The notes beneath the pieces were generated by a model. That model was not told the DNA's origin, ran no database searches, and saw only the letters and a list, made by a program, of their open reading frames with translations. Of a stretch of DNA of 64,000 bases, positions 1 through 64,000 are shown in pieces; the stretch's first letter is position 1; every line of letters starts with the position of its first letter. This stretch comes from Prosthecobacter fusiformis. Its GTDB lineage: Bacteria; Verrucomicrobiota; Verrucomicrobiia; Verrucomicrobiales; Verrucomicrobiaceae. A program made the position numbers and the translations under genes. The stretch is taken from assembly GCF_004364345.1 (NCBI RefSeq), contig NZ_SOCA01000001.1, positions 124,001-188,000 on the forward strand. Reading direction: 5' to 3'.

Positions 1-2217
1 CCCCTTCCTTACTAGTTCGGTACCGTTGGACTGTAAAACATTGTCTTGGAGATTAAATAGGCCGGTCAGTACCTTCCACTGATCCGTGCCCAGCGGTTGC
101 GTTAAGGGGGTCAGCGTGTCAGCTCCTGTCGTACCGGAATTGAGAACCAGCCGCGAGCGAAGCTGCAACAGCGGCGTGCTTCCTGGTGTAGCCCTGAATC
201 CATACCAGTAGCCGTTGGTTGCTGATAGCCGTGACAGCAACGACGACATGCTGCCAGTTGACGAAGTCGGAGTGGATGAAGAGGGGCGGGCAACAACGCA
301 AATGGTATGTTTATTCAGCGCAAGCGGACTCCCTGCGGGGGCGGAAACCTTCAGCCAGTCCGCATCGAATACCAATGCTGGCTTGTTGTTGAGTCCCGCT
401 GCAGTTCCAGGAAGAAATGCCGGGCGACCAGTCCCAGCCGCTTGGGCAGTCAGCGAGGAAACTTGACTACGCCATGCCACAACTTCGTCCCCTTCTGTCT
501 TCACTCCGGCATCTGATCTCAGCCAGAGCTTCAGCCCGTCCCTGGATACCTCTCTGCTTTGTTCTTCGATGATGAACGGAACAACCACGGCATTGCTGTC
601 GGCGTATCCTGGCCGTGAGGCCCAGGCCGTCAGTGCTGTTGTTCCTTCGGCCAACAGAATCGGCCCTGTGTACAACTGTGCCTCCCCTCCATTGATCTGG
701 TAATAGACAAAAGAGCCTGGTGATGTGATTGTGACTGCTTGGCCTGGCAGATAGATGCCTGTGGCGATATCAAACTGTGGATCAGGCAGTTTTGGCGCAG
801 GCAGGCCTATGATCTGATATTTGCTTTTGAAATAGGCCTCAACCTGTAGCCTCTGTGCCTCGGTCACCGAGCCGTTGTAGATGATAATTTCGGCAATCTC
901 CCCTGTAAAAGGGTATGCCTGGGTGGCTGTTGGATTCACCGCAGCTGGGGCGGTCAAGTATTGCCCGATGAATAAGGGAGAGCCTGTGCTTGCAGCAATA
1001 TTTGCGGTCCTTTGGGTCAGAGGCAAAGGAGACATCTGCCCGTTTGCATAAAAGCTTACTCCTTTGAGGGGGTCGGCTTTCCTGAAGACTCCCTCCAGCA
1101 GATATGAAGTGTCTACCGCCAGTGCTGCTCCAAACGTCTCAAAGTTCGTGGGTATGTGCAACCTTGGGATTCCAGCGTTAAAGCCCATGGTATATCCTTT
1201 GCTGGAGCCACCCTTGGATAAAAAGCCCGCCATTCCAACCGGGGCACTTGGCCACTTTGACACCACAAAAATACTAACTGTCAGCGGATTTAGCGAAGCA
1301 TGGTCGGCGACCTTCAAGAATTTGCGCTCGGCCAGGGTCCCCAGGCTGCCGTTGTCAAATTGCACGGCGGGCTTTGTCCCAATAACGTCATTAGCAATCA
1401 GTGGACGGTTGTCGGTCGGCAGAGAGCCGCCGCCTGTTCCGACAGCGTCGTTGGCGAAGCCGGAAAAATCCTCCCACTTTGACACCCGCCCCCCTTCGTC
1501 ATAGGTGACGTTCCAGTCTGCTCGGAGCCACAAAATCGGAACGGCTGGCTGGGCGGGACCAGGAGACGAGATGCGCTGAGGAATATTTTCAACAACCAGC
1601 ACATGGTCATATTCTGCTTCTACAAGCTCGGATGGGATGCCGCTCGTTACTGCAAGGCCTGCTTTAAGCAGGTTTGACATCGAGACAATCGCCGTTCCCA
1701 CAGTCTCCCAATTAATACCGTTCAGAGAATAATAACCGGCGACAATATTGCCGCTTCGCACAAGTCTAAACCAGACCGCCTGTCCTTCCGGCACGAACGT
1801 TCCCAATGATAAAGCCACGTCCGCCCCGTCTTCGGATCGCCACTTGAAACGAAGTTCACCTTCGGAATCGACGCCTATAAACGCAAATGCCGCATCGGTA
1901 GCTGTTGATTGCCTGATCATCACTCCGGTTTCAGCTCCTAAAATTGCGTCCAATGACGCCAGCCGGGCATCTACTTCCAGATTGCCCGTTGTTTCTTGGC
2001 TGACGAATCGCAAACCGTCAGACAGCCCGCCAAGCCCACGCCCGCCCCCGGCGACGGTGTGAGAATGAGGGGTTACAGTGGAAGTTACACCAGCTTCATC
2101 TCCTGCCACGAACCCAATATCCACCGAGTTCCAGGCGAGTCCTGCTCCCTGCCCTAAAATGGTGAAGCCCAACAGCAAAAGGCACGTGTTAACCGCTCGA
2201 ATACCAAGGGATTTCAT
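1..2217 (-). CDS. Large secreted LamG/concanavalin-like protein, 3' end beyond the window
   Basis: The minus strand is open from an ATG at 2217 to position 1 (739 codons) and continues off the left edge. The N-terminus (MKSLGIRAVNTCLLLLGFTI) is a Sec signal peptide, so the product is exported. About residues 25-190 look like a beta-sandwich of the kind that compares glycan or surface ligands (GNLEVDARL, MIRQST, FKWRSEDG). Two later segments repeat the pattern 'LWLRAD/LWLRSDAGV ... W.D/W.S ... KPA(V/L)(Q)FD', typical of LamG/concanavalin-like domains in verrucomicrobial surface proteins. Between them lies a chitobiase-C-like Ig segment (FVYYQINGGEAQLYTGPI, ALTAWASRPGYADS). The exact ligand is unknown. 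If the element boundary proposed at 30745 is right, this gene is cargo of the element. Confidence 0.8.
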   Translation of the reverse strand, partial: MKSLGIRAVNTCLLLLGFTILGQGAGLAWNSVDIGFVAGDEAGVTSTVTPHSHTVAGGGRGLGGLSDGLRFVSQETTGNLEVDARLASLDAILGAETGVMIRQSTATDAAFAFIGVDSEGELRFKWRSEDGADVALSLGTFVPEGQAVWFRLVRSGNIVAGYYSLNGINWETVGTAIVSMSNLLKAGLAVTSGIPSELVEAEYDHVLVVENIPQRISSPGPAQPAVPILWLRADWNVTYDEGGRVSKWEDFSGFANDAVGTGGGSLPTDNRPLIANDVIGTKPAVQFDNGSLGTLAERKFLKVADHASLNPLTVSIFVVSKWPSAPVGMAGFLSKGGSSKGYTMGFNAGIPRLHIPTNFETFGAALAVDTSYLLEGVFRKADPLKGVSFYANGQMSPLPLTQRTANIAASTGSPLFIGQYLTAPAAVNPTATQAYPFTGEIAEIIIYNGSVTEAQRLQVEAYFKSKYQIIGLPAPKLPDPQFDIATGIYLPGQAVTITSPGSFVYYQINGGEAQLYTGPILLAEGTTALTAWASRPGYADSNAVVVPFIIEEQSREVSRDGLKLWLRSDAGVKTEGDEVVAWRSQVSSLTAQAAGTGRPAFLPGTAAGLNNKPALVFDADWLKVSAPAGSPLALNKHTICVVARPSSSTPTSSTGSMSSLLSRLSATNGYWYGFRATPGSTPLLQLRSRLVLNSGTTGADTLTPLTQPLGTDQWKVLTGLFNLQDNVLQSNGTELVRKG

Positions 2218-2973
2218 ATGTTAATCAGGAGTAGCTGACGAATGATGGATTGCCCATCTGTGTCTCGGCGTTCATACGAGACATAAAGGGTTAATCCACT
2301 TAAAATAACGTAGTCATCCATGCAAGTGATAATTTTTGCACTCGAATAAGTTCACACTGTAATGCTATACAACTATGACGCGAATTGATTAAAAACTCCA
2401 ACTTCAGATTGCTGTATTTCTATATATTATGGTTTTAGTTACTAAATATTCGTGATACGTAGTGTTGGTGCATGTATTCGGTAAACCATCAGGCCTATCG
2501 AGACGAAGAGCTACGGTAGCAGATCAGTCATATGCGCAGGTTTCCGTACGAACAGTGGCAAATCCCGACGCGGGAGCGCAGATTAAATTCAGATTCGGAT
2601 GGCTAGCTGGTCTCCACGGTGGAGCACTGCGCCCCCTGCGAAACTCTCCGTTGAAGGCTCCGAGTTCATCTGCGGAAACCCTGCTAAAATCCCGGATATG
2701 GCTGATCATGTTCTCAGCCTCGTCTTCCAATCGGGGCGGGGTTAGGCTTCGGCGGTGGAGCCCGTCCGTTGATCATCTGTTGCACGATACGACATCCAGC
2801 TATTCGGCTCCAGCACAACGGGCAATAAAACATGCCCTGGGAACATCCTTGACATTTCTTACGCCGCATGTGAATAAAAAGAGTTTACTCTCTTAGGAAT
2901 GAAAATATGCGTTCATATTAATTCAATATAGCCATATGAAGACATTGGAGTTAAGTATAAAATCCTAGCCTAA
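2218..2973. other. AT-rich 750-bp gap without a convincing gene
   Basis: This stretch separates two divergently oriented genes and should hold both promoters. Positions 2280-2460 and 2880-2970 are visibly AT-rich. The open frames inside (2462-2896 plus, 2524-2730 minus) have no recognisable domain and uneven composition, so I treat them as chance. Confidence 0.5.
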
Positions 2974-5661
2974 ATGCTTTTTCACACGACCAGTCAGGAG
3001 CAGCAGTATACTAATCCTCTGGTGCTCCTTATTCTCATCATGGCGGTGGCAGGCTGCTCAGGCTTTGCGTTGGTAACCATCGGCCGATCTCTGCTTGAGA
3101 AAGCCACCCTGTCAGTCGGTATTGGCTGTCAGCTTGGATTGAAAGCAGGCTGGCAAAGCGCACTCATGGCAGGGGCAATTCTATCAGTGCTCAGTACATG
3201 GAATGTGCTTGCCGCTCCAAACTCTTCTGAGGAGGCTTTTCTCAAGACAAGGATGTGGTTCACCTGGTATGTTTGTCTCGCCGCCTTGCTTCCAAGTGTT
3301 TTCTGCGGGTTCATCGGTGGGGCTATTGGCGCAAGGCTGGCCCGTTCGCGGATTCCTTCTGATCTCGATTCCCGTCCGGCGAGCGCCGCTCACGGGTACA
3401 AATGGCCTTTTCGCCTCTTGTCCTGGCTATCGTTTCTGCTACTTGCTTCGCCTCTTGTGTTTCTCGGGCGAGAACCCAAGATCGACCCTCCACCGGTGAT
3501 TGTGGCAACACTCCCATCGACTCCGGTTCCTGCGCCATCGCCATTCAAATACGACGTTCCGGCGGAGCTGAGCCAATCAAGCTTTAATCAGTTTCGGGTC
3601 GGCTTCGTCAAAACAATCGGTAACGTAGCTGACAGCAGAGCAATGAGCCTGTCGCCCGATGGAAGGCTTTTTGCCTACTGTAGCCAGCGAGATGGCAACT
3701 CCAGCATTACGGCCTTCGACCTGCATGCATTTAAACCAGTGGCGAATTTCATCGTTCCAGGGCATCCAGCAGATTCTCTGGTCTGGTCACCGGACATGAA
3801 ACGTCTCGCCTGTTTGTGCCGAGATGGATCCGCCTCCGCTTCGCTATGGATTCTGTCGTTGGAAGACGGACTCGCCGTGGAGCTTCCTCGCCCGCCGGAG
3901 GCTGATGTTCCGGCCGGGGAGTTCTTCTGGTGGTCGGCGGAGGAACTGGCCTTCTTTTCTCCTGATGAAACGCCTCTCATATTCCGCCTCGACACTCTCG
4001 CGTTCGCACCACTGGATGATTCAAAATTCATTGAGGGCAAAAGCGAACAGGAAAAGATGCGCTGGATCGAAGGTCCACGTTTTGAACTACCTAGCTCTTC
4101 ACACTGGCAATTCCAGATTGCAGCAGGCGTGCTATCTAATCAGCCGCCGCCCAGAAAGAATCAGGGCGCGCCGTGGCAATGGAACCAGAGTTTTTTCTGT
4201 TCATTTGCAGATCCGCAATCCCCTCCTGACAGAGCTTCCAGTCAACAAAGGCATGAAGGTCTTCTGTGCCCCGGACGGGTCCAAGATCATCCGCGCCATG
4301 AATGGGCAGGCCGAAGTTGCCTACTTGAAAATGAGCGAGGCAGAAGAGGAGATCGTTGAAGTCGAAATACCCGTATCAGAAACGGCTCGGATTCCAGGAG
4401 TTGAAGACCTTCAACTTTGTGCGTTCGTTTATGCTCCGCTTATCAATCCGCTCAACGGCCAGACCATTGGACCTGACCATCGTCGCATCAAGGCCTTGCT
4501 GAGGCTCGTCGAATGGAAGTCAGGCAAAGCAAGCTTTGTCCTCTGTCAAGCAACGGAAACCGTCAATGAAACGGATGTTATCGCAACGCTCCACACTTGG
4601 TCCGAAGGATCTCTAGTTCCTTGGATGCATGACCTGGCTGAATCTTGGTGGACGCAGGCGGGAATACGCTCAAAAGCGGATGCTCTGCAATCTGCCATTA
4701 CCTCTCTGGAGCCTGTGGAATTTCCGCAGGCATTGACTGCGGAGCCTAATGGTACTTCTCACCTCATTGTCACCGCCAAAACGCCCTTCGTGAGATCCGC
4801 TTCGGAGGCCAAAGTCAGGGCTTTCCTAATCGATCACCACAACAAGGCCTCTCAAGGTGATCTTGCAGGTCTGCTTGCTAACTATGCAGAGACTGTGGAC
4901 TTTCTCGATAAAGGCAACCTTAGCCGGGATCGCATTGGCGCGGACGAATCCGCTCATCGGACAAGATGGCCCAAAGGCGAGGAGGTCGTCCAAGGGGGCA
5001 TCCACATTTCGCGCGAGGGCTTCTCCCTTTGGCGTGCTTCCTATACCATGATGTTCCGCAATGAAAACAGTGCGGGAGGCTGGCAGAAAGGCCTAGCGGA
5101 TCTCACGCTGGATGTCTCCGTATCGCCTGATGGAATGCGGATTGTTGCACAGAAGGCCGTTGTCCGAGATGTGCAGGAAGGCGGTCCGGCACCGGCCTCA
5201 TCTCGTACTGAGCCCGCCCGCCCGAACCCTCCGCCTGTCAAAGTCCGGCTGCCGTCGCCAGTCTGGGCCAGTTCAACCACGGGCACTTTGGGCACTGAAA
5301 CGCTGACAGTTCATGATGCCGTCCACTTCAAAAACGGACGTGCCACCCTCCACCGGACCTACCGTATAATCGTCAGTCCAAACACACCCAAAAGTGTGGC
5401 TTCCAAGTATCCAAACGGGCTTATCTGCATGATGACCGCTGAAATGGAAGGTTCCCTCACTCAGACCGGACCTCGGATGTGGAGATGTATTGTGGTGTCC
5501 AGGGATGGCTGCAAACATCCGATGCCAAGGTCGGAGAGTTTAACGCAGTCTGCGGACGCAATGCCGAAAGAACGGTGGGGACGGTATTGAAATTCCGATT
5601 CGATGGAGAGGATCTCATCGAAGGGCAGGGGGGCAGTCGGATGAAACTGGTTCGGAAGTAG
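2974..5661 (+). pseudogene. Membrane-anchored beta-propeller/NTF2-like protein, interrupted by two frameshifts
   Basis: Three open segments read as one protein of about 890 residues. Segment one (from ATG 2974) has several membrane helices in residues 15-170, a proline-rich linker and WD40/TolB-like repeats (AMSLSPDGRLFAY, SLVWSPDMKRLACL). The frame then shifts at a run of six T (4191-4196). Removing one T joins it to the next segment (VHLQIRNPLLTELPVNKGMK...APDGSKI). That segment carries an NTF2/SnoaL-like region (GDLAGLLANYAETVDFLDKG, ASYTMMFRNE). A second shift between about 5452 and 5477 moves the reading back to the first frame and ends at 5661. I do not recognise the family. Either the gene is decaying or both shifts are sequence errors; the first lies in a homopolymer, the second does not. 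Confidence 0.6.
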
Positions 5662-5818
5662 ACGCCCTCAAAGCTCGCTTCCTGTCCCGACGCTGGAAGC
5701 GTCGACATCTGCGTGCATGTGAGCACCGTAACTTCCCCGCTCTCACATCAGGCGTCAGTTACGGCTTATCGTCGGTGACTTTGCCGGTTTTTGGCGAGCA
5801 TGTTAGGATGAAGCCAAC

Positions 5819-6448
5819 ATGCTTGTCTTCATGGATGAATCTGGCGATAACGGTCTCCATCTCCTCACAGGGTCGTCCAAAAACCTGATCATCACTCTGG
5901 TGCTTTTTGAGGATCACGCCGAGGCTCTCAGGGCCGATGAGCGCATCGCCAACCTTCGGAGGGAGCTCGGACTCAATGCCGGTTTCGAGTTTCATTTCAG
6001 CAAGCTCAAGCAGGAATGGAGGGAGCGCTTCCTCAGAGCAGTCGGTGTCTTTGATTTTCTCTATTTCAGCATCGTCATCGACAAGGCCGAGATCGTCCGA
6101 CGCGGTTCCTTCAAGCCTAACGAACTCTACCGCTATGCCTGCCATCTTGCCATTGAGCTGGCCAAGCCGTACCTGAAAGAGGCCATTATTGTCGTCGACG
6201 GCAGCGGCAGCCATCAGTTCCGCCTGGATCTTGCCACCGAACTCCGCAAGCGCACCAACCGCCCTGGCGAAACCGGCGGTCATCTCCATAAGATCAAGTT
6301 CCAGGATTCTCATCGAAACAATTTGCTGCAGCTTGCGGACATGGTTTGCGGGGCAGTAGCCCGCTCTGTTTCTGACAAGCCGGAAGCCGCTTCTTACCGG
6401 AAGCTGATTTCCCATTGTGAAGTGACTGTCCTGCGCTGGCCCAAATAA
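5819..6448 (+). CDS. DUF3800 family protein (RNase H-like fold)
   Basis: A 209-residue protein that begins with the DUF3800 signature: a short strand followed by D6-E7-S8-G9-D10. It continues with the family's typical order: a hydrophobic strand (LIITLVLF), an F-H-F segment (FEFHFSKL), a second acidic strand (IIVVDGSG) and the C-terminal LLQLADMVCGAVAR helix with a conserved Asp. The acidic residues fit a metal-dependent RNase H-like nuclease fold. DUF3800 genes are common on mobile elements and in defence neighbourhoods, but a reaction has not been settled for most members. It is convergent with the next gene, with a shared hairpin between them. The ATG at 5819 gives the full DESGD motif. 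Confidence 0.85.
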   Translation: MLVFMDESGDNGLHLLTGSSKNLIITLVLFEDHAEALRADERIANLRRELGLNAGFEFHFSKLKQEWRERFLRAVGVFDFLYFSIVIDKAEIVRRGSFKPNELYRYACHLAIELAKPYLKEAIIVVDGSGSHQFRLDLATELRKRTNRPGETGGHLHKIKFQDSHRNNLLQLADMVCGAVARSVSDKPEAASYRKLISHCEVTVLRWPK

Positions 6449-6453
6449 AAAAA

Positions 6454-6511
6454 GCCACCGCCCCTATCCTTGCGGAAAGTCCTCCATACGGAGGCAGTTC
6501 GGGGCGGTGGC
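6454..6511 (-). terminator. Long-loop hairpin terminator for the minus-strand gene at 6554
   Basis: Arms GCCACCGCCCC (6454-6464) and GGGGCGGTGGC (6501-6511) pair perfectly over 11 bp, and an inner hairpin (CCTCCATACGGAGG) fills the loop. On the minus strand the stem is followed by TTTTTTTATTT, as expected of an intrinsic terminator. It lies between convergent genes. Confidence 0.7.
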
Positions 6512-6553
6512 GATTCCATCATCAGTATACCTTAGGAGGTCGAAATGTGTCAA

Positions 6554-7051
6554 CTACCCCTCCTGTGGAGAAGGTTCTTGGGGTGATTGCGCCCTGGACT
6601 CTTCCCTGAGGCACTCCTCTACAAACATCACAAATTCAGGTTCCTGAAACTCACTGCTCCATATCCAAACGTGGTTCGGGATCGGCAGTGAGAAGAAACT
6701 CTGTACGTCCTTCCGAAGACCTGTCATTTCAGGCAGCATTCCGGCTTTCATGGCGGTGTAGCTCACGGCTAGCTGGGTGATCAGCAGGTGCACGAAGCGC
6801 TGTTCCGCGGCGGAAACCGGATGGGTTTTGAGGTCGAGGTCTTTCTTCAGTAGGCGGGTGAGTTCCGGCTTTTCGGTGACCTGCATCCAGAGGCTGCGGT
6901 GGCTGTCTGCAAGCGCCATCAGATTGGAAATCTTCCTCTCCTTGGCATCGGCTCGGAAGGAAACGGCGGCAAGGCTCAAACTGACGATGAGGCCGAAGGT
7001 TTCCAAGGTGTCCTGCCCGTGAATGACCATCCACTGCATGAATGTTTTCAT
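6554..7051 (-). CDS. Small membrane-anchored hypothetical protein
   Basis: A 165-residue protein with one hydrophobic helix near residues 17-32 (LETFGLIVSLSLAAVSF), followed by a charged soluble part with an alternating helical pattern and an acidic, proline-rich tail. The motif 'FRADAKERKISNL..L...HRSLW' resembles the membrane-proximal helix of many uncharacterised bacterial proteins, but I cannot assign a family. It has its own terminator downstream (6454-6511). The terminator of the upstream ardC-like gene (about 7120-7150) separates the two, so they are probably not one transcript. Function unknown. Confidence 0.65.
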   Translation of the reverse strand: MKTFMQWMVIHGQDTLETFGLIVSLSLAAVSFRADAKERKISNLMALADSHRSLWMQVTEKPELTRLLKKDLDLKTHPVSAAEQRFVHLLITQLAVSYTAMKAGMLPEMTGLRKDVQSFFSLPIPNHVWIWSSEFQEPEFVMFVEECLREESRAQSPQEPSPQEG

Positions 7052-7117
7052 GCTTGGATTGTATCACAAAATTCAAACCGTTTTCACCTGGCCAGGAACT
7101 CACCTGTGCACAAATAA

Positions 7118-7150
7118 AACCCCTCGCGATGAATGCATCGGAGGGGTTGT
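7118..7150 (-). terminator. Intrinsic terminator after the ArdC-like gene
   Basis: Read on the minus strand, AACCCCTC, a 15-base loop containing GATGCATTCATC, and GAGGGGTT are followed by TTATTT. It lies 14 bases past the stop codon of the gene at 7164-8063. Confidence 0.75.
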
Positions 7151-7163
7151 TGAGCTGAAGGAA

Positions 7164-8063
7164 CTATTCGATAGCCAGCACATGATTGGCGGCTTTTGCC
7201 GCGAGGCTTGCCGCTTCGACGATCCAGCGTTTGCGGTTCGGCTCACGGAGTGTGTCCAGCCAACATTGAAGATAAGCAGCGGATTGCTCGTGCTCATCCT
7301 GAACGATGCCAGCCTCCATGCCGAGGAACGCAGATCCCATTTCGGCAACAAGCTCCTCTTTGGAGTATTCGGTCATGACTGCTCCTGTCGCTCCCATGAG
7401 GCTATTCCTGTTCAGCCGTCTTTCATGTCCGGTCGAATGGATGATTTCATGGAACAAGACAAGGTGGTAGCTTTCCGCGTCAATGAACCTGGACCGAGCA
7501 GGCATTTCTATCGTGTCAGTGCTGACGCGGTAGCATGCCCTGACCGTCCTGCCTTCATGGATGTCCGGTTTGCCCGGCATTTCCTGCACGATCCTTTCCG
7601 CAGATTCAATCCGTCCTTCATTCGCCTGCGGTTCCGGCAGTTCCATCTCTGGAAACTCCACTCCATCGATTTGAAGGGCGTTGAAGACGGTGTAGCCACG
7701 CAAGTAATACACGGCCTTGGTTTCCTCCTCCTCCTTGCCTTTCGTCCGCCGCTCATGGCGTCCGTATTTGACAATGAGAGTGCCGCGCTCGCCTTTCCGC
7801 ACTTGGCCGCCGAGATCATTGGCCTGACGCATGGTCAGCCAGTAAGGCGATGCGAATCGCTTCACCCCGAGCAGCATCACGTTGATTCCCTGATACTCCC
7901 GGTTGCTTGCGAAGTTGCGCGGCCTGCCGACCTTCCTGTCCCAGGGGCAGCGCCAGGGCACTGTCCCTTCTTCGAGTTTCTTCAGGATCGTGTCTGTCAC
8001 GGCCTGATAGGCATCGAACCGCCTGGTTTCGCCTGATTCGGCTTTTGATGTCGCTGTTTTCAT
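7164..8063 (-). CDS. ardC: ArdC-like antirestriction protein (ssDNA-binding domain plus zincin-like domain)
   Basis: A 299-residue protein with the two-part ArdC layout. Residues 15-135 match the N-terminal ssDNA-binding domain (W37 R38 in a PWRCPW stretch, NREYQGIN, YYLRGYTVFN). The C-terminal metallopeptidase-like domain has the zinc motif H205-E-I-I-H209 and a downstream acidic ligand region (EELVAEMGSAFL, about 237-248). ArdC proteins of conjugative plasmids protect incoming single-stranded DNA from restriction after transfer. Presence next to coupling ATPases and a primase supports a conjugative element. The ATG at 8063 is the first in the frame and gives the usual length. Confidence 0.9.
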   Translation of the reverse strand: MKTATSKAESGETRRFDAYQAVTDTILKKLEEGTVPWRCPWDRKVGRPRNFASNREYQGINVMLLGVKRFASPYWLTMRQANDLGGQVRKGERGTLIVKYGRHERRTKGKEEEETKAVYYLRGYTVFNALQIDGVEFPEMELPEPQANEGRIESAERIVQEMPGKPDIHEGRTVRACYRVSTDTIEMPARSRFIDAESYHLVLFHEIIHSTGHERRLNRNSLMGATGAVMTEYSKEELVAEMGSAFLGMEAGIVQDEHEQSAAYLQCWLDTLREPNRKRWIVEAASLAAKAANHVLAIE

Positions 8064-8145
8064 GCATGTAATGCTTTTGGTAGTCAGTTGAAGTCCACTT
8101 CACCGTGAACCGGACTTCTGGCTGACCGCCACCGGGAGGAGGCGG

Positions 8146-8661
8146 CTAAGGCCGTCTCCTCCCGAGCATTTCATGAATCTCCCTGCGGATGTCTTGGGGC
8201 ACCGCCGGAGAGGCAGGCTCCGGCGTGGCCGCTTTGAAATTGAGATTGGAATTAGGATTGGAATTAGAATGCGATAGCCTATCCAACTGTATGACAAGGC
8301 CCTGTACACTGGATGGCAGACGCTTCACCAGTTCTTGGGGCGAGCGGTTCAGTTCCAGCAGGATGCCCTGGCGGACTTTTGGATTCAGAGTCTGATGTTT
8401 GACGAAGTTGACGATGGCGATCCAGTCCTCCTGGCGGAGGATTTTTCCATCGGCTTCGAGTTTGGCCAGACCTTGCTTGATCTCCGGCATGGCCAGACCT
8501 GTGTCGAACCCGATTCGTTTGACCGGGATTTCATAGACGCCCGCGATGGTCGTCAAAGGCGAGGTGAGAAGGTAGAGGAACAGCAGTTTTTCATGCGGAC
8601 TCAGCAGGGCGATGTAGGAATCGTCCCAGAAGCGTGTGTTTACGATCCGTTGTTTGGCCAT
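8146..8661 (-). CDS. Winged-helix replication-type protein (phage/plasmid replisome organiser-like)
   Basis: A 171-residue protein. Residues 1-100 form a winged-helix region of the type seen in phage and plasmid replication proteins (NTRFWDDSYIALLSPHEKLL, TIAGVYEIPVKRI, LEADGKILRQEDWIAIVNF). This is the usual N-terminal layout of DnaD-like organisers, which load helicase at an origin. A low-complexity Asn/Ser stretch near residues 131-142 comes from a 6-base repeat in the DNA (about 8237-8272), and the last 30 residues are basic. The role in replication is inferred from the fold and from the primase and recombinases nearby. It could instead be a transcription regulator. Confidence 0.6.
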   Translation of the reverse strand: MAKQRIVNTRFWDDSYIALLSPHEKLLFLYLLTSPLTTIAGVYEIPVKRIGFDTGLAMPEIKQGLAKLEADGKILRQEDWIAIVNFVKHQTLNPKVRQGILLELNRSPQELVKRLPSSVQGLVIQLDRLSHSNSNPNSNLNFKAATPEPASPAVPQDIRREIHEMLGRRRP

Positions 8662-9232
8662 GATGGTTCATTCCCAGTGCTTGTGTAGGAGCTTCTGCAC
8701 CCAGCCGGATGGCGTGCCTGTCCGGCCAGCAAAATGCAGCAGTGCTCTCGAGCCTGGGACTGCTAAAATTCGATGATGTGTTCCGCTACCTCCCCACCCC
8801 GCGACGTTTTGTCGCAGGAGCACTTCATGCACGGACAGCCAAGCCAGGCACACAACCATTTCAAAAGGAAGCCACGTATTGTTGGGAAATGTTGTGGCCT
8901 TTCCTGGCCGACCGGGATGTATTCGAGTTCCTGCTGTCGCATGGGGGGTAAGTTAGTTGAATGAGTAATTCGACCGTGAACCGATTTGCTTGAACTCTCG
9001 TTCGAGCTGCACCGGAGCCGTTTCTTTTCCGTTCACCTCCTCTCCATTCCGTCAATCTTGACAGGCGGAAAGTCGCATTGTGCGACATCACTGCCGTAGG
9101 CTGTATCCCCTCTGTTTGAGGGGCAGTCGCGAAATGCGGAAGGGAAAAGAAACTGTCTGGAATTATAGCTGGATGCCCTGCCCCTGTACAGGGTGAGTCT
9201 GTGGATAACTGGAGCCGCGCGAGCGCCGACCG
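8662..9232. other. 570-bp gap upstream of the replication-type gene
   Basis: No convincing gene: the short frames on both strands lack domains. It should hold the promoter for 8661 and the terminator of the recombinase. A perfect 12-bp palindrome, CCCTGTACAGGG, lies at 9182-9193, about 40 bases past the recombinase stop codon. Confidence 0.45.
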
Positions 9233-10165
9233 TTATGCTGCAAGCGCCAGATGGCTGAATTGCAGCCTGGCGAATCGCTCGGCTTCGGGCCTCGACAGCT
9301 TCGTGTAGTGGGAAATGGAGTCCGGGGAGCTGTGCCCCACCAGCTGGGCAATGATCGCGTCCGGGGTTCCCAGTGCGGCCATGCGGTGGATGAAGGCGTG
9401 CCGGAACGAATGCGGCGTCAGCTTGCGGGTGATGCCGGCCCTGGCGCACGTGTCCCGGATCATCCGTTCGATGGTTCGTCGGTTGAGATGGGCTTTGCCA
9501 GGGGTGCGTCCTGCGAAGAGCCAGTCACTGTCGGGTCCATCATTGATCCTGCTCACCAGGTAGCGCTGAAGAACTTCATCGGTGTCCTGGTTCCAGAACA
9601 CCCGGCGGCGTTGCACGGTCTTTTCTGTGTCAATGACTGCCGAGCTGTCTTCCTCTATCTGCTCGATCTCCAGGGATTCCAGTTCCCCCACCCGCATGCC
9701 GGTGTCGTGGAGCAGCCGGACGATTACCAGATCGCGCAGGTGTTTCTCAGCCTTCAGCACGTCAACCAGCCGTCGGTATTCCTCCTCGGTGATGGCTTCA
9801 TGCGAGCGGGCCCTGGCGGTCGGGACGCGGGCAAGGTACAATGGCAGCCGAAGCCTGCCCTGCTCATGCCAGTAGCGGAGGTAGTTGTGGATGATGCTTA
9901 ACGCAAATTCCACATTCTTCGGAGCAAAGCGCCCATTCAGGCTGGAGGCAAAGGCGGTCCAATCGCCAATGACCAGATCCTCGGGCGCTTTGTTTGTGAA
10001 TGCCTGGAAGCGGGTCACCCAGAGGGCATATTTCTCTCCTGCTGACCGGGTATGAGTGGCTTTCCAGGCCAGGTATTCTTTGATAAGAGTCTGGTTGTCA
10101 GAGACAACCGGGGTGACGGCGGCGGGTTTGAAATCTCCGCGCCGTCGGGCGTAAGTGATGTACAT
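9233..10165 (-). CDS. Tyrosine recombinase/integrase (XerC/D type)
   Basis: A 310-residue protein of normal Xer length. It has a SAM-like N-terminal core-binding domain (about 25-110) and a catalytic domain with all expected residues: Arg in HDTGMRVGELESL, the H-x-x-R box as HSFRH, His in LVGHSSPD and the nucleophilic Tyr in ISHYTKLS. It breaks and rejoins DNA at specific sites, either integrating and excising the element or resolving dimers. It sits next to a palindrome-rich block (10166-11070). The element also has a serine recombinase at its right end, so this enzyme may serve a second, nested element or maintain the circular form. Confidence 0.93.
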   Translation of the reverse strand: MYITYARRRGDFKPAAVTPVVSDNQTLIKEYLAWKATHTRSAGEKYALWVTRFQAFTNKAPEDLVIGDWTAFASSLNGRFAPKNVEFALSIIHNYLRYWHEQGRLRLPLYLARVPTARARSHEAITEEEYRRLVDVLKAEKHLRDLVIVRLLHDTGMRVGELESLEIEQIEEDSSAVIDTEKTVQRRRVFWNQDTDEVLQRYLVSRINDGPDSDWLFAGRTPGKAHLNRRTIERMIRDTCARAGITRKLTPHSFRHAFIHRMAALGTPDAIIAQLVGHSSPDSISHYTKLSRPEAERFARLQFSHLALAA

Positions 10166-10229
10166 TGATGTCTTGTTAGACCAGTAAAAGCCCCTGACAA
10201 AAGCGGTCTGCCACCTTCATCAAGGTATG

Positions 10230-10248
10230 GATCAGGAATCCTGATCCC
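10230..10248. promoter_or_regulatory. Perfect dyad upstream of the recombinase
   Basis: GGATCAGGA and TCCTGATCC flank one central base. It lies 65 bases upstream of the recombinase start codon, where an operator or recombinase accessory site could be expected. Confidence 0.45.
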
Positions 10249-10383
10249 GTATGTTTTCGCATCTTTAGTAGCGTTTTGTCAAGGTGCCCGTCCTATCGGA
10301 CATTCGCAGTACACCGTACTTGCCCGCCTCCTGTCAACAGGCTGGCTGTGGATGGCGGAGAACGGCTTCCCCGACAATCGGGA

Positions 10384-10402
10384 CGACATACCCGGTATGT
10401 CG
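10384..10402. promoter_or_regulatory. Perfect dyad CGACATACC-c-GGTATGTCG
   Basis: Nine-bp arms with one central base, in the same block and with the same geometry as the dyad at 10230 but a different sequence. The local context adds short hairpins (CCCGA-CAA-TCGGG just before, CCGCC-GAT-GGCGG just after). Role unknown. Confidence 0.45.
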
Positions 10403-10458
10403 GGGCAACGACACCGCCGATGGCGGTTTCCCTTTGATAACAAAGCGCGAAACGACTT

Positions 10459-10590
10459 CCCACGTGTCGGCCTCACGGCCCGACTTGCCACAGAAGCCAA
10501 AGGTTATCAGGCGAGTCCGGAGCGCTATCGCGTCAAGGACATCGCCCTTCTGCGGCAAGTCGGCCCGCGAGGCGGGCACGACACGTGGGG
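10459..10590. repeat. Long imperfect inverted repeat
   Basis: Left arm 10459-10496 (begins CCCACGTGTCGGCC, ends TTGCCACAGAAG) pairs with right arm 10547-10590 (begins CTTCTGCGGCAAGTCGGCC, ends CGACACGTGGGG). Only a few mismatches and a small bulge interrupt pairing; the loop is about 50 bases. Such structures occur at transfer origins, single-strand origins and element ends. Confidence 0.65.
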
Positions 10591-10597
10591 AACTAGT

Positions 10598-10647
10598 TTA
10601 ACGAAGGTTTCTCGCCTGGCAAGACGACGGGTTTTAACGAAGGTTTC
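10598..10647 (+). repeat. Direct repeat TTAACGAAGGTTTC, two copies 36 bp apart
   Basis: Exact copies at 10598-10611 and 10634-10647; a 12-of-14 match (TCAACGACGGTTTC) follows at 10885-10898 just upstream of the coupling ATPase gene. They could be iterons for a replication protein or operator copies. Confidence 0.5.
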
Positions 10648-10883
10648 CCCTCCCCACCCTCCCACAGCCACAGGCTTGAATACGGCCGCTTCGCCAGGCC
10701 ACCGCTCAAGCCTGTGCCTGCGGCCTGCCTCCGCCCCACTAACGGTTTTCCCTGACGGGGTGCGGCAGCAGCCGGGGCAAAGCCCGGCCCCTGCCTTGAC
10801 GGATTCAAGCCGCCCAAGACGGCGGCATGATCCACGGGTTCTTTAACGGGTGAACGGCTGACGACGGGGTAACTGGGCACGGG

Positions 10884-10913
10884 GTCAACGACGGTTTCCG
10901 AAACTGGTATAAT
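10884..10913 (+). promoter_or_regulatory. Candidate promoter of the conjugation operon
   Basis: An extended -10 (TGGTATAAT, 10905-10913) lies 158 bases upstream of the ATPase ATG. The -35 is weak and falls inside the degenerate third repeat copy, which would suit repression or activation by a protein that binds these repeats. Confidence 0.4.
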
Positions 10914-11070
10914 AAGGGTGGACTTGCTCTTTGCTCCGAAGCTCCGGCTTCGGTATCGGCGACAGCCTCTCTCCCAACCGGCTCTTCAACAAAAAGCATG
11001 CCGGCCTTCCGGCTCTTCCAGTCTTCACGATGGGACGGACGGGCTTCGGGCGAGGGCGGCCGCCTCCGAT

Positions 11071-12345
11071 ATGAATGATGAATCCATTTTCTTCGGCCAC
11101 CGCCATACCTATGGCGGGTTCAAAGTTCCCTATTTCCTGCCTCTGGCGGAGCTGTCGCGTCACGCCTATGTCCTGGGCAAGAGCGGTACCGGGAAGTCCA
11201 CCCTGCTTCAGCTTCTCATCGACGGGCTGATCCAGGCAGGTCACGGGGTGGGTGTTTTTGATCCGCATGGCGATCTCGCGTTATGGACATTGGATGCGGT
11301 TCCCCGTTCCCGGCTTGACGATGTGATTTATCTCAACTTCGGCGATGAGGAGTATGCCCCCTCTCTGAATTTTGTTTCTGATCAGGTGCCTTTTGAGGCG
11401 AGACCGCGTCTGGCTTCTGCTCTGGTGTCAGCGTTCCGGCATCTCTGGTTCGAAAGCTGGGGGCCAAGGCTTGAAAACATCTTGTATCATTCGCTGAGGG
11501 TGCTCATTGACTGCCAGAACACGAGTCTCATCGCCTTGCCCAGGCTTCTGACCGACGATGTTTACCGCGCCTGGGCTGTCCGCCAATGCCGCGACCCGTT
11601 CATCCGCGCATTCTGGGAGCGCGAATACGAAGTTTGGGACAAACGGTTTCGGACCGAAGCGATAGCACCCGTGCTCAACAAGCTGGGCCAGCTCGCGGCC
11701 TTTCCGCCCGTGCGGCATTCGCTTGGCCAGGTGAAGATGAAGGTGAATCTGCATGCGGTTCTGGATGAAGGTAAGATTCTGGTGGTCAACCTCGACAAAG
11801 GCAAACTGGGCGAGGACGCAGCGCGGCTTCTTGGGGCGCTTCTCACCGCCTCCCTTGCAGCGATGGCGATGGAGCGCAGTTCAATGCCCGCTTCTGCTCG
11901 GAAACCATTCACGCTTATCCTGGATGAAGCACATGGCTTCCTGTCGGACGCCATGGCGACGGTGCTTTCGGAGTCACGGAAATTTGGTCTTCAGCTCGTC
12001 ATGGCCCATCAGTTTCTTGGACAGCTATCACCTTTTATGCGGGAGGCGGTATTGGGTAATGCGGGCAGCATTTTTGCCTTCCGGGTATCAGGCGAAGACT
12101 CGGAGGTGATGGGGGCAAATTATGGCCACTCGATGGCTCCGGGCCTGTTTGCCGAATTGCCTGCTTTCACGGTGCTTGTACGCCCTGCTGAGGATGTAAT
12201 GCAGCCGATTCGAGTCTCGGTTGGGCCGCCAAAGCAGTTCGCGAAAAGACACCGCGATCCGGCCATGATTCGAAGCCGACAGCGTTTCTGCAGTCCCCGT
12301 CAGAATGTTGAGAGCAAACTGAGACGATGGTCAGATCAAAAATAA
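11071..12345 (+). CDS. VirD4/HerA-type conjugative coupling ATPase (short form)
   Basis: A 424-residue P-loop ATPase of the type IV coupling protein/HerA superfamily. Walker A is GKSGTGKST (36-44), followed by the family hallmark FDPHGDL. Walker B is FTLILDEAHGFLSD, then SESRKFGLQLVMAHQ, typical of 'type IV secretory system conjugative DNA transfer' proteins with a TraM-recognition region. No N-terminal membrane helix is seen, so it may act as a soluble motor or need a membrane partner. I chose the ATG at 11071 because the protein then begins just before the conserved GxxHTYGGFKVPY; a GTG at 10918 would add 51 low-quality residues. A second, longer coupling ATPase is encoded at 18544. Confidence 0.85.
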   Translation: MNDESIFFGHRHTYGGFKVPYFLPLAELSRHAYVLGKSGTGKSTLLQLLIDGLIQAGHGVGVFDPHGDLALWTLDAVPRSRLDDVIYLNFGDEEYAPSLNFVSDQVPFEARPRLASALVSAFRHLWFESWGPRLENILYHSLRVLIDCQNTSLIALPRLLTDDVYRAWAVRQCRDPFIRAFWEREYEVWDKRFRTEAIAPVLNKLGQLAAFPPVRHSLGQVKMKVNLHAVLDEGKILVVNLDKGKLGEDAARLLGALLTASLAAMAMERSSMPASARKPFTLILDEAHGFLSDAMATVLSESRKFGLQLVMAHQFLGQLSPFMREAVLGNAGSIFAFRVSGEDSEVMGANYGHSMAPGLFAELPAFTVLVRPAEDVMQPIRVSVGPPKQFAKRHRDPAMIRSRQRFCSPRQNVESKLRRWSDQK

Positions 12346-12386
12346 CTGTGCCACCGCTGGGGCTGATTTTGTGTTAAAATGAATGG

Positions 12387-13313
12387 ATGCACCAATCGCG
12401 GCCAAGGAAGCCACGATTCAAACGCGTCACCGATAGCGTCCGACTCATTCTCACAGAACGAGATCTTGCCATCCTCTCAGCCGTCGGTCGCCACCGGTTT
12501 ATTCAGTCGCATCACCTGCTTAAGCTCATTCCCGGAAGCCGCCAGCATTTGATCCGGCGGCTTGGAAGATTGTTCCATGCAGGCCTTCTGGATCGGCCAG
12601 TCCAGCAGATGTACGTCCGGGACAAGATCGGGCAGAAAATTGCCTATTGCCTGACCTCGCAAGGATTGAAGGTTTTGAGTGAACGTGCGTCATATCAACT
12701 CTTGTCCTTGCCGCGCCAAAAAGGGATCACCGCAGCCTTGTCACTGTTCCATTCTTTGCGTGTAACCGACGTTCTGGTCGCAATGGAATTCGCAGCGACT
12801 GCACGGGCACTGGCCATTCGTTGGCCCCAGGAATGGCCGTCTGGGCAGTCTGAAATAGATCGAAGGCCCGTGCGCTTGAAATGGTCCGTAACACTCAAAA
12901 CAGGCCGGGAAGTTCTGAAAACCTGGCAGCTCCCTGACGGAGCGTTTTCCCTTTCATCCGCCGATGGTGAACCGCGATATTATATCCTTGAGGTGGATCG
13001 GGGCACCATGCCTGTTCATCGCAAGGGGCTATCCCAATCCTCATTCTATCGCAAAATCCTTTCATACAAGGAAACACGCCGACAAGGGGTCCTGTGGAGC
13101 AGGTTTCATATTCCCGCCTTTCGTGTGCTGGTCGTGGCTGAATCCAGGCGGAGGCTCTTTTCTCTTCAACAGGCAACAGCATCAACCTTCAAAAACCGCG
13201 AATCCAAAATGTTCCTGTTCGCAGTTGCTTCGGAACTTTTGGAGCAGGGAGATGCTTTGAGCCATGGCTGGGAAACCTGCTCAGGAAAGAAGGTCTATCC
13301 CCTCATGGAATAA
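12387..13313 (+). CDS. Replication-relaxation family protein (Replic_Relax)
   Basis: A 308-residue protein with an N-terminal winged-helix domain (TERDLAILSAVGRHRFIQSHHL, residues 22-45; LIRRLGRLFHAGLL) and a C-terminal part carrying 'LPDGAF' and 'YYILEVDRGTM', the hallmarks of the Replic_Relax/MobC-like family found on plasmids and integrative elements. The second motif resembles a degenerate restriction-endonuclease core. Members are thought to assist DNA relaxation at transfer or replication origins; enzymatic activity is not proven. It follows the coupling ATPase by 41 bases on the same strand and is therefore probably in one operon with it. No separate relaxase is visible, so this protein is the best candidate for processing the element's DNA. 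Confidence 0.8.
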   Translation: MHQSRPRKPRFKRVTDSVRLILTERDLAILSAVGRHRFIQSHHLLKLIPGSRQHLIRRLGRLFHAGLLDRPVQQMYVRDKIGQKIAYCLTSQGLKVLSERASYQLLSLPRQKGITAALSLFHSLRVTDVLVAMEFAATARALAIRWPQEWPSGQSEIDRRPVRLKWSVTLKTGREVLKTWQLPDGAFSLSSADGEPRYYILEVDRGTMPVHRKGLSQSSFYRKILSYKETRRQGVLWSRFHIPAFRVLVVAESRRRLFSLQQATASTFKNRESKMFLFAVASELLEQGDALSHGWETCSGKKVYPLME

Positions 13314-13382
13314 CAAACGATGTGCCATCCACAGCCGCCCGATTTGGATCTCAAGTGGTCGTGATACAATAGAAGCCAAGGA

Positions 13383-13413
13383 AGCCACATCAGCATTTGC
13401 TGGGTGGCTTTTT
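13383..13413 (+). terminator. Intrinsic terminator after the replication-relaxation gene
   Basis: AGCCAC (13383-13388) pairs with GTGGCT (13404-13409) around an inner CAGCA/TGCTG stem, followed by TTTTCGT. It would end the first conjugation transcript just before the primase gene. Confidence 0.65.
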
Positions 13414-13453
13414 CGTCTTCTAACCAAATCCACCATCAAAATTGTTCTTTATC

Positions 13454-14515
13454 ATGAGCACTTCTACCGCTTCTCAGAACGCCTTCGTTGATTTCAAAGA
13501 GGTGAAATCGCGGATCGGCATCCTTCAGGTCCTCGAACGCTACGGTCTGCTGAGCAATCTGAAGCGCGCAGCAGACCGTCTTTCGGGCCCGTGTCCCCTG
13601 CACAAGGGCACCAATCCGACGCAGTTCCGGGTGTCCGTTTCCCGCAATTGCTTCAACTGCTTCGGCACCTGTGGTCGAGGCGGCAACGTCATCGACTTCG
13701 TTTCGCTCCGGGAAGGCATCTCTTTCCGGGACGCTGCGCTGCTTCTCCAAGACTGGTTCATGCCCGACAAGGCCGCGAACCGTTTCGCTGGAACAGCACC
13801 CAGGCAGACGACGGAGGCTTCCCCCCGCCCGTCTTCTCAGCCACTTCAACCGCCGCCAGCAGTCGCCGATGACCCGGATGAGGATACGGGTGAAAACCCG
13901 CCTCTTTCATTCGCTCTGAAGGCACTGAAGTCCGATCATCCGTATCTTTCCGCACGCGGTCTCACAGAGGCCACGATTGCAAGCTACGGGATTGGCTATT
14001 GCGCCAAGGGCTGTCTGCGTGGCCATGTGGCTATCCCCATCCGCAACCGCGATGGAGTTCTCACAGGTTACATTGGAAGATGGCCTGGAGATCCACCGCA
14101 GGGTCAGGGCAAATACAAACTGCCAAAGGGATTCCGCAAAAGCCGCGAGGTCTTCAACATTGATCGCGCTGTCCACGCGGATTCATCGGACCCCTTGCTG
14201 GTCGTCGAAGGCGTCTTTGACTGCCTTCATCTCGTCCAGCTCGGATTTTCGGCGACCGTTGCCATCCTCGGCTCTTCACTGTCTCCCCGTCAGGAAATTC
14301 TGATCCGGGAAGCAGCGAGGACTAAACGGCCCGTGTATTTGCTCTTCGATGCAGACGAGGCAGGAAGAAAAGGAGCTTCAGAGGCTGCAATGCTTTTATG
14401 CAGCTCTTCCATCGTCCGTATCATCGATATCGGCGCATACCAACCGCAGCCGGAACTGCTGGAACGTTCGCAGGTTGAGGCTCTTCTCACACAACATGGA
14501 GCCACTACCCCATGA
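13454..14515 (+). CDS. DnaG-type primase of a mobile element (CHC2 zinc finger plus TOPRIM)
   Basis: A 353-residue protein. The N-terminal CHC2 zinc finger shows C47, H50, C66 and C69 followed by GRGGNVIDFV. After a proline-rich linker (about 115-150) comes the DnaG catalytic core: YLSARGLTEATIASYGIGYC, GHVAIPIRNRDG and a TOPRIM domain with the acidic residues in LLVVEGVFD (E252) and LLFDADEAGRKG (D299, D301). It would make RNA primers on single-stranded DNA after transfer or during element replication. It is shorter than chromosomal DnaG because the C-terminal helicase-binding domain is missing. I prefer the ATG at 13454 over the TTG four codons upstream. Confidence 0.88.
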   Translation: MSTSTASQNAFVDFKEVKSRIGILQVLERYGLLSNLKRAADRLSGPCPLHKGTNPTQFRVSVSRNCFNCFGTCGRGGNVIDFVSLREGISFRDAALLLQDWFMPDKAANRFAGTAPRQTTEASPRPSSQPLQPPPAVADDPDEDTGENPPLSFALKALKSDHPYLSARGLTEATIASYGIGYCAKGCLRGHVAIPIRNRDGVLTGYIGRWPGDPPQGQGKYKLPKGFRKSREVFNIDRAVHADSSDPLLVVEGVFDCLHLVQLGFSATVAILGSSLSPRQEILIREAARTKRPVYLLFDADEAGRKGASEAAMLLCSSSIVRIIDIGAYQPQPELLERSQVEALLTQHGATTP

Positions 14516-14787
14516 ACGCCGTTCCCCGATTTTCTCTAGGCCGGCTTTTTGCCACACCTGGAGCGATACAGGCTTTAACGTCGTCCGACATTCAAACAGC
14601 CCTATCCCGTCACCTTCAGGGTGATTGGGGCGAACTAACTTCGGAGGACATCGAAGCCAACAACGATGCGCTACAGGACGGGAGCCGGCTCCTTTCTGCA
14701 TACAGCGGAGAAAACGGTATCCGTTTTTGGGTCATCACGGAATGGGATCGCTCTGTAACCACAGTGCTGCTCCCTTCCGAATACTGA
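14512..14787 (+). CDS. Conserved plasmid-type small protein
   Basis: A 91-residue protein whose start codon overlaps the primase stop (ATGA), so the two are translationally coupled. It belongs to a widespread family of small proteins on plasmids and integrative elements with the pattern 'GRLFATPGA..AL', 'HLQGDWGEL', 'DGSRLLSAY' and 'VITEWDRSVTTVLLPSEY'. These are often mislabelled as restriction subunits; no function is established. Its regular place beside antirestriction and RadC-like genes suggests a role in element establishment, which is inference only. Confidence 0.8.
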   Translation: MNAVPRFSLGRLFATPGAIQALTSSDIQTALSRHLQGDWGELTSEDIEANNDALQDGSRLLSAYSGENGIRFWVITEWDRSVTTVLLPSEY

Positions 14788-14913
14788 AAGGACTCTGAAT
14801 CGGCTGCAAGGCCAGGCTCTCGCGACTCGCTTCAACGCATGGAGCCGTCCCGCTTAAAGCGCGAGAGTGTAACTCACGAAGCAGCCTGCAATCGCAGGCG
14901 GACGGCAGAGAAG

Positions 14914-15432
14914 ATGACATTGAAACAACTCGAATTGTTCCTGCCAAATCCTTCCAACCTCCCGGCACAGCGACGACGAAAGTCCGCGCCCCAGGAGTTA
15001 AAGGTCATCAGTCTGCGGGAGTGCCCCTCCCCAGAATCCCTGATGTTGATGGACTGCCCGGCGAAAGCTGTGGAATACTGGCACCACCACATCACCGCCT
15101 CTCCGAATTACAACGCGGATGTGGAATGTGTGGTGGTGCTCGTGCTCAGCACAAGGCTGCGGATCAAAGGACACTACCTGGTGTCCGTTGGCTCGCTCAA
15201 TGAGGCCATGGCGCATCCGCGCGGAGTCTTTCGCATCGCCATCATGGCCGCAGCTCATGCCATCGTGCTCATGCACAACCACCCGAGCGGAGATTCTTCC
15301 CCAAGTCCTGCCGACACGTCACTTACCAGACGCGTCCGCGAGGCAGGAGAGCTTCTTCGCATCGAGCTTTGCGACCACATCATCGTTGGCCATCAGCGAT
15401 ACTTCTCTTTCAAAGAGAGCTGTATCATCTGA
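14914..15432 (+). CDS. radC: RadC-like JAB/MPN domain protein
   Basis: About 172 residues with the RadC-type JAB metalloprotease-like domain: 'YNADVECVVVLVLST' and the JAMM signature H121-x-H123-P-S-G-(x)7-S-P-A-D134, followed by the typical DHIIVGHQRYFSF ending. Short RadC-like proteins (about 150-170 residues) without the helix-hairpin-helix part are common on mobile elements; the biochemical role is still debated. I chose the ATG at 14914 because the extra residues from an ATG at 14839 look like non-conserved leader. A strong terminator follows, so it probably ends this operon. Confidence 0.88.
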   Translation: MTLKQLELFLPNPSNLPAQRRRKSAPQELKVISLRECPSPESLMLMDCPAKAVEYWHHHITASPNYNADVECVVVLVLSTRLRIKGHYLVSVGSLNEAMAHPRGVFRIAIMAAAHAIVLMHNHPSGDSSPSPADTSLTRRVREAGELLRIELCDHIIVGHQRYFSFKESCII

Positions 15433-15450
15433 AGCCCAAGGATGTTTTAC

Positions 15451-15490
15451 AACCCTGATCAGACCTAGTTCTGATCAGGGTTTTCTTTTA
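15451..15490 (+). terminator. Strong intrinsic terminator after radC-like gene
   Basis: Perfect 12-bp arms AACCCTGATCAG (15451-15462) and CTGATCAGGGTT (15471-15482) with an 8-base loop, then TTCTTTTA. Confidence 0.88.
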
Positions 15491-15855
15491 CACTCGCTCC
15501 TTTTATCGGCCCAGAACACCATATGGCCTTCCTCTGCCATGAACGTTTGCATGAGCATTTAAATGTATTGACTGCACAATTTTGGTTTTTCCCGCGATTC
15601 GTGTGAAAAATTGCTGCCCTCGGGGGGGTATTCTGGTCGAATCCCATCATTACAAGCTCGATGGAAATGCAGCGGGGTGCGGAGTGGCGACTGGTTGGGT
15701 TCAAGATGACGGGCTTCAGGCGGTTTTACATATTTTTTGCCAGCCCAGTCACTGGAACAGCCTGAGTAAACCAATTTTTGCTAGGTGTTTGGCAGTCGCC
15801 ATGATAAATTTCATTCTGAACCTCAGAATGAGTTATTATCTAATAGTAGATCCTT
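15491..15855. other. 365-bp gap before the deaminase-methyltransferase gene
   Basis: No gene recognised. It marks a change from the GC-rich conjugation genes to visibly lower-GC cargo, and should contain that gene's promoter. Confidence 0.45.
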
Positions 15856-17157
15856 ATGCTTAAACCTGAAAAACTTTATTCGTTCATGAAGATGGCCATC
15901 TCAGAGTCGCGGAAATCCAAGCCTGAAGATGGTAGCATTCACCCAAAAGTGGGAGCTGTAATCGTTGATGAAAATGGCACTGTTGTTGCCAAGGCTCACC
16001 GTGGTGAGCAAGGCCGTGGAGATCATGCTGAGTTTATTGCTATTTCGAAGGCTATCCAAGCAGGATTCAAGGATTTCTCTCGCGCTACAATTTTTGCAAC
16101 TCTTGAACCCTGCACTCATAGGGGTCATGGAAAAACCCCTTGTGCTGAACGTATTGTCAACACAGGATTTGGTCGCATTTACATCGGCGCACTTGATCCT
16201 AATCCCGTTATAGTGGGACACGGTGAGACTTTTCTCCGCATGAGACAAGGCTTGATAGTCGAAAGATTTCCTTCTGAGTTAGAGAGACAAATACGAGAAG
16301 ATAATAGAGAGTTTTGGAACTTATTTTCTAGCGCCCATCTCCCATCAACATCGTTGTACATTCAGGTCCGTGTTTCCGACGTGATTTTGAGCAAATTACG
16401 CTCCGCAGGTGTCGACATTGACCATATACCCACAGAAGATGATTACTCTTTGCGAGATTTAGCGTCTTACGTATACGGACGCGGGAAATTTCACTCCAAA
16501 ACACGCAAGGAAATACTAGATTTCTTGGTTGAAGCTAGGTCATCGGCATTCGATCAGAAGTACAGCAGTTATACATATGATCAAGATGCACGAAAGATTG
16601 AAGAAAGATGGAAGAAGGAATTTCCAGGCATACTAAAGCGCTTTAAAGTCTATGATTTTCCAAAGCGCAGAATTTTAAATGTTGGTATTGGAAATGGCCT
16701 AGAAGGAGTTGGCCTTTTTGAACATTGCATTAACTTCACTGGAGTTGACATCGCGCCGGAATCTCTTACGAAAGCACAAACTAAATTCCCTAGGGCTACT
16801 TTTATCAAAGATTCAGCCGAGTCCTTGGACGAGATTTCTGACCAATCCCAAGACATATATGTTTCGCTGCGAACTTACCAATCGGCCTTTTTCGACATTC
16901 AAGAGTCAGTTCGACAAGCTTATCGCGTCCTTGCACCAGGAGGAATTTTTATAGCCTCCATCGCAAATGCATATGTTGAAGGTAACGTGTTTGTTCGAGG
17001 ATTACTTCCTCATGGCTCGAAGAATGTAGATCAAGACTGCGCACCAAACTTAGCAAATGCGATAAGACATATTCTCACAAAACACCGATTTGATGACGTT
17101 GGTGTTCACTCTGGGAAAGCAGAGGAATACGTTTTTGGGAGGAAGCGTTATCATTAA
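15856..17157 (+). CDS. RibD-like deaminase fused to a SAM-dependent methyltransferase
   Basis: A 433-residue two-enzyme fusion. Residues 5-145 match the zinc deaminase domain of RibD: HPKVGAVIV, H57-A-E59 (ligand and proton shuttle), then TLEPCTHRG and TPCAERI giving C86 and C96. RibD's reductase half is absent. Residues 160-262 are an unassigned, helical, charged linker region. Residues 270-430 are a class I methyltransferase: motif I ILNVGIGNGLEG (273-284), acidic D298 in FTGVDIAPESL and VLAPGGIFIASIANAY. Together they could deaminate and methylate a pyrimidine or pterin-like compound, or a nucleic-acid base; the substrate is unknown. Codon use is more AT-rich than in the neighbours, which points to recent acquisition. 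Not part of a riboflavin operon. Confidence 0.85.
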   Translation: MLKPEKLYSFMKMAISESRKSKPEDGSIHPKVGAVIVDENGTVVAKAHRGEQGRGDHAEFIAISKAIQAGFKDFSRATIFATLEPCTHRGHGKTPCAERIVNTGFGRIYIGALDPNPVIVGHGETFLRMRQGLIVERFPSELERQIREDNREFWNLFSSAHLPSTSLYIQVRVSDVILSKLRSAGVDIDHIPTEDDYSLRDLASYVYGRGKFHSKTRKEILDFLVEARSSAFDQKYSSYTYDQDARKIEERWKKEFPGILKRFKVYDFPKRRILNVGIGNGLEGVGLFEHCINFTGVDIAPESLTKAQTKFPRATFIKDSAESLDEISDQSQDIYVSLRTYQSAFFDIQESVRQAYRVLAPGGIFIASIANAYVEGNVFVRGLLPHGSKNVDQDCAPNLANAIRHILTKHRFDDVGVHSGKAEEYVFGRKRYH

Positions 17158-17237
17158 ATCGACTTAAAGTGGTGTCCTGAGGAAAAAGGTTCATATGCAG
17201 CATTAAAACAGGGAGCAATTATTTTTCGCAAGACTAT

Positions 17238-17480
17238 TCACAGCGAAAGAATATCAATTTTTGCAGCAAGAAGAATCTGGCGGGGAAGTTTGACGATCCG
17301 CTCATCTAAACCGCAGCCAGCAGTGGCAGGAAGGCGTCCACGGGATTCCTCCGTGATGTCGATTCCAATGACCGCAATATCCCCGTCAGCCAGTTCCCAC
17401 AGATCTGGGCAACCGTCCAGAGCGGGAGTTTGCTTCCCATTCTCGTGAGGGTCAGGACCGAGGCGACGAAGGAATTTCAT
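17238..17480 (-). CDS. Small conserved protein (80 aa), possible partner of the XRE regulator
   Basis: It has the compact pattern 'RRLGPDPHENG', 'GCPDLWELADGDIAVIGIDIT' and 'ERIVKLPRQILLAAK', which resembles small proteins common next to helix-turn-helix regulators in actinobacterial genomes. In those families the product is of unknown function but tightly linked to an XRE gene. Here it is divergent from the XRE gene at 17546, with 65 bases between them, as expected for a shared promoter region. The family match is from memory of the pattern, so I treat it as tentative. It looks real because the conserved blocks run through the whole short frame. Confidence 0.6.
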   Translation of the reverse strand: MKFLRRLGPDPHENGKQTPALDGCPDLWELADGDIAVIGIDITEESRGRLPATAGCGLDERIVKLPRQILLAAKIDILSL

Positions 17481-17545
17481 GGTATGGGGAAATTATGCGC
17501 ATGTTACATTTGTAACATGTCGGACGCAACGATTTTCTCCATTGA

Positions 17546-17815
17546 TTGTGGGTGTCACGTCCTCAGGAAGCCAGTGCTGCGCTTTGCGAAGCTCTCAGAG
17601 AAATTCTCCGAGAGGCTAGGATCGAAGCGGATTTGTCACTGAACGAACTTGGCAAACGGTCTGGCGTTGATCGCAATGCCATTAGCTTTGTTGAGCAAGG
17701 ACGACGCATCCCTTCGGTGGAGACATTGGCGAAGATAGCTTTCGGATTAGGACTCCCAGCAAGCCTCCTTTGGCAGAGAGCAGAAAGGCGGGATCTGGGC
17801 AACAAGGGCAAATAA
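17546..17815 (+). CDS. XRE-family helix-turn-helix regulator
   Basis: An 89-residue protein with one complete XRE domain: 'LREARIEADLSLNELGKRSGVDRNAISFVEQGRRIPSVETLAKIAFGLGL' split into the five expected helices. No ATG is available: an in-frame stop precedes a TTG at 17546, and a GTG at 17552 is equally possible. It is divergent from the small gene at 17238 and precedes the membrane protein at 17836 by 20 bases. It most likely regulates the second conjugation operon and itself, perhaps through sites in the 17480-17545 gap. Confidence 0.88.
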   Translation: MWVSRPQEASAALCEALREILREARIEADLSLNELGKRSGVDRNAISFVEQGRRIPSVETLAKIAFGLGLPASLLWQRAERRDLGNKGK

Positions 17816-17835
17816 CAAGCGAAACCCTCAATTAT

Positions 17836-18540
17836 ATGAACCTACCGACATTTGGAATCTGGAGGCGCAAAAGGCCAGAGGTGATCAAATACTGGTATAC
17901 CCCGATTGAGCGCGGCTCGTTTAGCACAGACGAGTTTTACAGCCGGATCGAAGGCTGGCTTCAGGAAAGGCAATTACCTGGTTTTGAGGTCACTCGTGAG
18001 GAATTCAGCGAAGGCGGAGCACTTTCACCTCACCGCCAATATCTCCGCATCCGCCGCGAGCGGCTGGTCTTTGATGTCTGCTCCGCCGCCTTTGGGGAGG
18101 CCTGGTTCTTTTCAGCTAGGCAGGCCCAGATCCCTGTCTCTCTCATGGTCTGGGAACTGTTGGTCATCCTTGCCGTCATCGCTGCCATCGTTCTCGGCTA
18201 CATCCAGCTCTTCGGCGTCATCGCCGGAAGCGCTATCATTCTTTTCAGCCTGATCGGCGGGTTCATGCTTATGAGGAACGCCCTGACGCTGGGCCTCCAT
18301 GACCTGGACGCGTTCTTTCTTCGCATTCCCATTTTCGGCACGCTTTATGAACTGGTTCGGAAGGAAACTTATCACCGCTATGACACACGTTTGATGTTTT
18401 TGGATCAGACGGAAGCTCTTGTGAAACGTGCCGTCGAGGAGATGACGGCGGCGGGTGGCATCAAGCAGGTTGAGTTCAAAGAAGCCTGGCCGGAGGCCCA
18501 TCCGGCGCTCGCTTCCCTGCTCCGCCGGTTGGAACGATGA
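17836..18540 (+). CDS. Membrane protein of the conjugation operon, hypothetical
   Basis: A 234-residue protein with a soluble N-terminal third and a hydrophobic pair of helices near residues 110-155 (VWELLVILAVIAAIVLGYIQLFGV, AGSAIILFSLIGGFMLM). It ends four bases before the next ATG, so it is co-transcribed with the large coupling ATPase, which lacks obvious membrane helices. It is therefore a good candidate for that ATPase's membrane anchor. No known family recognised. Confidence 0.75.
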   Translation: MNLPTFGIWRRKRPEVIKYWYTPIERGSFSTDEFYSRIEGWLQERQLPGFEVTREEFSEGGALSPHRQYLRIRRERLVFDVCSAAFGEAWFFSARQAQIPVSLMVWELLVILAVIAAIVLGYIQLFGVIAGSAIILFSLIGGFMLMRNALTLGLHDLDAFFLRIPIFGTLYELVRKETYHRYDTRLMFLDQTEALVKRAVEEMTAAGGIKQVEFKEAWPEAHPALASLLRRLER

Positions 18541-18543
18541 GCC

Positions 18544-21500
18544 ATGACCACACTCGAACAGGAGCTTACCGGGCAGTTCTACCGCTTCGAGCTTCCCGGA
18601 CGCGGCGGACAGGTGTGCCCGGAGCCGGTGTCCATCGAGCCTCCGTTCCGATCTTTCCCCGGATATCACCTCCCCCAGCCAAAGGTTAAGGACGACGGAC
18701 GCAAGCACACGTTTTTCAGCGGCTTTATGGAGCGGCTCGGAAGGACAATATCCGATACTGAGGAACCAGCTGATCCAGAGGAGCATGAGTCCCCGCAATT
18801 TTTCCCGTGGGAACGGCAGGCTATCGTTGAATTTCAGATTTCGCTTCCTCGCGAGCGCAAAGGCTTGGCGGCGCGCATGGAGCAGCTCCTTAGTTCTATC
18901 TCTCTTTGCGGGGAGCCGGTGAGCTTCGAGATTCTGGGAATGGGTGGCGACGCGCTGCTCCAAATTGCTGCAAGCATTGACGACGCTCCTCTCGTCGAAC
19001 GACAGCTTTCCCTGCTTTTCCCTGGAATGGTTGTGACCGCGACCGAGGACGCGCTGATGGAAGCCTGGCAACAGACAGGCAACTCGTTTGCGATCTGCGA
19101 ATGCGGCCTTGAGCGGGAATTCATGCTACCTCTGGGCCTGATACGTTCGGGCCCGTATTTCCCTCTGCTTTCCGCTTTGGCATCGCTCGACGAGACGGAA
19201 CTCGGCATCCTGCAGGTCATCTTCGAGCCCGTGCGTCATTCCTGGGGCGGCGAGGCGCTCCAGGCGGTATCCGATGGTGAGGGCGGCCCATTCTTCGTGA
19301 ATCGCCCTGAGCTACTAACCGGAGCGAAAGCGAAGTTCTCAAGACCTCTCCATGCGGTAGTAGTCCGCTTCGCCTCTTCAGCCGATGACTCTGAGCGCGC
19401 CTGGAAAATCGTTGCGGAGATGCTATCAGGATTCGTTGCGGATGCGAGCGATGCCGACAACCGCCTGATCCCCCTCTCAAATGATGGCTACGAGGGGCGG
19501 GATCACGAGCGCGACCTGATCCTCCGCCAGTCAAGGCGGACCGGGATGCTTCTCAACCGGGACGAACTGTCTTGGCTGGTGCGCTTCCCCGAAGACCCTC
19601 TCACTGCTGCGCTCCTGAGGTCGGACAGCGGCATGACTCGGGCCGCACCTGAATCGGCCATCCAGACTTCTCCCCTTCAGCTTGGCTTCAACGAACATGG
19701 AGGCGTTTCAAATCCCGTCTTCCTTAGCGACGAGAACCGCTTTCGTCACACCCATGTCATTGGAGCCTCAGGCACTGGTAAATCGACCCTGCTTTTCAAT
19801 CTGATCCGCCAGGACATCGAAGCTGGCGCTGGAGTGGGGGTGTTGGACCCGCATGGAGACCTGATCGAGAAAATCCTCGGGATCATTCCCGATCACCGGA
19901 TCAAGGATGTGATATTGCTCGACCCTTCAGACGAAGAGTATGTCATCGGGTTCAACATCCTGTCAGCCCACAGCGATCTTGAAAAGACTTTACTTGCCTC
20001 GGACCTGGTTTCGATCTTCGCTCGGCTCTCGACCAGCTGGGGGGACCAGATGAACAGCGTCTTCCAGAATGCAATTCTCGCCTTCCTCGAAAGCCGCACC
20101 GGCGGCACCCTGGCGGACCTCCGGCGCTTTCTGCTCGATAAGGACTTCCGGTCAGCCTTCCTGAAAACGGTGGAAGACCCGGAGGCAGTCTTCTATTGGG
20201 AGAAGGCGTTCCCCCAGCTTGGCGGCAACAAGTCCATAGGCCCCATCTTGACCCGGCTGGAATCGTTTTTGTCGCCCAAATCCATCCGGTACATGGTCTC
20301 AGAGAAGTCTAACAATCTCGACTTTGCCCAGATAATGAACAGCGGCAAAATTCTCCTGGCATGTCTGCCCCAGGGACGGATGGGCCGCGAGAATTCGTAT
20401 CTCCTCGGCAGCCTCCTGGTGGCAAAATTTCAGCAGACGGCCATGAGCCGCCAAGCTCTCGCTGAGAAGGACCGGAAGCCATTCTGGCTCTACATTGACG
20501 AGTTCCAAAACTTCGCCACCCCTTCGATGTCAGAGATCCTCTCAGGTGCCCGTAAGTACCGACTTGGACTCACACTTGCCCACCAAGACCTTGCGCAAAT
20601 TCGACGATACCCGGAGCTTTCGAGCGCAGTTTTAACAAACACTTGCACGCGTATCGTCTTTCGTCCCGGCGATGAGGATGCCCAGTCGCTGGCGGCAGGC
20701 TTCGCGCATTTTGATTCCAAGGCGCTCATGAGCCTCTCCGTTGGCGATGCCGTCTGCCGGATCGGGCGCAGCGATGCGGACTTCAATCTCAGGGTGCCTG
20801 CCTCAGATCTCGGCGATAAAGAACATCTGGGAGAAAGACGCCTTGAGGTTATCGAAAGTTCGCGCAGCCAGTATGGACGGTCCAAGGTTGAGATTGCGGC
20901 CGAAAGGGTGGAAAACAGCACCGCACCGCACAAGCCTTCTCTTGCAGCGGAGAGACAGGAAAAGAAGTCGATTGACCCGGAGCCCAGAAAAACAGATGCA
21001 GGTGAAAGTGCAGAGGAAAAGCCAAAGGCCCCTTCCCTATCATCTGCGGTTCCAAGCTCACCTGCTTCACCCTCTTCATACAGCCCGACTACTATTCGGG
21101 AAGATGTGGAGGCTCTTGGACGCGGCGGGGCGCTTCATCAGGCAGTGCAACTGGAACTCAAGCAAATCGCCGAGACGCACGGGTTCAGGGCTGTCGTGGA
21201 GAAACAGATTTCCGGTTCCCTGGAGACAGTGGATCTCTACCTGGAACGAGGCAGCACGATCATCGCCTGCGAGATCTCGGTGACTAACACGCTCGAATAT
21301 GAACTGAAGAATGTAACCAAGTGCTTGAAAGCCGGATTCCCATTGGTGGCGATGGTCGCGCTAGACGCAGGAAAGCTAGCAAAGCTTGAGGCCGCTATCC
21401 GCAACTCCTTATCCGATGTGCAGACCACACAGGTGCAATTCTTTCTGAAGAGCGACTTTGTTACCCTCCTTCAGTCGCTGGTGCTAAAAGATGTCCATTT

Positions 21501-21651
21501 CTCAGGTGGAAAAGAGAAACTGCGGAAGGGCTGGAAAGTCAATACCACCACTGTTGAAATCAGCGAAGAGGAAGCGAAGGCGCGCGCTGCAAGCATAGCC
21601 TCAGCAATGGCAGACTCACTCAAGAGCCGAAAGCGTTCCAATGGCTCATGA
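18544..21651 (+). CDS. Large VirD4/HerA-type coupling ATPase with C-terminal nuclease-like domain
   Basis: A 1035-residue protein. Residues 1-400 form an N-terminal domain found in 'type IV secretory system conjugative DNA transfer' proteins of integrative elements. The ATPase core follows: Walker A GASGTGKST at about 407-415, FDPHGDL-like VLDPHGDLIEKI, Walker B FWLYIDEFQNF at about 647-657 and SGARKYRLGLTLAHQDL. The stretch from about 770 to 850 is charged and low-complexity. Residues about 862-960 look like a PD-(D/E)xK fold: GFRAVVEKQ, VDLYLERGSTIIACEISVTN, with Asp and Glu in the right order. That would be unusual for a coupling protein. It probably powers DNA export through a membrane partner (17836). 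Confidence 0.85.
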   Translation: MTTLEQELTGQFYRFELPGRGGQVCPEPVSIEPPFRSFPGYHLPQPKVKDDGRKHTFFSGFMERLGRTISDTEEPADPEEHESPQFFPWERQAIVEFQISLPRERKGLAARMEQLLSSISLCGEPVSFEILGMGGDALLQIAASIDDAPLVERQLSLLFPGMVVTATEDALMEAWQQTGNSFAICECGLEREFMLPLGLIRSGPYFPLLSALASLDETELGILQVIFEPVRHSWGGEALQAVSDGEGGPFFVNRPELLTGAKAKFSRPLHAVVVRFASSADDSERAWKIVAEMLSGFVADASDADNRLIPLSNDGYEGRDHERDLILRQSRRTGMLLNRDELSWLVRFPEDPLTAALLRSDSGMTRAAPESAIQTSPLQLGFNEHGGVSNPVFLSDENRFRHTHVIGASGTGKSTLLFNLIRQDIEAGAGVGVLDPHGDLIEKILGIIPDHRIKDVILLDPSDEEYVIGFNILSAHSDLEKTLLASDLVSIFARLSTSWGDQMNSVFQNAILAFLESRTGGTLADLRRFLLDKDFRSAFLKTVEDPEAVFYWEKAFPQLGGNKSIGPILTRLESFLSPKSIRYMVSEKSNNLDFAQIMNSGKILLACLPQGRMGRENSYLLGSLLVAKFQQTAMSRQALAEKDRKPFWLYIDEFQNFATPSMSEILSGARKYRLGLTLAHQDLAQIRRYPELSSAVLTNTCTRIVFRPGDEDAQSLAAGFAHFDSKALMSLSVGDAVCRIGRSDADFNLRVPASDLGDKEHLGERRLEVIESSRSQYGRSKVEIAAERVENSTAPHKPSLAAERQEKKSIDPEPRKTDAGESAEEKPKAPSLSSAVPSSPASPSSYSPTTIREDVEALGRGGALHQAVQLELKQIAETHGFRAVVEKQISGSLETVDLYLERGSTIIACEISVTNTLEYELKNVTKCLKAGFPLVAMVALDAGKLAKLEAAIRNSLSDVQTTQVQFFLKSDFVTLLQSLVLKDVHFSGGKEKLRKGWKVNTTTVEISEEEAKARAASIASAMADSLKSRKRSNGS

Positions 21652-21658
21652 CGGGACA

Positions 21659-24600
21659 CTATGGCCTTCCCCCAAGTGCACGAACTTCGGCCAGCATCGG
21701 CCAGAGATGATGCTGGTTTTCAGGGTTCTGCGCCATCACGATCTGCGAAAGTGCTTCCCATGTCTTAGTGGCAATGGCAGGGCGCTTTCGAACCATTTGA
21801 ATAACCGTATCAGCAAACCTTGCAGCGCACTCCGAAGGCGTGTCTCCGTATGCAAATTCCATACTGAAAGCAAGATCGACCGCATGCGCCTCAAAGTTGG
21901 GATCACCTTCCTTTTCGAGCCTGTCAAAAAATTCATTCAGCAACTTCATCCAATAAATCTCGTCCGCAGTGCGATACCAACTCCTCTGTTTGGTGATAAA
22001 GTAGGAGATTCCCCAAAGTTCTTCGGCTTTGTGTTCTTCAGACAGTCGAAGTTTTGAAACGTCGAACGCCTCCATCTGAATATGAAAAGCACTGCTTAAT
22101 GCCTCAGGCGCAGGCTGGAGGTTCAATGCAAGGGAAAGAAACTTCCATGATTCCGCAGAGTTGGAAAGCTCCACATGTTCGCAATGCCGTTGTAGCTTAC
22201 CGAGAACGGTTTTCTGATTGATCCAGATTTGTTGTTCAACAGTCACCCAGTCCTTCAACAACTCCACTGAAGCTGAAGCAAGAAATGTCCCCAGCCTGTT
22301 TGTCCAATCGGCACGCAAAACGGGCATTGAAGTTTCGGGCGTGGGTGCATCCTTGCTAGTAAACAAAAGAGTCCGGTATAGCTCCGTCAGTGAATCCGCC
22401 GTCGGGGCTGATAGCCTGTCCAATGAAATAAGTTGGGGTAGCGCGTGAAGCAGAAGCCATTTCGCACTGAAGTGTAGCGGATGAACCACGTCAGGAATTA
22501 CCTCCCGATTTTCGAAGAGACTCGCCGGAACCAGCTCAAGACGATTAAAGGCGGCAATCACCTCGGGCGACTGTGGCGGGCGTGGAAGCCAGAATTGCAG
22601 AATCCCGGCATGCACCCAAGCGCATAGCCACATTTCTTCCGGGGCAAAGTCCTCATTGCGGGCCGCCAGACAACGCCATGACCATCGAAGCACAGCATTG
22701 AAATAACTCCAGCTCTCCTTCGCCACATCGCCGATAAGGGAATCAAGCAGTGCCTTGCCGCGCTCTTGCGCGGGGCTATCTGGACGAAGCAACAAACACG
22801 CGAGTTGCAGACGGAGGAAGGGATTGGAAACAGGAGCTTCGAAGGATCTGACAAATGCGTCTAACTCCGTTGCAGAAAGGGAAAAGATGCGCACAGCCCA
22901 GATCTCTGGCAGCCGCACTGGCAAGGAGCCTTGCCGTGCGAAAGCATCGGCCATTTCGTAGTCTTCCATTAGCTGGGGTGCCGCCTCAGTCATCAGCTCA
23001 AAAAGGGGTCTTTGAAGGCACATCCCTGGCTCCAGACCAGCATGCCGGAGCAGGGATGCACAGCCTAGTGGTCTAGCCTCTTTTTCAATATGACTTATCC
23101 GAATTGTAGCTTCTGGTGGACGATTTAAGAAACGACGAAACTGGAGGGTTGTGGACTCTTCCTGGAGCAGGTCGTATTGATCGATGCGATCAGAGGGTGA
23201 TGCCAGTGCAGCAATAGACGGGAAGAGTGTCTGTGCCTTTTCCTGAGAAAGGTCGATGTCTGATCTCCTGGCTTGGAGGAATGAAATCCGTGTGGGCATT
23301 TCCGGCGATGCCAGGGCCGCATCGCCACTGCGGTAATGCAAAGGGCCATCCGCGCCACTGGAAAAAGAAACGTCTGGCAGACCTTGTGGATTGGGTGCCC
23401 ACGAAACTTGATATTCCCTTTGCCCGCATTGCGACACAACGGTTACAGCGCCACCGCTCATCGCACGTTCAATCGCGTCCCAAACAGATCTGCGTTCGAA
23501 ATGGAACCCTCCCAATAGCATGACTTGGTCGATACCAAACTGCTCCCTCTCTTCTTGGGACAATGATACGTGACCATGCCCTACATTCATTAGGCCCAGA
23601 ATAATGGAGGTGGCAAACGGGATCATTCCCTGGCCAGCCCCCGCTTCAGGGTGCTCGGTATGGATCTGGTTCACCATGCTCTTAATTGCCTCACAGAAAT
23701 GGTGATATTCTCTTGCTCGCAATCGAAGAGATTTAATCAGCCACTTGGCGAAACCGCTCGTTCGCTCGGTCAGCATATCTAGATCCGACCGCTGTTGCTC
23801 CCAAATTTGCAGGCAAAAGAAGCAGAACAGATCTGACAGAGTCCGGTCTCGATATCTTTCGGGTTCCGCTTGAGGATGAAGCTGTTTCATAGCAAGCGTG
23901 CCGACATCTGTGACGAGGGCATGCAACAGCCATTGAGCCTTGTTATCCCTGATATCTTTATCATCTTCATGAGTCCATAGGTCTGCAAAAACTGATGCAG
24001 CCGATATAAGAATCTGTGTCAGAAAACCTATCTCGGTAGAATCCACGTCCCCCGCTTTGCTAAATTGCATGGATTTGGCATCTAAAAAACAGGCCGCATA
24101 ATAGCGACGAATGACCTCAAGCTCGGGCGTTTCCCGAAGTTCCTTTGTATGAAGATTGGTTGCACCCTTCAGACGAAAAAGCAGCTCTTCTTTGCAGAGC
24201 GGTATAAACCGGGCATTCCCTAGTCGCATGCGATGAAGGCAGCCAAAGAATTCTGAAGCCGAGAGACGATGAACCTTATGCAGCCAGTAAAGAACATCCA
24301 AAAGACCAACAATGGGAGCTTCACCCGCAAAGAGAAAACCGGTCATCCAGCGATCTTCGGATACAATCAAGGCTCCTGACGTGACAGCCAGAAGATCGAG
24401 GACGCTGTTAAACAAAAGTGATTCTCTTTCATGACGCACAGCATGCGATGAAACCGGCCCAGTCTGGTACCGCCTGCCCAGTTCTCCCTGCAAATGTTTT
24501 TGCAGGGAGTCTATGCCAGCTAATACTTCATTTTGGTATTTTGCCTGCCTTTGCGCTTCACGACATCTTTGCTCCTCTTCGTATGTGATCCAGACTTTGC

Positions 24601-27600
24601 AGCGTGTTATCAGTGAGTCCAGAGCCCCGACATTCATCAAGGAACGTGCGATTTCCGTATCCAAGATGATTGTTGAGAGATGTTCGAGGCGAACACTCGG
24701 GGAGGCAGGATGGAAAGAATTGTGGCTATGAATTTTTGGACGGAGTTCTTCCTCTTCGATCCAACCTGCGTCAATCATTCCCTGAACGAGTCCTGATGGA
24801 CCACCGACATGCTGAAGTAATTTCTCGGGTACATCCAGAGGCTTGCCTGGCTCAAAATCCCAATCCAACGGCCAGAAGTCAATCAGTACGCCTCCTCCTT
24901 CCACAGCCGCAGAGAATGCACTCTTCCAATTTTGAGTCATCCCCGAGGCCCATGCCTCCAGACCGGGAATTTCAGATTGGGATTGCGAAGTGACACGTAT
25001 CCTGCCCGCATCTATTAGAACCAGCAGTTGATCCACTTCCCTTTCCCGCGAGGGTTGACGATCAGCGAGCTGTTTCATTTCCTCAAGCAACAGCCCAGGA
25101 ATCTTTGGAGAGATGCTCAATTGAGCTTCGGATTTTTCCAAAACATCAAGCATGCCAAGACGATGCGCGACCAAGAGGGAGGTAATATCAAGGTGCAACT
25201 TCCAAGGGCTTGAAGGGGGAGGCTCGGAAAAATGATAGCGCCGTCCGTGTCTCAGGCGCGCACTCCACAGCCGTGTTGGAGCAGCAAAGTAATCACCATT
25301 AGCTGGCGGGCAGGCATCATGAACAATCGCACTGAGGGGATGTCCTGTCACATCAGCATAGGCATGAACATGAACGCGGCCTAGGCGGTAATGCTCCTCC
25401 TGTTCGGCCCGAACGCTTTGCTTCTCCCGCATTAGCTCGGAAACTTCATCCATGGTAAACCTTTTCATGGGCCCAGCGGGACTTAGTGCCGACTGCATCA
25501 CTTCTGGAGCCAGCTCATCAGCCAGGTTGAGCTTGTTCGCTAAAATAAAAGTATAAGCGGCTGTGTGAGGCAGATGAATCTGCGGTGTTGCAACCGCAGC
25601 CCTGAATAACTGTCGGGCGAGCTGGATGTGAACAGCAGTGAGATGATCCGCCATATGCAGCAGATTCTGCGCGGGACACTCCCCTGTTTGAAGTACCCGT
25701 TGGGCAGCCTCAATCATGTGCAGATGATCGCCTGCCTCCTTGGATTTATTGAACCAAAGAAGGATGTTTTGTTGATTCGGATGCTTTTGAATGATCTGTT
25801 TGATCAGGCTCAGAGCAGTTTGGAAATCTCCCTTCTGAAAACAGGCTTCGCTCTCGATCTGCAGAAAGACATCGGAATTTTCATCATTCACGAGACTGCG
25901 ATACTCGTTGAGAATACGCAGAGATTGTTCCCACTTTCCGGCTTCATTCAAGGCGGTCAATACCATCTCTAGAGTCCGCTTGCCAGGAAACTCACGCAGC
26001 AGCCTATCCACATGTTCAACAACGAATTCGGGGGAGTCTAACCTCACATGCATCTCGCATGCCGAAAACAGATCTGTCACTTTTCCAGAGTGCGTCCAAA
26101 GATCGACATAAGCTTTTAAGCATTCCTCTTTGCAGTCTCCGCGAAGGGCTGGCAATCTGAGGCTGAAGGCGAGCAGTTGAATGCGTTCTTCTTCATCTTC
26201 CGCCTCACTCAGAATAGTCCTAACAGTTTCTGTTTGTTGCAGGGCTCCTGCCAGTTGAATTCGGGAGAACCGCCAGCCTTTGGATGATTGCCCAATGCTA
26301 AAAGCCTCTTTGAATCGGTCCATCAACTCAGCGGCTTCGGCTTCTTTGCCTTGATGCTGATAAAGCTGTCGTAAAATTTCAACTGACTCAATCTCACCAT
26401 TAGCCAGAATGGCATGGCACGTATTCTCTATTTGGACCAGATCCACTGGCAACTCCGCCAGTAAAGCCCAGTGGATAGAAAGAGATGAGCCCGGTTGTAG
26501 CGTTTGAATTTGGTGAAATATCGCCAAGCATTTTTCCACAGGGGCAGATCCCAGACTGGGATTGATTCGCGCCAAATTGCACCAGCATGCGAGAGACCAA
26601 AGAAGGTATCGCAATTGCTGTTCGGACCCCACATCCATTCGCGTGGCAAAATCTTCAAACAATTCTGCAGCTTTTTCAAAATGACGCACCGCCTCAGCCG
26701 TCGTGTAAACGCATTCCACAGCCAAGGGTATAGGGTAGGCTGAGGCAAGCCAAGCCGAGGCGTGTGGAGATATGGCACTGGCGTATTCAATCAGCGCCTT
26801 GGCTTCGAGATTCCCCAAGCTATGAGGCTCGCTTTCCAGCGCTAACTGGTTGGACTGGTGTGCTTTATCTAAATTTTTGAGCTTTAGGTAAGCCCAGGTC
26901 AGGCAGCTATGAACCGTGGTGGAACAGGGGAACGGGGCTGCCGGGTCCAAAGCGATACGTATAGCCTCCTCGTATTGTTCATCATTGACAAGCAGCAAGA
27001 GTTTCCATCGCCATTCCTGCTCAGTGACTGGACTCGGGTAGCTTTCCAGCATGGCTTTTTCGTTGCCTTCCGTGATCGCGATTAACGCTTCACTTGTCAC
27101 AAACCGCTCATTTGGGCATTCAGCTTTAGCCTGTGACAAAAGGGTTTTTGCCCCAGCCGTTTTCGCCTGCCTGTTGATGACCGCGTGAATCAGTGCTCGA
27201 TAGGCCTTGGCACGCGTGGAATGCTGAAGAACACTCCATACACTGGCATTCGCCATCAACGTCCTGACATCTTTTTCAGCCGCAGCGAAATGGCCTTCTG
27301 AAAGTTTCTTCTGGATAACTTTCAACCGCTCCTCCTTTTCGTTCCCTAGGTCAATGAAGAGCGCGCTGGCCTCTGAGTGCCTCAGGGACTGCGGGGCTGA
27401 GACAGGCGAAGAATCCAGCCCCCCCTCGTGGGTCTGCGACGCTTCTTTTTTAATCGATGCAACAGCCATACCAAGCCACTCTAGTGACAAGCCAAAAATC
27501 AAATCTTTGCCCTTGGGTTTCACCAGTGAAAGATGATCAGCATCAATGTCATGGATCCTACCCACATTTGGATTGGCCGAGGCGCGAGGAACGATCAATA

Positions 27601-28252
27601 CCCGCGGAATAGGCATAAATCGCCCCCAAAAAGTCTGTCGCATTAGAGGGTAGCTTTCCGCGAAAGTCATGACTTCCACTGGATTGGCCCCGAGCCAGTT
27701 GAGAAACTGCTCATGTGCCAAGTCCAAGGCCTCTTCATTGCCTGTCATCTGGCGGACATGCTTCTGAGCCACGCGCAAAAACGACGCCATAGAAGCAATT
27801 GCTGATCCCCTGTGGGGGGTGCCACAGAAAATGATGCCCTTGATATTTTTGACAAGCTGGCTGTGTTTTGTGTCGGATGGGAGGGAGCCTCGCACCGCCA
27901 AGTCTTTGATTATAAGCCCTCCCATGCTGTGGCAAATAAAAATTATGGGACGTTCCCCAAGCTTGCTCAAGCCAAACTGGCTGACCAAATTGCGTGAGCG
28001 TTTTTCGATCAACATTCCAGGCTTGCCAACCACTGTAATTCCGGCTGAGTAACCCACGGACCAGATGCCACAGTCAGGCAATTCGGGACCTAGTTGTTCT
28101 GGCCAGAAAAAGTAATCAGAACTGCCCTTTTCCCCATAGGTCCAGGTGCTGTGGGAGGCACCATGCAGTCCATGGACGAACACGACGTCTGCAACACGGT
28201 CTGGATTCTCTGTATTGGCGATTGCATGCACGCCCTCTTCATCCCATTTCAT
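21659..28252 (-). CDS. 2197-aa hydrolase-TPR-PIN protein, candidate defence/conflict effector
   Basis: A giant single-gene cargo. Residues 20-260 are an alpha/beta hydrolase of the PGAP1/DUF676/SesB type: oxyanion VHGLHG (26-31), nucleophile S109 in ICHSMGG, GTPHRGS (144-150) and H240 in DADHLSL. Residues about 300-990 are helical TPR-like repeats. Near residue 1020 a PIN-like start appears (LHLDITSLLVAHRLGMLDVL), and about 1195-1350 holds a second PIN-like segment (IILDTEIARSLMNVGALD, GALIVSEDRW, LLDVLYWLHKVHRLS). The remaining 850 residues are helical and unassigned. There is no visible NTPase motif. SesB-TPR and TPR-GreAB-C-PIN conflict proteins have similar parts. The gene is convergent with the coupling ATPase (7-base gap) and stands between it and the serine recombinase, as cargo would. 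Confidence 0.75.
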   Translation of the reverse strand: MKWDEEGVHAIANTENPDRVADVVFVHGLHGASHSTWTYGEKGSSDYFFWPEQLGPELPDCGIWSVGYSAGITVVGKPGMLIEKRSRNLVSQFGLSKLGERPIIFICHSMGGLIIKDLAVRGSLPSDTKHSQLVKNIKGIIFCGTPHRGSAIASMASFLRVAQKHVRQMTGNEEALDLAHEQFLNWLGANPVEVMTFAESYPLMRQTFWGRFMPIPRVLIVPRASANPNVGRIHDIDADHLSLVKPKGKDLIFGLSLEWLGMAVASIKKEASQTHEGGLDSSPVSAPQSLRHSEASALFIDLGNEKEERLKVIQKKLSEGHFAAAEKDVRTLMANASVWSVLQHSTRAKAYRALIHAVINRQAKTAGAKTLLSQAKAECPNERFVTSEALIAITEGNEKAMLESYPSPVTEQEWRWKLLLLVNDEQYEEAIRIALDPAAPFPCSTTVHSCLTWAYLKLKNLDKAHQSNQLALESEPHSLGNLEAKALIEYASAISPHASAWLASAYPIPLAVECVYTTAEAVRHFEKAAELFEDFATRMDVGSEQQLRYLLWSLACWCNLARINPSLGSAPVEKCLAIFHQIQTLQPGSSLSIHWALLAELPVDLVQIENTCHAILANGEIESVEILRQLYQHQGKEAEAAELMDRFKEAFSIGQSSKGWRFSRIQLAGALQQTETVRTILSEAEDEEERIQLLAFSLRLPALRGDCKEECLKAYVDLWTHSGKVTDLFSACEMHVRLDSPEFVVEHVDRLLREFPGKRTLEMVLTALNEAGKWEQSLRILNEYRSLVNDENSDVFLQIESEACFQKGDFQTALSLIKQIIQKHPNQQNILLWFNKSKEAGDHLHMIEAAQRVLQTGECPAQNLLHMADHLTAVHIQLARQLFRAAVATPQIHLPHTAAYTFILANKLNLADELAPEVMQSALSPAGPMKRFTMDEVSELMREKQSVRAEQEEHYRLGRVHVHAYADVTGHPLSAIVHDACPPANGDYFAAPTRLWSARLRHGRRYHFSEPPPSSPWKLHLDITSLLVAHRLGMLDVLEKSEAQLSISPKIPGLLLEEMKQLADRQPSREREVDQLLVLIDAGRIRVTSQSQSEIPGLEAWASGMTQNWKSAFSAAVEGGGVLIDFWPLDWDFEPGKPLDVPEKLLQHVGGPSGLVQGMIDAGWIEEEELRPKIHSHNSFHPASPSVRLEHLSTIILDTEIARSLMNVGALDSLITRCKVWITYEEEQRCREAQRQAKYQNEVLAGIDSLQKHLQGELGRRYQTGPVSSHAVRHERESLLFNSVLDLLAVTSGALIVSEDRWMTGFLFAGEAPIVGLLDVLYWLHKVHRLSASEFFGCLHRMRLGNARFIPLCKEELLFRLKGATNLHTKELRETPELEVIRRYYAACFLDAKSMQFSKAGDVDSTEIGFLTQILISAASVFADLWTHEDDKDIRDNKAQWLLHALVTDVGTLAMKQLHPQAEPERYRDRTLSDLFCFFCLQIWEQQRSDLDMLTERTSGFAKWLIKSLRLRAREYHHFCEAIKSMVNQIHTEHPEAGAGQGMIPFATSIILGLMNVGHGHVSLSQEEREQFGIDQVMLLGGFHFERRSVWDAIERAMSGGAVTVVSQCGQREYQVSWAPNPQGLPDVSFSSGADGPLHYRSGDAALASPEMPTRISFLQARRSDIDLSQEKAQTLFPSIAALASPSDRIDQYDLLQEESTTLQFRRFLNRPPEATIRISHIEKEARPLGCASLLRHAGLEPGMCLQRPLFELMTEAAPQLMEDYEMADAFARQGSLPVRLPEIWAVRIFSLSATELDAFVRSFEAPVSNPFLRLQLACLLLRPDSPAQERGKALLDSLIGDVAKESWSYFNAVLRWSWRCLAARNEDFAPEEMWLCAWVHAGILQFWLPRPPQSPEVIAAFNRLELVPASLFENREVIPDVVHPLHFSAKWLLLHALPQLISLDRLSAPTADSLTELYRTLLFTSKDAPTPETSMPVLRADWTNRLGTFLASASVELLKDWVTVEQQIWINQKTVLGKLQRHCEHVELSNSAESWKFLSLALNLQPAPEALSSAFHIQMEAFDVSKLRLSEEHKAEELWGISYFITKQRSWYRTADEIYWMKLLNEFFDRLEKEGDPNFEAHAVDLAFSMEFAYGDTPSECAARFADTVIQMVRKRPAIATKTWEALSQIVMAQNPENQHHLWPMLAEVRALGGRP

Positions 28253-29257
28253 ATAATGCGATCAATCAGCTCTCAAAGGCTCGCAATTGCAACAAGGTCT
28301 TTTTAGGTAATTTATGATACCCCTATAGTTCCTATCATATGCGCACATTGTATTCAGGCAATCTCGGCGATCACGAAATCCACGTCCCCAGAAATCCTCT
28401 TTCTTCCTGCCGCAAATTTCTGACTGTAAATTTCCCACGCATTCCATGCCGTTGCCTGCGACCGACTTCACCAATGAGTGCTGCCGTTTCCTCTGAGACC
28501 TTCCGGCATCCCGGTAGGCATTACTTCAAAACGCTGGCAAGACTCGGATCGTATCACAATTGATGAAAGAAAGCGGATGCGTAGCTGGAAAAACTCGTGG
28601 CGGAAAAGGTGGAGGTGCATTGCAAGTACCGTTCGGTTCGAGTGGACTGTCCACTGGAGGGGGCTGGCAGTTGCCCAGGTGCTTCCTGCACACTCGGACC
28701 TCACAATCCTGCCAAAATCCTCCCTCTGTCTGTGGCCTCCCCAAACTTCTACTTCCACAACGTCCCGCCAACACATTCGGCCTGCATAGCCAGCTTCGCG
28801 AGAAGCTGACCTAGATGCTGAGGCGAGGGCTGTCCGGGTTGTGAGACTTTGCTGTGGGGGCAAGGTGAGCACGCAAGCCCTTCCGGGCCACATTCGCCAT
28901 TTACCACCTTGCCCTGCTTGGGCCCATAGCCTTCCCTCACAAATACAAAATAGCCCCACACCCACCGTAGGAAGGGTAGCCATTCTGGGAAAGGAATGAT
29001 GCTGTTCGATAACAGACTACAGCCAGGACTGACGTGAACGAACACTGTCAGCGATGCGTGCCCAAGCTACAGTCATTTTCTCCCCAAACCCCTACAAACC
29101 CTCTGCTGAAGTTGGCAAATATATGAAAGACCGGGTCATGTTTGTTCACCCACATTCTAATAGGTATCGCCAAAAGCACCATGGTTCATCTCATTCCTCG
29201 CCAAAAAACTTAATAGACTGTTGATTCAGCCATAGCTCTCCATCATATTCAAGGCAT
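28253..29257. other. 1-kb gap between the giant gene and the serine recombinase
   Basis: No gene with a recognisable domain in either strand; frames such as 28468-28983 (minus) and 28478-28789 (plus) look like chance. Promoters of the two divergent genes must lie here. One clear hairpin, CAGCTTC-GCGA-GAAGCTG at 28791-28808, has a GNRA-type loop but no T-run, so it is not an intrinsic terminator. Confidence 0.5.
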
Positions 29258-30826
29258 ATGAATGCTTTGCCCAAAAGCCATTTGCCAGCGAAGAGAGTAG
29301 GCGTCTGGATCCGAGTTTCCACTGAGGACCAGGCCCAGGGAGACAGCCCCGAGCATCACCGCATCCGCGCTGAGCATTACTGCCAGGCGATGGGCTGGCA
29401 GATCGTCGAGACGTATGACCTTGCGGGAGTAAGCGGCAAGGAGGTGCTGGGCCATCCTGAAGCGAAGCGGATGCTTGCCGACGTCAAGCGCGGGCACGTC
29501 AAGTCGGTGGTGTTTACCAAGCTCGCCCGCCTGACTCGCAACGCCAAGGAACTCATGGAGCTTTCCGAATACTTCCGGCAGAACGACGCCGACTTGGTAT
29601 CGCTCCAGGAGAACATCGACACGAGCACCCCATCAGGCCGACTCTTCTACAATATCGTGTCGGTGATGGCACAATGGGAGCGCGAGGAAATCGCGGATAG
29701 GGTCCGCAGCTCCATTCCGATCCGGGCGAAGCTCGGCAAGCCCATCAACGGCAAGGCACCCTACGGCTACGAATGGAAGGACAAGCAGCTTGTCGTCCAA
29801 CCGGATGAAGCCCCAATCCGAAAGCTCATCCACGAGCTTTTCCTGGAGCACAAGAGGCTCAAGACCGTGGCCAGGATACTGAACGAGCGCGGATACCGTT
29901 CCCGCAACGGCAAGGAATGGTCCGACATGACGATCCGCTTCCAGATCCTCGACCCTACTGCCAAGGGAGTCTATCGCCGCAACTACACGCGAAACAATGG
30001 CAAGGGAAAGCCCTGGACGATCAAGCCCGAGGCCGAGCATATCTTCAATGCTGCTCCCCCAATCATCTCGGAAGAGCTATGGGATGGCTGCCATGCCCTT
30101 CTTGAAGGCAGGCGCATCACACGGAAAGCCCCCATGAAGAAGCCGGCCCACCTCTTTGCAGGATTCGTCCACTGCGGATGCGAAGGGCCGATGTATGTGC
30201 CTAGCAATTCGCCGAAATACACCTGTAAGAGCTGCCGCAACAAGATCCCCTGCTCCGACCTTGAGGATATCTTTCTTGATGAGGTGACCGGTTTCCTCGT
30301 GAATCCCGACCACATCCGGACCTATCTCTCCAAGGCAAGTGAGGCGGTAACTGAGAAGGAGCGCCTGCTCGAGGCCCACAAGAAGGAGATCGCGAAGCTC
30401 CGCGCCGACGCGGATAAGCTGGTCGATCTCTATACCGCTGGTGGATTCACCATCGAGCAATTCAAAGAGCGGCATGAGCCCATCGACGAGCGCAAGCGGC
30501 AGCTGAATGGAGAGCTCCCCCGCCTCGAAGCCCAGATCGATCTGCTGAAGATGGAGAGCGTCACGAGTGACGACATGATGAGGGAAGCTTCGGACATCGG
30601 AACCCGTTGGAAAGACATGAACGGTGACGAGAAGCGGCGGATCGTCGAGCTGATGCTGACCAGCATCGAGATCGGGAAGGGCGAGATGAAAATCAACCTC
30701 GTCCAGCTCCCTTCTTACCAAGAGACTGCAAATTGGCAAGACATGGCAAAAAGTACATGGGCACCGAGCGCACCACCTTTGTCATTGACCCTGAGGGCAA
30801 GATTAAAGCCGTCTTTCCAAAGGTGA
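29258..30826 (+). CDS. Large serine recombinase (site-specific integrase)
   Basis: A 522-residue serine integrase. The catalytic domain (15-160) has S21 in WIRVSTEDQAQG, the ARLTRNAKE arginine stretch and the family LFYNIVSVMAQWERE segment. A recombinase domain follows (GKAPYGYEWKDK..., about 165-260), then a zinc-ribbon region (HCGCEGPM, TCKSCRNKI) and a coiled coil (about 355-430). It integrates DNA between attP and attB. The last ~25 residues are read from the host bcp gene in another frame, so the present stop codon is supplied by the chromosome; the native C-terminus in the circular element would differ. ATG at 29258. Confidence 0.93.
   Translation: MNALPKSHLPAKRVGVWIRVSTEDQAQGDSPEHHRIRAEHYCQAMGWQIVETYDLAGVSGKEVLGHPEAKRMLADVKRGHVKSVVFTKLARLTRNAKELMELSEYFRQNDADLVSLQENIDTSTPSGRLFYNIVSVMAQWEREEIADRVRSSIPIRAKLGKPINGKAPYGYEWKDKQLVVQPDEAPIRKLIHELFLEHKRLKTVARILNERGYRSRNGKEWSDMTIRFQILDPTAKGVYRRNYTRNNGKGKPWTIKPEAEHIFNAAPPIISEELWDGCHALLEGRRITRKAPMKKPAHLFAGFVHCGCEGPMYVPSNSPKYTCKSCRNKIPCSDLEDIFLDEVTGFLVNPDHIRTYLSKASEAVTEKERLLEAHKKEIAKLRADADKLVDLYTAGGFTIEQFKERHEPIDERKRQLNGELPRLEAQIDLLKMESVTSDDMMREASDIGTRWKDMNGDEKRRIVELMLTSIEIGKGEMKINLVQLPSYQETANWQDMAKSTWAPSAPPLSLTLRARLKPSFQR
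30740..30762. other. Probable right attachment site (attR) inside bcp
   Basis: The recombinase ORF meets the bcp remnant here. The recognisable bcp sequence starts with GKKYMG at 30745, so the crossover lies at or just before it. The sequence ACATGGCAAAAAGTACATGG contains the junction. The left attachment site is not in the window. Confidence 0.6.
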
Positions 30827-30870
30827 AACCCGAGGAGCATCTGCCTCAAATTTTGGCTGTGCTTGAATAG
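30745..30870 (+). pseudogene. bcp: 3' remnant of bcp (thiol peroxidase), cut by the element
   Basis: The frame encodes 41 residues (GKKYMGTERTTFVIDPEGKI and the following 21) that match the C-terminus of Bcp/PrxQ peroxiredoxins, ending in a natural stop at 30868-30870. The active-site Cys and the rest of the thioredoxin fold are missing and appear nowhere in the window. It overlaps the recombinase ORF in another frame. The remnant shows that the element used bcp as its chromosomal target. Confidence 0.85.
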
Positions 30871-30950
30871 GCTTTAAAACCTCTTGAGGGACATGCCTGC
30901 TGGCATCAAGGCCATTGCTGTTTATCGTGCCTCAGTATCCCGTTAAACTC

Positions 30951-32693
30951 ATGAACCACCTTGATTTAATTCTCACTCTGACCGGCGGTCTCGCGGTCGC
31001 CTTGGCACTAGGTTTATTGACCCGGAAGATTGGCCTCTCACCCATCGTCGGTTACTTGCTGGCCGGTATCGTTGTCAGCCCGAACACTCCAGGCTTTGTG
31101 GCGCATAAAGACCTGGCCAAGGAGATGGCAGAGATCGGGGTCATCTTGCTAATGTTCGGTGTCGGTCTTCACTTTCATTTCAAGGAACTGCTGGCCGTGA
31201 AGCGCATCGCCATTCCCGGCGCCATCGTTCAGAGCGCGGTGGCAACGGGCCTCGCCATCGTCATCACCATGGGCTTCGGCTGGACTTGGCAGGAGGGTGC
31301 CGTGTTCGGCATGGCCATCGCTGTAGCCAGTACCGTCGTGCTCACCCGAGTCCTGGTGGATAACAATCATCTGCACACCCCTGTCGGTCACATCGCCATC
31401 GGCTGGCTCGTGGTGGAGGATCTCTTCACCGTCTTTGTCCTCGTGCTGCTGCCTGCCGTCTTCGGTGCACCCGCTGAAGGCGCAGAAGCCGCCGCCAGTG
31501 GCGGGCTCATCTGGGCGATGCTCTGGACCACGGTCAAAATTTGCGCCCTGGTCGCCTTCACCTTCATTGTCGGTGGTTGGGCCATTCCACGTCTGCTGGC
31601 CTACATCGCCCGCACAGGCTCACGCGAGCTCTTCACTCTCGCCGTTCTGGTCATCGCACTCGGCATCGCCGTGGGTGCAGCCAAGCTCTTCGGCGTCTCC
31701 ATGGAGCTCGGCGCCTTCCTCGCCGGCATGGTCGTCGCCCGTTCGGAATTCAGCACCCGCGCCGCCACGGACGCCCTGCCGATGAAAGACGCCTTCGCCG
31801 TTCTGTTCTTCGTCTCCGTGGGCATGCTGTTTGATTTCAAAGCCATGCTGGATGCCCCCGGCCTAGTCCTGGCCACCATTGGCATTGTCATCATTGGCAA
31901 GCCCCTCGCTGCCATCGCCATCACCCTGCTGCTGCGCTATCCGCTTCGCACCGCTCTTTATGTGGGTGCAGTCCTGGCCCAGATCGGTGAATTCTCCTTC
32001 ATCGTCGGCACCTTGGGTCGAAATCTGGGCGTGTTGTCAGATTCCGCCTTCAATGCCCTCGTCGCCACAGCCATCGTCTCCATCACACTCACGCCCCTGC
32101 TGTATCGCGGCGTCGCTCCCCTGGAGAGCCGACTGCTCCGCATCCCTTGGCTGGCCAAAATCCTCGCCCGTAACACCGAGCGAAAAGGCGATCCCTCCGA
32201 ATACACCCAGGAACAGCATCACGCCATCATCATCGGCTATGGCCCCGTTGGCCAAACCGTCGTGCGCTTGCTCAAAGACAACGACATCGTCCCCGTCGTC
32301 CTGGAGATGAATGTGGATACCGTGCAGAAACTGAAGGCCGAAGGCATCACCGCCATCTATGGCGATGCCACGCACCCCGAAACCCTAAAACAGGCAGGCA
32401 TCGATAAAGCCCGCGCGCTCATCCTCAGCTCCTCAGGCCTGGAGGGAAAGGATCTCATCAACGAGGCCCGCCGCATCAATCCAAAGATCCAGATCATCGC
32501 CCGCACCTCCTACCTGCGTGAAGCCCACCAGCTCACCAGTGCCGGAGCCGACAGCGTCTTCTCCGGTGAAGGCGAAGTCGCCCTCTCCATGACCGAATAC
32601 ATGCTGGAAAAACTCGGCGCCACCCGCGAACAAATCGACCGCGAAAGCCTCCGCATCCGCGAAGAATTCTTCACCACTCCCCGGGTGAAATGA
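30951..32693 (+). CDS. ybaL: YbaL-type monovalent cation:proton antiporter (CPA2) with TrkA-N domain
   Basis: A 580-residue inner-membrane antiporter. The N-terminal ~400 residues hold about 12 hydrophobic segments of the CPA2 fold, with the YbaL-like signature SPIVGYLLAGIVVSPNTPGF, LLMFGVGLHFHFKELLAVK and VVEDL. Residues about 420-560 form a Rossmann RCK/TrkA-N domain (IIIGYGPVGQTVVRLL, IYGDATHPETLKQAGI) that would sense nucleotide or redox state. Role: K+/H+ exchange, likely for pH or electrophile stress. The ATG at 30951 starts at the conserved N-terminus. It lies 80 bases after the bcp remnant and is probably original chromosomal neighbour DNA. Confidence 0.92.
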   Translation: MNHLDLILTLTGGLAVALALGLLTRKIGLSPIVGYLLAGIVVSPNTPGFVAHKDLAKEMAEIGVILLMFGVGLHFHFKELLAVKRIAIPGAIVQSAVATGLAIVITMGFGWTWQEGAVFGMAIAVASTVVLTRVLVDNNHLHTPVGHIAIGWLVVEDLFTVFVLVLLPAVFGAPAEGAEAAASGGLIWAMLWTTVKICALVAFTFIVGGWAIPRLLAYIARTGSRELFTLAVLVIALGIAVGAAKLFGVSMELGAFLAGMVVARSEFSTRAATDALPMKDAFAVLFFVSVGMLFDFKAMLDAPGLVLATIGIVIIGKPLAAIAITLLLRYPLRTALYVGAVLAQIGEFSFIVGTLGRNLGVLSDSAFNALVATAIVSITLTPLLYRGVAPLESRLLRIPWLAKILARNTERKGDPSEYTQEQHHAIIIGYGPVGQTVVRLLKDNDIVPVVLEMNVDTVQKLKAEGITAIYGDATHPETLKQAGIDKARALILSSSGLEGKDLINEARRINPKIQIIARTSYLREAHQLTSAGADSVFSGEGEVALSMTEYMLEKLGATREQIDRESLRIREEFFTTPRVK

Positions 32694-32744
32694 TATTCAT
32701 CACAACCGTCAAATCATCGCTCTTATTCACGAAGCCCACACACG

Positions 32745-32768
32745 AAAAAGCCCCGCAAACGCGAGGCT
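32745..32768 (-). terminator. Intrinsic terminator after tRNA-Gln
   Basis: On the minus strand AGCCTCGC-GTTT-GCGGGGCT pairs fully (one G-T) and is followed by TTTTTC. It lies 9 bases past the encoded CCA of the tRNA. Confidence 0.85.
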
Positions 32769-32776
32769 TCATGAAG

Positions 32777-32850
32777 TGGCTACCCCTCAAGGACTCGAAC
32801 CTTGAACAACAGAGTCAGAATCTGTTATGTTACCATTACACCAAGGGGTA
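32777..32850 (-). tRNA. tRNA-Gln, anticodon CTG
   Basis: On the minus strand the acceptor pairs TACCCCT with AGGGGTA, the anticodon arm is ACAGA-TTCTGAC-TCTGT (anticodon CTG), and the T arm is CAAGG-TTCGAGT-CCTTG. A CCA end is encoded. All arms pair without mismatch, so it is intact. It is not used as an integration site here. Confidence 0.95.
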
Positions 32851-32945
32851 GTGAATATGGGACGCGCAGTCTGGCACGGATTAGAAGGAGCGCAAGCGCA
32901 GGATGAATCTATTGGCAGAATCATCTCTCCGGCTCAAGATACCCC

Positions 32946-34220
32946 ATGCTGCAGCGCCTTCTTTTGACCCTCCTCCTCCTGGCCATCACCGCCGGGTTCT
33001 TGGATCATAGGCAGAAGGCAGGCAGCTTTCAAAAAGTGGATCAGGCGTTCCTCGATTTCATGGTGGCCAATGCCCGGGAGAACTTTGATAAATCATTGCC
33101 CGATCATGATGGCGTGGTCCTGGTGGAATTGCGGGCCGAAGATCACGCCGAATACGCCTCCTGGCCGCCCCCGCCTTTAGACTGGCAGACACTCGTCCGA
33201 GGACTGCAAGAATACGATCCCGAGGTGTTGGTGATCGCCACACCCCTGAATTGGGGCCGGCCAACGCCCGACTTTGCCCCCGCTTTAGCGGATGCTTTGC
33301 TACCCTTCACCAGTGTGATCCTGGGGGTGGAAGCCCAACTGGCGGACGGCGAAACTTCAGCCCCTGCCTTCCTGGGGGATTTGGACAGCCTGTTGCCGCG
33401 TTTTATCCAGGTGGATGGCGATGCCAGCCGCGTGCCTTCATTAGCCAGCCTCATCACCGCACCGGATGCCGCCGTGCGTGCCTCCAGCGAGATGGGCCTC
33501 CTTTGCCTCCGGCAGGAAAAGGGAACACGGCGGCTGCCCTATGCCGTGAAGGACCAAGATGCATTCATCCCCACCCTGCTCGCTCAAACCCTGGCCCGGC
33601 ATAGCCACAGCCCTTATTCGTCAGGCCATCGCCTGCATCTGGGAGCCGGAGCTGGGGCTTACTTGCAGGAAGGCCGCTATGTGCCTTTGCGACCAAGTGG
33701 CGAATTCATCGTTACACCCCAGGCAACCGTCCCCACCGTGAACGCGCTGCATTTGATGGCCGGCAGCCTGGCCGATGCCGTCAGCGATACCGAAAAAGCC
33801 CTCCTGGCCAAAGCCGACATCCTCGTTCTGGGCATCACCCAGGCAGAGTCGCTAGAAGGTCCCCCTTCCCTTCCCCGTTTATACGCCCAGGCCTTTCATC
33901 ACCTGCTAGGGCTGCCTCGCCTGCAAAAACTGGGCTCATTGGGCCAATGGATCATCCAAATTCTCGCGGTTTTAGCAGCTCTGTGGCTCATCATGAGAGT
34001 GCCACCAGAAAAGGTACTCAAATCCGGTCTATTCCTCTTCTTTCTCGCATTCATCGGCGCTTACCTGTTGTTCCAGGCATCCTTGATCTCATTTTCACCG
34101 GTGCCTCCTTCCGTCATTTTAGTCTTAGGCATGCTGTTAGGCAGATTTTGGCGAAAGAAAGAGACCACAATCAGCCTCTCACCCTCGTCACCTGCATCGC
34201 AGGACACCGTTGCCACGTAA
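32946..34220 (+). CDS. CHASE2-domain membrane protein
   Basis: A 424-residue protein with an N-terminal hydrophobic helix (LLLTLLLLAITAGFLDH), a large extracytoplasmic CHASE2-like sensor domain (about 25-330: FLDFMV, VVLVELRAEDH, DPEVLVIATPLNWG) and two or three C-terminal helices (about 335-405). No kinase or cyclase domain follows, so the protein senses or binds something outside the cytoplasm without an obvious output of its own. It is next to a beta-CASP nuclease-like gene on the same strand, but 114 bases apart. Ligand unknown. Confidence 0.8.
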   Translation: MLQRLLLTLLLLAITAGFLDHRQKAGSFQKVDQAFLDFMVANARENFDKSLPDHDGVVLVELRAEDHAEYASWPPPPLDWQTLVRGLQEYDPEVLVIATPLNWGRPTPDFAPALADALLPFTSVILGVEAQLADGETSAPAFLGDLDSLLPRFIQVDGDASRVPSLASLITAPDAAVRASSEMGLLCLRQEKGTRRLPYAVKDQDAFIPTLLAQTLARHSHSPYSSGHRLHLGAGAGAYLQEGRYVPLRPSGEFIVTPQATVPTVNALHLMAGSLADAVSDTEKALLAKADILVLGITQAESLEGPPSLPRLYAQAFHHLLGLPRLQKLGSLGQWIIQILAVLAALWLIMRVPPEKVLKSGLFLFFLAFIGAYLLFQASLISFSPVPPSVILVLGMLLGRFWRKKETTISLSPSSPASQDTVAT

Positions 34221-34334
34221 TCCATAATTACCCTCAAGGGGTCACGCAAAATGCCGGACACTTTCTCCGAGCTTGCAGTTTCCTGACATGGCCCTAGCTT
34301 GAGGTTTCCCTCTGCTACTTTTTTAAACGAACAC

Positions 34335-35705
34335 ATGCGTTTCCGTAACCTTACCCGCCGCCGCGAGATCGGGGCCAACTGCTACCTTCTCGAGTCTGGC
34401 AAAAATCGTGTCGTCCTAGATGCCGGGATGCACCCGAAAGAGGTGGGTTTCGATGCCCTACCTGACTTTGGAGCCCTCCCCCATGACACGGCGGATAGCA
34501 TCCTCATCACGCATGCCCATCATGACCACATCGGTGCCCTGCCTGTGCTCATGCGCAAGCAGCCGAACACCCCCGTCTTCATGACCGAGCCTACGGGCGA
34601 AATCACCAGCGCCATGCTGCACAATTCGGTCAACGTCATGAGCTCCCAGCGCGAGGAGTTGAGCATCGCCGAGTACCCCCTTTTCACCCATCGCGAGCTG
34701 GATGAAAACCGGGCCCAGTACATCTATCGCGATCTGGTCAAACCCTTCGAACTGCCCAATGGCGATCTCACCGCCACCTTCCACGATGCCGGCCACATCA
34801 TGGGCTCCGCAGGCATCATGATCCGTCAAAACGGCAGCAGCCTGTTTTATACCGGCGACGTCAATTTCGAAAGCCAGACCATCGCCCGTGCCGCTGATTT
34901 CCCCACCGAAGGCATCGATGTCCTCGTCGTCGAAACCACCCGCGGCACCTATGAGCGGCCACAGGACTATACGCGCAAAGGTGAAAAAGAACGCCTCGCC
35001 GCCCTCATCCGGGATACCTTCGATGCCAACGGCTCCGTGCTCATCCCCGTCTTCGCCCTGGGCAAAACCCAGGAGGTCATGCTCATGCTGCACGAGCTTC
35101 ATGAAGAAGGTCTCATCCCGGAAATGCCACTGCGCATCGGCGGTCTCGGCACAAAGGTGACCGTACTCTACGATCATTATGCTGACCGCGTCCGCCGCAA
35201 CTATCCCGGCTTCCGCCTGCTGGAAGACGTGCGTATGCTCGTTGCCCCGCGCCGCAAGCGCGGCCCCGGTCGCCCGCAGATTGATTACCAGCCGCGCACC
35301 ATCTATGCCCTTTCCAGCGGCATGATGACCGAGGGCACCACCTCCAACGCCTTCGCTGCCAAGTTCATTGATAACCCGCGCAACGCCGTCGCCTTCGTGG
35401 GTTATACCGATCCCCTTTCCCCGGGCTACCGCCTACGCACCGCCAAAGCGGGCGAGAAAATCAAACTCTCCCCTGACCTGCCTGCCGTCGAGCTCCACGC
35501 CCGCATCGAAAGCTTCGACCTCAGCGCCCACGCCACCCGTGAGCAGATCGCCGAATACGTCGAGAAGGTGAAGCCGAAAAAGCTTCTCATGGTCCATGGT
35601 GAAGAACCCTCCCAAGCCTGGTTCAGCGCCCGCTTTGCCGAAACACTCAACAGCGACACCGAGATCATCCGCCCCGAGACCCACGCCGCCATCGACCTCT
35701 GGTAA
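34335..35705 (+). CDS. Beta-CASP metallo-beta-lactamase protein (RNA-processing exonuclease type)
   Basis: A 456-residue MBL-fold enzyme. The zinc motif H60-x-H62-x-D64-H65 sits in LITHAHHDHIG; further ligands are in ATFHDAGHIMGS and LFYTGDVNFE. The beta-CASP part continues with 'VLVVETTRGTYERP', 'VLIPVFALGKTQEVMLML' and the C-terminal HG box LMVHGE. This is the layout of CPSF73/RNase J-like proteins that cut or trim RNA. No KH or dimerisation domains of bacterial RNase J are seen, so it is closer to the short YSH1-like prokaryotic form. ATG at 34335. Confidence 0.9.
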   Translation: MRFRNLTRRREIGANCYLLESGKNRVVLDAGMHPKEVGFDALPDFGALPHDTADSILITHAHHDHIGALPVLMRKQPNTPVFMTEPTGEITSAMLHNSVNVMSSQREELSIAEYPLFTHRELDENRAQYIYRDLVKPFELPNGDLTATFHDAGHIMGSAGIMIRQNGSSLFYTGDVNFESQTIARAADFPTEGIDVLVVETTRGTYERPQDYTRKGEKERLAALIRDTFDANGSVLIPVFALGKTQEVMLMLHELHEEGLIPEMPLRIGGLGTKVTVLYDHYADRVRRNYPGFRLLEDVRMLVAPRRKRGPGRPQIDYQPRTIYALSSGMMTEGTTSNAFAAKFIDNPRNAVAFVGYTDPLSPGYRLRTAKAGEKIKLSPDLPAVELHARIESFDLSAHATREQIAEYVEKVKPKKLLMVHGEEPSQAWFSARFAETLNSDTEIIRPETHAAIDLW

Positions 35706-35714
35706 CGGCAGCTG

Positions 35715-35828
35715 CCTGCACCAGCAGGTGGCATTTGCGTAGCTGCCTAAGTCCCGCGACTGCGGGATGGGCGTGCTCTCTCACGCCCTCGCCCCCATCT
35801 CCACGTCGTAGCTGCCTGCACCAGCAGG
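35715..35828. repeat. Two copies of a hairpin CCTGC-ACCA-GCAGG
   Basis: Copies at 35715-35728 and 35815-35828, each preceded by TAGCTG or CAGCTG and followed by TG. The related form CCCGC-ACCA-GCGGG occurs twice at 53271-53315 on the other strand. It is a short dispersed REP-like hairpin of this genome. Confidence 0.6.
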
Positions 35829-35904
35829 TGCTTCTGGCCGAAAGCTCTCACGCTCTCGCCCCATCCCCCGCGCCCTAGCTGGCTCAGCATACGCCGTCGC
35901 CGCC

Positions 35905-37002
35905 TCAATTCAGCGGCTTCAATTCCGGTGCCAAAAACTGGCCGTTCTTGCGGATGAGCTCCCCATCAAAGTAAATTTCCCCGCCACCGTAATCCGGCCG
36001 CTGGATGTTCACCAGGTCCCAATGTACCTGGCTGCGGTTGGTATTGTCCGCCACACCTTCATAGGCCTGTCCCGGAGTGAAGTGAAAACTCCCGGCGATC
36101 TTCTCATCAAAAAGAATATCCCGCATCGGCTCCCGGATCTCCCGGTTAAAACCGATGGCAAATTCGCCGATGTAACGCGCGCCTTCGTCGCTGTCGAAGA
36201 TCTTGTTAATCGCCGCCGTGTTGTTCGCCGTGGCATTCACAATCTTTCCCTTGGAAAACTCCAGGCGCACCGAATCAAACGCGATGCCCTGATAAATCGT
36301 CGGCGCGTTGTAGCTGATCACCCCTTCCACACTGTCCTTCACGGGCGCACTGAAGACCTCCCCATCCGGGATGTTATGACGGCCGCCACAGACGATGGAC
36401 TTCAGCCCCTTCAGGCTGAAACTCAGATCCGTGCCCGGACCGGTGATGTGCACGTCCTTGGCCTTGTCCATCAGCTTCTTCAGCCCATTCATCGCCGGGA
36501 TCAGCGCCGCATAGTCCAGCAGGCAGACGTTGAAATAAAAGTCCTCAAAGGCCCGCGTGCTCATGCCCGCCTGCTGCGCCATCGCACTCGTCGGCCAGCG
36601 CAGCACACACCAGCGGGTATTGTTCACGCGCTCATTTTGCAGGGGCCGCAGTTTCGCCATCACCATCTTCATCTTCTCCGCAGGCACATCACTGTTTTCA
36701 GTGATGTTATGGCTGCCACGCACCGCAATGTAGCAGTCCATTTTTTTCATCAACTCCAGTTCGCTTTCACCGATGATATCATACTGCGTTTCATCGGCAT
36801 GCACCATGAGCTCCCGGGTCACAGCCGTATCATGCAGCTTCACGATAGGCCGGGCCTTGGCATCCACCACGGCACGGATCAGCGCCTGGGCCACATAATT
36901 GGGTACATCAAAACAATCAATCCAGACCAAGTCCCCTTTCTTCACCTGGGTGGAATAGCGGACAAGTTGGCGAGCGAGCTGGTCAACGCGTGGATCGTGC
37001 AT
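35905..37002 (-). CDS. M29-family aminopeptidase
   Basis: A 365-residue protein matching thermophilic-type M29 metallo-aminopeptidases (AmpS/PepS): DPRVDQLARQLVRYSTQVKKGD at the start, FNREIREPMRDILFDEKIAGSFHFTPG and 'SQVHWDLVNIQRPDYGGGEI' near the end, with the metal-binding Glu/His/Asp in the C-terminal half. It would release amino acids from peptide N-termini in the cytoplasm. Its own upstream gene (cvfB) is on the same strand with 123 bases between them. Length is somewhat short of the ~410 residues typical of the family, but both ends look natural. Confidence 0.9.
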   Translation of the reverse strand: MHDPRVDQLARQLVRYSTQVKKGDLVWIDCFDVPNYVAQALIRAVVDAKARPIVKLHDTAVTRELMVHADETQYDIIGESELELMKKMDCYIAVRGSHNITENSDVPAEKMKMVMAKLRPLQNERVNNTRWCVLRWPTSAMAQQAGMSTRAFEDFYFNVCLLDYAALIPAMNGLKKLMDKAKDVHITGPGTDLSFSLKGLKSIVCGGRHNIPDGEVFSAPVKDSVEGVISYNAPTIYQGIAFDSVRLEFSKGKIVNATANNTAAINKIFDSDEGARYIGEFAIGFNREIREPMRDILFDEKIAGSFHFTPGQAYEGVADNTNRSQVHWDLVNIQRPDYGGGEIYFDGELIRKNGQFLAPELKPLN

Positions 37003-37125
37003 GAAGGCGATATAAAGGGGAAAAAGCCTCCGGTAAAGACGGACTTTAAGGCCAGTTTCAGCCTTCAGAGAAGATCAGCCCGCTTGTTTGACCGTCAGGC
37101 CCCAGCCCACCACTTTATACCAGCC

Positions 37126-38004
37126 TCATTCCCCGGGTCGCCACTCCTGCCCTGTGTTTTCGCGAATGTCCACATAGGCGATTCCAGGATTCGTAAAACG
37201 GATGCGCCTCTGGCGAAACAAAGCCCCAAGCGCCTGTTTGAAAGCCTTTTTACTACAGTCAAAATTCTGCCGGATGACCTCCGGGGAACTGTCGTCATCA
37301 AACGAAAGGCTGCCCCCATTCTCCTGCATAGCGGTGAGGATCTGCTCCGTCAGCGGGGCCACACGCTTATAGCCCTTCGCGTCCAGAGTCAGGTCCAGCT
37401 TGCCGCCAGGGAGCACGGCGCTGATAAAGCCCTTCAGCTTCTGCCCGATCTCCAGCCTCGCGCCCACATTGCTATGATACAGCAGCCCCTGGTGCGTGCC
37501 TTCCACGATGGCATTGTAGCCCAGCGGTGTCTCCGCCAGGATCACCAGCGCCACCGGCTGCCCAGCTTTAAAACCCACCGGCTTCGGTTTGTTGAGGTGC
37601 TTGTTCAGCTTCGTCGTCGCGATGATGCGATCCGTCTTCTCATCCACCATCGCATGGGCGATCACCGTATCCCCCGGATAGACCGGCTCCGCCTGCTGGC
37701 GGAAAGGCAGCAGCAGATCCTTCGGCAGTCCCCAGTCCAAAAACGCACCCACATTGCGGTTCACGCTCACCACCTTCAGCGGCGCAGACTCCCCCACCAT
37801 CACCAGCGGCTTCTCCGTGGTGGCGATGAGCCGGTCCTCCGAATCCCGATAAATAAAAACCTCCAGGACGTCATCAATCTGCGTCCCCCGTGGTACATAG
37901 CGATTCGGCAGCAGGATCTCCCCATGGTCTCCCCCACCCAGGTAAATGCCCTGCGGCGTGCTATAAAGAACGGGAAGCTGATTGAGTCTGCCAAGGTCTG
38001 CCAT
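37126..38004 (-). CDS. cvfB: CvfB-like S1 RNA-binding protein
   Basis: A 292-residue protein with CvfB/YitL-type tandem S1 domains and a C-terminal winged helix. Visible marks are 'LGRLNQLPVL', 'GIYLGGGDHGEILLPNRYVP' and 'NRNVGAFLDWGLPKDLLLP', an S1 strand set with the typical GAFVD-like turn, and 'SSPEVIRQNFDCSKKAFKQALGALFRQRRI'. In firmicutes CvfB affects virulence factor expression by RNA binding. I chose the ATG at 38004 (MADLGRLN) rather than 10 residues upstream. Confidence 0.9.
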   Translation of the reverse strand: MADLGRLNQLPVLYSTPQGIYLGGGDHGEILLPNRYVPRGTQIDDVLEVFIYRDSEDRLIATTEKPLVMVGESAPLKVVSVNRNVGAFLDWGLPKDLLLPFRQQAEPVYPGDTVIAHAMVDEKTDRIIATTKLNKHLNKPKPVGFKAGQPVALVILAETPLGYNAIVEGTHQGLLYHSNVGARLEIGQKLKGFISAVLPGGKLDLTLDAKGYKRVAPLTEQILTAMQENGGSLSFDDDSSPEVIRQNFDCSKKAFKQALGALFRQRRIRFTNPGIAYVDIRENTGQEWRPGE

Positions 38005-38130
38005 GTGTCCCGCCAGACTATACCATCCTGCCAACTTCGAAAGAGCTTGTTGCGTTCCCTGGTTTAACGTCGTGACTCAAACCCCAATGCGTGGGCGGTA
38101 AGCGGACTCACAACACCACAGAGCTTTCAA

Positions 38131-38536
38131 CCGCCCACTCCTTGCCCAAGCCCACAACCCAAGGAGTTGGGGCGTCTCGCCCCGACAAAGCGCACCTCGC
38201 TTTTTTCGTCTGCGAAGATCCTCGCATTTCCGTTCATCGAGTCCGGGATGTGCCGCTACCCCGGCCCAGTCTATGCGGGCGGGACGCCCCCACTCCTTGC
38301 CCAAGCCCTCAAGCAAACCCAAGGAGTTGGGGCGTCTCGCCCCGACAAGGCATACCTCGCTTTTTCGTCTGCGAAGATCCTCGCATTTCCGTTCATCGAG
38401 TCCGGGCTGTGCAGCTGCCCCGGCCCCAATCTATGCGGGCGAGACGCCCCCACTCCTTGCCCCAAGGCCGCAGGCGAACCCAAGGAGTTGGGGCGTCTCG
38501 CCCCGACAAGGCCACCTCGCTTTTTCGTCTGCGAGG
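38131..38536 (+). repeat. Left array of ~160-bp RAYT-associated repeats (three copies)
   Basis: The core AAGGAGTTGGGGCGTCTCGC occurs at 38161, 38321 and 38482, a period of about 160 bp. Each unit holds an imperfect hairpin (arms like CGAGACGCCCCCACTCCTTG and CAAGGAGTTGGGGCGTCTCG) followed by a TTTTTCGTCTGCGAAGATC stretch. The repeats end at the 3' end of the transposase gene. Confidence 0.85.
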
Positions 38537-38540
38537 ATCT

Positions 38541-39194
38541 TCACTTCCTTTCTCGCAACGATCTTCGTGCGATAACGGTTTCATGATGGCTCCACTCGTT
38601 CTCCGGCAGATGCGCTTTCTCGGGATTGCGCCGGATGTAACGCACACAATTCGCAAAATGCTCCTCATCCCGGATCAAGCGGTCAAAATAATCCTCCTGC
38701 CACAATGCTCCCTGACGGCGTAAAAGACTGTTGAGAGCATGGGTGCTGTAGCTCTTCCAGCTATGTAAAATCTGGGGCAAGGTCCATTCCTCACGGATAG
38801 AAACCAGCACATGCGCATGGTTAGGCATCAGCACCCAGGCATGAAGCAAATAACGACGGTCATCGAAATGCTGCAAAGTTCGCTCCACCACAGCTCGTGC
38901 CTCCCCGTCCCGCAACAGGCAGCAGCCATGGCCTGCATCCAGCCATCGCTCCATTTGCTGGCTAAACCTCTCGTGATACTCCCGCTCCACCTCAGGCTTC
39001 CACGGATAAGGATGATGCAGCAGCCATGCTTCACGTTCCCGAATCCACTTCATCCGCAGGGCTGCGGGGACAGAATCATGCAGTCGAAAGGTAATAAAAT
39101 AAGTGGCTCCAGCCTGCTGCCAATGGGGCAGTTGATGTCCCGTTATGAGAATATCCGCAAAGGGATTGAAAAATCGAAGCCGCTCCTCCGCCAT
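38541..39194 (-). CDS. REP-associated tyrosine transposase (RAYT, IS200/Y1 family)
   Basis: About 217 residues counting from the ATG at 39194 (MAEERLRFF), or 229 from 39230. It has the single-tyrosine HUH layout of TnpA-REP proteins: HWQQAGATYFITFRL at the start, H-A-H in VLMPNHAHVLV, and the nucleophilic Tyr in LWQEDYFDRLIRD. The C-terminus is basic. It should nick and rejoin single-stranded DNA at the hairpins. Two arrays of hairpin-bearing ~160-bp repeats flank it on both sides, the relation expected for a RAYT and its substrates. All catalytic residues are present, so it may be active. Confidence 0.9.
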   Translation of the reverse strand: MAEERLRFFNPFADILITGHQLPHWQQAGATYFITFRLHDSVPAALRMKWIREREAWLLHHPYPWKPEVEREYHERFSQQMERWLDAGHGCCLLRDGEARAVVERTLQHFDDRRYLLHAWVLMPNHAHVLVSIREEWTLPQILHSWKSYSTHALNSLLRRQGALWQEDYFDRLIRDEEHFANCVRYIRRNPEKAHLPENEWSHHETVIARRSLRERK

Positions 39195-39289
39195 GCGATC
39201 ACAGCTTAAAAAACACCAGGATGAAGTCAATACTCTTCGTCAGGTCTCATTCCGCTCAACCACGTACAGATGTGTAGCCGTTGCGGCCC

Positions 39290-39782
39290 AGTCTATGCGG
39301 GCGAGACGCCCCCACTCCTTGCCCAAGCCCGCAAGCGAACCCAAGGAGTTGGGGCGTCTCGCCCCGACAAGGCGTACCTCGCTTTTTCGTCTGCGAAGAT
39401 CCTCGCATTTCCGTTCATCGAGTCCGGGATGTGCAGCCGTCCCGGCCCCAATCTATGCGGGCGAGACGCACCTCGCTTTTTCGTCTGCGAAGATCCTCGC
39501 ATTTCCGTTCATCGAGTCCGGGATGTGCAGCTGCCCCGGCCCCAATCTATGCGGGCGGGACACCCACACTCTTTGCCCATGACCGCAAGCGACCCAAGGA
39601 GTTGGGGCGTCTCGCCCCGACAAGGCATACCTCGCTTTTTCGTCTGCGAACATCTTCGCATATCCGTTCATCGAGTCAGGGATGTGAAGCTACCCCGGCC
39701 CCAATCTATGCGGGCGGGACGCCCACACTCCTTGCCCAAGCCCGCAGGCGAACCCAAGGAGTTGGGGCGTCTCGCCCCGACT
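39290..39782 (+). repeat. Right array of ~160-bp RAYT-associated repeats (three full copies, one deleted)
   Basis: The core AAGGAGTTGGGGCGTCTCGC begins at 39343, 39596 and 39756. Between the first two, an extra partial unit at about 39458-39545 has lost the hairpin, which makes the interval 253 bp instead of 160. Same orientation and sequence as the left array. Confidence 0.85.
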
Positions 39783-39824
39783 TCTGTGATCCCGCCACGA
39801 CTGCTGAATAAGGCGCGCGTCCGT

Positions 39825-40829
39825 TCACTTCAGATCCATCACCTTCACACCCTGCTTATAGCCTTTAAAGCCATAGGCAGTGGGATTGTATTCACCCACC
39901 AGGGTCACATCCGCCTTTTCCGGCACTTCAATTCCGAGTCCCCAGTAAACACTGTTTACCACGAGGCGGCGCAGGCTTTCATTCGTCAGGTCCGTCGCGG
40001 CGCCCATCGTGGTCGTCAGCACCTTGTTTTCCGAACCTGCGTCGTTCTTCACACTTCGAGTCCAGGCGATGGCCATCATCGGATCATTCACCGGCTGCTC
40101 CTTCTTATCCGTGGCACGCGCCTTCACCGTCTCCAGGGGACCTGAATCAGGCGTCATACCTTTCAGCACCCGACCACGCATCAGGATCTTCGCATCCGCA
40201 GGTGGATAGGCTTCATAAACATCGCTGGTGCCAAACACGTCCGTCACTCCGCGCAGCAGCGGATCACTGGCATGGGCTGTTTCAATCACACCCTGTGTCG
40301 CCTCGAACTTGTGATGTCCCCAATGGCTCACCCACGTTTCACCCAGCACCTTTTCACCCCAGCCACCTTCATTGTTCCAGTTCCAGGAAACATGCTTGCT
40401 GTCTTTTGGGATGCCGGAAAACGCATGCGTGCTTGTGCGCAGCGCAATGATCGGCACACCGCGCTTAACCGCCGCATCAAACTTGTCCAACGTCGCTTCA
40501 TCCCAGTGGCGAAAACGCAGCAGCAGCACCAGAGCATCGGCACTGTCCAGGGCGGCGGGATTCGTCAGACTCTCCCCCTTCGTGGGATCCACCGTGCCAT
40601 CTTCGCCGACAGAAAAAAGCACCGTTGTCTTGAAGCCATGCCGCTCACTTAGCAACTTGGCCAGCATCGGCAGCGCCTCCTCACTGCGATATTCTTCATC
40701 CCCTGCCAACAGGACCACATGCTTGCCCTTCGCCTCCCCTTTCGGTTCATAGGCAAGAAAGTCTTCAGCAGCAAAACTAGCCCCCAGTGGAAGCACTGCG
40801 ACCAGGATCAGAAAAGTACGGCGGATCAT
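39825..40829 (-). CDS. Secreted ThuA-like domain protein
   Basis: A 334-residue protein beginning with a signal peptide (MIRRTFLILVAVLPLGASFA, then AE). The mature part is a ThuA-like, glutamine-amidotransferase-type fold: KHVVLLAGDEEYRSEEALPMLAKLL, ADALVLLLRFRHWDEATLDKFDAA, VPIIALRTSTHAFSG and WGHHKF. These proteins are numerous in Verrucomicrobia and are linked to sugar use, but the reaction is unproven. I chose the ATG at 40829 because the 46 residues upstream do not form a signal peptide. Confidence 0.85.
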   Translation of the reverse strand: MIRRTFLILVAVLPLGASFAAEDFLAYEPKGEAKGKHVVLLAGDEEYRSEEALPMLAKLLSERHGFKTTVLFSVGEDGTVDPTKGESLTNPAALDSADALVLLLRFRHWDEATLDKFDAAVKRGVPIIALRTSTHAFSGIPKDSKHVSWNWNNEGGWGEKVLGETWVSHWGHHKFEATQGVIETAHASDPLLRGVTDVFGTSDVYEAYPPADAKILMRGRVLKGMTPDSGPLETVKARATDKKEQPVNDPMMAIAWTRSVKNDAGSENKVLTTTMGAATDLTNESLRRLVVNSVYWGLGIEVPEKADVTLVGEYNPTAYGFKGYKQGVKVMDLK

Positions 40830-40872
40830 AAAAGATGGTTGGTAGAAATGGATAACAAAGATCGACAACAGA

Positions 40873-41283
40873 TCACAACAAAAACGGATCAAGAACAGGA
40901 ACGAGCGGAAAGTCACCAGTGTTTCGAGTGACCACCGTGAGCCCGTATGACAATGCAGTGGCGGCAATCAGGCTGTCCATGACACTGGGCACAAAGCCAG
41001 CCTCTTCAACGCCACGGCAATACCTCGCCCACTCCCAGGCCACTGCATCATCCACAGGCAAAATGAGGTCAGAATAATCTTCCTGTAGAAAGCTCAACCG
41101 GCGAAGCAGTTCGTTTTTACGTTTGCCTTCATCAATCGCTTCCACACCTCGCGCCAATTCAGCCAGTGTGATGACACTGATGGCACAATCTTCCTGATGA
41201 AGATCCATCCATGCGGTCACGCGCAAATCGGGAGATGGTTTCATACCTTCCGAAAGCACGTTGGTATCCAGCAAGTAAATCAC
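40873..41283 (-). CDS. vapC: VapC-type PIN-domain toxin
   Basis: A 136-residue PIN ribonuclease with all acidic residues: D6 in LLDTNVLSE, E42 in TLAELARG, D103 in VMDSLIAA and D124 near TRNTGDF. It would cut tRNA or rRNA when free of its antitoxin. It starts with GTG, and its start overlaps the antitoxin stop codon (GTGA), so the two are translationally coupled. It lies next to the AbrB-like antitoxin at 41280-41510. Confidence 0.93.
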   Translation of the reverse strand: MIYLLDTNVLSEGMKPSPDLRVTAWMDLHQEDCAISVITLAELARGVEAIDEGKRKNELLRRLSFLQEDYSDLILPVDDAVAWEWARYCRGVEEAGFVPSVMDSLIAATALSYGLTVVTRNTGDFPLVPVLDPFLL

Positions 41284-41510
41284 AAGTCAATAGGTGGTCC
41301 CAACTGCTCACGACCTTGGTTAATCTCAAGCCCGCTGAGTCCCCGCAGATGCTCCACAAGGGACTTCTGGCGAGGACGGGTTGGCCGGAGGATGATGGCA
41401 CCCGCAGGTGAGACAGCCACGGTGAACTCCATTCCCTGCGTCAAATGCCCTTGGGCAATCGCATCAGCAGGCAGGGTCAGCTTGTGATCGGCTTCCAGCG
41501 TGGCAGTCAT
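41280..41510 (-). CDS. vapB: VapB-like AbrB-type antitoxin
   Basis: A 76-residue protein with an N-terminal swapped-hairpin AbrB motif: MTATLEADHKLTLPADAI, LTQGMEFTVAVSPAGAIILRPT. The C-terminal tail (QKSLVEHLRGLSGLEI) is the expected toxin-neutralising part. Start at 41510 is preferred because the 11 residues before it are not part of the fold. It precedes and overlaps vapC by four bases. AbrB-type antitoxins usually repress their own promoter together with VapC. Confidence 0.85.
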   Translation of the reverse strand: MTATLEADHKLTLPADAIAQGHLTQGMEFTVAVSPAGAIILRPTRPRQKSLVEHLRGLSGLEINQGREQLGPPIDL

Positions 41511-41544
41511 AAATGAGTATAAATGAAGAAATGGAAAACTCAAT

Positions 41545-44500
41545 TCACTTCGTCACCGTCAGCGTGCCCCACATGATGAGGGCGTGGCCTGGGAAGGTGC
41601 AGACGAATTCATAGTCACCCGGCTGGTTAGGCGCACGGACTTTGAGCTGTTCTTTCTGGCCGGGCTCTAGCAGCTTGGTGGCGGCGATGATCTCTTTCTC
41701 AAACTTCGCGGGCAGATAGGCGCGGCCCTGTTTGTCCACCTTGTCAGGCGTCATCGTCATCGCGGCATTGCCGATGTCCATGTGCTTGCCTGGAGGCACG
41801 ATGACAAAGTTGTGAGGCATTACATCATCATTTTCAAAAATGACCTCAAAGGACTTTCCAGCTTTGACGGTAAGCTTGGTCGTATCATAGCGGAGTTGCT
41901 CATGCACGGTGTGAACGATGAACACATCCACACTGACGGCACTCAGGTCCTTCAAGATTGAAGCCGCAGCATCCCCCTGCAGGGCGGCCATTTCCTTGGC
42001 GGCGGTGATGATTTCCACGTACTCCTGCTTGGACCGGTCACCCGCCGGGACGCTCTTCGCATACGCCAGGACACTGTCGGTGACAGGCTTGGCCTTCGCC
42101 GCATCCCAATTGGTTTTGGGGAATTTCATCAATGCCTTTGCGGCTGCATTTCGCTCTTTGCCTGCAATCAAATGATCTGCCGCAATGGCAAAATTCGCCG
42201 ATGCCTGATTGGGACTCATCAAGGGTAAAGCAGCGAGCACAGCCTTCAGCGTTGCAGCATCTGCCTGACCATCCTGGAGCAAGGCGGTCAGTAGCGGCTG
42301 GCACTTGGCTCGCAGTGAAGCCTTGGTGGATGGAATCAGCGCGATGGCTTCCAGTAAATAAACACGCGCTTTTCCAGTCGTGGACTTCCAGATTTCATCC
42401 GGGCCAGAATCCGTGATCATCAGCGCTGCATAAGCAGCACGGATCACAGGCGGCTGAGTGCCCTTTGTCGCCAGTTCCAGGATGCCTTCCCGGTGGCGCA
42501 TCAGGTGCCCCTGAATTTCCAGTACCAGCATCTTGCCGATCTCTTCCGCCGTGGAATTCAGGCGCCCCCCAGCCGCATCAAGGCGCTGAAGCAGCTTCAC
42601 GATCTCCAGTGTGCGATCATTTCCCGTCAGTTTCACCAATTCCGTCAGTGCATTCGCACGCACATCAGCAGCCACTTTTGGCCGTGTCAGCTTCTCAATC
42701 AGCACCGGCTCAATATCTGGCAGGCCTTTTAGATCAGCATCGCTCGTCTTGGTGATGTATTCCGCCAGCGCAGCTGGATCCTTCGGCAGCAGCTTCGTCT
42801 TCAGCACACTCTGCAGGCCTTTGCGGCATTCGCCGAAAACATGGTCGATGTAATAGTCCGTCGGATGCTTCAGCACATCATAGGCGATCTCCAGTGCCTT
42901 CTCTGCATCCGCAGTCGGCTGGTAAAAGCTCAAGGCGCGCACGCCATGCATGCGCACGCGCGGATCGGCATCATTCACGGAGGCACGCAGCAGATCCAGC
43001 GCACCGGGCACTTGGTCCTTCCAGTAACTGAGCACACGTGTGGCCGCTGCACGGGCACGTGCATCGGGCGAGGACAGCACCTCTTTTAAAAGCTCTGCAT
43101 CCACCACGTCCACCCATTGATGAGTCCACAGCGCCTCCAGGCGATGATGCTCGTATTCAGGATCAGACTTGTCCAGAGCCGCCGCCCATTTCTTGGCGGC
43201 AGCAGCCACCTCTTTGGCATCATGCTTGGCCAGTTCCACCTTCGCGAGCTGGCGCGTCACATCTTCCCATTCCTTCAGCAGTTCCAGCAAGTTGGGGATG
43301 GATTCACCATCAATCTTTTTCGGCTTCAGCAGCGGACGACCTTCATAGGTCATCTTGTAAATGCGGCCATGGCCATGGTCCCTGTTCGGGTCACGCAAAT
43401 GGTGCTGCATGTGGCCGATGATGGCATTGGACCAGTCACAAAAATAAAGTGCACCATCCAGGCCCACACTTACACAGGCCGGACGGAATGTCGGATAGAC
43501 AGCTGGATCAGCCTTGACCAGATCCTCCACCGTTTCCCCCTTCATACCAGACCCGTCCTGGCTGAGCTTGACACGCCAGATGCCCTGGAATCCGATGACA
43601 TTGCAGTTGAGAAAGTTGTTCTGAAACTCCTCCGGAAAATGGCGGCTGCTGATGATGCCGTTGCCAGGGCTGGGGCGTGCAGGCCGGTCCCAGAAAGGAT
43701 TCATCTTAGCGCTGCCGCCGCCTTCGCGCGGAAGGTAACAGGAGGAAGCCTCAGCAAAGGTGTTCACGTTTCCTGTTGCATCGGTGAAGTAAGAGTTACC
43801 CCAGCGATCCCAAATCTTGCCATGCGGATTCACCGTCGCATTCGTGGTGAAACGCTCCAGTTCATTGCGATTGATGTCATAACGGTAGATGGCCCCGTTG
43901 GTATTGCGCACCACGCCATTGACCGTCTCCACCTGCGTGCGGTGGAATACGCCATCGCTCGGATAGATCGCTCCGCCATTGTCATAGCTCAGGTAGCAAG
44001 TCTCGTGATGACTGTCCGCTGCGCATAGGCCCATGAGGATACGTTCACGCTTATCACCTTTGCCATCACCATCCGTATCCGCGATGTAAACTAGGCTTGG
44101 GGACTGCATCACAATCACGCCGTCTTTATAGATCTGAAATCCCGTGGGGCAGTTCAGATCATCGGCAAAAGTAGTCATTTTATCAGCCTTGCCGTCGTTG
44201 TCGGTATCCTCAAAGATCAGCAGGCTATCCCCCTTCGGGCTGGTGGGTGTACGCTCGGGATAGTTCAGCCAGGCACTCACCCAAAGGCGTCCTTTGGTAT
44301 CCCACTGCATGGCCACCGGATTCACCAGTTCAGGGAACATCTTCTCATCGGCAAAAAGCTGGATCTTCATGCCGCTGTGCACCTGGATGTCCTTCATCTT
44401 TTCCGTCGCATCTGGGATGGCGATCAGGCCTTCTTCCGTAAAGGTCATGCCAGTCATCGGCACCTTGTTAAATTCCTTGCCCTCTTTCGGGTCCGGCATG

Positions 44501-45501
44501 TTCGTCGGCACCTTTTCCACCGGTGGCAGGTTGTCATCCTTCACCACCAGATCCCCACCTTTGGCGATGGCCCAAACGCGCAGATCACGATTGGCTGTCT
44601 TCACATCCCTCTGCGTCATCTCCTGCTGCATCACTTGGAAATTGGAGATGTAAGGCTTCTCGGGAGTCCTTTCGTTCTGCTTGAAACCGCCGACTCCAGC
44701 CGCATAGGCCAGTCCGCTGCGTCCGCCATAAACGTTGTAACCATCCACGGTACGATACCGCTGATGCCACTCCCAATTCTTCTCCACAATGGCCTGGCGC
44801 AGCTTTTCATTCACCTGCGGTGCTTCCTCTCCAGTCAGCGTCTTGAAGGCAGCTTCAGCCACCACCTTGTCACCCTTTTCGTTAAGATACAGACCGTTAA
44901 GGCTCAGCGGTTCATCGGAAGCCGTCTGCACCGTTGGCGCAAACAGATCCACAAAGGTCACCCCATTCGCCGCCGCCACCTCACTCATGGCAGCCGTGTA
45001 GTTCTGCAAATTGGTATTCTTTTCATCCACCGGTGGCAGGCTCGGATTCGCCAGCTTTTCCAAAGCGATGGGCGAAAACAAAACGATGCGTGGCGGAGCC
45101 TTCCCACTGAAGTTTTTCGCCTGGGTCTCCTTCAAAAAGGTATCCAGGTTCTTCTTGAACTCGTCCAGCCCCTCGTAGCCCTTGAAAGACTCATTGTTAC
45201 CATAGAAGGCAAAGATCACATCCGCCTTCACCTTCGCCAGCCACTCATCCCGCGTGCCAAAGTTATCCACCCGATGCCAGGTCTGCACCTCATCCCCCGA
45301 GAAAGCGAGGTTGCGAAAAGTCAGGTCCTTGTCCGCATTCGCCTGCGTGATCATCGTCTCCAGCCATCCAAAATGCTGAGATCGATCCGGCAGGACATTG
45401 CCCAGAATGGCGATGGAATCCCCCTTCTGGAACTGGACCTGCGCCACCAATGGCGCAGCGAAGCCAAGAACGGCGAATAAAATAGAGAAGCTGGTTTTCA
45501 T
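41545..45501 (-). CDS. Secreted SGNH hydrolase-PVC dehydrogenase-HEAT-copper domain fusion
   Basis: A 1318-residue exported protein (signal peptide MKTSFSILFAVLGFAAPLVA). Residues about 25-260 form an SGNH/GDSL-like hydrolase (blocks AILGNVL, FAFYGNNESF, IVLFSPIA). About 380-760 is the Pirellula/Verrucomicrobium 'membrane-bound dehydrogenase' beta-propeller (SGMKIQLFADEKMFPELVNPVAM, IFEDTDNDGKADKMT, ADTDGDGKGDK). HEAT-like helical repeats follow (about 790-1180). The last ~130 residues form an azurin/plastocyanin-type domain with copper ligands in MPHNFVI and VCTFPGHALIM. It may oxidise or hydrolyse glycans in the periplasm and pass electrons to copper; the substrate is unknown. Confidence 0.85.
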   Translation of the reverse strand: MKTSFSILFAVLGFAAPLVAQVQFQKGDSIAILGNVLPDRSQHFGWLETMITQANADKDLTFRNLAFSGDEVQTWHRVDNFGTRDEWLAKVKADVIFAFYGNNESFKGYEGLDEFKKNLDTFLKETQAKNFSGKAPPRIVLFSPIALEKLANPSLPPVDEKNTNLQNYTAAMSEVAAANGVTFVDLFAPTVQTASDEPLSLNGLYLNEKGDKVVAEAAFKTLTGEEAPQVNEKLRQAIVEKNWEWHQRYRTVDGYNVYGGRSGLAYAAGVGGFKQNERTPEKPYISNFQVMQQEMTQRDVKTANRDLRVWAIAKGGDLVVKDDNLPPVEKVPTNMPDPKEGKEFNKVPMTGMTFTEEGLIAIPDATEKMKDIQVHSGMKIQLFADEKMFPELVNPVAMQWDTKGRLWVSAWLNYPERTPTSPKGDSLLIFEDTDNDGKADKMTTFADDLNCPTGFQIYKDGVIVMQSPSLVYIADTDGDGKGDKRERILMGLCAADSHHETCYLSYDNGGAIYPSDGVFHRTQVETVNGVVRNTNGAIYRYDINRNELERFTTNATVNPHGKIWDRWGNSYFTDATGNVNTFAEASSCYLPREGGGSAKMNPFWDRPARPSPGNGIISSRHFPEEFQNNFLNCNVIGFQGIWRVKLSQDGSGMKGETVEDLVKADPAVYPTFRPACVSVGLDGALYFCDWSNAIIGHMQHHLRDPNRDHGHGRIYKMTYEGRPLLKPKKIDGESIPNLLELLKEWEDVTRQLAKVELAKHDAKEVAAAAKKWAAALDKSDPEYEHHRLEALWTHQWVDVVDAELLKEVLSSPDARARAAATRVLSYWKDQVPGALDLLRASVNDADPRVRMHGVRALSFYQPTADAEKALEIAYDVLKHPTDYYIDHVFGECRKGLQSVLKTKLLPKDPAALAEYITKTSDADLKGLPDIEPVLIEKLTRPKVAADVRANALTELVKLTGNDRTLEIVKLLQRLDAAGGRLNSTAEEIGKMLVLEIQGHLMRHREGILELATKGTQPPVIRAAYAALMITDSGPDEIWKSTTGKARVYLLEAIALIPSTKASLRAKCQPLLTALLQDGQADAATLKAVLAALPLMSPNQASANFAIAADHLIAGKERNAAAKALMKFPKTNWDAAKAKPVTDSVLAYAKSVPAGDRSKQEYVEIITAAKEMAALQGDAAASILKDLSAVSVDVFIVHTVHEQLRYDTTKLTVKAGKSFEVIFENDDVMPHNFVIVPPGKHMDIGNAAMTMTPDKVDKQGRAYLPAKFEKEIIAATKLLEPGQKEQLKVRAPNQPGDYEFVCTFPGHALIMWGTLTVTK

Positions 45502-45661
45502 ACAAGGTTGGAACAAGGCGGGCGAGTGGATACGGCCCGGAGGCCGTTTCCTTTCCGCACTGTCACCCAACATCCCTCGCGAGAGGCCAGAACCGGACAG
45601 TCAAACTCCTGCTTTTCTCGCCGGAGATCACAAAAAAATCCATCACGTTAGCAATACATAC

Positions 45662-46165
45662 TCAGGCCGTTTCAGATCCCGGCGCTTTCAAGTTTTTATA
45701 CCATGTCCGAACTGGCGTGAGCATCAAATGCATGGTGGCCAGCACGAACGCTGGCGCGAAGACCAGCAGTCTCATCGGCGACATATCCTCCTCAAGCCTA
45801 TTCCAGGAGGGAACAAAGATGGCTGAGATCACAGCGACTACATCGACGGAGACAATAGCCACCATCAAAAACATCTGAAAGCCGAGACACCGCACCAAAA
45901 ACCAAACGAACAAAACCAGATTTAACCTCACCGCAATCACCGGATAACCCAGGACAAGCTCCGGCAAAAAACGACCGATTAACTCACGTTGGAGCAACAG
46001 GCCTAACAAATAAACGCCAAACCAGATCCACCCCAAGAGCCTTTGTGACTTCGTAAAGTAACGAGGCCTCATCCACCAGATCCAAAAAGCGGGAAAAATG
46101 ACCATTCCGATCCAAAAGAAAATACGTCCCCGCGTAGTCTCCAGATCGTGTGGATAATCATTCAT
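45662..46165 (-). CDS. Hypothetical multi-pass membrane protein
   Basis: A 167-residue protein with four or five hydrophobic segments (IFFWIGMVIFPAFWIWWM, LLGWIWFGVYLLGLLL, NLVLFVWFLVRCLGF, MFLMVAIVSVDVVAVISAIFV, LLVFAPAFVLATMHLML). No known family recognised. It follows the long coiled-coil gene on the same strand and may be transcribed with it. Confidence 0.7.
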   Translation of the reverse strand: MNDYPHDLETTRGRIFFWIGMVIFPAFWIWWMRPRYFTKSQRLLGWIWFGVYLLGLLLQRELIGRFLPELVLGYPVIAVRLNLVLFVWFLVRCLGFQMFLMVAIVSVDVVAVISAIFVPSWNRLEEDMSPMRLLVFAPAFVLATMHLMLTPVRTWYKNLKAPGSETA

Positions 46166-46188
46166 ATGCTGAGCTTCGCCGATTGGCC

Positions 46189-49100
46189 TTACTTCGGCAA
46201 CATGGTGAAATACTGCTCTTCCATCTGTTTCACCTTGGTGCGAAGGGGATCGAGCTGGGGTTCCATTTTGGCGAGTTCGGTGGTGATTTCGGCGAGGTTT
46301 TTATCGCGGACAGGGATGTCTTTTTCGGCGGCGGCGATGGCGGCTTCGGACTCGGTCTTTTTCTTTTTCGCGGCTTCGAGTGCGGTGATGGACTGGCCGA
46401 CTTCGAGTTTCTTGGCTTCGACAATTTTGGTCTCGGCGTCGAGCTTCGCGTGAGCTTCGGCGAAGGCGGCTTCGAGCGGCGGTTGGGCGGCTTTCAGTTG
46501 GGCGATGACCGCATTGATCGGGGCGGCTTTGGCTCCAAATTCAGCTTCCAGGGCGGCAGGGATGGCTTGCTTGGCAGCCAGAGCAGCCTGCTGGGCGGCG
46601 ATTTCTTTGCTGATGCTTTCATGCTGACCGCGATGAGGAGCGACGGCTTTTTCGGCAGCAGCCAGTTCGGCTTTGGCAGCAGGTATCTGCTTCTCTGCCT
46701 GGGCGGCGGCAGCAGTGGCATTGGTTAGGTCTGCTTTGGTCTTCGCGACGACATTGCGTGAATCGGTGAGCACCTTCTGTGCGGCCTCATTGGCTGCGCG
46801 ACGGGCATCGAATTCGCCCTGGGCATCGGCCAGTTTCAGAGTGGCCTCGGTGGCTTGTTTTTCAGCGGCAGCCTGCTTGGCCTGAGCGGCGGAAAGTGCC
46901 TGCTCATGAGGCGCGGCATCTTCATTTTTGGCCTTGGCATCGGCCAGTGCTTTTTCAGCCTGGGCTACTTCGGCACGGGCAGACTGAATGGCACGGCCAG
47001 AGTTAGCCGTGGCGAGACGCACTTCGGCCAATGCCTTGTCGGCAGCCTGGAGATCCTCGGTGATTTTGGCCAAGGGAGCCTCGGCATCAGCAACGCCTTT
47101 TTCCTGGGCTGGCAGTGCAGCCGTGAGGTCGGCAGCGGACTTTTTAGCGGCCGCAAGATCCGCCTCAAACTTGGTGACATTGGCCAGCTTGCTCTTCACC
47201 TGCTCTTCTGGAGCTTTGAGTGCGGCAGCGACTTCAGCCAGTTTTTTAACCAGAGGATCAATGGCTTTTTGGATGTCCTCGGCAGACTTTTTGGAGGCGG
47301 CGATGCCATCGTCACGAACCTTGGCAAGAGCGGCGACTTCGGCCTCGCGGGCAGCGAGGGTTTTCTTATGCTCATCCAGCTTGGCCGCAGCCGCTGCATC
47401 CGCGGTGCGAGTGGGTGTGGTGGCAGCCTCGAGGCCTTCGAGTTCAGCCTTCAGCTTGGCCAGGGTGGCCTCATGCTGAGGGATCTGATTGGTGGCTTCG
47501 GCGATGGCTTTTGTGGATGACTCGATGCGTGCAAAGTTGGCAGCCTTAGCTTCTTCGTTCTCTTTCTTGGCGGCTGTGTAATCGTTAAAGTCGCCTTCCA
47601 GCTTGGCCAGCTTTTCCTTCTCGGTTAGGACACCGACATTGAACTGGGCAGCCTTCAAAACCGTGGGCAGTTTTTGCATCACGGCGATCTGGCTCTTGTG
47701 GTCGGCAAGCTGGGCTTCGAGGGGTGGCAAAGCAGCCTTTGCATCCGCGACCTGCTTCTCATTGTCTGCGATGTTTTTCGGCCAGGCTTCGAGGCCCTTC
47801 TTCAGACCCGGCAGTTGCTTTTCCTTGGCAGGCTTGGCAGCTTTCAAAGCGGCAACTTGGTCCTGAGCGGCTTTGATGGCCTTGTCGAAATCAGCGATGG
47901 GCTGAGGTGCGGCAGCGGTGGCCTGTTTCAGAGCCTCCAGCTTGCCAGTTTGCTCGCCAATGGCTTGGGTAAGTTCGGCCACTTTTGGCGCGTCTTCAGG
48001 CTTGGTGAGGGCGGCTTTGTCAGCATTCAGCTTGGCCAATGCAGCCTCAATGTTTTTGATTTCAGCCAGGGATTGCTCATGTGTTTTGAGGAGGGCGACC
48101 TGCGCATCCTTTTTGGCCTGCGCCTCGGGCACGGTCTTTTCAGCCGCGGCGATCTGGGCTGGAAGATTCTTGACCTCCTCCTCTAGCGCGGCAACAGCAG
48201 CCTGGGCATCGGCGGCTTTTTTCTTGGTTTCGGCAAGCCGGGCTTCGGCTGCTGGAACAGCTTCCTGCGCCGCCTTCAATTTAGCTTCCACTTCAGGCAA
48301 CTGGCTGACGAGTGTGGCGGCCATTTTTTCAGACTCGACGATCCGTTGAGCAATGAGCGGCGGATTGCTGGAAAGCTGGCCTTTTTCAAGCATCTTGGCC
48401 TCTACAGACCAGACTTTAATCTCGCCCCGCCAGTTGGCAGAAACAGCCGTTTTGGAATCGTGAAGGGCGACTACTTTGGTGACGATATCACCCTGGCTGG
48501 CGGCTTCGCCAATCTTGGTGCCATTCATGTCCCAGGTGCGGATGAGTCCGTCATTGCCACTGGAGACAAGGCGGCCATCGGGAGTGAAGGACACAGACTG
48601 GACACCACCGCCATGGGCGGCCCAATTCTTGACCTGCTTGCCCTCGTTCATTTCCCAAAGACTGATGGTACCGTCCATGGAGCTGGAGGCGAGGATATTG
48701 GAATCCGCGCGCCAAGCGAGATCTGTGCAGGAGGCTTTGTGCTGACCCAGGACATAAAATTCACCGCCATTGGAGGCTTCCCAAACCATGACATTGCCAT
48801 TGCGGTCTGAGGTGGCGAGCAAGACACCATCGGGACTGAAGGCAGTGCCCATGATCCATTCAGTATGCTTGCTGATCATGTAGAGCTCTTCACCAGTGGC
48901 GGTGTCGTACACCTTTACCTTTTTGGAGGGGCTACCAATGACGACCATCTTTTGATCGGGGCTGATGTCAGCACTCATGACCTGGTCAAACTCCTTGCCG
49001 ATTTCGACAATGCGTTTGCCCGTCTTTACATCCCACACAATCGCATGGCCGAGCTTGCCGCCTTTGCCGCCGCCCATGATGAGGAGGGAGCCGTTGCGGC

Positions 49101-49740
49101 TGAAGCTGAGGCTGCGTGCATACCCTTCCTCATAGGGGAAAATGCCAGCGAGCTGGCGGGTATCCGTATCATAGAGCAGGATCTGCTTGGTCCCGGCCAC
49201 GGCCATGAGGGAAGTCCAGGGACTGGCGGCCATGGCGATGACGGCAGTGGTACGTGGAGTCACAATAACAGGCTCCAGCAGCACGTGCTCAGGCTTGGCA
49301 ATGGGGCCTTCAGGCCTGCCGCTGGTGACGGTGACGGCCATTTCCACTTTTGGTTTGGCGGATTTTTTGGCGACGCTGGACTTCGTCTCCAGCAAACCGC
49401 CGCTGATCCATTTGGCGAGGATCTCGAGTTCTTTGGCATTCAGAGGAGCACCTTCAGGTGGCATGAATGGCTCTTCCTTTTTGGCACAGGTGGCCCAGAG
49501 GCGGCTGGCATCCGAGTTACCCGCATCCACGATGGCACCCCCGCCACCCCCGGTCATGAGAGCACCAAAGCTGGTTAGGTCGAGGTCGCCTTTCTTTTTG
49601 TCTGGGCTGTGGCAGGAAAAACATTTGTTCTCCAGCAAGGGACGAACGTGGTCCTCATAAGTGATCTTTTCGGCATCTTGGGCGACCGCAGCGGCGGCAG
49701 AGAAGAGGCTGAGTGAAAGGATCTTAGCGTGGGTCTTCAT
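46189..49740 (-). CDS. Exported WD40 protein with CxxCH motif and 700-residue coiled coil
   Basis: A 1183-residue protein. A signal peptide (MKTHAKILSLSLFSAAAAVA) is followed by a c-type-like CxxCH motif (C40-F-S-C43-H44) in the PVC 'ENKCFSCHSPDKKKGDLDL' block. About 130-440 holds seven WD40-like blades (FSPDGVLLATSDRNGNVMVW, SSMDGTISLWEM). From about 445 to the end the sequence is an almost unbroken alanine- and lysine-rich coiled coil, predicted to be an extended rod. I chose the ATG at 49740; the 60 residues upstream are a read-through of a duplicated leader and REP hairpins. The role is structural or scaffold for periplasmic electron-transfer proteins, by inference. Confidence 0.85.
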   Translation of the reverse strand: MKTHAKILSLSLFSAAAAVAQDAEKITYEDHVRPLLENKCFSCHSPDKKKGDLDLTSFGALMTGGGGGAIVDAGNSDASRLWATCAKKEEPFMPPEGAPLNAKELEILAKWISGGLLETKSSVAKKSAKPKVEMAVTVTSGRPEGPIAKPEHVLLEPVIVTPRTTAVIAMAASPWTSLMAVAGTKQILLYDTDTRQLAGIFPYEEGYARSLSFSRNGSLLIMGGGKGGKLGHAIVWDVKTGKRIVEIGKEFDQVMSADISPDQKMVVIGSPSKKVKVYDTATGEELYMISKHTEWIMGTAFSPDGVLLATSDRNGNVMVWEASNGGEFYVLGQHKASCTDLAWRADSNILASSSMDGTISLWEMNEGKQVKNWAAHGGGVQSVSFTPDGRLVSSGNDGLIRTWDMNGTKIGEAASQGDIVTKVVALHDSKTAVSANWRGEIKVWSVEAKMLEKGQLSSNPPLIAQRIVESEKMAATLVSQLPEVEAKLKAAQEAVPAAEARLAETKKKAADAQAAVAALEEEVKNLPAQIAAAEKTVPEAQAKKDAQVALLKTHEQSLAEIKNIEAALAKLNADKAALTKPEDAPKVAELTQAIGEQTGKLEALKQATAAAPQPIADFDKAIKAAQDQVAALKAAKPAKEKQLPGLKKGLEAWPKNIADNEKQVADAKAALPPLEAQLADHKSQIAVMQKLPTVLKAAQFNVGVLTEKEKLAKLEGDFNDYTAAKKENEEAKAANFARIESSTKAIAEATNQIPQHEATLAKLKAELEGLEAATTPTRTADAAAAAKLDEHKKTLAAREAEVAALAKVRDDGIAASKKSAEDIQKAIDPLVKKLAEVAAALKAPEEQVKSKLANVTKFEADLAAAKKSAADLTAALPAQEKGVADAEAPLAKITEDLQAADKALAEVRLATANSGRAIQSARAEVAQAEKALADAKAKNEDAAPHEQALSAAQAKQAAAEKQATEATLKLADAQGEFDARRAANEAAQKVLTDSRNVVAKTKADLTNATAAAAQAEKQIPAAKAELAAAEKAVAPHRGQHESISKEIAAQQAALAAKQAIPAALEAEFGAKAAPINAVIAQLKAAQPPLEAAFAEAHAKLDAETKIVEAKKLEVGQSITALEAAKKKKTESEAAIAAAEKDIPVRDKNLAEITTELAKMEPQLDPLRTKVKQMEEQYFTMLPK

Positions 49741-49776
49741 GGGGGAACAGAATGCAAGGGACGAGCGACCAAACCA

Positions 49777-49918
49777 GCGGACAGGAGTGTCCGCGCTCCC
49801 TTCAGGGATCTTGGCGTGGGTCTTCATGGGGAGGCGGAGACAATGAGGGATCAGAGGATGCGGACGAGGGCGTCCGCGCTCCGGGTGAGATGGTTGCGGA
49901 CGAGGGCGTCTGCACTCC
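49777..49918 (+). repeat. Three copies of a REP-like hairpin GCGGAC...GTCCGC
   Basis: GCGGACAGGAGTGTCCGCGCTCC (split: arms GCGGACA and TGTCCGC) at 49777, and GCGGACGAGGGCGTCCGC-type copies at 49860 and 49896. Between them the 25 bases at 49803-49829 repeat the 5' end of the following gene (GGATCTTNGCGTGGGTCTTCAT), apparently a small duplication. Confidence 0.65.
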
Positions 49919-49924
49919 ATGGGT

Positions 49925-52792
49925 TTAATGATTGAAGTAAAACTCTTTGGAGTTCATGAGGGCCCAGAAGACGTCTTCGAGGGCCTGCTGCCGCTGATCA
50001 GGAGCGGCGGCGAGGGTCTGACTGATGGACTCTTTTTCCTTGTCCTTGGGCATGCGGCCAAAGACGCGCAGGAACATGTTTTCGACGATTTGATCATCGG
50101 TCAGTTTTTCAGCGATGAGCTTGGAGACGACCTTGCCCTGCTTGATGCGATCATTGACGGCATCACCGTTCATGAGGTGAAGGGCCTGGGAGAGAGTCGG
50201 CTCCATTTTCACTTCGCAGGAGCACACGGACTCACGCTTGGCACGGCCGAAGGTGTTCAGGAAGTAATTGCTGACAGCACCATCGGCGATCTGCACGGCG
50301 CGGGCACCGAGAGGCAGGCCCTGGAATTTGTTAGGCGTCTCGGTGATCTGGGAAATGGCATCCAGCAGGATCTCAGCACGAACACGGCGGACCTGGGCAT
50401 GGGAGAAGTTTTTCTTATCCCCGGCATTGGTCTCATTGACCTTGGTGCTGCGCTGATAGGTCATGGACATGCAGATGTCTTTCACGAGACGGCGCATGTC
50501 ATACTTGTAGTTCGTCAGGTTCTCGGCCAGGGCGGTGAGAAGCTCGGGGTTGGAAGGCGGGTTGGAGACGCGGACGTCATCCACAGGATCGACGATGCCG
50601 AGACCGAAGAAGTGGGACCAGACGATGTTGGAGATGTTGCGGGCGAAGTAAGGGTTCTTCGGGGAGGCAATCCACTCGGCGAGGATCTTGCGGCGGTCAT
50701 CGCCAGGCTTGATCTCGGGGGCTTCTCCGCCGAGGAACTTGGGCTTCATGACTGCCTGAGTGAGGAAGTGCTTGGACTCGCCGCTCTTGTTGTTGAAGAT
50801 GACGACTTCCTGCGGGTCATCGGTGGCCTTGCGGCCGATCTGGGAGAAGAAGGCCTTGAAACCATAGTAGTCATCCATGGTCCAGCGATCAAACGGATGG
50901 TTATGGCACTGGGCGCACTGAATGCGCATGCCCATGAAGACCTGGGCGACGTTTTCCGTGAGCTTGAGCTGGTCGAGCTCCGTCTGGTAGAAGTTCACGG
51001 CGGGGGTGGAGACGGTGCCGCCGGTTGAGGAAAGAAGCTCAGTGACGATCTCGTCCAGAGGGACGTTTTTGCCGATGCGCTCGCCAAGCCAGTTGTAATA
51101 AAGGAGGGCGTTTTTGTAGAAGGGCGGGCGGTTGTTGTTGCCCTCGATATCGGAGCGGATCTGAAGGAGCTCGGCCCACTTCATGACCCAGACTTCTGTG
51201 AATTCCTTGCGCTGGGTGAGGGAGTCGATCAGGCTCTCGCGCTTCTTCGGATTGGCATCGGCGAGGAAGCCTTTGATCTCGTCCGGCTTTGGATAAATGC
51301 CGATGACGTCAATGTAGGCACGGCGGACGAATTCTTCATCGGTGCAGACGCCGCTGGGCAGGATGCGCAGCTTGTGGAGGTTCTCATTAACCAGGGTGTC
51401 GATGTAATTGTTTTCGACCAGCTTCGGACGCTCATACTCCAGCTTGGCAGGGATGACGAGCACCTGGGCGGTGACGCTATACACATCGAACCGGGCGAGG
51501 GTGAAGGCTGCACCACGGTCCCCGCTCGTCACCAGGCCATCTTTATTGATGGTGGCCGTCGGGTCATTATTGGACATGAAGAGGGCCAGCTTAGTGACAT
51601 CGCGGTCGCTGCCATCCGAATAGGTGGCGCGGACGGTGATCTGCTGAGTGCTGCCAGCACCTTCCATGACGATCTGCTTCGGATAGACCTCAATGCCAGT
51701 GACTTTGGCGATGTCCTTGCCATCATAGGGTGCGCCGTTGCTGATCCATTCCAGGATGGCCTGGTTATACTGGGATTCTGGCTCATAGCACTGGTTGCCC
51801 GAGTGAGGGACTGCGCCCACGGCTTTTTCCACCAGGGTGCTTTCCTCCGGAATGGCGAGGTTCACACGGCGGCCTACGAGTTCCCGAGTCAGACGGTTGT
51901 AGTCACCCTCAGGGTCCATGCCGAAGAGGCTGAGACGGAATCCATCTTTGCCACGGGCAGCGCCATGGCAGCCACCGGCATTGCAACCACCACGCAGGAA
52001 CACGGGCATGACATCGAGATTGAAGGAAATGGGGCGGTCCTTGTGGCCAGCGTTGAGTGCGATCGGGGCCTTAACGGTCGTTGTGCCGAGGGTGGCTATG
52101 AGCTCGGTAGAACCGGTATCGGCGACAGGCTTGAGCACGTCCCCTTTCAAAGAGGCGACATTGGCATCTGCGACGCGCAGATTGGAAAACAAGGTGACAT
52201 CTCGCGTGGTGGCATCCGCGAAGGTGGCCATGACGACGACTTGATGAAAGTCGCGTTTCGTTTCCAAAGAGAACTTGTCTGGGAAGATTTCAAGCTTGGT
52301 CAAGGAGGGCAACTTGGCGTTGAGATCGGCCAGGGCCTTGAGCTCTTCCGGGGTTTTATGACGCAGGGTCAGACCTTGGGGCCACTGGGCACCTTCGGCG
52401 ATCCAGCGCTTCAGCAATTCAGTCTCCGCAGCGGCTAGAGGGCCACCTTTGGGAGGCATGATGTCATCATGATCCGCAGGCAGAAGTACACGTTTGATCA
52501 GTTCACTTTCATCCGGTTTGCCAGGGACGAGGGATGGGCCGGAGGAGCCGCCTTTGATCATGGCCTCCGCCGTGTCCATGAGGAGCTTGCCCTTCACCTT
52601 GGAGGGGTTGTGGCACTCCAGGCATTTGCTTTCTAAGATGGACTGAACCTGAGTGAAATCCACCGGGGCCGGGGCTGCGGCGACGGGGGCAGCCACGACG
52701 GCAGGGGCAGCTTCAGGGCTTGCGAAACCCAAGGCGGGCAACGCAGCGAGGCTGAACAGGCTGAGGCGGAGGGCTAGGCGGGGGCGTGTCAT
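49925..52792 (-). CDS. PVC-type DUF1549/DUF1553 protein with heme motifs
   Basis: A 955-residue exported protein. A signal peptide is followed by an Ala/Pro-rich stretch and a cytochrome-c-like CxxCH (C57-L-E-C60-H61). A CNAGGCH motif appears near residue 265, a bacterial Ig-like domain (IEVYPKQIVMEGAGSTQQITVRATYSDGS) near 375, DUF1549 (VRRAYIDVIGIYPKPDEIKGFL) and a CAQCHNHPFDRW motif near 630, then DUF1553 to the end. These PSD1-type proteins are a hallmark of planctomycetes and verrucomicrobia and are thought to carry electrons in the periplasm during polysaccharide breakdown; activity is not proven. It precedes the CxxCH-WD40 gene in the same direction. Confidence 0.92.
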   Translation of the reverse strand: MTRPRLALRLSLFSLAALPALGFASPEAAPAVVAAPVAAAPAPVDFTQVQSILESKCLECHNPSKVKGKLLMDTAEAMIKGGSSGPSLVPGKPDESELIKRVLLPADHDDIMPPKGGPLAAAETELLKRWIAEGAQWPQGLTLRHKTPEELKALADLNAKLPSLTKLEIFPDKFSLETKRDFHQVVVMATFADATTRDVTLFSNLRVADANVASLKGDVLKPVADTGSTELIATLGTTTVKAPIALNAGHKDRPISFNLDVMPVFLRGGCNAGGCHGAARGKDGFRLSLFGMDPEGDYNRLTRELVGRRVNLAIPEESTLVEKAVGAVPHSGNQCYEPESQYNQAILEWISNGAPYDGKDIAKVTGIEVYPKQIVMEGAGSTQQITVRATYSDGSDRDVTKLALFMSNNDPTATINKDGLVTSGDRGAAFTLARFDVYSVTAQVLVIPAKLEYERPKLVENNYIDTLVNENLHKLRILPSGVCTDEEFVRRAYIDVIGIYPKPDEIKGFLADANPKKRESLIDSLTQRKEFTEVWVMKWAELLQIRSDIEGNNNRPPFYKNALLYYNWLGERIGKNVPLDEIVTELLSSTGGTVSTPAVNFYQTELDQLKLTENVAQVFMGMRIQCAQCHNHPFDRWTMDDYYGFKAFFSQIGRKATDDPQEVVIFNNKSGESKHFLTQAVMKPKFLGGEAPEIKPGDDRRKILAEWIASPKNPYFARNISNIVWSHFFGLGIVDPVDDVRVSNPPSNPELLTALAENLTNYKYDMRRLVKDICMSMTYQRSTKVNETNAGDKKNFSHAQVRRVRAEILLDAISQITETPNKFQGLPLGARAVQIADGAVSNYFLNTFGRAKRESVCSCEVKMEPTLSQALHLMNGDAVNDRIKQGKVVSKLIAEKLTDDQIVENMFLRVFGRMPKDKEKESISQTLAAAPDQRQQALEDVFWALMNSKEFYFNH

Positions 52793-53328
52793 GGAGACGA
52801 GTGGGGGCTTGAAGCATACCTACGCTTCATCTTTGTGGTTTTTTCGATAATGGACAAAAATCACACACAATCAGTAGGTTAAAGAGGATTGTCCATGCGG
52901 GCGGGAACACGCAGCGGGTGGGGTGCATGGGACACTTTTTATCCCTGCGGGAGGCGATGGGGAGAATTTCGAATTTTTCCCCATTGGGGGATTTTGCGAG
53001 ATGATTCGTTGAGGATCAACGTTTTTGGATGGGGAGTGGATTCCCCATGTTGTCCCCATGCGGGGAGCGTTGGGGAAACGAGTGCCTCCTTTGGGGAACC
53101 GGGAAGCGAATCCGGCGAATAAAGGTTTGGCGGATGGCGCGGACACGGCCACAATTTTGGTTAGGGCATGAGCAGGCGCAAGCGAGTGGTACCCCGACTT
53201 GGGCGAAGTGGCGAAGAAACAGCGCGTGATAAGGGGGGCGAGAGAGTAAACGCCTACTACGGGAACACCACCCGCTGGTGCGGGCAGCTACGGGGAACCC
53301 ACCCGCTGGTGCGGGCGGCTACGGAGAT
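52793..53328. other. 536-bp gap with G-rich tracts and dispersed hairpins
   Basis: No gene recognised. The left half carries many GGGGA/GGGGAA and GGAAT stretches (positions 52955-53120) on the plus strand. Two CCCGC-TGGT-GCGGG hairpins lie at 53271-53284 and 53302-53315 (see 35715). The promoter of the PSD1-type gene must lie close to 52800-52870. Confidence 0.5.
53271..53315. repeat. Two copies of hairpin CCCGC-TGGT-GCGGG
   Basis: At 53271-53284 and 53302-53315, the reverse-complement form of the 35715 repeat; both stand just downstream (3') of the PPC gene and could serve as transcription or mRNA-stabilising hairpins. Confidence 0.6.
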
Positions 53329-55755
53329 TTATTTACCGGCGGCTTCCTGGCGGAGTTGCTCGAGGCGGGAAAGCTGCTTGGGGGCGGCGGGCTTGGCCTC
53401 TTCTTTGGGCTTGGCTTCTGCAACGACGGCTGGTTGGGCAACGACTTTGCGAGGGGCATCAATACGGAGGGTGGAGCCGAGAGCGATGCGATGCGTGGTG
53501 GTGCCTCCGGCGACGGGGATTTCCACTCGGACAAAAAGGTTGGCCTGCTTGCCTACAGGTGATTTGTCGTGAGTGGTGACCTTGAAAGCGACTTCCTTGG
53601 TGTCTTTGGTGATTTTGGCGGATTCCACAGGAATGGTTTCCGGCACACCGACGATGGAGGCGACGGCTTCACCTTCAAAGGGAAGAAGCTGCTCAATCTT
53701 GGCAACCATGACGGTTTCCTGGCCCTGCTCGACGGCAGTCAGTGGGATAGCCGGGGCATTGACGTATGCGGGAGCTGTCGTGACCTCGCAGAAGGGTGAG
53801 GCATTGTAAATGCGGCCATTACCAGCATCGGCCTCGCCCATGACGACAAATTTCCAGACACCGGCGGGTGTATTGGCATTGGCATCCAGCACAAAAGTGC
53901 ATTCATTCTGACCTTCAGCGATGGTCTGCTCCCCAAGGGTGCTGATGCCGTTAGGCTTCCAAAGCATGAGAACGCGGATCGGGGCTTTGAAGCCTTCCTT
54001 GCGAGTGGCGACGACTTTCAAATTCAGGATACCCTGGCTGACGAGGGCAACGGAAGGTTTGACGATTTCCAGAGAATATGGGGCTTCCTCCACCACGGCC
54101 ACAGGCAGTTCATCGCGCACTTCGGTATAATAAATGACGTTTCCTTGGCGGACGACGTCAAACTCCTGGCGCATTTTACCGACGACTTTCACATTGGGGT
54201 CCACCGAGGTGAGCTGAAGAGGTACGGTCGTATGGCCGAGAGGAGCATCGGGTGCGGCTTCAAAAAGCAGCGGGATGCCGGGCTGGTCATTGGGGGCGAT
54301 TTCGGTCAGCAACTTCACGCCAGCGGGCAAGTTGGGAGCCACAAACTTAAAATCACCGCTGACATTGTTGCGGGAAAAATTTTCCAACAAGGCCATGCGG
54401 CCACCGCGCGGAACGGCGATGAACTGGCGGGAATGGGAGTCGTTAACGTTGTAATTTGGCGAGGCAAAGGTGTATTCCGGCTGTGAAGATACGAGTTCGA
54501 TGCGATACACGAAGTTAGGTCCGCCACGTTCCAGGTGATCAGTCACACTGATGAAATATTCGCCATCGGCAGGCACTTTGAGCGTCTGCTTGCTATCGAG
54601 ACGACGACGGCCACCACCGTCATCATTGGAGGCGACACGCCCGCCTTTGACGTTATAAATCGCGACGACAGTATCGAGAGGCGAGCCGAGGCTCTGAGCG
54701 AAGGCCTGGAGGACGACCTGCTGATCCTTTTTCAGAGGGATCTTAAAGAAATCAACGTCACCAGGAGTTTCAATCACGCCATTGAGGGCGACAGGCTCAG
54801 CAATGGTCACTGGGGTGGCTGCAGCCTGTTCATTGTTAGGCTCGGCCTCCAGAGTGTTGTCAAAAGGGACAAGGCGGAAAGGGTTTCCTGAGGGGGCGGC
54901 TTCGGCACCTTTGGAGAAAAGATTGAAGTTTGGATCTTCCTGAGCGGGCAATTTCACCTCTTCCTCAAAAGAGCCGTCTTTGTCAATGAAGCGGACTTTC
55001 GTGGTGCTGCCCAGCATGCCACCGGCGGGATAAACGACATCCGGACGGCGGAAGCTGCCGACTTGGAGGCGGTAGTAGTTGTTATTGCCACCGCGATACG
55101 AAGAATCGCGAACCATGATGTAATATTCGCCGTCGTATTCGGCCACGAAGGAGCAGTAACCATCCTGGCGGTGGAGGATGGTATCATCCGAGAAGGCTTT
55201 TTCGAAACGGTCCTTATCCAGGATGGCGATGTAGGGATCAAAGACTGTATAGCCAAGACGCAGGCCATCCACTTCCAGGCTGATGCGCTGCCCCTTCTTT
55301 ACGCTGAGTTTAAAATAGTCCACATCCTCGGTCTTGATCACCCCTTCAATAGTTTGATCCAACCCGATAGCCTGGGCGGACTCAAACTCAGAATTCGGCT
55401 CCACTTCGACGACATTGGGATAAGGGCCGACAAAAAACTGGCGAGCATGCGAGACGCCCGTGCGGGTGCGGACACGAAGCAGGTGATTGCCCGGCTCTAC
55501 CTCGGGAGCGACAGCGATGGTGACTTCGACCTTTTTAGCCTCGACCTTATCCACGCTCTTTTGAGTGAACCCTGGGTTGAAAAAGATCAGGCTTTCGAAG
55601 TCTTCCAGACGGTCGCCCGTGATGGTCAGCTTCGTTTCAGTACCGCGCTGCACGCCATTGGGCTGGGTGGAATTGAACTCCGGGTAGGCAGCGTGCAGGG
55701 TGATCCCTGCGAGAAAGGCCACCGTGAGTTGGGCGAGGATGTGACGAACGTTCAT
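53329..55755 (-). CDS. Exported PPC-domain protein
   Basis: An 808-residue protein with a signal peptide (MNVRHILAQLTVAFLAGITLHA). Two bacterial pre-peptidase C-terminal (PPC) domains are visible: 'EVEPNSEFESAQAIGLDQTIEGVIKTEDVDYFKLSVKKGQ' split over 120-165, and 'AEPNNEQAAATPVTIAEPVALNGVIETPGDVDFFKI' around 330-370. Ig-like beta domains fill the rest, and the C-terminal 40 residues are Lys/Pro/Ala-rich. No protease domain is seen. It follows the DUF1501 gene on the same strand with a hairpin between; such genes form one PVC block with PSD1 and DUF1501. I chose the ATG at 55755 for its signal peptide. Confidence 0.88.
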   Translation of the reverse strand: MNVRHILAQLTVAFLAGITLHAAYPEFNSTQPNGVQRGTETKLTITGDRLEDFESLIFFNPGFTQKSVDKVEAKKVEVTIAVAPEVEPGNHLLRVRTRTGVSHARQFFVGPYPNVVEVEPNSEFESAQAIGLDQTIEGVIKTEDVDYFKLSVKKGQRISLEVDGLRLGYTVFDPYIAILDKDRFEKAFSDDTILHRQDGYCSFVAEYDGEYYIMVRDSSYRGGNNNYYRLQVGSFRRPDVVYPAGGMLGSTTKVRFIDKDGSFEEEVKLPAQEDPNFNLFSKGAEAAPSGNPFRLVPFDNTLEAEPNNEQAAATPVTIAEPVALNGVIETPGDVDFFKIPLKKDQQVVLQAFAQSLGSPLDTVVAIYNVKGGRVASNDDGGGRRRLDSKQTLKVPADGEYFISVTDHLERGGPNFVYRIELVSSQPEYTFASPNYNVNDSHSRQFIAVPRGGRMALLENFSRNNVSGDFKFVAPNLPAGVKLLTEIAPNDQPGIPLLFEAAPDAPLGHTTVPLQLTSVDPNVKVVGKMRQEFDVVRQGNVIYYTEVRDELPVAVVEEAPYSLEIVKPSVALVSQGILNLKVVATRKEGFKAPIRVLMLWKPNGISTLGEQTIAEGQNECTFVLDANANTPAGVWKFVVMGEADAGNGRIYNASPFCEVTTAPAYVNAPAIPLTAVEQGQETVMVAKIEQLLPFEGEAVASIVGVPETIPVESAKITKDTKEVAFKVTTHDKSPVGKQANLFVRVEIPVAGGTTTHRIALGSTLRIDAPRKVVAQPAVVAEAKPKEEAKPAAPKQLSRLEQLRQEAAGK

Positions 55756-55841
55756 TGGCGAAAGGGGGAGAAGCTGGAGATAACTACGTGAAACGTGGCC
55801 TGACTTATTGCAGCCATGAGAGCCTGGGGTCTGGAAAAGTG

Positions 55842-55873
55842 AAAGGCGGCGTGGATGACTCCACACCGCCTTT
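55842..55873 (-). terminator. Hairpin between the DUF1501 and PPC genes
   Basis: AAAGGCGGCGTGG (55842-55854) pairs with CCACACCGCCTTT (55861-55873) around a 6-base loop; the minus-strand side is followed by CACTTTTCC. It may partly terminate or process the transcript. Confidence 0.65.
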
Positions 55874-55901
55874 AAACTTCAGGCTTCGCAGAGGGGAGGC
55901 A

Positions 55902-57236
55902 TCAGGCGATCCACTCATTCATGATGCGACCGCCGTTGACGATATCAACTGGGCGGCCACCGTCGGACATGATGCGTTTTTCACCGTTAATGCCGAGGAG
56001 GCGATACATGGTCTTGGCAAGGTCTTCCGGGCCGACAGCATCGCGGTCTGGCTCACCACCGAGGGAATCAGAGGCACCGTGGATGTAACCTTCTTTGACA
56101 CCACCGCCAGCCATGGCCACCGAGAAGACGCGTGGCCAGTGGTCACGGCCATTGGTGGCATTGATCTTCGGCGTGCGGCCGAATTCGGAGCTGACCATGA
56201 CGAGTGTCTTTTTCAGCATGCCACGGTCCGCAAGGTCCGTGATGAGACGGGCGAAGGCCTGGTCAAAGGCTGGAGCCTGGCCATCAAAGGCACCCTTGAT
56301 GTTGCTGTGATGGTCCCAGCCACCGTAATTGACGGAAACCATGCGCACGCCTGCTTCCACCAGACGGCGGGCAAGGAGGAAACGCTGACCTGCGGTATTG
56401 CGACCGTATTCGTCACGGAGCTTATCGGTTTCCTTGTTGAGGTCGAAAGCCTCGCGAGCCTGACTGCTGCTGATGAGACCGTAAGCGGCCTGATAAAAGC
56501 TATCCATGGCATTGATGGAATCAGCCTTTTCCACGGTGCGGAAATGCTCGTCCACCGTGCCCAGAAGGGAGCGGCGACGGTCAAAGCGCTTGTCATCAAT
56601 GTCCTTCGGCGTGAGGAGGTCACGGACGGTGAAGTTTTTATCCGCAGGATCGCTGCCCAGGGCGAAGGGACCGAAGGCGCTGCTCATGTACCCGGTGCCC
56701 TGGTCTGGAGCGACGACGTTTGGCACGGCCACATAGGGTGGCAGATTGTTACGGGAACCCATTTCATGAGAAATGATGGAACCGAAGCTGGGGAACTTGA
56801 TGGCGGGGCTAGGGCGATAGCCGGTGAACATGTTGTGCGTGCCACGCTCATGAGCGGCCTCACCATGGGTCATGCTGCGGATGACCGTCAGCTTGTCCAT
56901 GATCTTGGCGATGTTCTGGAATTTTTCACCCACGTATTCTCCAGGGATGGAGGTCTTAATGGGGGTGAAGGGGCCACGATAATCCGGGGAGGCGAAGGGC
57001 TTCGGATCCCAGGACTCATGCTGGGCCATGCCGCCGGGAAGGTAGATATGAATGATGGAATCCGCGATGGGAGAGAAGGACTCCACATCGGCGATTTTCT
57101 GCGCGGCCTGAAGGCGAAGCATCTCCGGCAGGGTGAGACCGAGCCCGCCGAGCATCCCGACATAGAGGAAGTCGCGACGGCTGACGCCATTGCGGAGATC
57201 AATGTGATTGCCTTGGCAATTGGGGTGCATTTTCAT
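55902..57236 (-). CDS. DUF1501 protein with twin-arginine leader
   Basis: A 444-residue protein of the DUF1501 family. The leader has the twin-arginine motif SRRDFLYVG followed by a hydrophobic stretch, so it is exported folded. Conserved blocks include IIHIYLPGGMAQHESWDPKP, ERGTHNMFTGYRPSP, YGGWDHHSNIKGAF and SEFGRTPKINATNGRDHWP, a sulfatase/alkaline-phosphatase-like core with metal-type His/Asp residues. DUF1501 genes usually sit beside PSD1 genes in PVC genomes; here the partner genes at 46-53 kb follow the same orientation. Activity is not established. ATG at 57236; an in-frame ATG lies two codons on. Confidence 0.92.
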   Translation of the reverse strand: MKMHPNCQGNHIDLRNGVSRRDFLYVGMLGGLGLTLPEMLRLQAAQKIADVESFSPIADSIIHIYLPGGMAQHESWDPKPFASPDYRGPFTPIKTSIPGEYVGEKFQNIAKIMDKLTVIRSMTHGEAAHERGTHNMFTGYRPSPAIKFPSFGSIISHEMGSRNNLPPYVAVPNVVAPDQGTGYMSSAFGPFALGSDPADKNFTVRDLLTPKDIDDKRFDRRRSLLGTVDEHFRTVEKADSINAMDSFYQAAYGLISSSQAREAFDLNKETDKLRDEYGRNTAGQRFLLARRLVEAGVRMVSVNYGGWDHHSNIKGAFDGQAPAFDQAFARLITDLADRGMLKKTLVMVSSEFGRTPKINATNGRDHWPRVFSVAMAGGGVKEGYIHGASDSLGGEPDRDAVGPEDLAKTMYRLLGINGEKRIMSDGGRPVDIVNGGRIMNEWIA

Positions 57237-57336
57237 AGCGCGGGAGGAGGTATTTTGATCTGAATCAGTAGGAATTACGGCTGCCCGCAAACCTTCTTGC
57301 AAAATCGCACAAAGTTTTTTCCGATCAATTCAGAAG

Positions 57337-57876
57337 CTACTCTCCGCCAGCCTCTTGCATGCTCGCCGTCATCTCGGACTGGCGTTTTTTGACGATCTGC
57401 TCAAAATCCATGGGCCGGGAAAGGAGAGGCGGCAGGTGCTGGCCCTCAATGGCCGGGGGAGCAATGGAGACAGAAACAGGGACGGGTTCAACAGTCGTGG
57501 CGGAATCGGACCCCTCCACGGAACTTGAACTCCAGGCCTCGACCAAGCTCCAGATAGTGACAATCAAGATCAGGCCAGCGACGGCGGCGACACCGAAAAA
57601 AAGCTTGCGGCTGACGCGTGCCAGCTCTGGATCTGCCCGCATGCGGTCAAAGGGCTGGCCGATGAACTGGCGCTGGTCTGGAATGGTGTCCGGCTCTGGT
57701 GTTGGGGGCGGCGTAGCCACCAGGAGAGCCTTGCGCTTGACCCCTGAACTGCGCTCAGCCACCTGGAGCATCAATGCCACGCCACAGGAAGGGCATGCCC
57801 GTGAGCGGGCCACCTCAGTGACCTGAACCTGGACAGCGCTTTCGCAATGAGGGCAAACAATGGAAACCTGAGGCAT
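57337..57876 (-). CDS. Zinc-ribbon membrane protein
   Basis: A 179-residue protein. The N-terminus is a zinc ribbon (C-P-H-C at residues 8-11, C-P-S-C at 28-31). A proline-rich linker, one transmembrane helix (LFFGVAAVAGLILIVTIWSLVEAW, about 92-115) and a short outer domain follow. Zinc-ribbon plus single TM proteins are common beside PVC exported proteins and act as small membrane sensors or anchors; no specific function can be given. It precedes the DUF1501 gene. Confidence 0.75.
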   Translation of the reverse strand: MPQVSIVCPHCESAVQVQVTEVARSRACPSCGVALMLQVAERSSGVKRKALLVATPPPTPEPDTIPDQRQFIGQPFDRMRADPELARVSRKLFFGVAAVAGLILIVTIWSLVEAWSSSSVEGSDSATTVEPVPVSVSIAPPAIEGQHLPPLLSRPMDFEQIVKKRQSEMTASMQEAGGE

Positions 57877-57944
57877 TTGTAAAGGGGGGAGCGGCGATCA
57901 TGACTTATTACGGCTGAAAGCTCAAGTCAGGGATTCCTTTATGT

Positions 57945-60900
57945 TCACCATTTACCTGTAATGCCCAGGGTATAGGTGGTGCCCACCTGAGTCACGGAAA
58001 ATGGCAACCCCCCATCGAAATAACGCTCGCGAGGTTGGTTCAGGAGGTTGGAAACACGTAGGTTAAAGCTCCAGTTGTCCGTGATTTTTTTCGAAAAAGC
58101 AAGGTCCAAGGAGGTAAACGGCCGCTGGTAAATGTCCGGCGTGAGGTTGGATTCAAACCGGCCACCGACCGTGTAGAGAAGCGGGCCAGTCACATTGAGC
58201 AAGATGGAGCTGGTGAGGCCCCAGTCCTTGATCTCATGAGTCAGGTTGGCGTTGAAGGTATAATCTGGCTGCCCCTGGAGAGGCCTGTCCGTCGAGAGAC
58301 CTGCCTGCCTACGGATTTCCTGACTGTTTTGGCTCAGCTCCACTTTGGATAAAACGAAGCCGTAATTGAAGCCCAGAGTGAAGCTTTCAAGGATGTCCAT
58401 GATGCTGCCCAGGTTTTTATAGGCCTCGATCTCGAAACCATAGAGGATGGCGCTTTCCTCGTTTTCTGCGGTGTTAAAGACGCCCAGGTTCACAAACTCA
58501 ATGGGATTGCGGATCTGTTTGGCAAAGAGGGAAACGGCGAACTGGTCCCCTGGAGCCGGATCCCACTCCCAGCGCAGGTCATAGTTCAAGATGGAGGACA
58601 TCTCCAAATCTGGATTCCCGACGAAGAAGTTTCCTGTTTCCGGGTCTCGCGAGAAGACCAGGGCGATTTCCTTGAACGTGGGCCGGGCGACGGTGCGGGT
58701 GATGGAGGAGCGGATGGCCATCTGGTCGGCGATTTTCCAACGGGTGGAAAAGGCAGGCAGGAGGTCTGCACGGTTGATTTCGAAATCATCGGACCTGCCA
58801 CTGGCGAAATTGCTGCCGCCATCGCCAAAGCGCTGCACGGCAATGTTCATCCGGGTGACCTCCAGCCGGGTGCCCAGGCTGGTGTCGAAAGTGTCATTCA
58901 GATTGAATGAAAAAGAGCCATACACCGCAGGGATGGTCTGGGAGGCTTCATAAACTTCCCGGGCCGGGATATCATAGGCACGTGAGAGAAAGAAATTATC
59001 CCGCACCAGGAATCCGCCCAGGCCGTTGGGGTCGCGGGTTTGGTCTACGAGGTCAATTCCGCCGAGGATATCCCCCAGCGTCAGCCCGTCGTTATCGTCG
59101 GGGCTGGGACCGTTCAGAAGGGGCTGCCCAGGGGCCAGATTGAGGTAAGTGCCGATCAACTGGGCATCAGGCAGACCGGTGTACTGGAAGTTATCCGTGC
59201 GGTAATCGCGGGTGCTGTGGTCAAAGCTGCCGCCGAATTTAAACTTGGTGCCGGTGCCGCCATTTTTGGCACCTTCATCCAGAGGGATCTCAAAATTGAG
59301 CGCCACGTTGTAATTGGTATCGTCCAGACGACGCCAGGTACGCTCAAAGTCCGGCGGGGCAGGATCTCCCGAGCCGACGTAAGCATTGACGGCGGGATCC
59401 AGGCTGAAAGCATAGTTGGATTTGCGCAAGTCCGGCTGATTCTGGGAGGACACGCTATAGGCGACCAACCAGTCCATTTTAATATTGTCCATGCCTGGCA
59501 TCACATGCTCACCACTGAGCTGGAGGGTCTGGAGAGTACGCTCTGTATAGAACATGAACTCGCGGAAGATCAGCAAATCCGGCTGACTCAAGGACGGACC
59601 GTAAGAGAAGACGGCATCATCCTGGGCAGAGAAGTTGCCAAAATAAGTGAGGGTGACCTGGTTTTCAGGTGAGAATTCCAGAGAAGCGCTCAGGAGGGCT
59701 CCGGCCAGCAAGTTTTCCGAACCTTTTTCAAAGAAGAACTCCTGGGTCGGCACCGGTACACCTGCGCCGATGTTGGCGAAGCCGCGTATGCCCACCTCAG
59801 TGATGTATTTTTTACCATACGTCACCCCGCCGATGAGACCGAGGGTGCCGCCCATGAAGTCTTCCACGCGTGTACCACCGATGGCACTGAAGCTGAAATC
59901 CATGGGAGCATCCTTGTAGCTGGTGCCCATGGCACGACCGCTCAATGCACGAGCTGCGGCTAGAGCATTGGCGGATAGCTGGGCATTGCGCACGTCAGTG
60001 GCGTCCAAAGGAGGATCATTGTAAGTCAGGTTCCCTGCAGTGCCTGGCAGAGAATTGATGTTCTGCATGATGGAGGGCAGTTCACGTGACTCCCCGGAGC
60101 CAAGAAAGCCAGTTCCGCCACCACGATAGCTGAGAAACTGGCCGCTGCCCGTGGACAGGGTGTTATACCCGGTGGACATGGAGATGGTAAAAAACGGCTC
60201 CTTGGGAATACGCTTGGTGACGATGTTGAGGTAGCCGCCGGTGGCCTCACCAGGCATGGAAGAGACGGCTGTTTTTGAACTGACCACGGTCTCGATGAGG
60301 CCCGTGGGAAAGATGTCGATGTTCACCGCTCTTTTGTCAGGGTCCGAGCTGGGAAGACGGGCTCCATTGAGAACGACTACGTTGTAGCGGTCACTCAGAC
60401 CACGGACGACGACGTAACGACTGTCCACCACGGCCGTGCTGGACAGCCTCTTCAGCGCACTGCCAATGTCACCCGAGGAACCGGCGCTCTTGAGCAGCTC
60501 TGGAGAGATAGCACTGGCGAAGGACTGGAGCGAGGCACCAATGCTCAAGGGCATGACGGAGCTTTCCTCCGCGATGGCCTCCTGCACACTGAACTCGTCC
60601 AGTTCCACCACCTCGGCGATCATATCCACCTCCACTTCGCGGACGGAACCGGCCGTGACAACGATGCCGCTCTGGCTGGTGCGGATGTAACCGTCATTGA
60701 CGAGCGTCATCCGGTAAACGCCCGGAGGCAGGTCATTGGCAAAGAAGCGCCCCTCATTATCGGTGCGCACCGTCTGCCCTCCAGGCTCCAGGGTGATACT
60801 GACGCCAGAAACGCCGACATAAAAGTCGGCGTCCTTGACGGTCCCGCGCAGTCCCCCTCTTTGCCCGTCCTGGGCCAGGAGTGAACATGCCAATACAAGG

Positions 60901-60965
60901 CTGCAAGCGCAGAGCCAGAAGGTCTTTTGCCTGCTATCAATGAGAGTGAAATTCTTTCCGAACAT
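57945..60965 (-). CDS. TonB-dependent receptor with carboxypeptidase-regulatory domain
   Basis: A 1006-residue outer-membrane receptor. A signal peptide (about 1-32) is followed by a carboxypeptidase-regulatory-like domain (LRGTVKDADFYVGVSGVSITL, RTDNEGRFFANDLPPGVYRM). Next come the TonB plug (YVVVRGLSDRYNVVVLNGARL, VSSKTAVSSMPGEATGGYLNIVT) and a 22-strand beta-barrel of normal length ending in GITGKW, a C-terminal aromatic residue as needed by the Bam machine. It imports a bulky substrate by TonB energy. The adjacent surface protein (62339) and the TPR-like gene (60980) probably work with it, perhaps for a polymer; the ligand is unknown. Confidence 0.93.
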   Translation of the reverse strand: MFGKNFTLIDSRQKTFWLCACSLVLACSLLAQDGQRGGLRGTVKDADFYVGVSGVSITLEPGGQTVRTDNEGRFFANDLPPGVYRMTLVNDGYIRTSQSGIVVTAGSVREVEVDMIAEVVELDEFSVQEAIAEESSVMPLSIGASLQSFASAISPELLKSAGSSGDIGSALKRLSSTAVVDSRYVVVRGLSDRYNVVVLNGARLPSSDPDKRAVNIDIFPTGLIETVVSSKTAVSSMPGEATGGYLNIVTKRIPKEPFFTISMSTGYNTLSTGSGQFLSYRGGGTGFLGSGESRELPSIMQNINSLPGTAGNLTYNDPPLDATDVRNAQLSANALAAARALSGRAMGTSYKDAPMDFSFSAIGGTRVEDFMGGTLGLIGGVTYGKKYITEVGIRGFANIGAGVPVPTQEFFFEKGSENLLAGALLSASLEFSPENQVTLTYFGNFSAQDDAVFSYGPSLSQPDLLIFREFMFYTERTLQTLQLSGEHVMPGMDNIKMDWLVAYSVSSQNQPDLRKSNYAFSLDPAVNAYVGSGDPAPPDFERTWRRLDDTNYNVALNFEIPLDEGAKNGGTGTKFKFGGSFDHSTRDYRTDNFQYTGLPDAQLIGTYLNLAPGQPLLNGPSPDDNDGLTLGDILGGIDLVDQTRDPNGLGGFLVRDNFFLSRAYDIPAREVYEASQTIPAVYGSFSFNLNDTFDTSLGTRLEVTRMNIAVQRFGDGGSNFASGRSDDFEINRADLLPAFSTRWKIADQMAIRSSITRTVARPTFKEIALVFSRDPETGNFFVGNPDLEMSSILNYDLRWEWDPAPGDQFAVSLFAKQIRNPIEFVNLGVFNTAENEESAILYGFEIEAYKNLGSIMDILESFTLGFNYGFVLSKVELSQNSQEIRRQAGLSTDRPLQGQPDYTFNANLTHEIKDWGLTSSILLNVTGPLLYTVGGRFESNLTPDIYQRPFTSLDLAFSKKITDNWSFNLRVSNLLNQPRERYFDGGLPFSVTQVGTTYTLGITGKW

Positions 60966-60979
60966 GCACCGGTTTTTTG

Positions 60980-62263
60980 CTACTCTTCGTTACCCTGGGA
61001 CGCTGACATGGAGATGATGATATCCAGCATGCTTTTTGTTAGGGGCATGCCTGTTTTCGCACAGCAGAGGCAGACCTCTGATGCACCCACATAACCCATG
61101 CGCGGGTTAGGATTTTTAGCCGCCTCCGTCACGGCCTCCGTCAATAGGGAGCTGGACTTTTCAGGCTCGCCCAGCATGTGCCATGAGGCTGCATACCAAG
61201 CTAGGCCAAAGGGTAAATACATGGGCTCCAACTTACGCATATTCGTTTCAGCTCCGGCCAATGCAGGCTGGACTGTTTCCGCCTTGCCGCGCAGAGTCCA
61301 AAGTTCCACCAGCTTATAGATCAGGCGCATTTCCTCTTCATGTGGAGCGCCGAAGTTCTTTTCCGCCAGTTCAAACAACTGCTTTGAAACATCTTCATGC
61401 CCGGCTTTGAAAAAGCGGATGGAAGTCTCCATCAGCAGTTCCGCATGCACCACATTGGAAATGGCCAGGACAGCACAGGCTGAATCCACCAGACCAGCCG
61501 CCAGTTTATGCTGCTGAGGATCCGTGGAGGTGAGGCGGTCCAGTGCCTGGTCAAAAAGACGGCGGGACGTGTCCAGCAGTTCTGGAATCGGCTTGGCCAC
61601 TCCGTATTTAACGTACTCCGCCTTAAGTTTTGGAAAATCGAAAACGCCCGTCTGGGCGGATTCCAGTACCAGCAAGCCTGCAGAGGCGCTGAGTTTTGTT
61701 TCTTGGTCCTTGATGGACTGCCACCACCGGGTGGTGATTTGCATATCATGCTTTAACAGAGTGCCGACATAAACCAGGCGGGCCAGGACGATATCCGCCT
61801 GCCAGGTTTTCAGCATGCGGGTCATTCCAGCAGCCGTTTGCAGCCATTTCAGGGATTTGGCAGGCTGGGCTGTGTTCTCTTTCTCCGCGATATCCAGCAG
61901 GAGTAATGGAGCCCGGTAGTCGGTCAATTTAGCCGCCACCTGGCGTGCCGTTTCTAGCCTGCCTTGGAGCAGAGCTTGTTTACCGCATTGATACATCTGA
62001 CGGTTCCAGACATCGGAATCGCCCGTGATACGGCTGGCGAGATGCAGCGCCGCAGACAAAGGATCCTCACCTGAAAGGGAGGATAAGGCTGGTGAATTTG
62101 GCACCAGCCGCACGCTTTTCCTCACATCGCCCGGAAGTCCTTCCAGGGCTTTTTCAATACCCGCATCCTCCATCCCGCCAGCAGCGGCGATGTGAGCAAA
62201 GGATAAAAAGACGGCCAAAAAAGCCGGAGTGATTTTCAGAGACAGAAAAAGGACAGCGTTCAT
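60980..62263 (-). CDS. Exported TPR-like helical protein
   Basis: A 427-residue protein with a signal peptide (MNAVLFLSLKITPAFLAVFLSFAHIAAA) and then helical repeats (ALLQGRLETARQVAAKL, LFELAEKNFGAPHEEEMRL, LWTLRGKAETVQPALAGAE), with a Cys-rich end (SEVCLCCAKTG). It is 14 bases upstream of the TonB receptor on the same strand, so it is in the same operon and may be a periplasmic partner. The ATG at 62263 is preferred over the TTG next to it. Function unknown. Confidence 0.75.
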   Translation of the reverse strand: MNAVLFLSLKITPAFLAVFLSFAHIAAAGGMEDAGIEKALEGLPGDVRKSVRLVPNSPALSSLSGEDPLSAALHLASRITGDSDVWNRQMYQCGKQALLQGRLETARQVAAKLTDYRAPLLLLDIAEKENTAQPAKSLKWLQTAAGMTRMLKTWQADIVLARLVYVGTLLKHDMQITTRWWQSIKDQETKLSASAGLLVLESAQTGVFDFPKLKAEYVKYGVAKPIPELLDTSRRLFDQALDRLTSTDPQQHKLAAGLVDSACAVLAISNVVHAELLMETSIRFFKAGHEDVSKQLFELAEKNFGAPHEEEMRLIYKLVELWTLRGKAETVQPALAGAETNMRKLEPMYLPFGLAWYAASWHMLGEPEKSSSLLTEAVTEAAKNPNPRMGYVGASEVCLCCAKTGMPLTKSMLDIIISMSASQGNEE

Positions 62264-62275
62264 CAAATGAAAAAT

Positions 62276-62308
62276 GGTGGGGGGCGATGCAAGGCACCGT
62301 CCCCCACC
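62276..62308 (-). terminator. Intrinsic terminator of the surface-protein gene
   Basis: GGTGGGGG (62276-62283) pairs with CCCCCACC (62301-62308); the minus-strand side continues into ATTTTTC. It lies 31 bases past the stop codon of the gene at 62339. Confidence 0.8.
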
Positions 62309-62338
62309 AGGAGAGGTTATGACTGAGAAACAGGCAGA

Positions 62339-64000
62339 TTACAGACCATAGACCCGGTAAAGCACGGACTCGTCTGCATCGGTGCTTTCGTCGGTGTAAC
62401 TCACCGTCGTAGCATCGCTAACTGGGTTCGTTGTGACAACCGACCAGCTACGACCATCAACCGATTTTTCGATGACATACTTGATGTCAGCGCCAGCGGT
62501 TGGGAAGCTGATGCTCGGATGGTTATCGGACACGTCCAAGGTGATGACTGGGCGTGCCAGGTTGGTGGTCGGGAAGACATCCAGAGCAGCCAGGGAAGTC
62601 CAGCCAAACATCTGGTTATTATCCCGCATGGAACCGGCGAAGGCAGCGTTCACGAAACCTTCTGGCAAGACGACTCTTTCGTCATCCGCGTAAGGCACGT
62701 TGTAAGCAGCGCCGGCTGGGTTCAGGCGGGGATCCAGACCATTCTTGGTGTAGAGCGGGCATGGCACCACTGGAGTGGAGGTGGTGGAGAAGCGCCATGG
62801 GGTGCGAAGCTGGGAGGCCCCAGGAGTCTGCATTGTGTTGATCTGGGTCAAGAATGGAATGACCACGCCCCCGACTGTAGCAGTGGTGCTACCGACTGCC
62901 ACGGTGCTGCTGTTGACCAGAGTGCCGTCGCCATTATTGCCATTGGCAATGAAGGCATACAGGTTGCTCCAGGTCAGCATCGTGGTGATGGAACCACCAC
63001 CGGTTTCAGCAGATTTGTTCATGGTGCTGGTGTTTTCCACCACGCCATTGTGCATAGCCAAGTGAGCTTCAAGCTTCGGGTTCATACCTTCACGCTTGGT
63101 GCTACCTGCGAGCATGGTGAAGTTGAAGACGGAGAGGTCTGTCATAGGAAGGCGGTCACCGTTATCGGGCTCGCCACCGTCCCACTCCATCAGCTTGTCA
63201 TACGAGTAGTCAGACCCGGTGATGACCTGGCCAATGGCGGTGTTGAGACCGTCGTGACCGCTGCGCAGCGAATTGCCAGAGCTATTGATCGTGCCCTGGA
63301 TGACTGTCCAGAACTGGTGGTTGCCGCGGAAGCCTTCATCACCGTCGAAGGAGTCATCCTGGTTGGAGCTGGAAAACAGGAAGCGTGTGTCATGCTTGCC
63401 GCCGAACCATTCGAAACCGTCATCCTTGTTCTGGTAAACTTCCACGTGCTCAATCACCGTGCTGGAGCCGACACCGCAAAGAGTGATGCCGTTGATCTCA
63501 TTGCCCACGGCAGCCGCGCCGATGACGAAACCGCCGTAACGGTTCACCACATAACGAAGCACACCGCTGTCATCTGTGTCATCCGTGCCACCATAGATGG
63601 CAAGGTCACCATTGAGGACGGTGCTGCCGGAACCGCTGGAGAGGCCTTCAGGGAAGTCTGTTCCCACACCGGCGTTCTGGATCTTGCGGAAGTTTTCCGT
63701 CAAGCTGTCTGCATGTGCATCCCAGATACCGTCTGCATCCAGGTCACGGTTGCCCGTGTTGGCGGCGACGTGACCACGGCCACTCATGATGATGCCACCC
63801 CAGAGACCGGCCTTGCTGAAGCCATTGTTTCCGGTCGGACCACCAGGTGCATAATTGTTCAGATCACTGGCTGGTGTGGCGGTCACATTAACGACCGTGC
63901 CCACCGCATTGGTGAAGGATGTCGGCACCGTTGCCGCACCCCCAGGGACATTGGTGTCCGTCAGGGAGGTGAAGATGATCGGAGCGTCCACCGTGCCGTT
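62339..64000 (-). CDS. Beta-helix-like surface protein, 5' end beyond the window
   Basis: The minus strand is open to position 64000, so the start is outside; at least 553 residues are seen. Conserved blocks are GLWGGIIMSGRGHVAAN, AIYGGTDDTDDSGVLRYVVN, NEINGITLCGVGSSTVIEHV, DDGFEWFGGKHDTRFLFSS and 'DDSFDGDEGFRGNHQFW'. They mark a widespread family of right-handed beta-helix extracellular proteins found with TonB receptors, often mislabelled as transporters. A small Ig-like domain ends the protein (IKYVIEKSVDGRSWSVV). It is the gene upstream of the receptor pair and likely captures or displays its substrate. Function is inferred from the neighbours. Confidence 0.88.
   Translation of the reverse strand, partial: NGTVDAPIIFTSLTDTNVPGGAATVPTSFTNAVGTVVNVTATPASDLNNYAPGGPTGNNGFSKAGLWGGIIMSGRGHVAANTGNRDLDADGIWDAHADSLTENFRKIQNAGVGTDFPEGLSSGSGSTVLNGDLAIYGGTDDTDDSGVLRYVVNRYGGFVIGAAAVGNEINGITLCGVGSSTVIEHVEVYQNKDDGFEWFGGKHDTRFLFSSSNQDDSFDGDEGFRGNHQFWTVIQGTINSSGNSLRSGHDGLNTAIGQVITGSDYSYDKLMEWDGGEPDNGDRLPMTDLSVFNFTMLAGSTKREGMNPKLEAHLAMHNGVVENTSTMNKSAETGGGSITTMLTWSNLYAFIANGNNGDGTLVNSSTVAVGSTTATVGGVVIPFLTQINTMQTPGASQLRTPWRFSTTSTPVVPCPLYTKNGLDPRLNPAGAAYNVPYADDERVVLPEGFVNAAFAGSMRDNNQMFGWTSLAALDVFPTTNLARPVITLDVSDNHPSISFPTAGADIKYVIEKSVDGRSWSVVTTNPVSDATTVSYTDESTDADESVLYRVYGL

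Follow-up and report, generated by a model that had tools for sequence, protein, structure and literature searches.

In the riboflavin enzyme RibD/RibG, a deaminase domain is joined to a reductase half, and residue N23 of RibG is in contact with the substrate. The fungal Rib2, a eukaryotic riboflavin enzyme, has a RibD-type deaminase without reductase, fused instead to another domain and with a PCX9C spacing of its zinc ligands. Deaminases can also act as solitary resistance proteins, like the blasticidin-S deaminase, or belong to phage defence, as is the case of the anti-phage dCTP deaminases; besides, structures of toxoflavin methyltransferases are deposited in the PDB. For the RibG-type deaminase group, the zinc motifs are given as 'HXE and PCX8-9C' and, for Bacillus subtilis RibG, contacts of Lys79 with the phosphate and of Asp101 and Asn103 with the ribose are named (PMC8256712). 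Beyond riboflavin, the pseudoiodinine cluster, modelled on toxoflavin, combines a GTP cyclohydrolase with two methyltransferases and the RibD protein PsdG; deletion of psdG lowered pseudoiodinine production only partly (PMC9911603).

The gene considered here lies in a window of 64,000 nucleotides from Prosthecobacter fusiformis (contig NZ_SOCA01000001.1, positions 124,001 to 188,000), i.e. the whole stretch of DNA that was analysed and on which the coordinates are counted (Table 1). By its family matches, the product is a RibD-type enzyme whose known deaminase is joined to a new partner domain, with a methyltransferase in place of the reductase. Residues 6-111 match Pfam dCMP_cyt_deam_1 (E 1.2e-17) and residues 274-366 match Methyltransf_11 (E 1.1e-12), which bears out the fusion of a RibD-type deaminase with a class I methyltransferase claimed in an earlier note on this DNA. 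The NCBIfam RibD model TIGR00326 is matched at model positions 1-117 of 343 only (82.6 bits for a cut-off of 156.35), so that the reductase half is absent from the protein. While the deaminase domain, the zinc motifs, the ribose and phosphate contacts and the linker helix are shared with RibD/RibG, the fusion differs by its connector and methyltransferase replacing the reductase, by an insertion in the zinc loop and by the lack of a rib operon, the host keeping a separate RibD-like ORF. Rib2 is alike in having a RibD-type deaminase without reductase and the same PCX9C spacing, but its partner domain is a different one. That the gene is more than a chance ORF is indicated by full-length homologues spanning 91-98% of the protein with E values of 9e-39 to 7e-44 (five plasmid matches). 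The host genome contains one full copy of the fusion, a separate RibD-like ORF of 364 aa at C1:1161619 and one GTP cyclohydrolase II (GCH II) on another contig (G000:C2) than the fusion. Since the host has both GCH II and this separate ORF, the fusion gene is probably not needed for riboflavin. It is also solitary, with element genes as neighbours, in agreement with the location outside a riboflavin operon that had been stated before.

Table 1. Features of the element and of the fusion gene (coordinates of the window).
Feature	Coordinates	Strand	Basis
ArdC antirestriction protein	7164..8063	-	homology search
Tyrosine integrase	9233..10165	-	homology search
TraG/VirD4-like ATPase	10918..12345	+	cross-matches to TraD and homologues in sister elements
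Replication-relaxation protein	12387..13313	+	homology search
CHC2 zinc-finger/Toprim primase of the element	13442..14515	+	Pfam
RadC-like JAB protein, backbone gene bordering the slot on the left	14839..15432	+	Pfam; identity of 90% (L054) and 81% (L055)
Terminator-like hairpin behind RadC, marking the left slot edge	15451..15482	+	conserved in L054
Cargo segment, ~1.75 kb	15490..17241		missing in both closest sister elements, where ~0.1 kb of unrelated DNA is found instead
Hairpin/dyad ATTCTGA-acc-TCAGAAT, possible operator or terminator	15810..15832		23 bases before the start codon
RibD-type deaminase-methyltransferase fusion gene	15856..17157	+	ATG start, 433 aa; Pfam, NCBIfam, homologue alignment
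Deaminase domain and RibD-like linker helix (residues 1-146)	15856..16293	+	Pfam, RibD half, key residues, hhalign
Connector (residues 147-262)	16294..16641	+	conserved with Streptomyces homologues, without known family
Class I SAM methyltransferase domain (residues 263-433), motif I LNVGIGNG	16642..17154	+	UbiE/COQ5-type matches
80-aa ORF, right neighbour of the slot	17238..17480	-	without Pfam family; conserved at the DNA level in both L054 and L055
XRE-type HTH regulator, backbone	17546..17815	+	Pfam; 93% identical in L054
Conserved element protein, no Pfam family	17770..18540	+	sister-element comparison
VirD4/TraD-type coupling ATPase	18544..21651	+	NCBIfam
Large serine recombinase	29258..30826	+	directly after TraD in L058, L063, L064, L067 and L071

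In the deaminase half, the zinc motifs H57-A-E59 and P85-C86-X9-C96 are intact, H57, A58, E59, C86 and C96 being found where they had been read previously, and K93 and D114-P-N116 are kept as well. The C86-C96 spacing agrees with 'PCX8-9C', and by alignment, in which the RibG residues were counted with a 12-residue tag offset, K79, D101 and N103 of RibG (PMC8256712) correspond to K93, D114 and N116 of the fusion protein. RibD structures in the PDB are matched at E 1e-15, the NCBIfam match to RibD (E 2.9e-23) is far stronger than that to TadA (E 0.0024), and hhalign against RibD-like ORFs of related genomes gives a probability of 99.5% (E 2e-22); of the two alignments made from these ORFs, the first held all 15 and the second, from which the latter E value stems, was built without L017, L019, L021 and L022, i.e. 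ORFs wrongly picked, over-long or disrupted by simple ORF choice. Departures from RibD are also present, namely an insertion in the C86-C96 loop with the loss of one of two prolines, and an 'HP' where RibG has 'NP', the position of RibG N23 being occupied by His29. As the RibD contacts are kept but the zinc loop and the 'NP' are changed, the substrate is probably RibD-like, though not necessarily exactly the riboflavin intermediate DAROPP.

The methyltransferase half finds its best Pfam families in Methyltransf_11 and Methyltransf_25, and its NCBIfam relatives, all under cut-off, include BioC, UbiE/MenG, UbiG, NodS and arsenite methyltransferases. A profile of the C-terminal two thirds retrieves COQ5, YcgJ and UbiE/COQ5-family structures from the PDB, and no toxoflavin-type methyltransferase is among the PDB matches. 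Judging from these relatives, the domain is closest to UbiE/COQ5-type small-molecule enzymes. Residues 236-377 match mad2 of PADLOC (E 1.8e-10), which is taken to reflect the general methyltransferase fold since mad2 also matches a type II DNA methyltransferase of locus L056. No DNA methylase family of Pfam or NCBIfam matches the fusion protein and no DNA-methyltransferase motif (N6/N4 or C5) was seen in it by eye; DNA methylation as the function was consequently rejected in favour of the small-molecule families, and the possible DNA modification put forward earlier finds no support. An enzyme modifying DNA or RNA appears extremely improbable: the deaminase superfamily does include nucleic-acid editors, and the protein lies above the Pfam cut-offs of both MafB19-deam (39.6 bits) and Inv-AAD (32.2 bits), but the methyltransferase is UbiE-like without any DNA methylase model and RibD largely prevails over TadA on the deaminase side.

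Between the two halves, the connector amounts to ~115 aa, its start being set at residue 147, behind the RibD-like linker helix, and it encompasses the region previously delimited as residues 160-262 and left unassigned. It is without Pfam match up to E 5, and the best match of a PDB profile search is only at E 0.38; it is nonetheless conserved, with 28-34% identity to the Streptomyces homologues over residues 137-262. A relic of the RibD reductase was considered and rejected, the hhalign probability against the RibD ORFs of relatives being 0.2%. The replacement of the reductase half by an unassigned region, as had been proposed, is thus upheld by the partial TIGR00326 match and by a connector without family and unrelated to the RibD ORFs.

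By their homologies, the genes around the fusion belong to an integrative element of conjugative type. At E <= 1e-30, its primase is found in 18 of the 68 genomes of the family and, at E <= 1e-25, its conserved protein without Pfam family is found in 20 of the 288 genomes of the order, the host being included in both counts. The alignment with the sister element L054 (G841) ends at 15489 and restarts at 17293, and that with L055 (G842) ends at 15433 and restarts at 17242. The fusion gene is the sole supported gene of the intervening segment, the 93-aa TTG ORF upstream of it (15582-15863) not being counted as a gene. Since the two closest copies of the element are without this segment, which holds the fusion gene alone, the comparison indicates that the gene is acquired single-gene cargo, and the cargo status claimed earlier is sustained by the same absence.

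The base composition, which had been said to be more AT-rich than that of the surrounding conjugation genes, is indeed so, with a GC of 0.432 and a GC3 of 0.366 for the fusion gene (0.436 GC for the segment) against 0.511-0.574 and 0.489-0.740, respectively, for nine other element genes. Codon statistics, suggested as a check together with GC, lend weak support: the fusion gene lies at a distance of 0.132 from the element background, compared with 0.081 (a gene of 476 codons), 0.083 (358 codons), 0.106 (523 codons) and 0.130 (RadC, which is shorter), these distances not being like-for-like as the background contains the other element genes but not the fusion gene. A promoter search upstream of the fusion gene gave two sigma-70-like sites in all, for 3.5 expected by chance; both are on the - strand and none is on the + strand. 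At the left of the ArdC and integrase genes, a 461-aa ORF (2974-4359, + strand) shows one PD40 beta-propeller match (E 1.1e-4).

The position occupied by the fusion gene was examined in 23 sister copies of the element, of which 16 could be classed, the slot ORFs being tested selectively; the seven others (G009, G889, G031, G001, G849, G838 and G011) ended with the contig or had an unclear gene order. Of the 16 classed copies, 2 have defence systems in the slot and 5 have efflux-type genes; the remaining 9 contain nothing that was recognised. In G018 (L057), dense cargo spanning L057:3276-15399 comprises a DrmD-like SNF2 helicase, a PDC-S06-type AAA_13 ATPase, type III modification and restriction proteins and a CBASS with a SAVED-HNH effector and a SMODS cyclase. 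In the first copy of G836 (L056:6476-13187), a Csx27-like membrane protein, E1-E2 and JAB proteins and then a type II restriction-modification pair are encoded, as well as a 354-aa protein with a PDC-M48B match. In G029, the slot contains an AcrB-type pump and a multicopper oxidase; relatives of the pump lie downstream of the primase in G005 (83%), in the second copy of G842 (85%) and, at about 30%, in G030 and G839, the multicopper oxidase being found at 89% in G839 on another contig. The slot is empty in three copies (G841, the first copy of G842 and G913, the latter without ORF of at least 120 aa between the primase and the next backbone protein) and short in five, namely G014, G833, G848 and G004 with gaps of ~1.1 kb and G830 with small ORFs. 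In the second copy of G836 (L067), the slot ORFs are without assignment (PADLOC on three, Pfam on two), and none of 10 further ORFs, some of them possibly outside the slot proper, matched PADLOC at E <= 1e-10. One small type of slot ORF has 11 further counterparts within the set and is, because of this recurrence, regarded as backbone rather than cargo. Judging from these gene contents, the element family has behind RadC/primase a slot for accessory cargo of a general kind, which includes defence and efflux genes. Beside the conserved protein without Pfam family, a G001 contig encodes PSD/PSCyt-type (DUF1592/1588) and DUF4838 proteins (L104:1345-8072), which may lie outside the element.

Inferring defence from the position in the slot alone was rejected, the slot also receiving efflux-type genes or nothing recognised. 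As an explanation in its own right, an anti-phage or counter-defence factor deaminating and/or methylating the nucleotide pool or a signal nucleotide, with an effect like that of anti-phage dCTP deaminases, seems rather unlikely. The defence cargo of G018 and G836 speaks for it, together with cross-matches to the PADLOC dCTPase (E 5.7e-5) and to the NCBIfam anti-phage dCTP deaminase (E 2e-4), whose enzymes share with the fusion the deaminase superfamily and a possible nucleotide substrate. However, the best deaminase match is RibD rather than dCTP or dCMP deaminases, the dCTP cross-matches are local and limited to residues 51-109, NF041025 (anti-phage dCTP deaminase) reaches 20.3 bits for a cut-off of 400, and none of the PADLOC matches covers a full architecture, the partial ones being mad2 and, at residues 53-109, dCTPase. 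Besides, the fusion has no sensing or effector partner and its homologues stand in a biosynthetic-looking cluster. The role in defence surmised in the earlier note is thus a possibility to which the CBASS and restriction-modification cargo of 2 of the 16 classed copies lends some weight, the partial PADLOC matches falling short of demonstrating it.

Full-length homologues, with 29-32% identity, were found in Streptomyces only, at 12 distinct loci (L004-L008, L119-L121 and L123-L126, with L122 left out as a duplicate of L007 and, in L006, the upstream start 7926 used instead of the annotated 8010). The homology is colinear over the whole length in an alignment of 13 rows including the fusion protein, with the same connector and methyltransferase; mean identity to the fusion protein is 36% for the methyltransferase (35-38% in the individual homologues), 30% for the connector and 24% for the deaminase. 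In contrast to the Prosthecobacter protein, the HxE and PC motifs are absent from the N-terminal 120-130 residues in all 12 Streptomyces proteins, i.e. the zinc ligands and the catalytic Glu are lost, and the counterparts of K93 and N116 are replaced, that of D114 being kept or gapped depending on the alignment. The domain is still recognisable as RibD-related, with an hhalign probability of 76% (E 2e-5) against 0.1% for a control with the methyltransferase part, whereas Pfam sees it only at E 0.011. On these residues, the family would consist of one apparently active member, the Prosthecobacter protein, and of a Streptomyces lineage with a dead deaminase; in other words, apparently active and dead versions of the same deaminase domain exist in one architecture. 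Since the deaminase is dead in 12 of 12 homologues, it is methyltransferase activity rather than deamination that the family members have in common.

It could accordingly be asked whether the methyltransferase alone matters, the deaminase domain being a binding scaffold on its way to a pseudo-deaminase of the Streptomyces type. Such a state is suggested by the better conservation of the methyltransferase and connector relative to the deaminase and by the dead Streptomyces domain, but it is highly unlikely for a protein that retains every one of the zinc, catalytic and K93/D114/N116 residues, as neutral decay would not keep them.

While the Prosthecobacter gene is a single gene on an integrative element, its homologues belong to a fixed multi-gene cluster. 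Downstream of the gene, all 12 loci have genes for UDG-family, Nuc_deoxyrib_tr-family, carrier-adenylation, two ketosynthase-type and carrier-thioesterase proteins and a small conserved ORF, the families having been assigned by Pfam on eight L008 proteins and two L004 proteins only, with the deoxyribosyltransferase-family match of L008 just below cut-off (28.2 for 28.8). The deoxyribosyltransferase-family proteins keep a GTxFELG stretch, which we take to be the catalytic Glu region, and the UDG-family protein has a relative in Listeria, at 58% identity, that carries the annotation SMUG2. An APH-type phosphotransferase lies near the cluster, in its whole length in 9 of the 12 loci; its start is present in L007 (the duplicate L122 shows it almost complete), it is cut by the stretch end in L006, and it is not seen in L008 before the stretch end. 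The cluster adjoins an HTH-peptide deformylase fusion in five loci and an aldo/keto reductase in four. From these families, the cluster looks biosynthetic, with a chemistry that probably runs through nucleobases. No such UDG/deoxyribosyltransferase/ketosynthase cluster surrounds the Prosthecobacter gene, and a search of the host genome, run without positive control, revealed no relatives of the UDG-family and deoxyribosyltransferase-family proteins of the cluster. The search for the same domain order and its neighbours, recommended beforehand, hence led to 12 loci that all share one conserved cluster, and the fusion gene points to a strictly conserved, uncharacterised Streptomyces cluster.

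The phosphotransferase also bears on resistance, in which the fusion protein would deaminate and/or methylate a nucleoside-type antibiotic or toxin and so inactivate it, in the manner of the blasticidin-S deaminase. Its presence near the cluster would mean that the cluster product may be toxic, and the fusion gene is single-gene cargo in a slot that also takes efflux-pump and multicopper-oxidase genes. Resistance is distinctly unlikely all the same, as the RibD set of ribose and phosphate residues suggests a phosphorylated intracellular metabolite, and a deaminase that is dead in the Streptomyces cluster is not the self-resistance activity there.

The domain order, the catalytic and ribose/phosphate residues, the small-molecule type of the methyltransferase, the cargo status, the GCH II of the host and the context of the homologues, all read from sequence, point instead to a two-domain small-molecule enzyme that would convert a riboflavin-pathway nucleotide into a methylated pyrimidine. 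We give this explanation a rough probability of 0.45, i.e. a little below even odds, its substrate, order of steps, product and use being what we infer from those features. The substrate of the RibD-type deaminase would be a phosphoribosyl-aminopyrimidine, whose exocyclic amine it would hydrolyse; DAROPP, which the host GCH II can supply, is the likeliest, or else a close analogue. The SAM methyltransferase, tied on by the family-specific connector, would then methylate the resulting pyrimidine or a derivative. In this way, a nucleotide of the riboflavin pathway would be drawn off by an accessory cargo gene of a conjugative-type element to form a methylated pyrimidine metabolite, and since the host GCH II makes the candidate substrate, one gene could act alone. 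Against this conversion speak the lack of partner genes nearby, the dead deaminase in all other members found and the changed zinc loop, as well as His29 at the position of RibG N23, the only partial effect of the psdG deletion in the pseudoiodinine precedent and the absence of toxoflavin-type methyltransferases among the PDB matches. A more specific version, in which DAROPP itself would be turned into a methylated pyrimidine serving as an antivitamin, a signal or an anti-phage metabolite, with the Streptomyces deaminase as a derived scaffold, is a long shot.

The pairing of a RibD-type deaminase with SAM methyltransferases after GCH II is what the toxoflavin and pseudoiodinine pathways have in common with the fusion (PMC9911603). 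They differ in that the genes are separate there and fused here, and in that neither GCH II nor a sulphatase-modifying-factor-like gene stands beside the fusion, the sole propeller match among the window ORFs searched (PD40) lying 11.5 kb off. The pseudoiodinine pathway is a precedent for the pathway logic and not for the fusion. The specialised metabolite guessed at in the earlier note is the best supported of its proposals, with 12 of 12 homologues in a biosynthetic-looking cluster. Of the finding by which that note would be refuted, homologues always beside riboflavin or antibiotic genes with a characterised product, one half is borne out: the homologues always have biosynthetic-looking neighbours, and no characterised product turned up among the papers listed. 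As a one-gene, expressible enzyme, the fusion offers a means through which the substrate could be found.

Regarding its distribution, the architecture is rare. A protein search of plasmid records gave 99 matching records, of which five were full-length, all from Streptomyces, and a Streptomyces query returned the same five and no others. Phage records contained no full-length match, two of them matching the N-terminal deaminase only, and likewise no viral contig had one, two loci matching the deaminase only. Near the host, RibD or methyltransferase parts alone were found besides the host itself (among 56 relatives, 387 genomes of the phylum and 386 of the order, host included in each), and 394 genomes sampled across a class, with a Nocardia genome as the centre, yielded methyltransferase parts only, in five of them; one further genomic-contig locus matched by its methyltransferase only. 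In a genus draw, inferred to be Streptomyces, 8 of the 343 genomes had a full-length match, one of these being the duplicate L122, the best 4-6 candidates per genome being scored in this draw as in those of 387, 386 and 394, so that, on this basis, the host stands alone among the 386 genomes of the order. Among the papers listed, none dealt by title or start of abstract with the fusion or the Streptomyces cluster, subscription literature being outside the search.

Beyond the slot of the fusion gene, the element encodes a 2197-aa protein (21659-28252, - strand) with a PADLOC DUF626_VIII match at residues 21-251 (E 1.4e-16), alpha/beta-hydrolase and TPR matches below threshold and an HTH_upstream_double_PIN match at cut-off (E 5.7e-6). 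Its gene separates TraD from the serine recombinase; because these two directly adjoin each other in five sister loci, its site is probably a second cargo site, possibly for defence. Close to the serine recombinase end, a tRNA-Gln (32777-32850, - strand) is a candidate attachment site.
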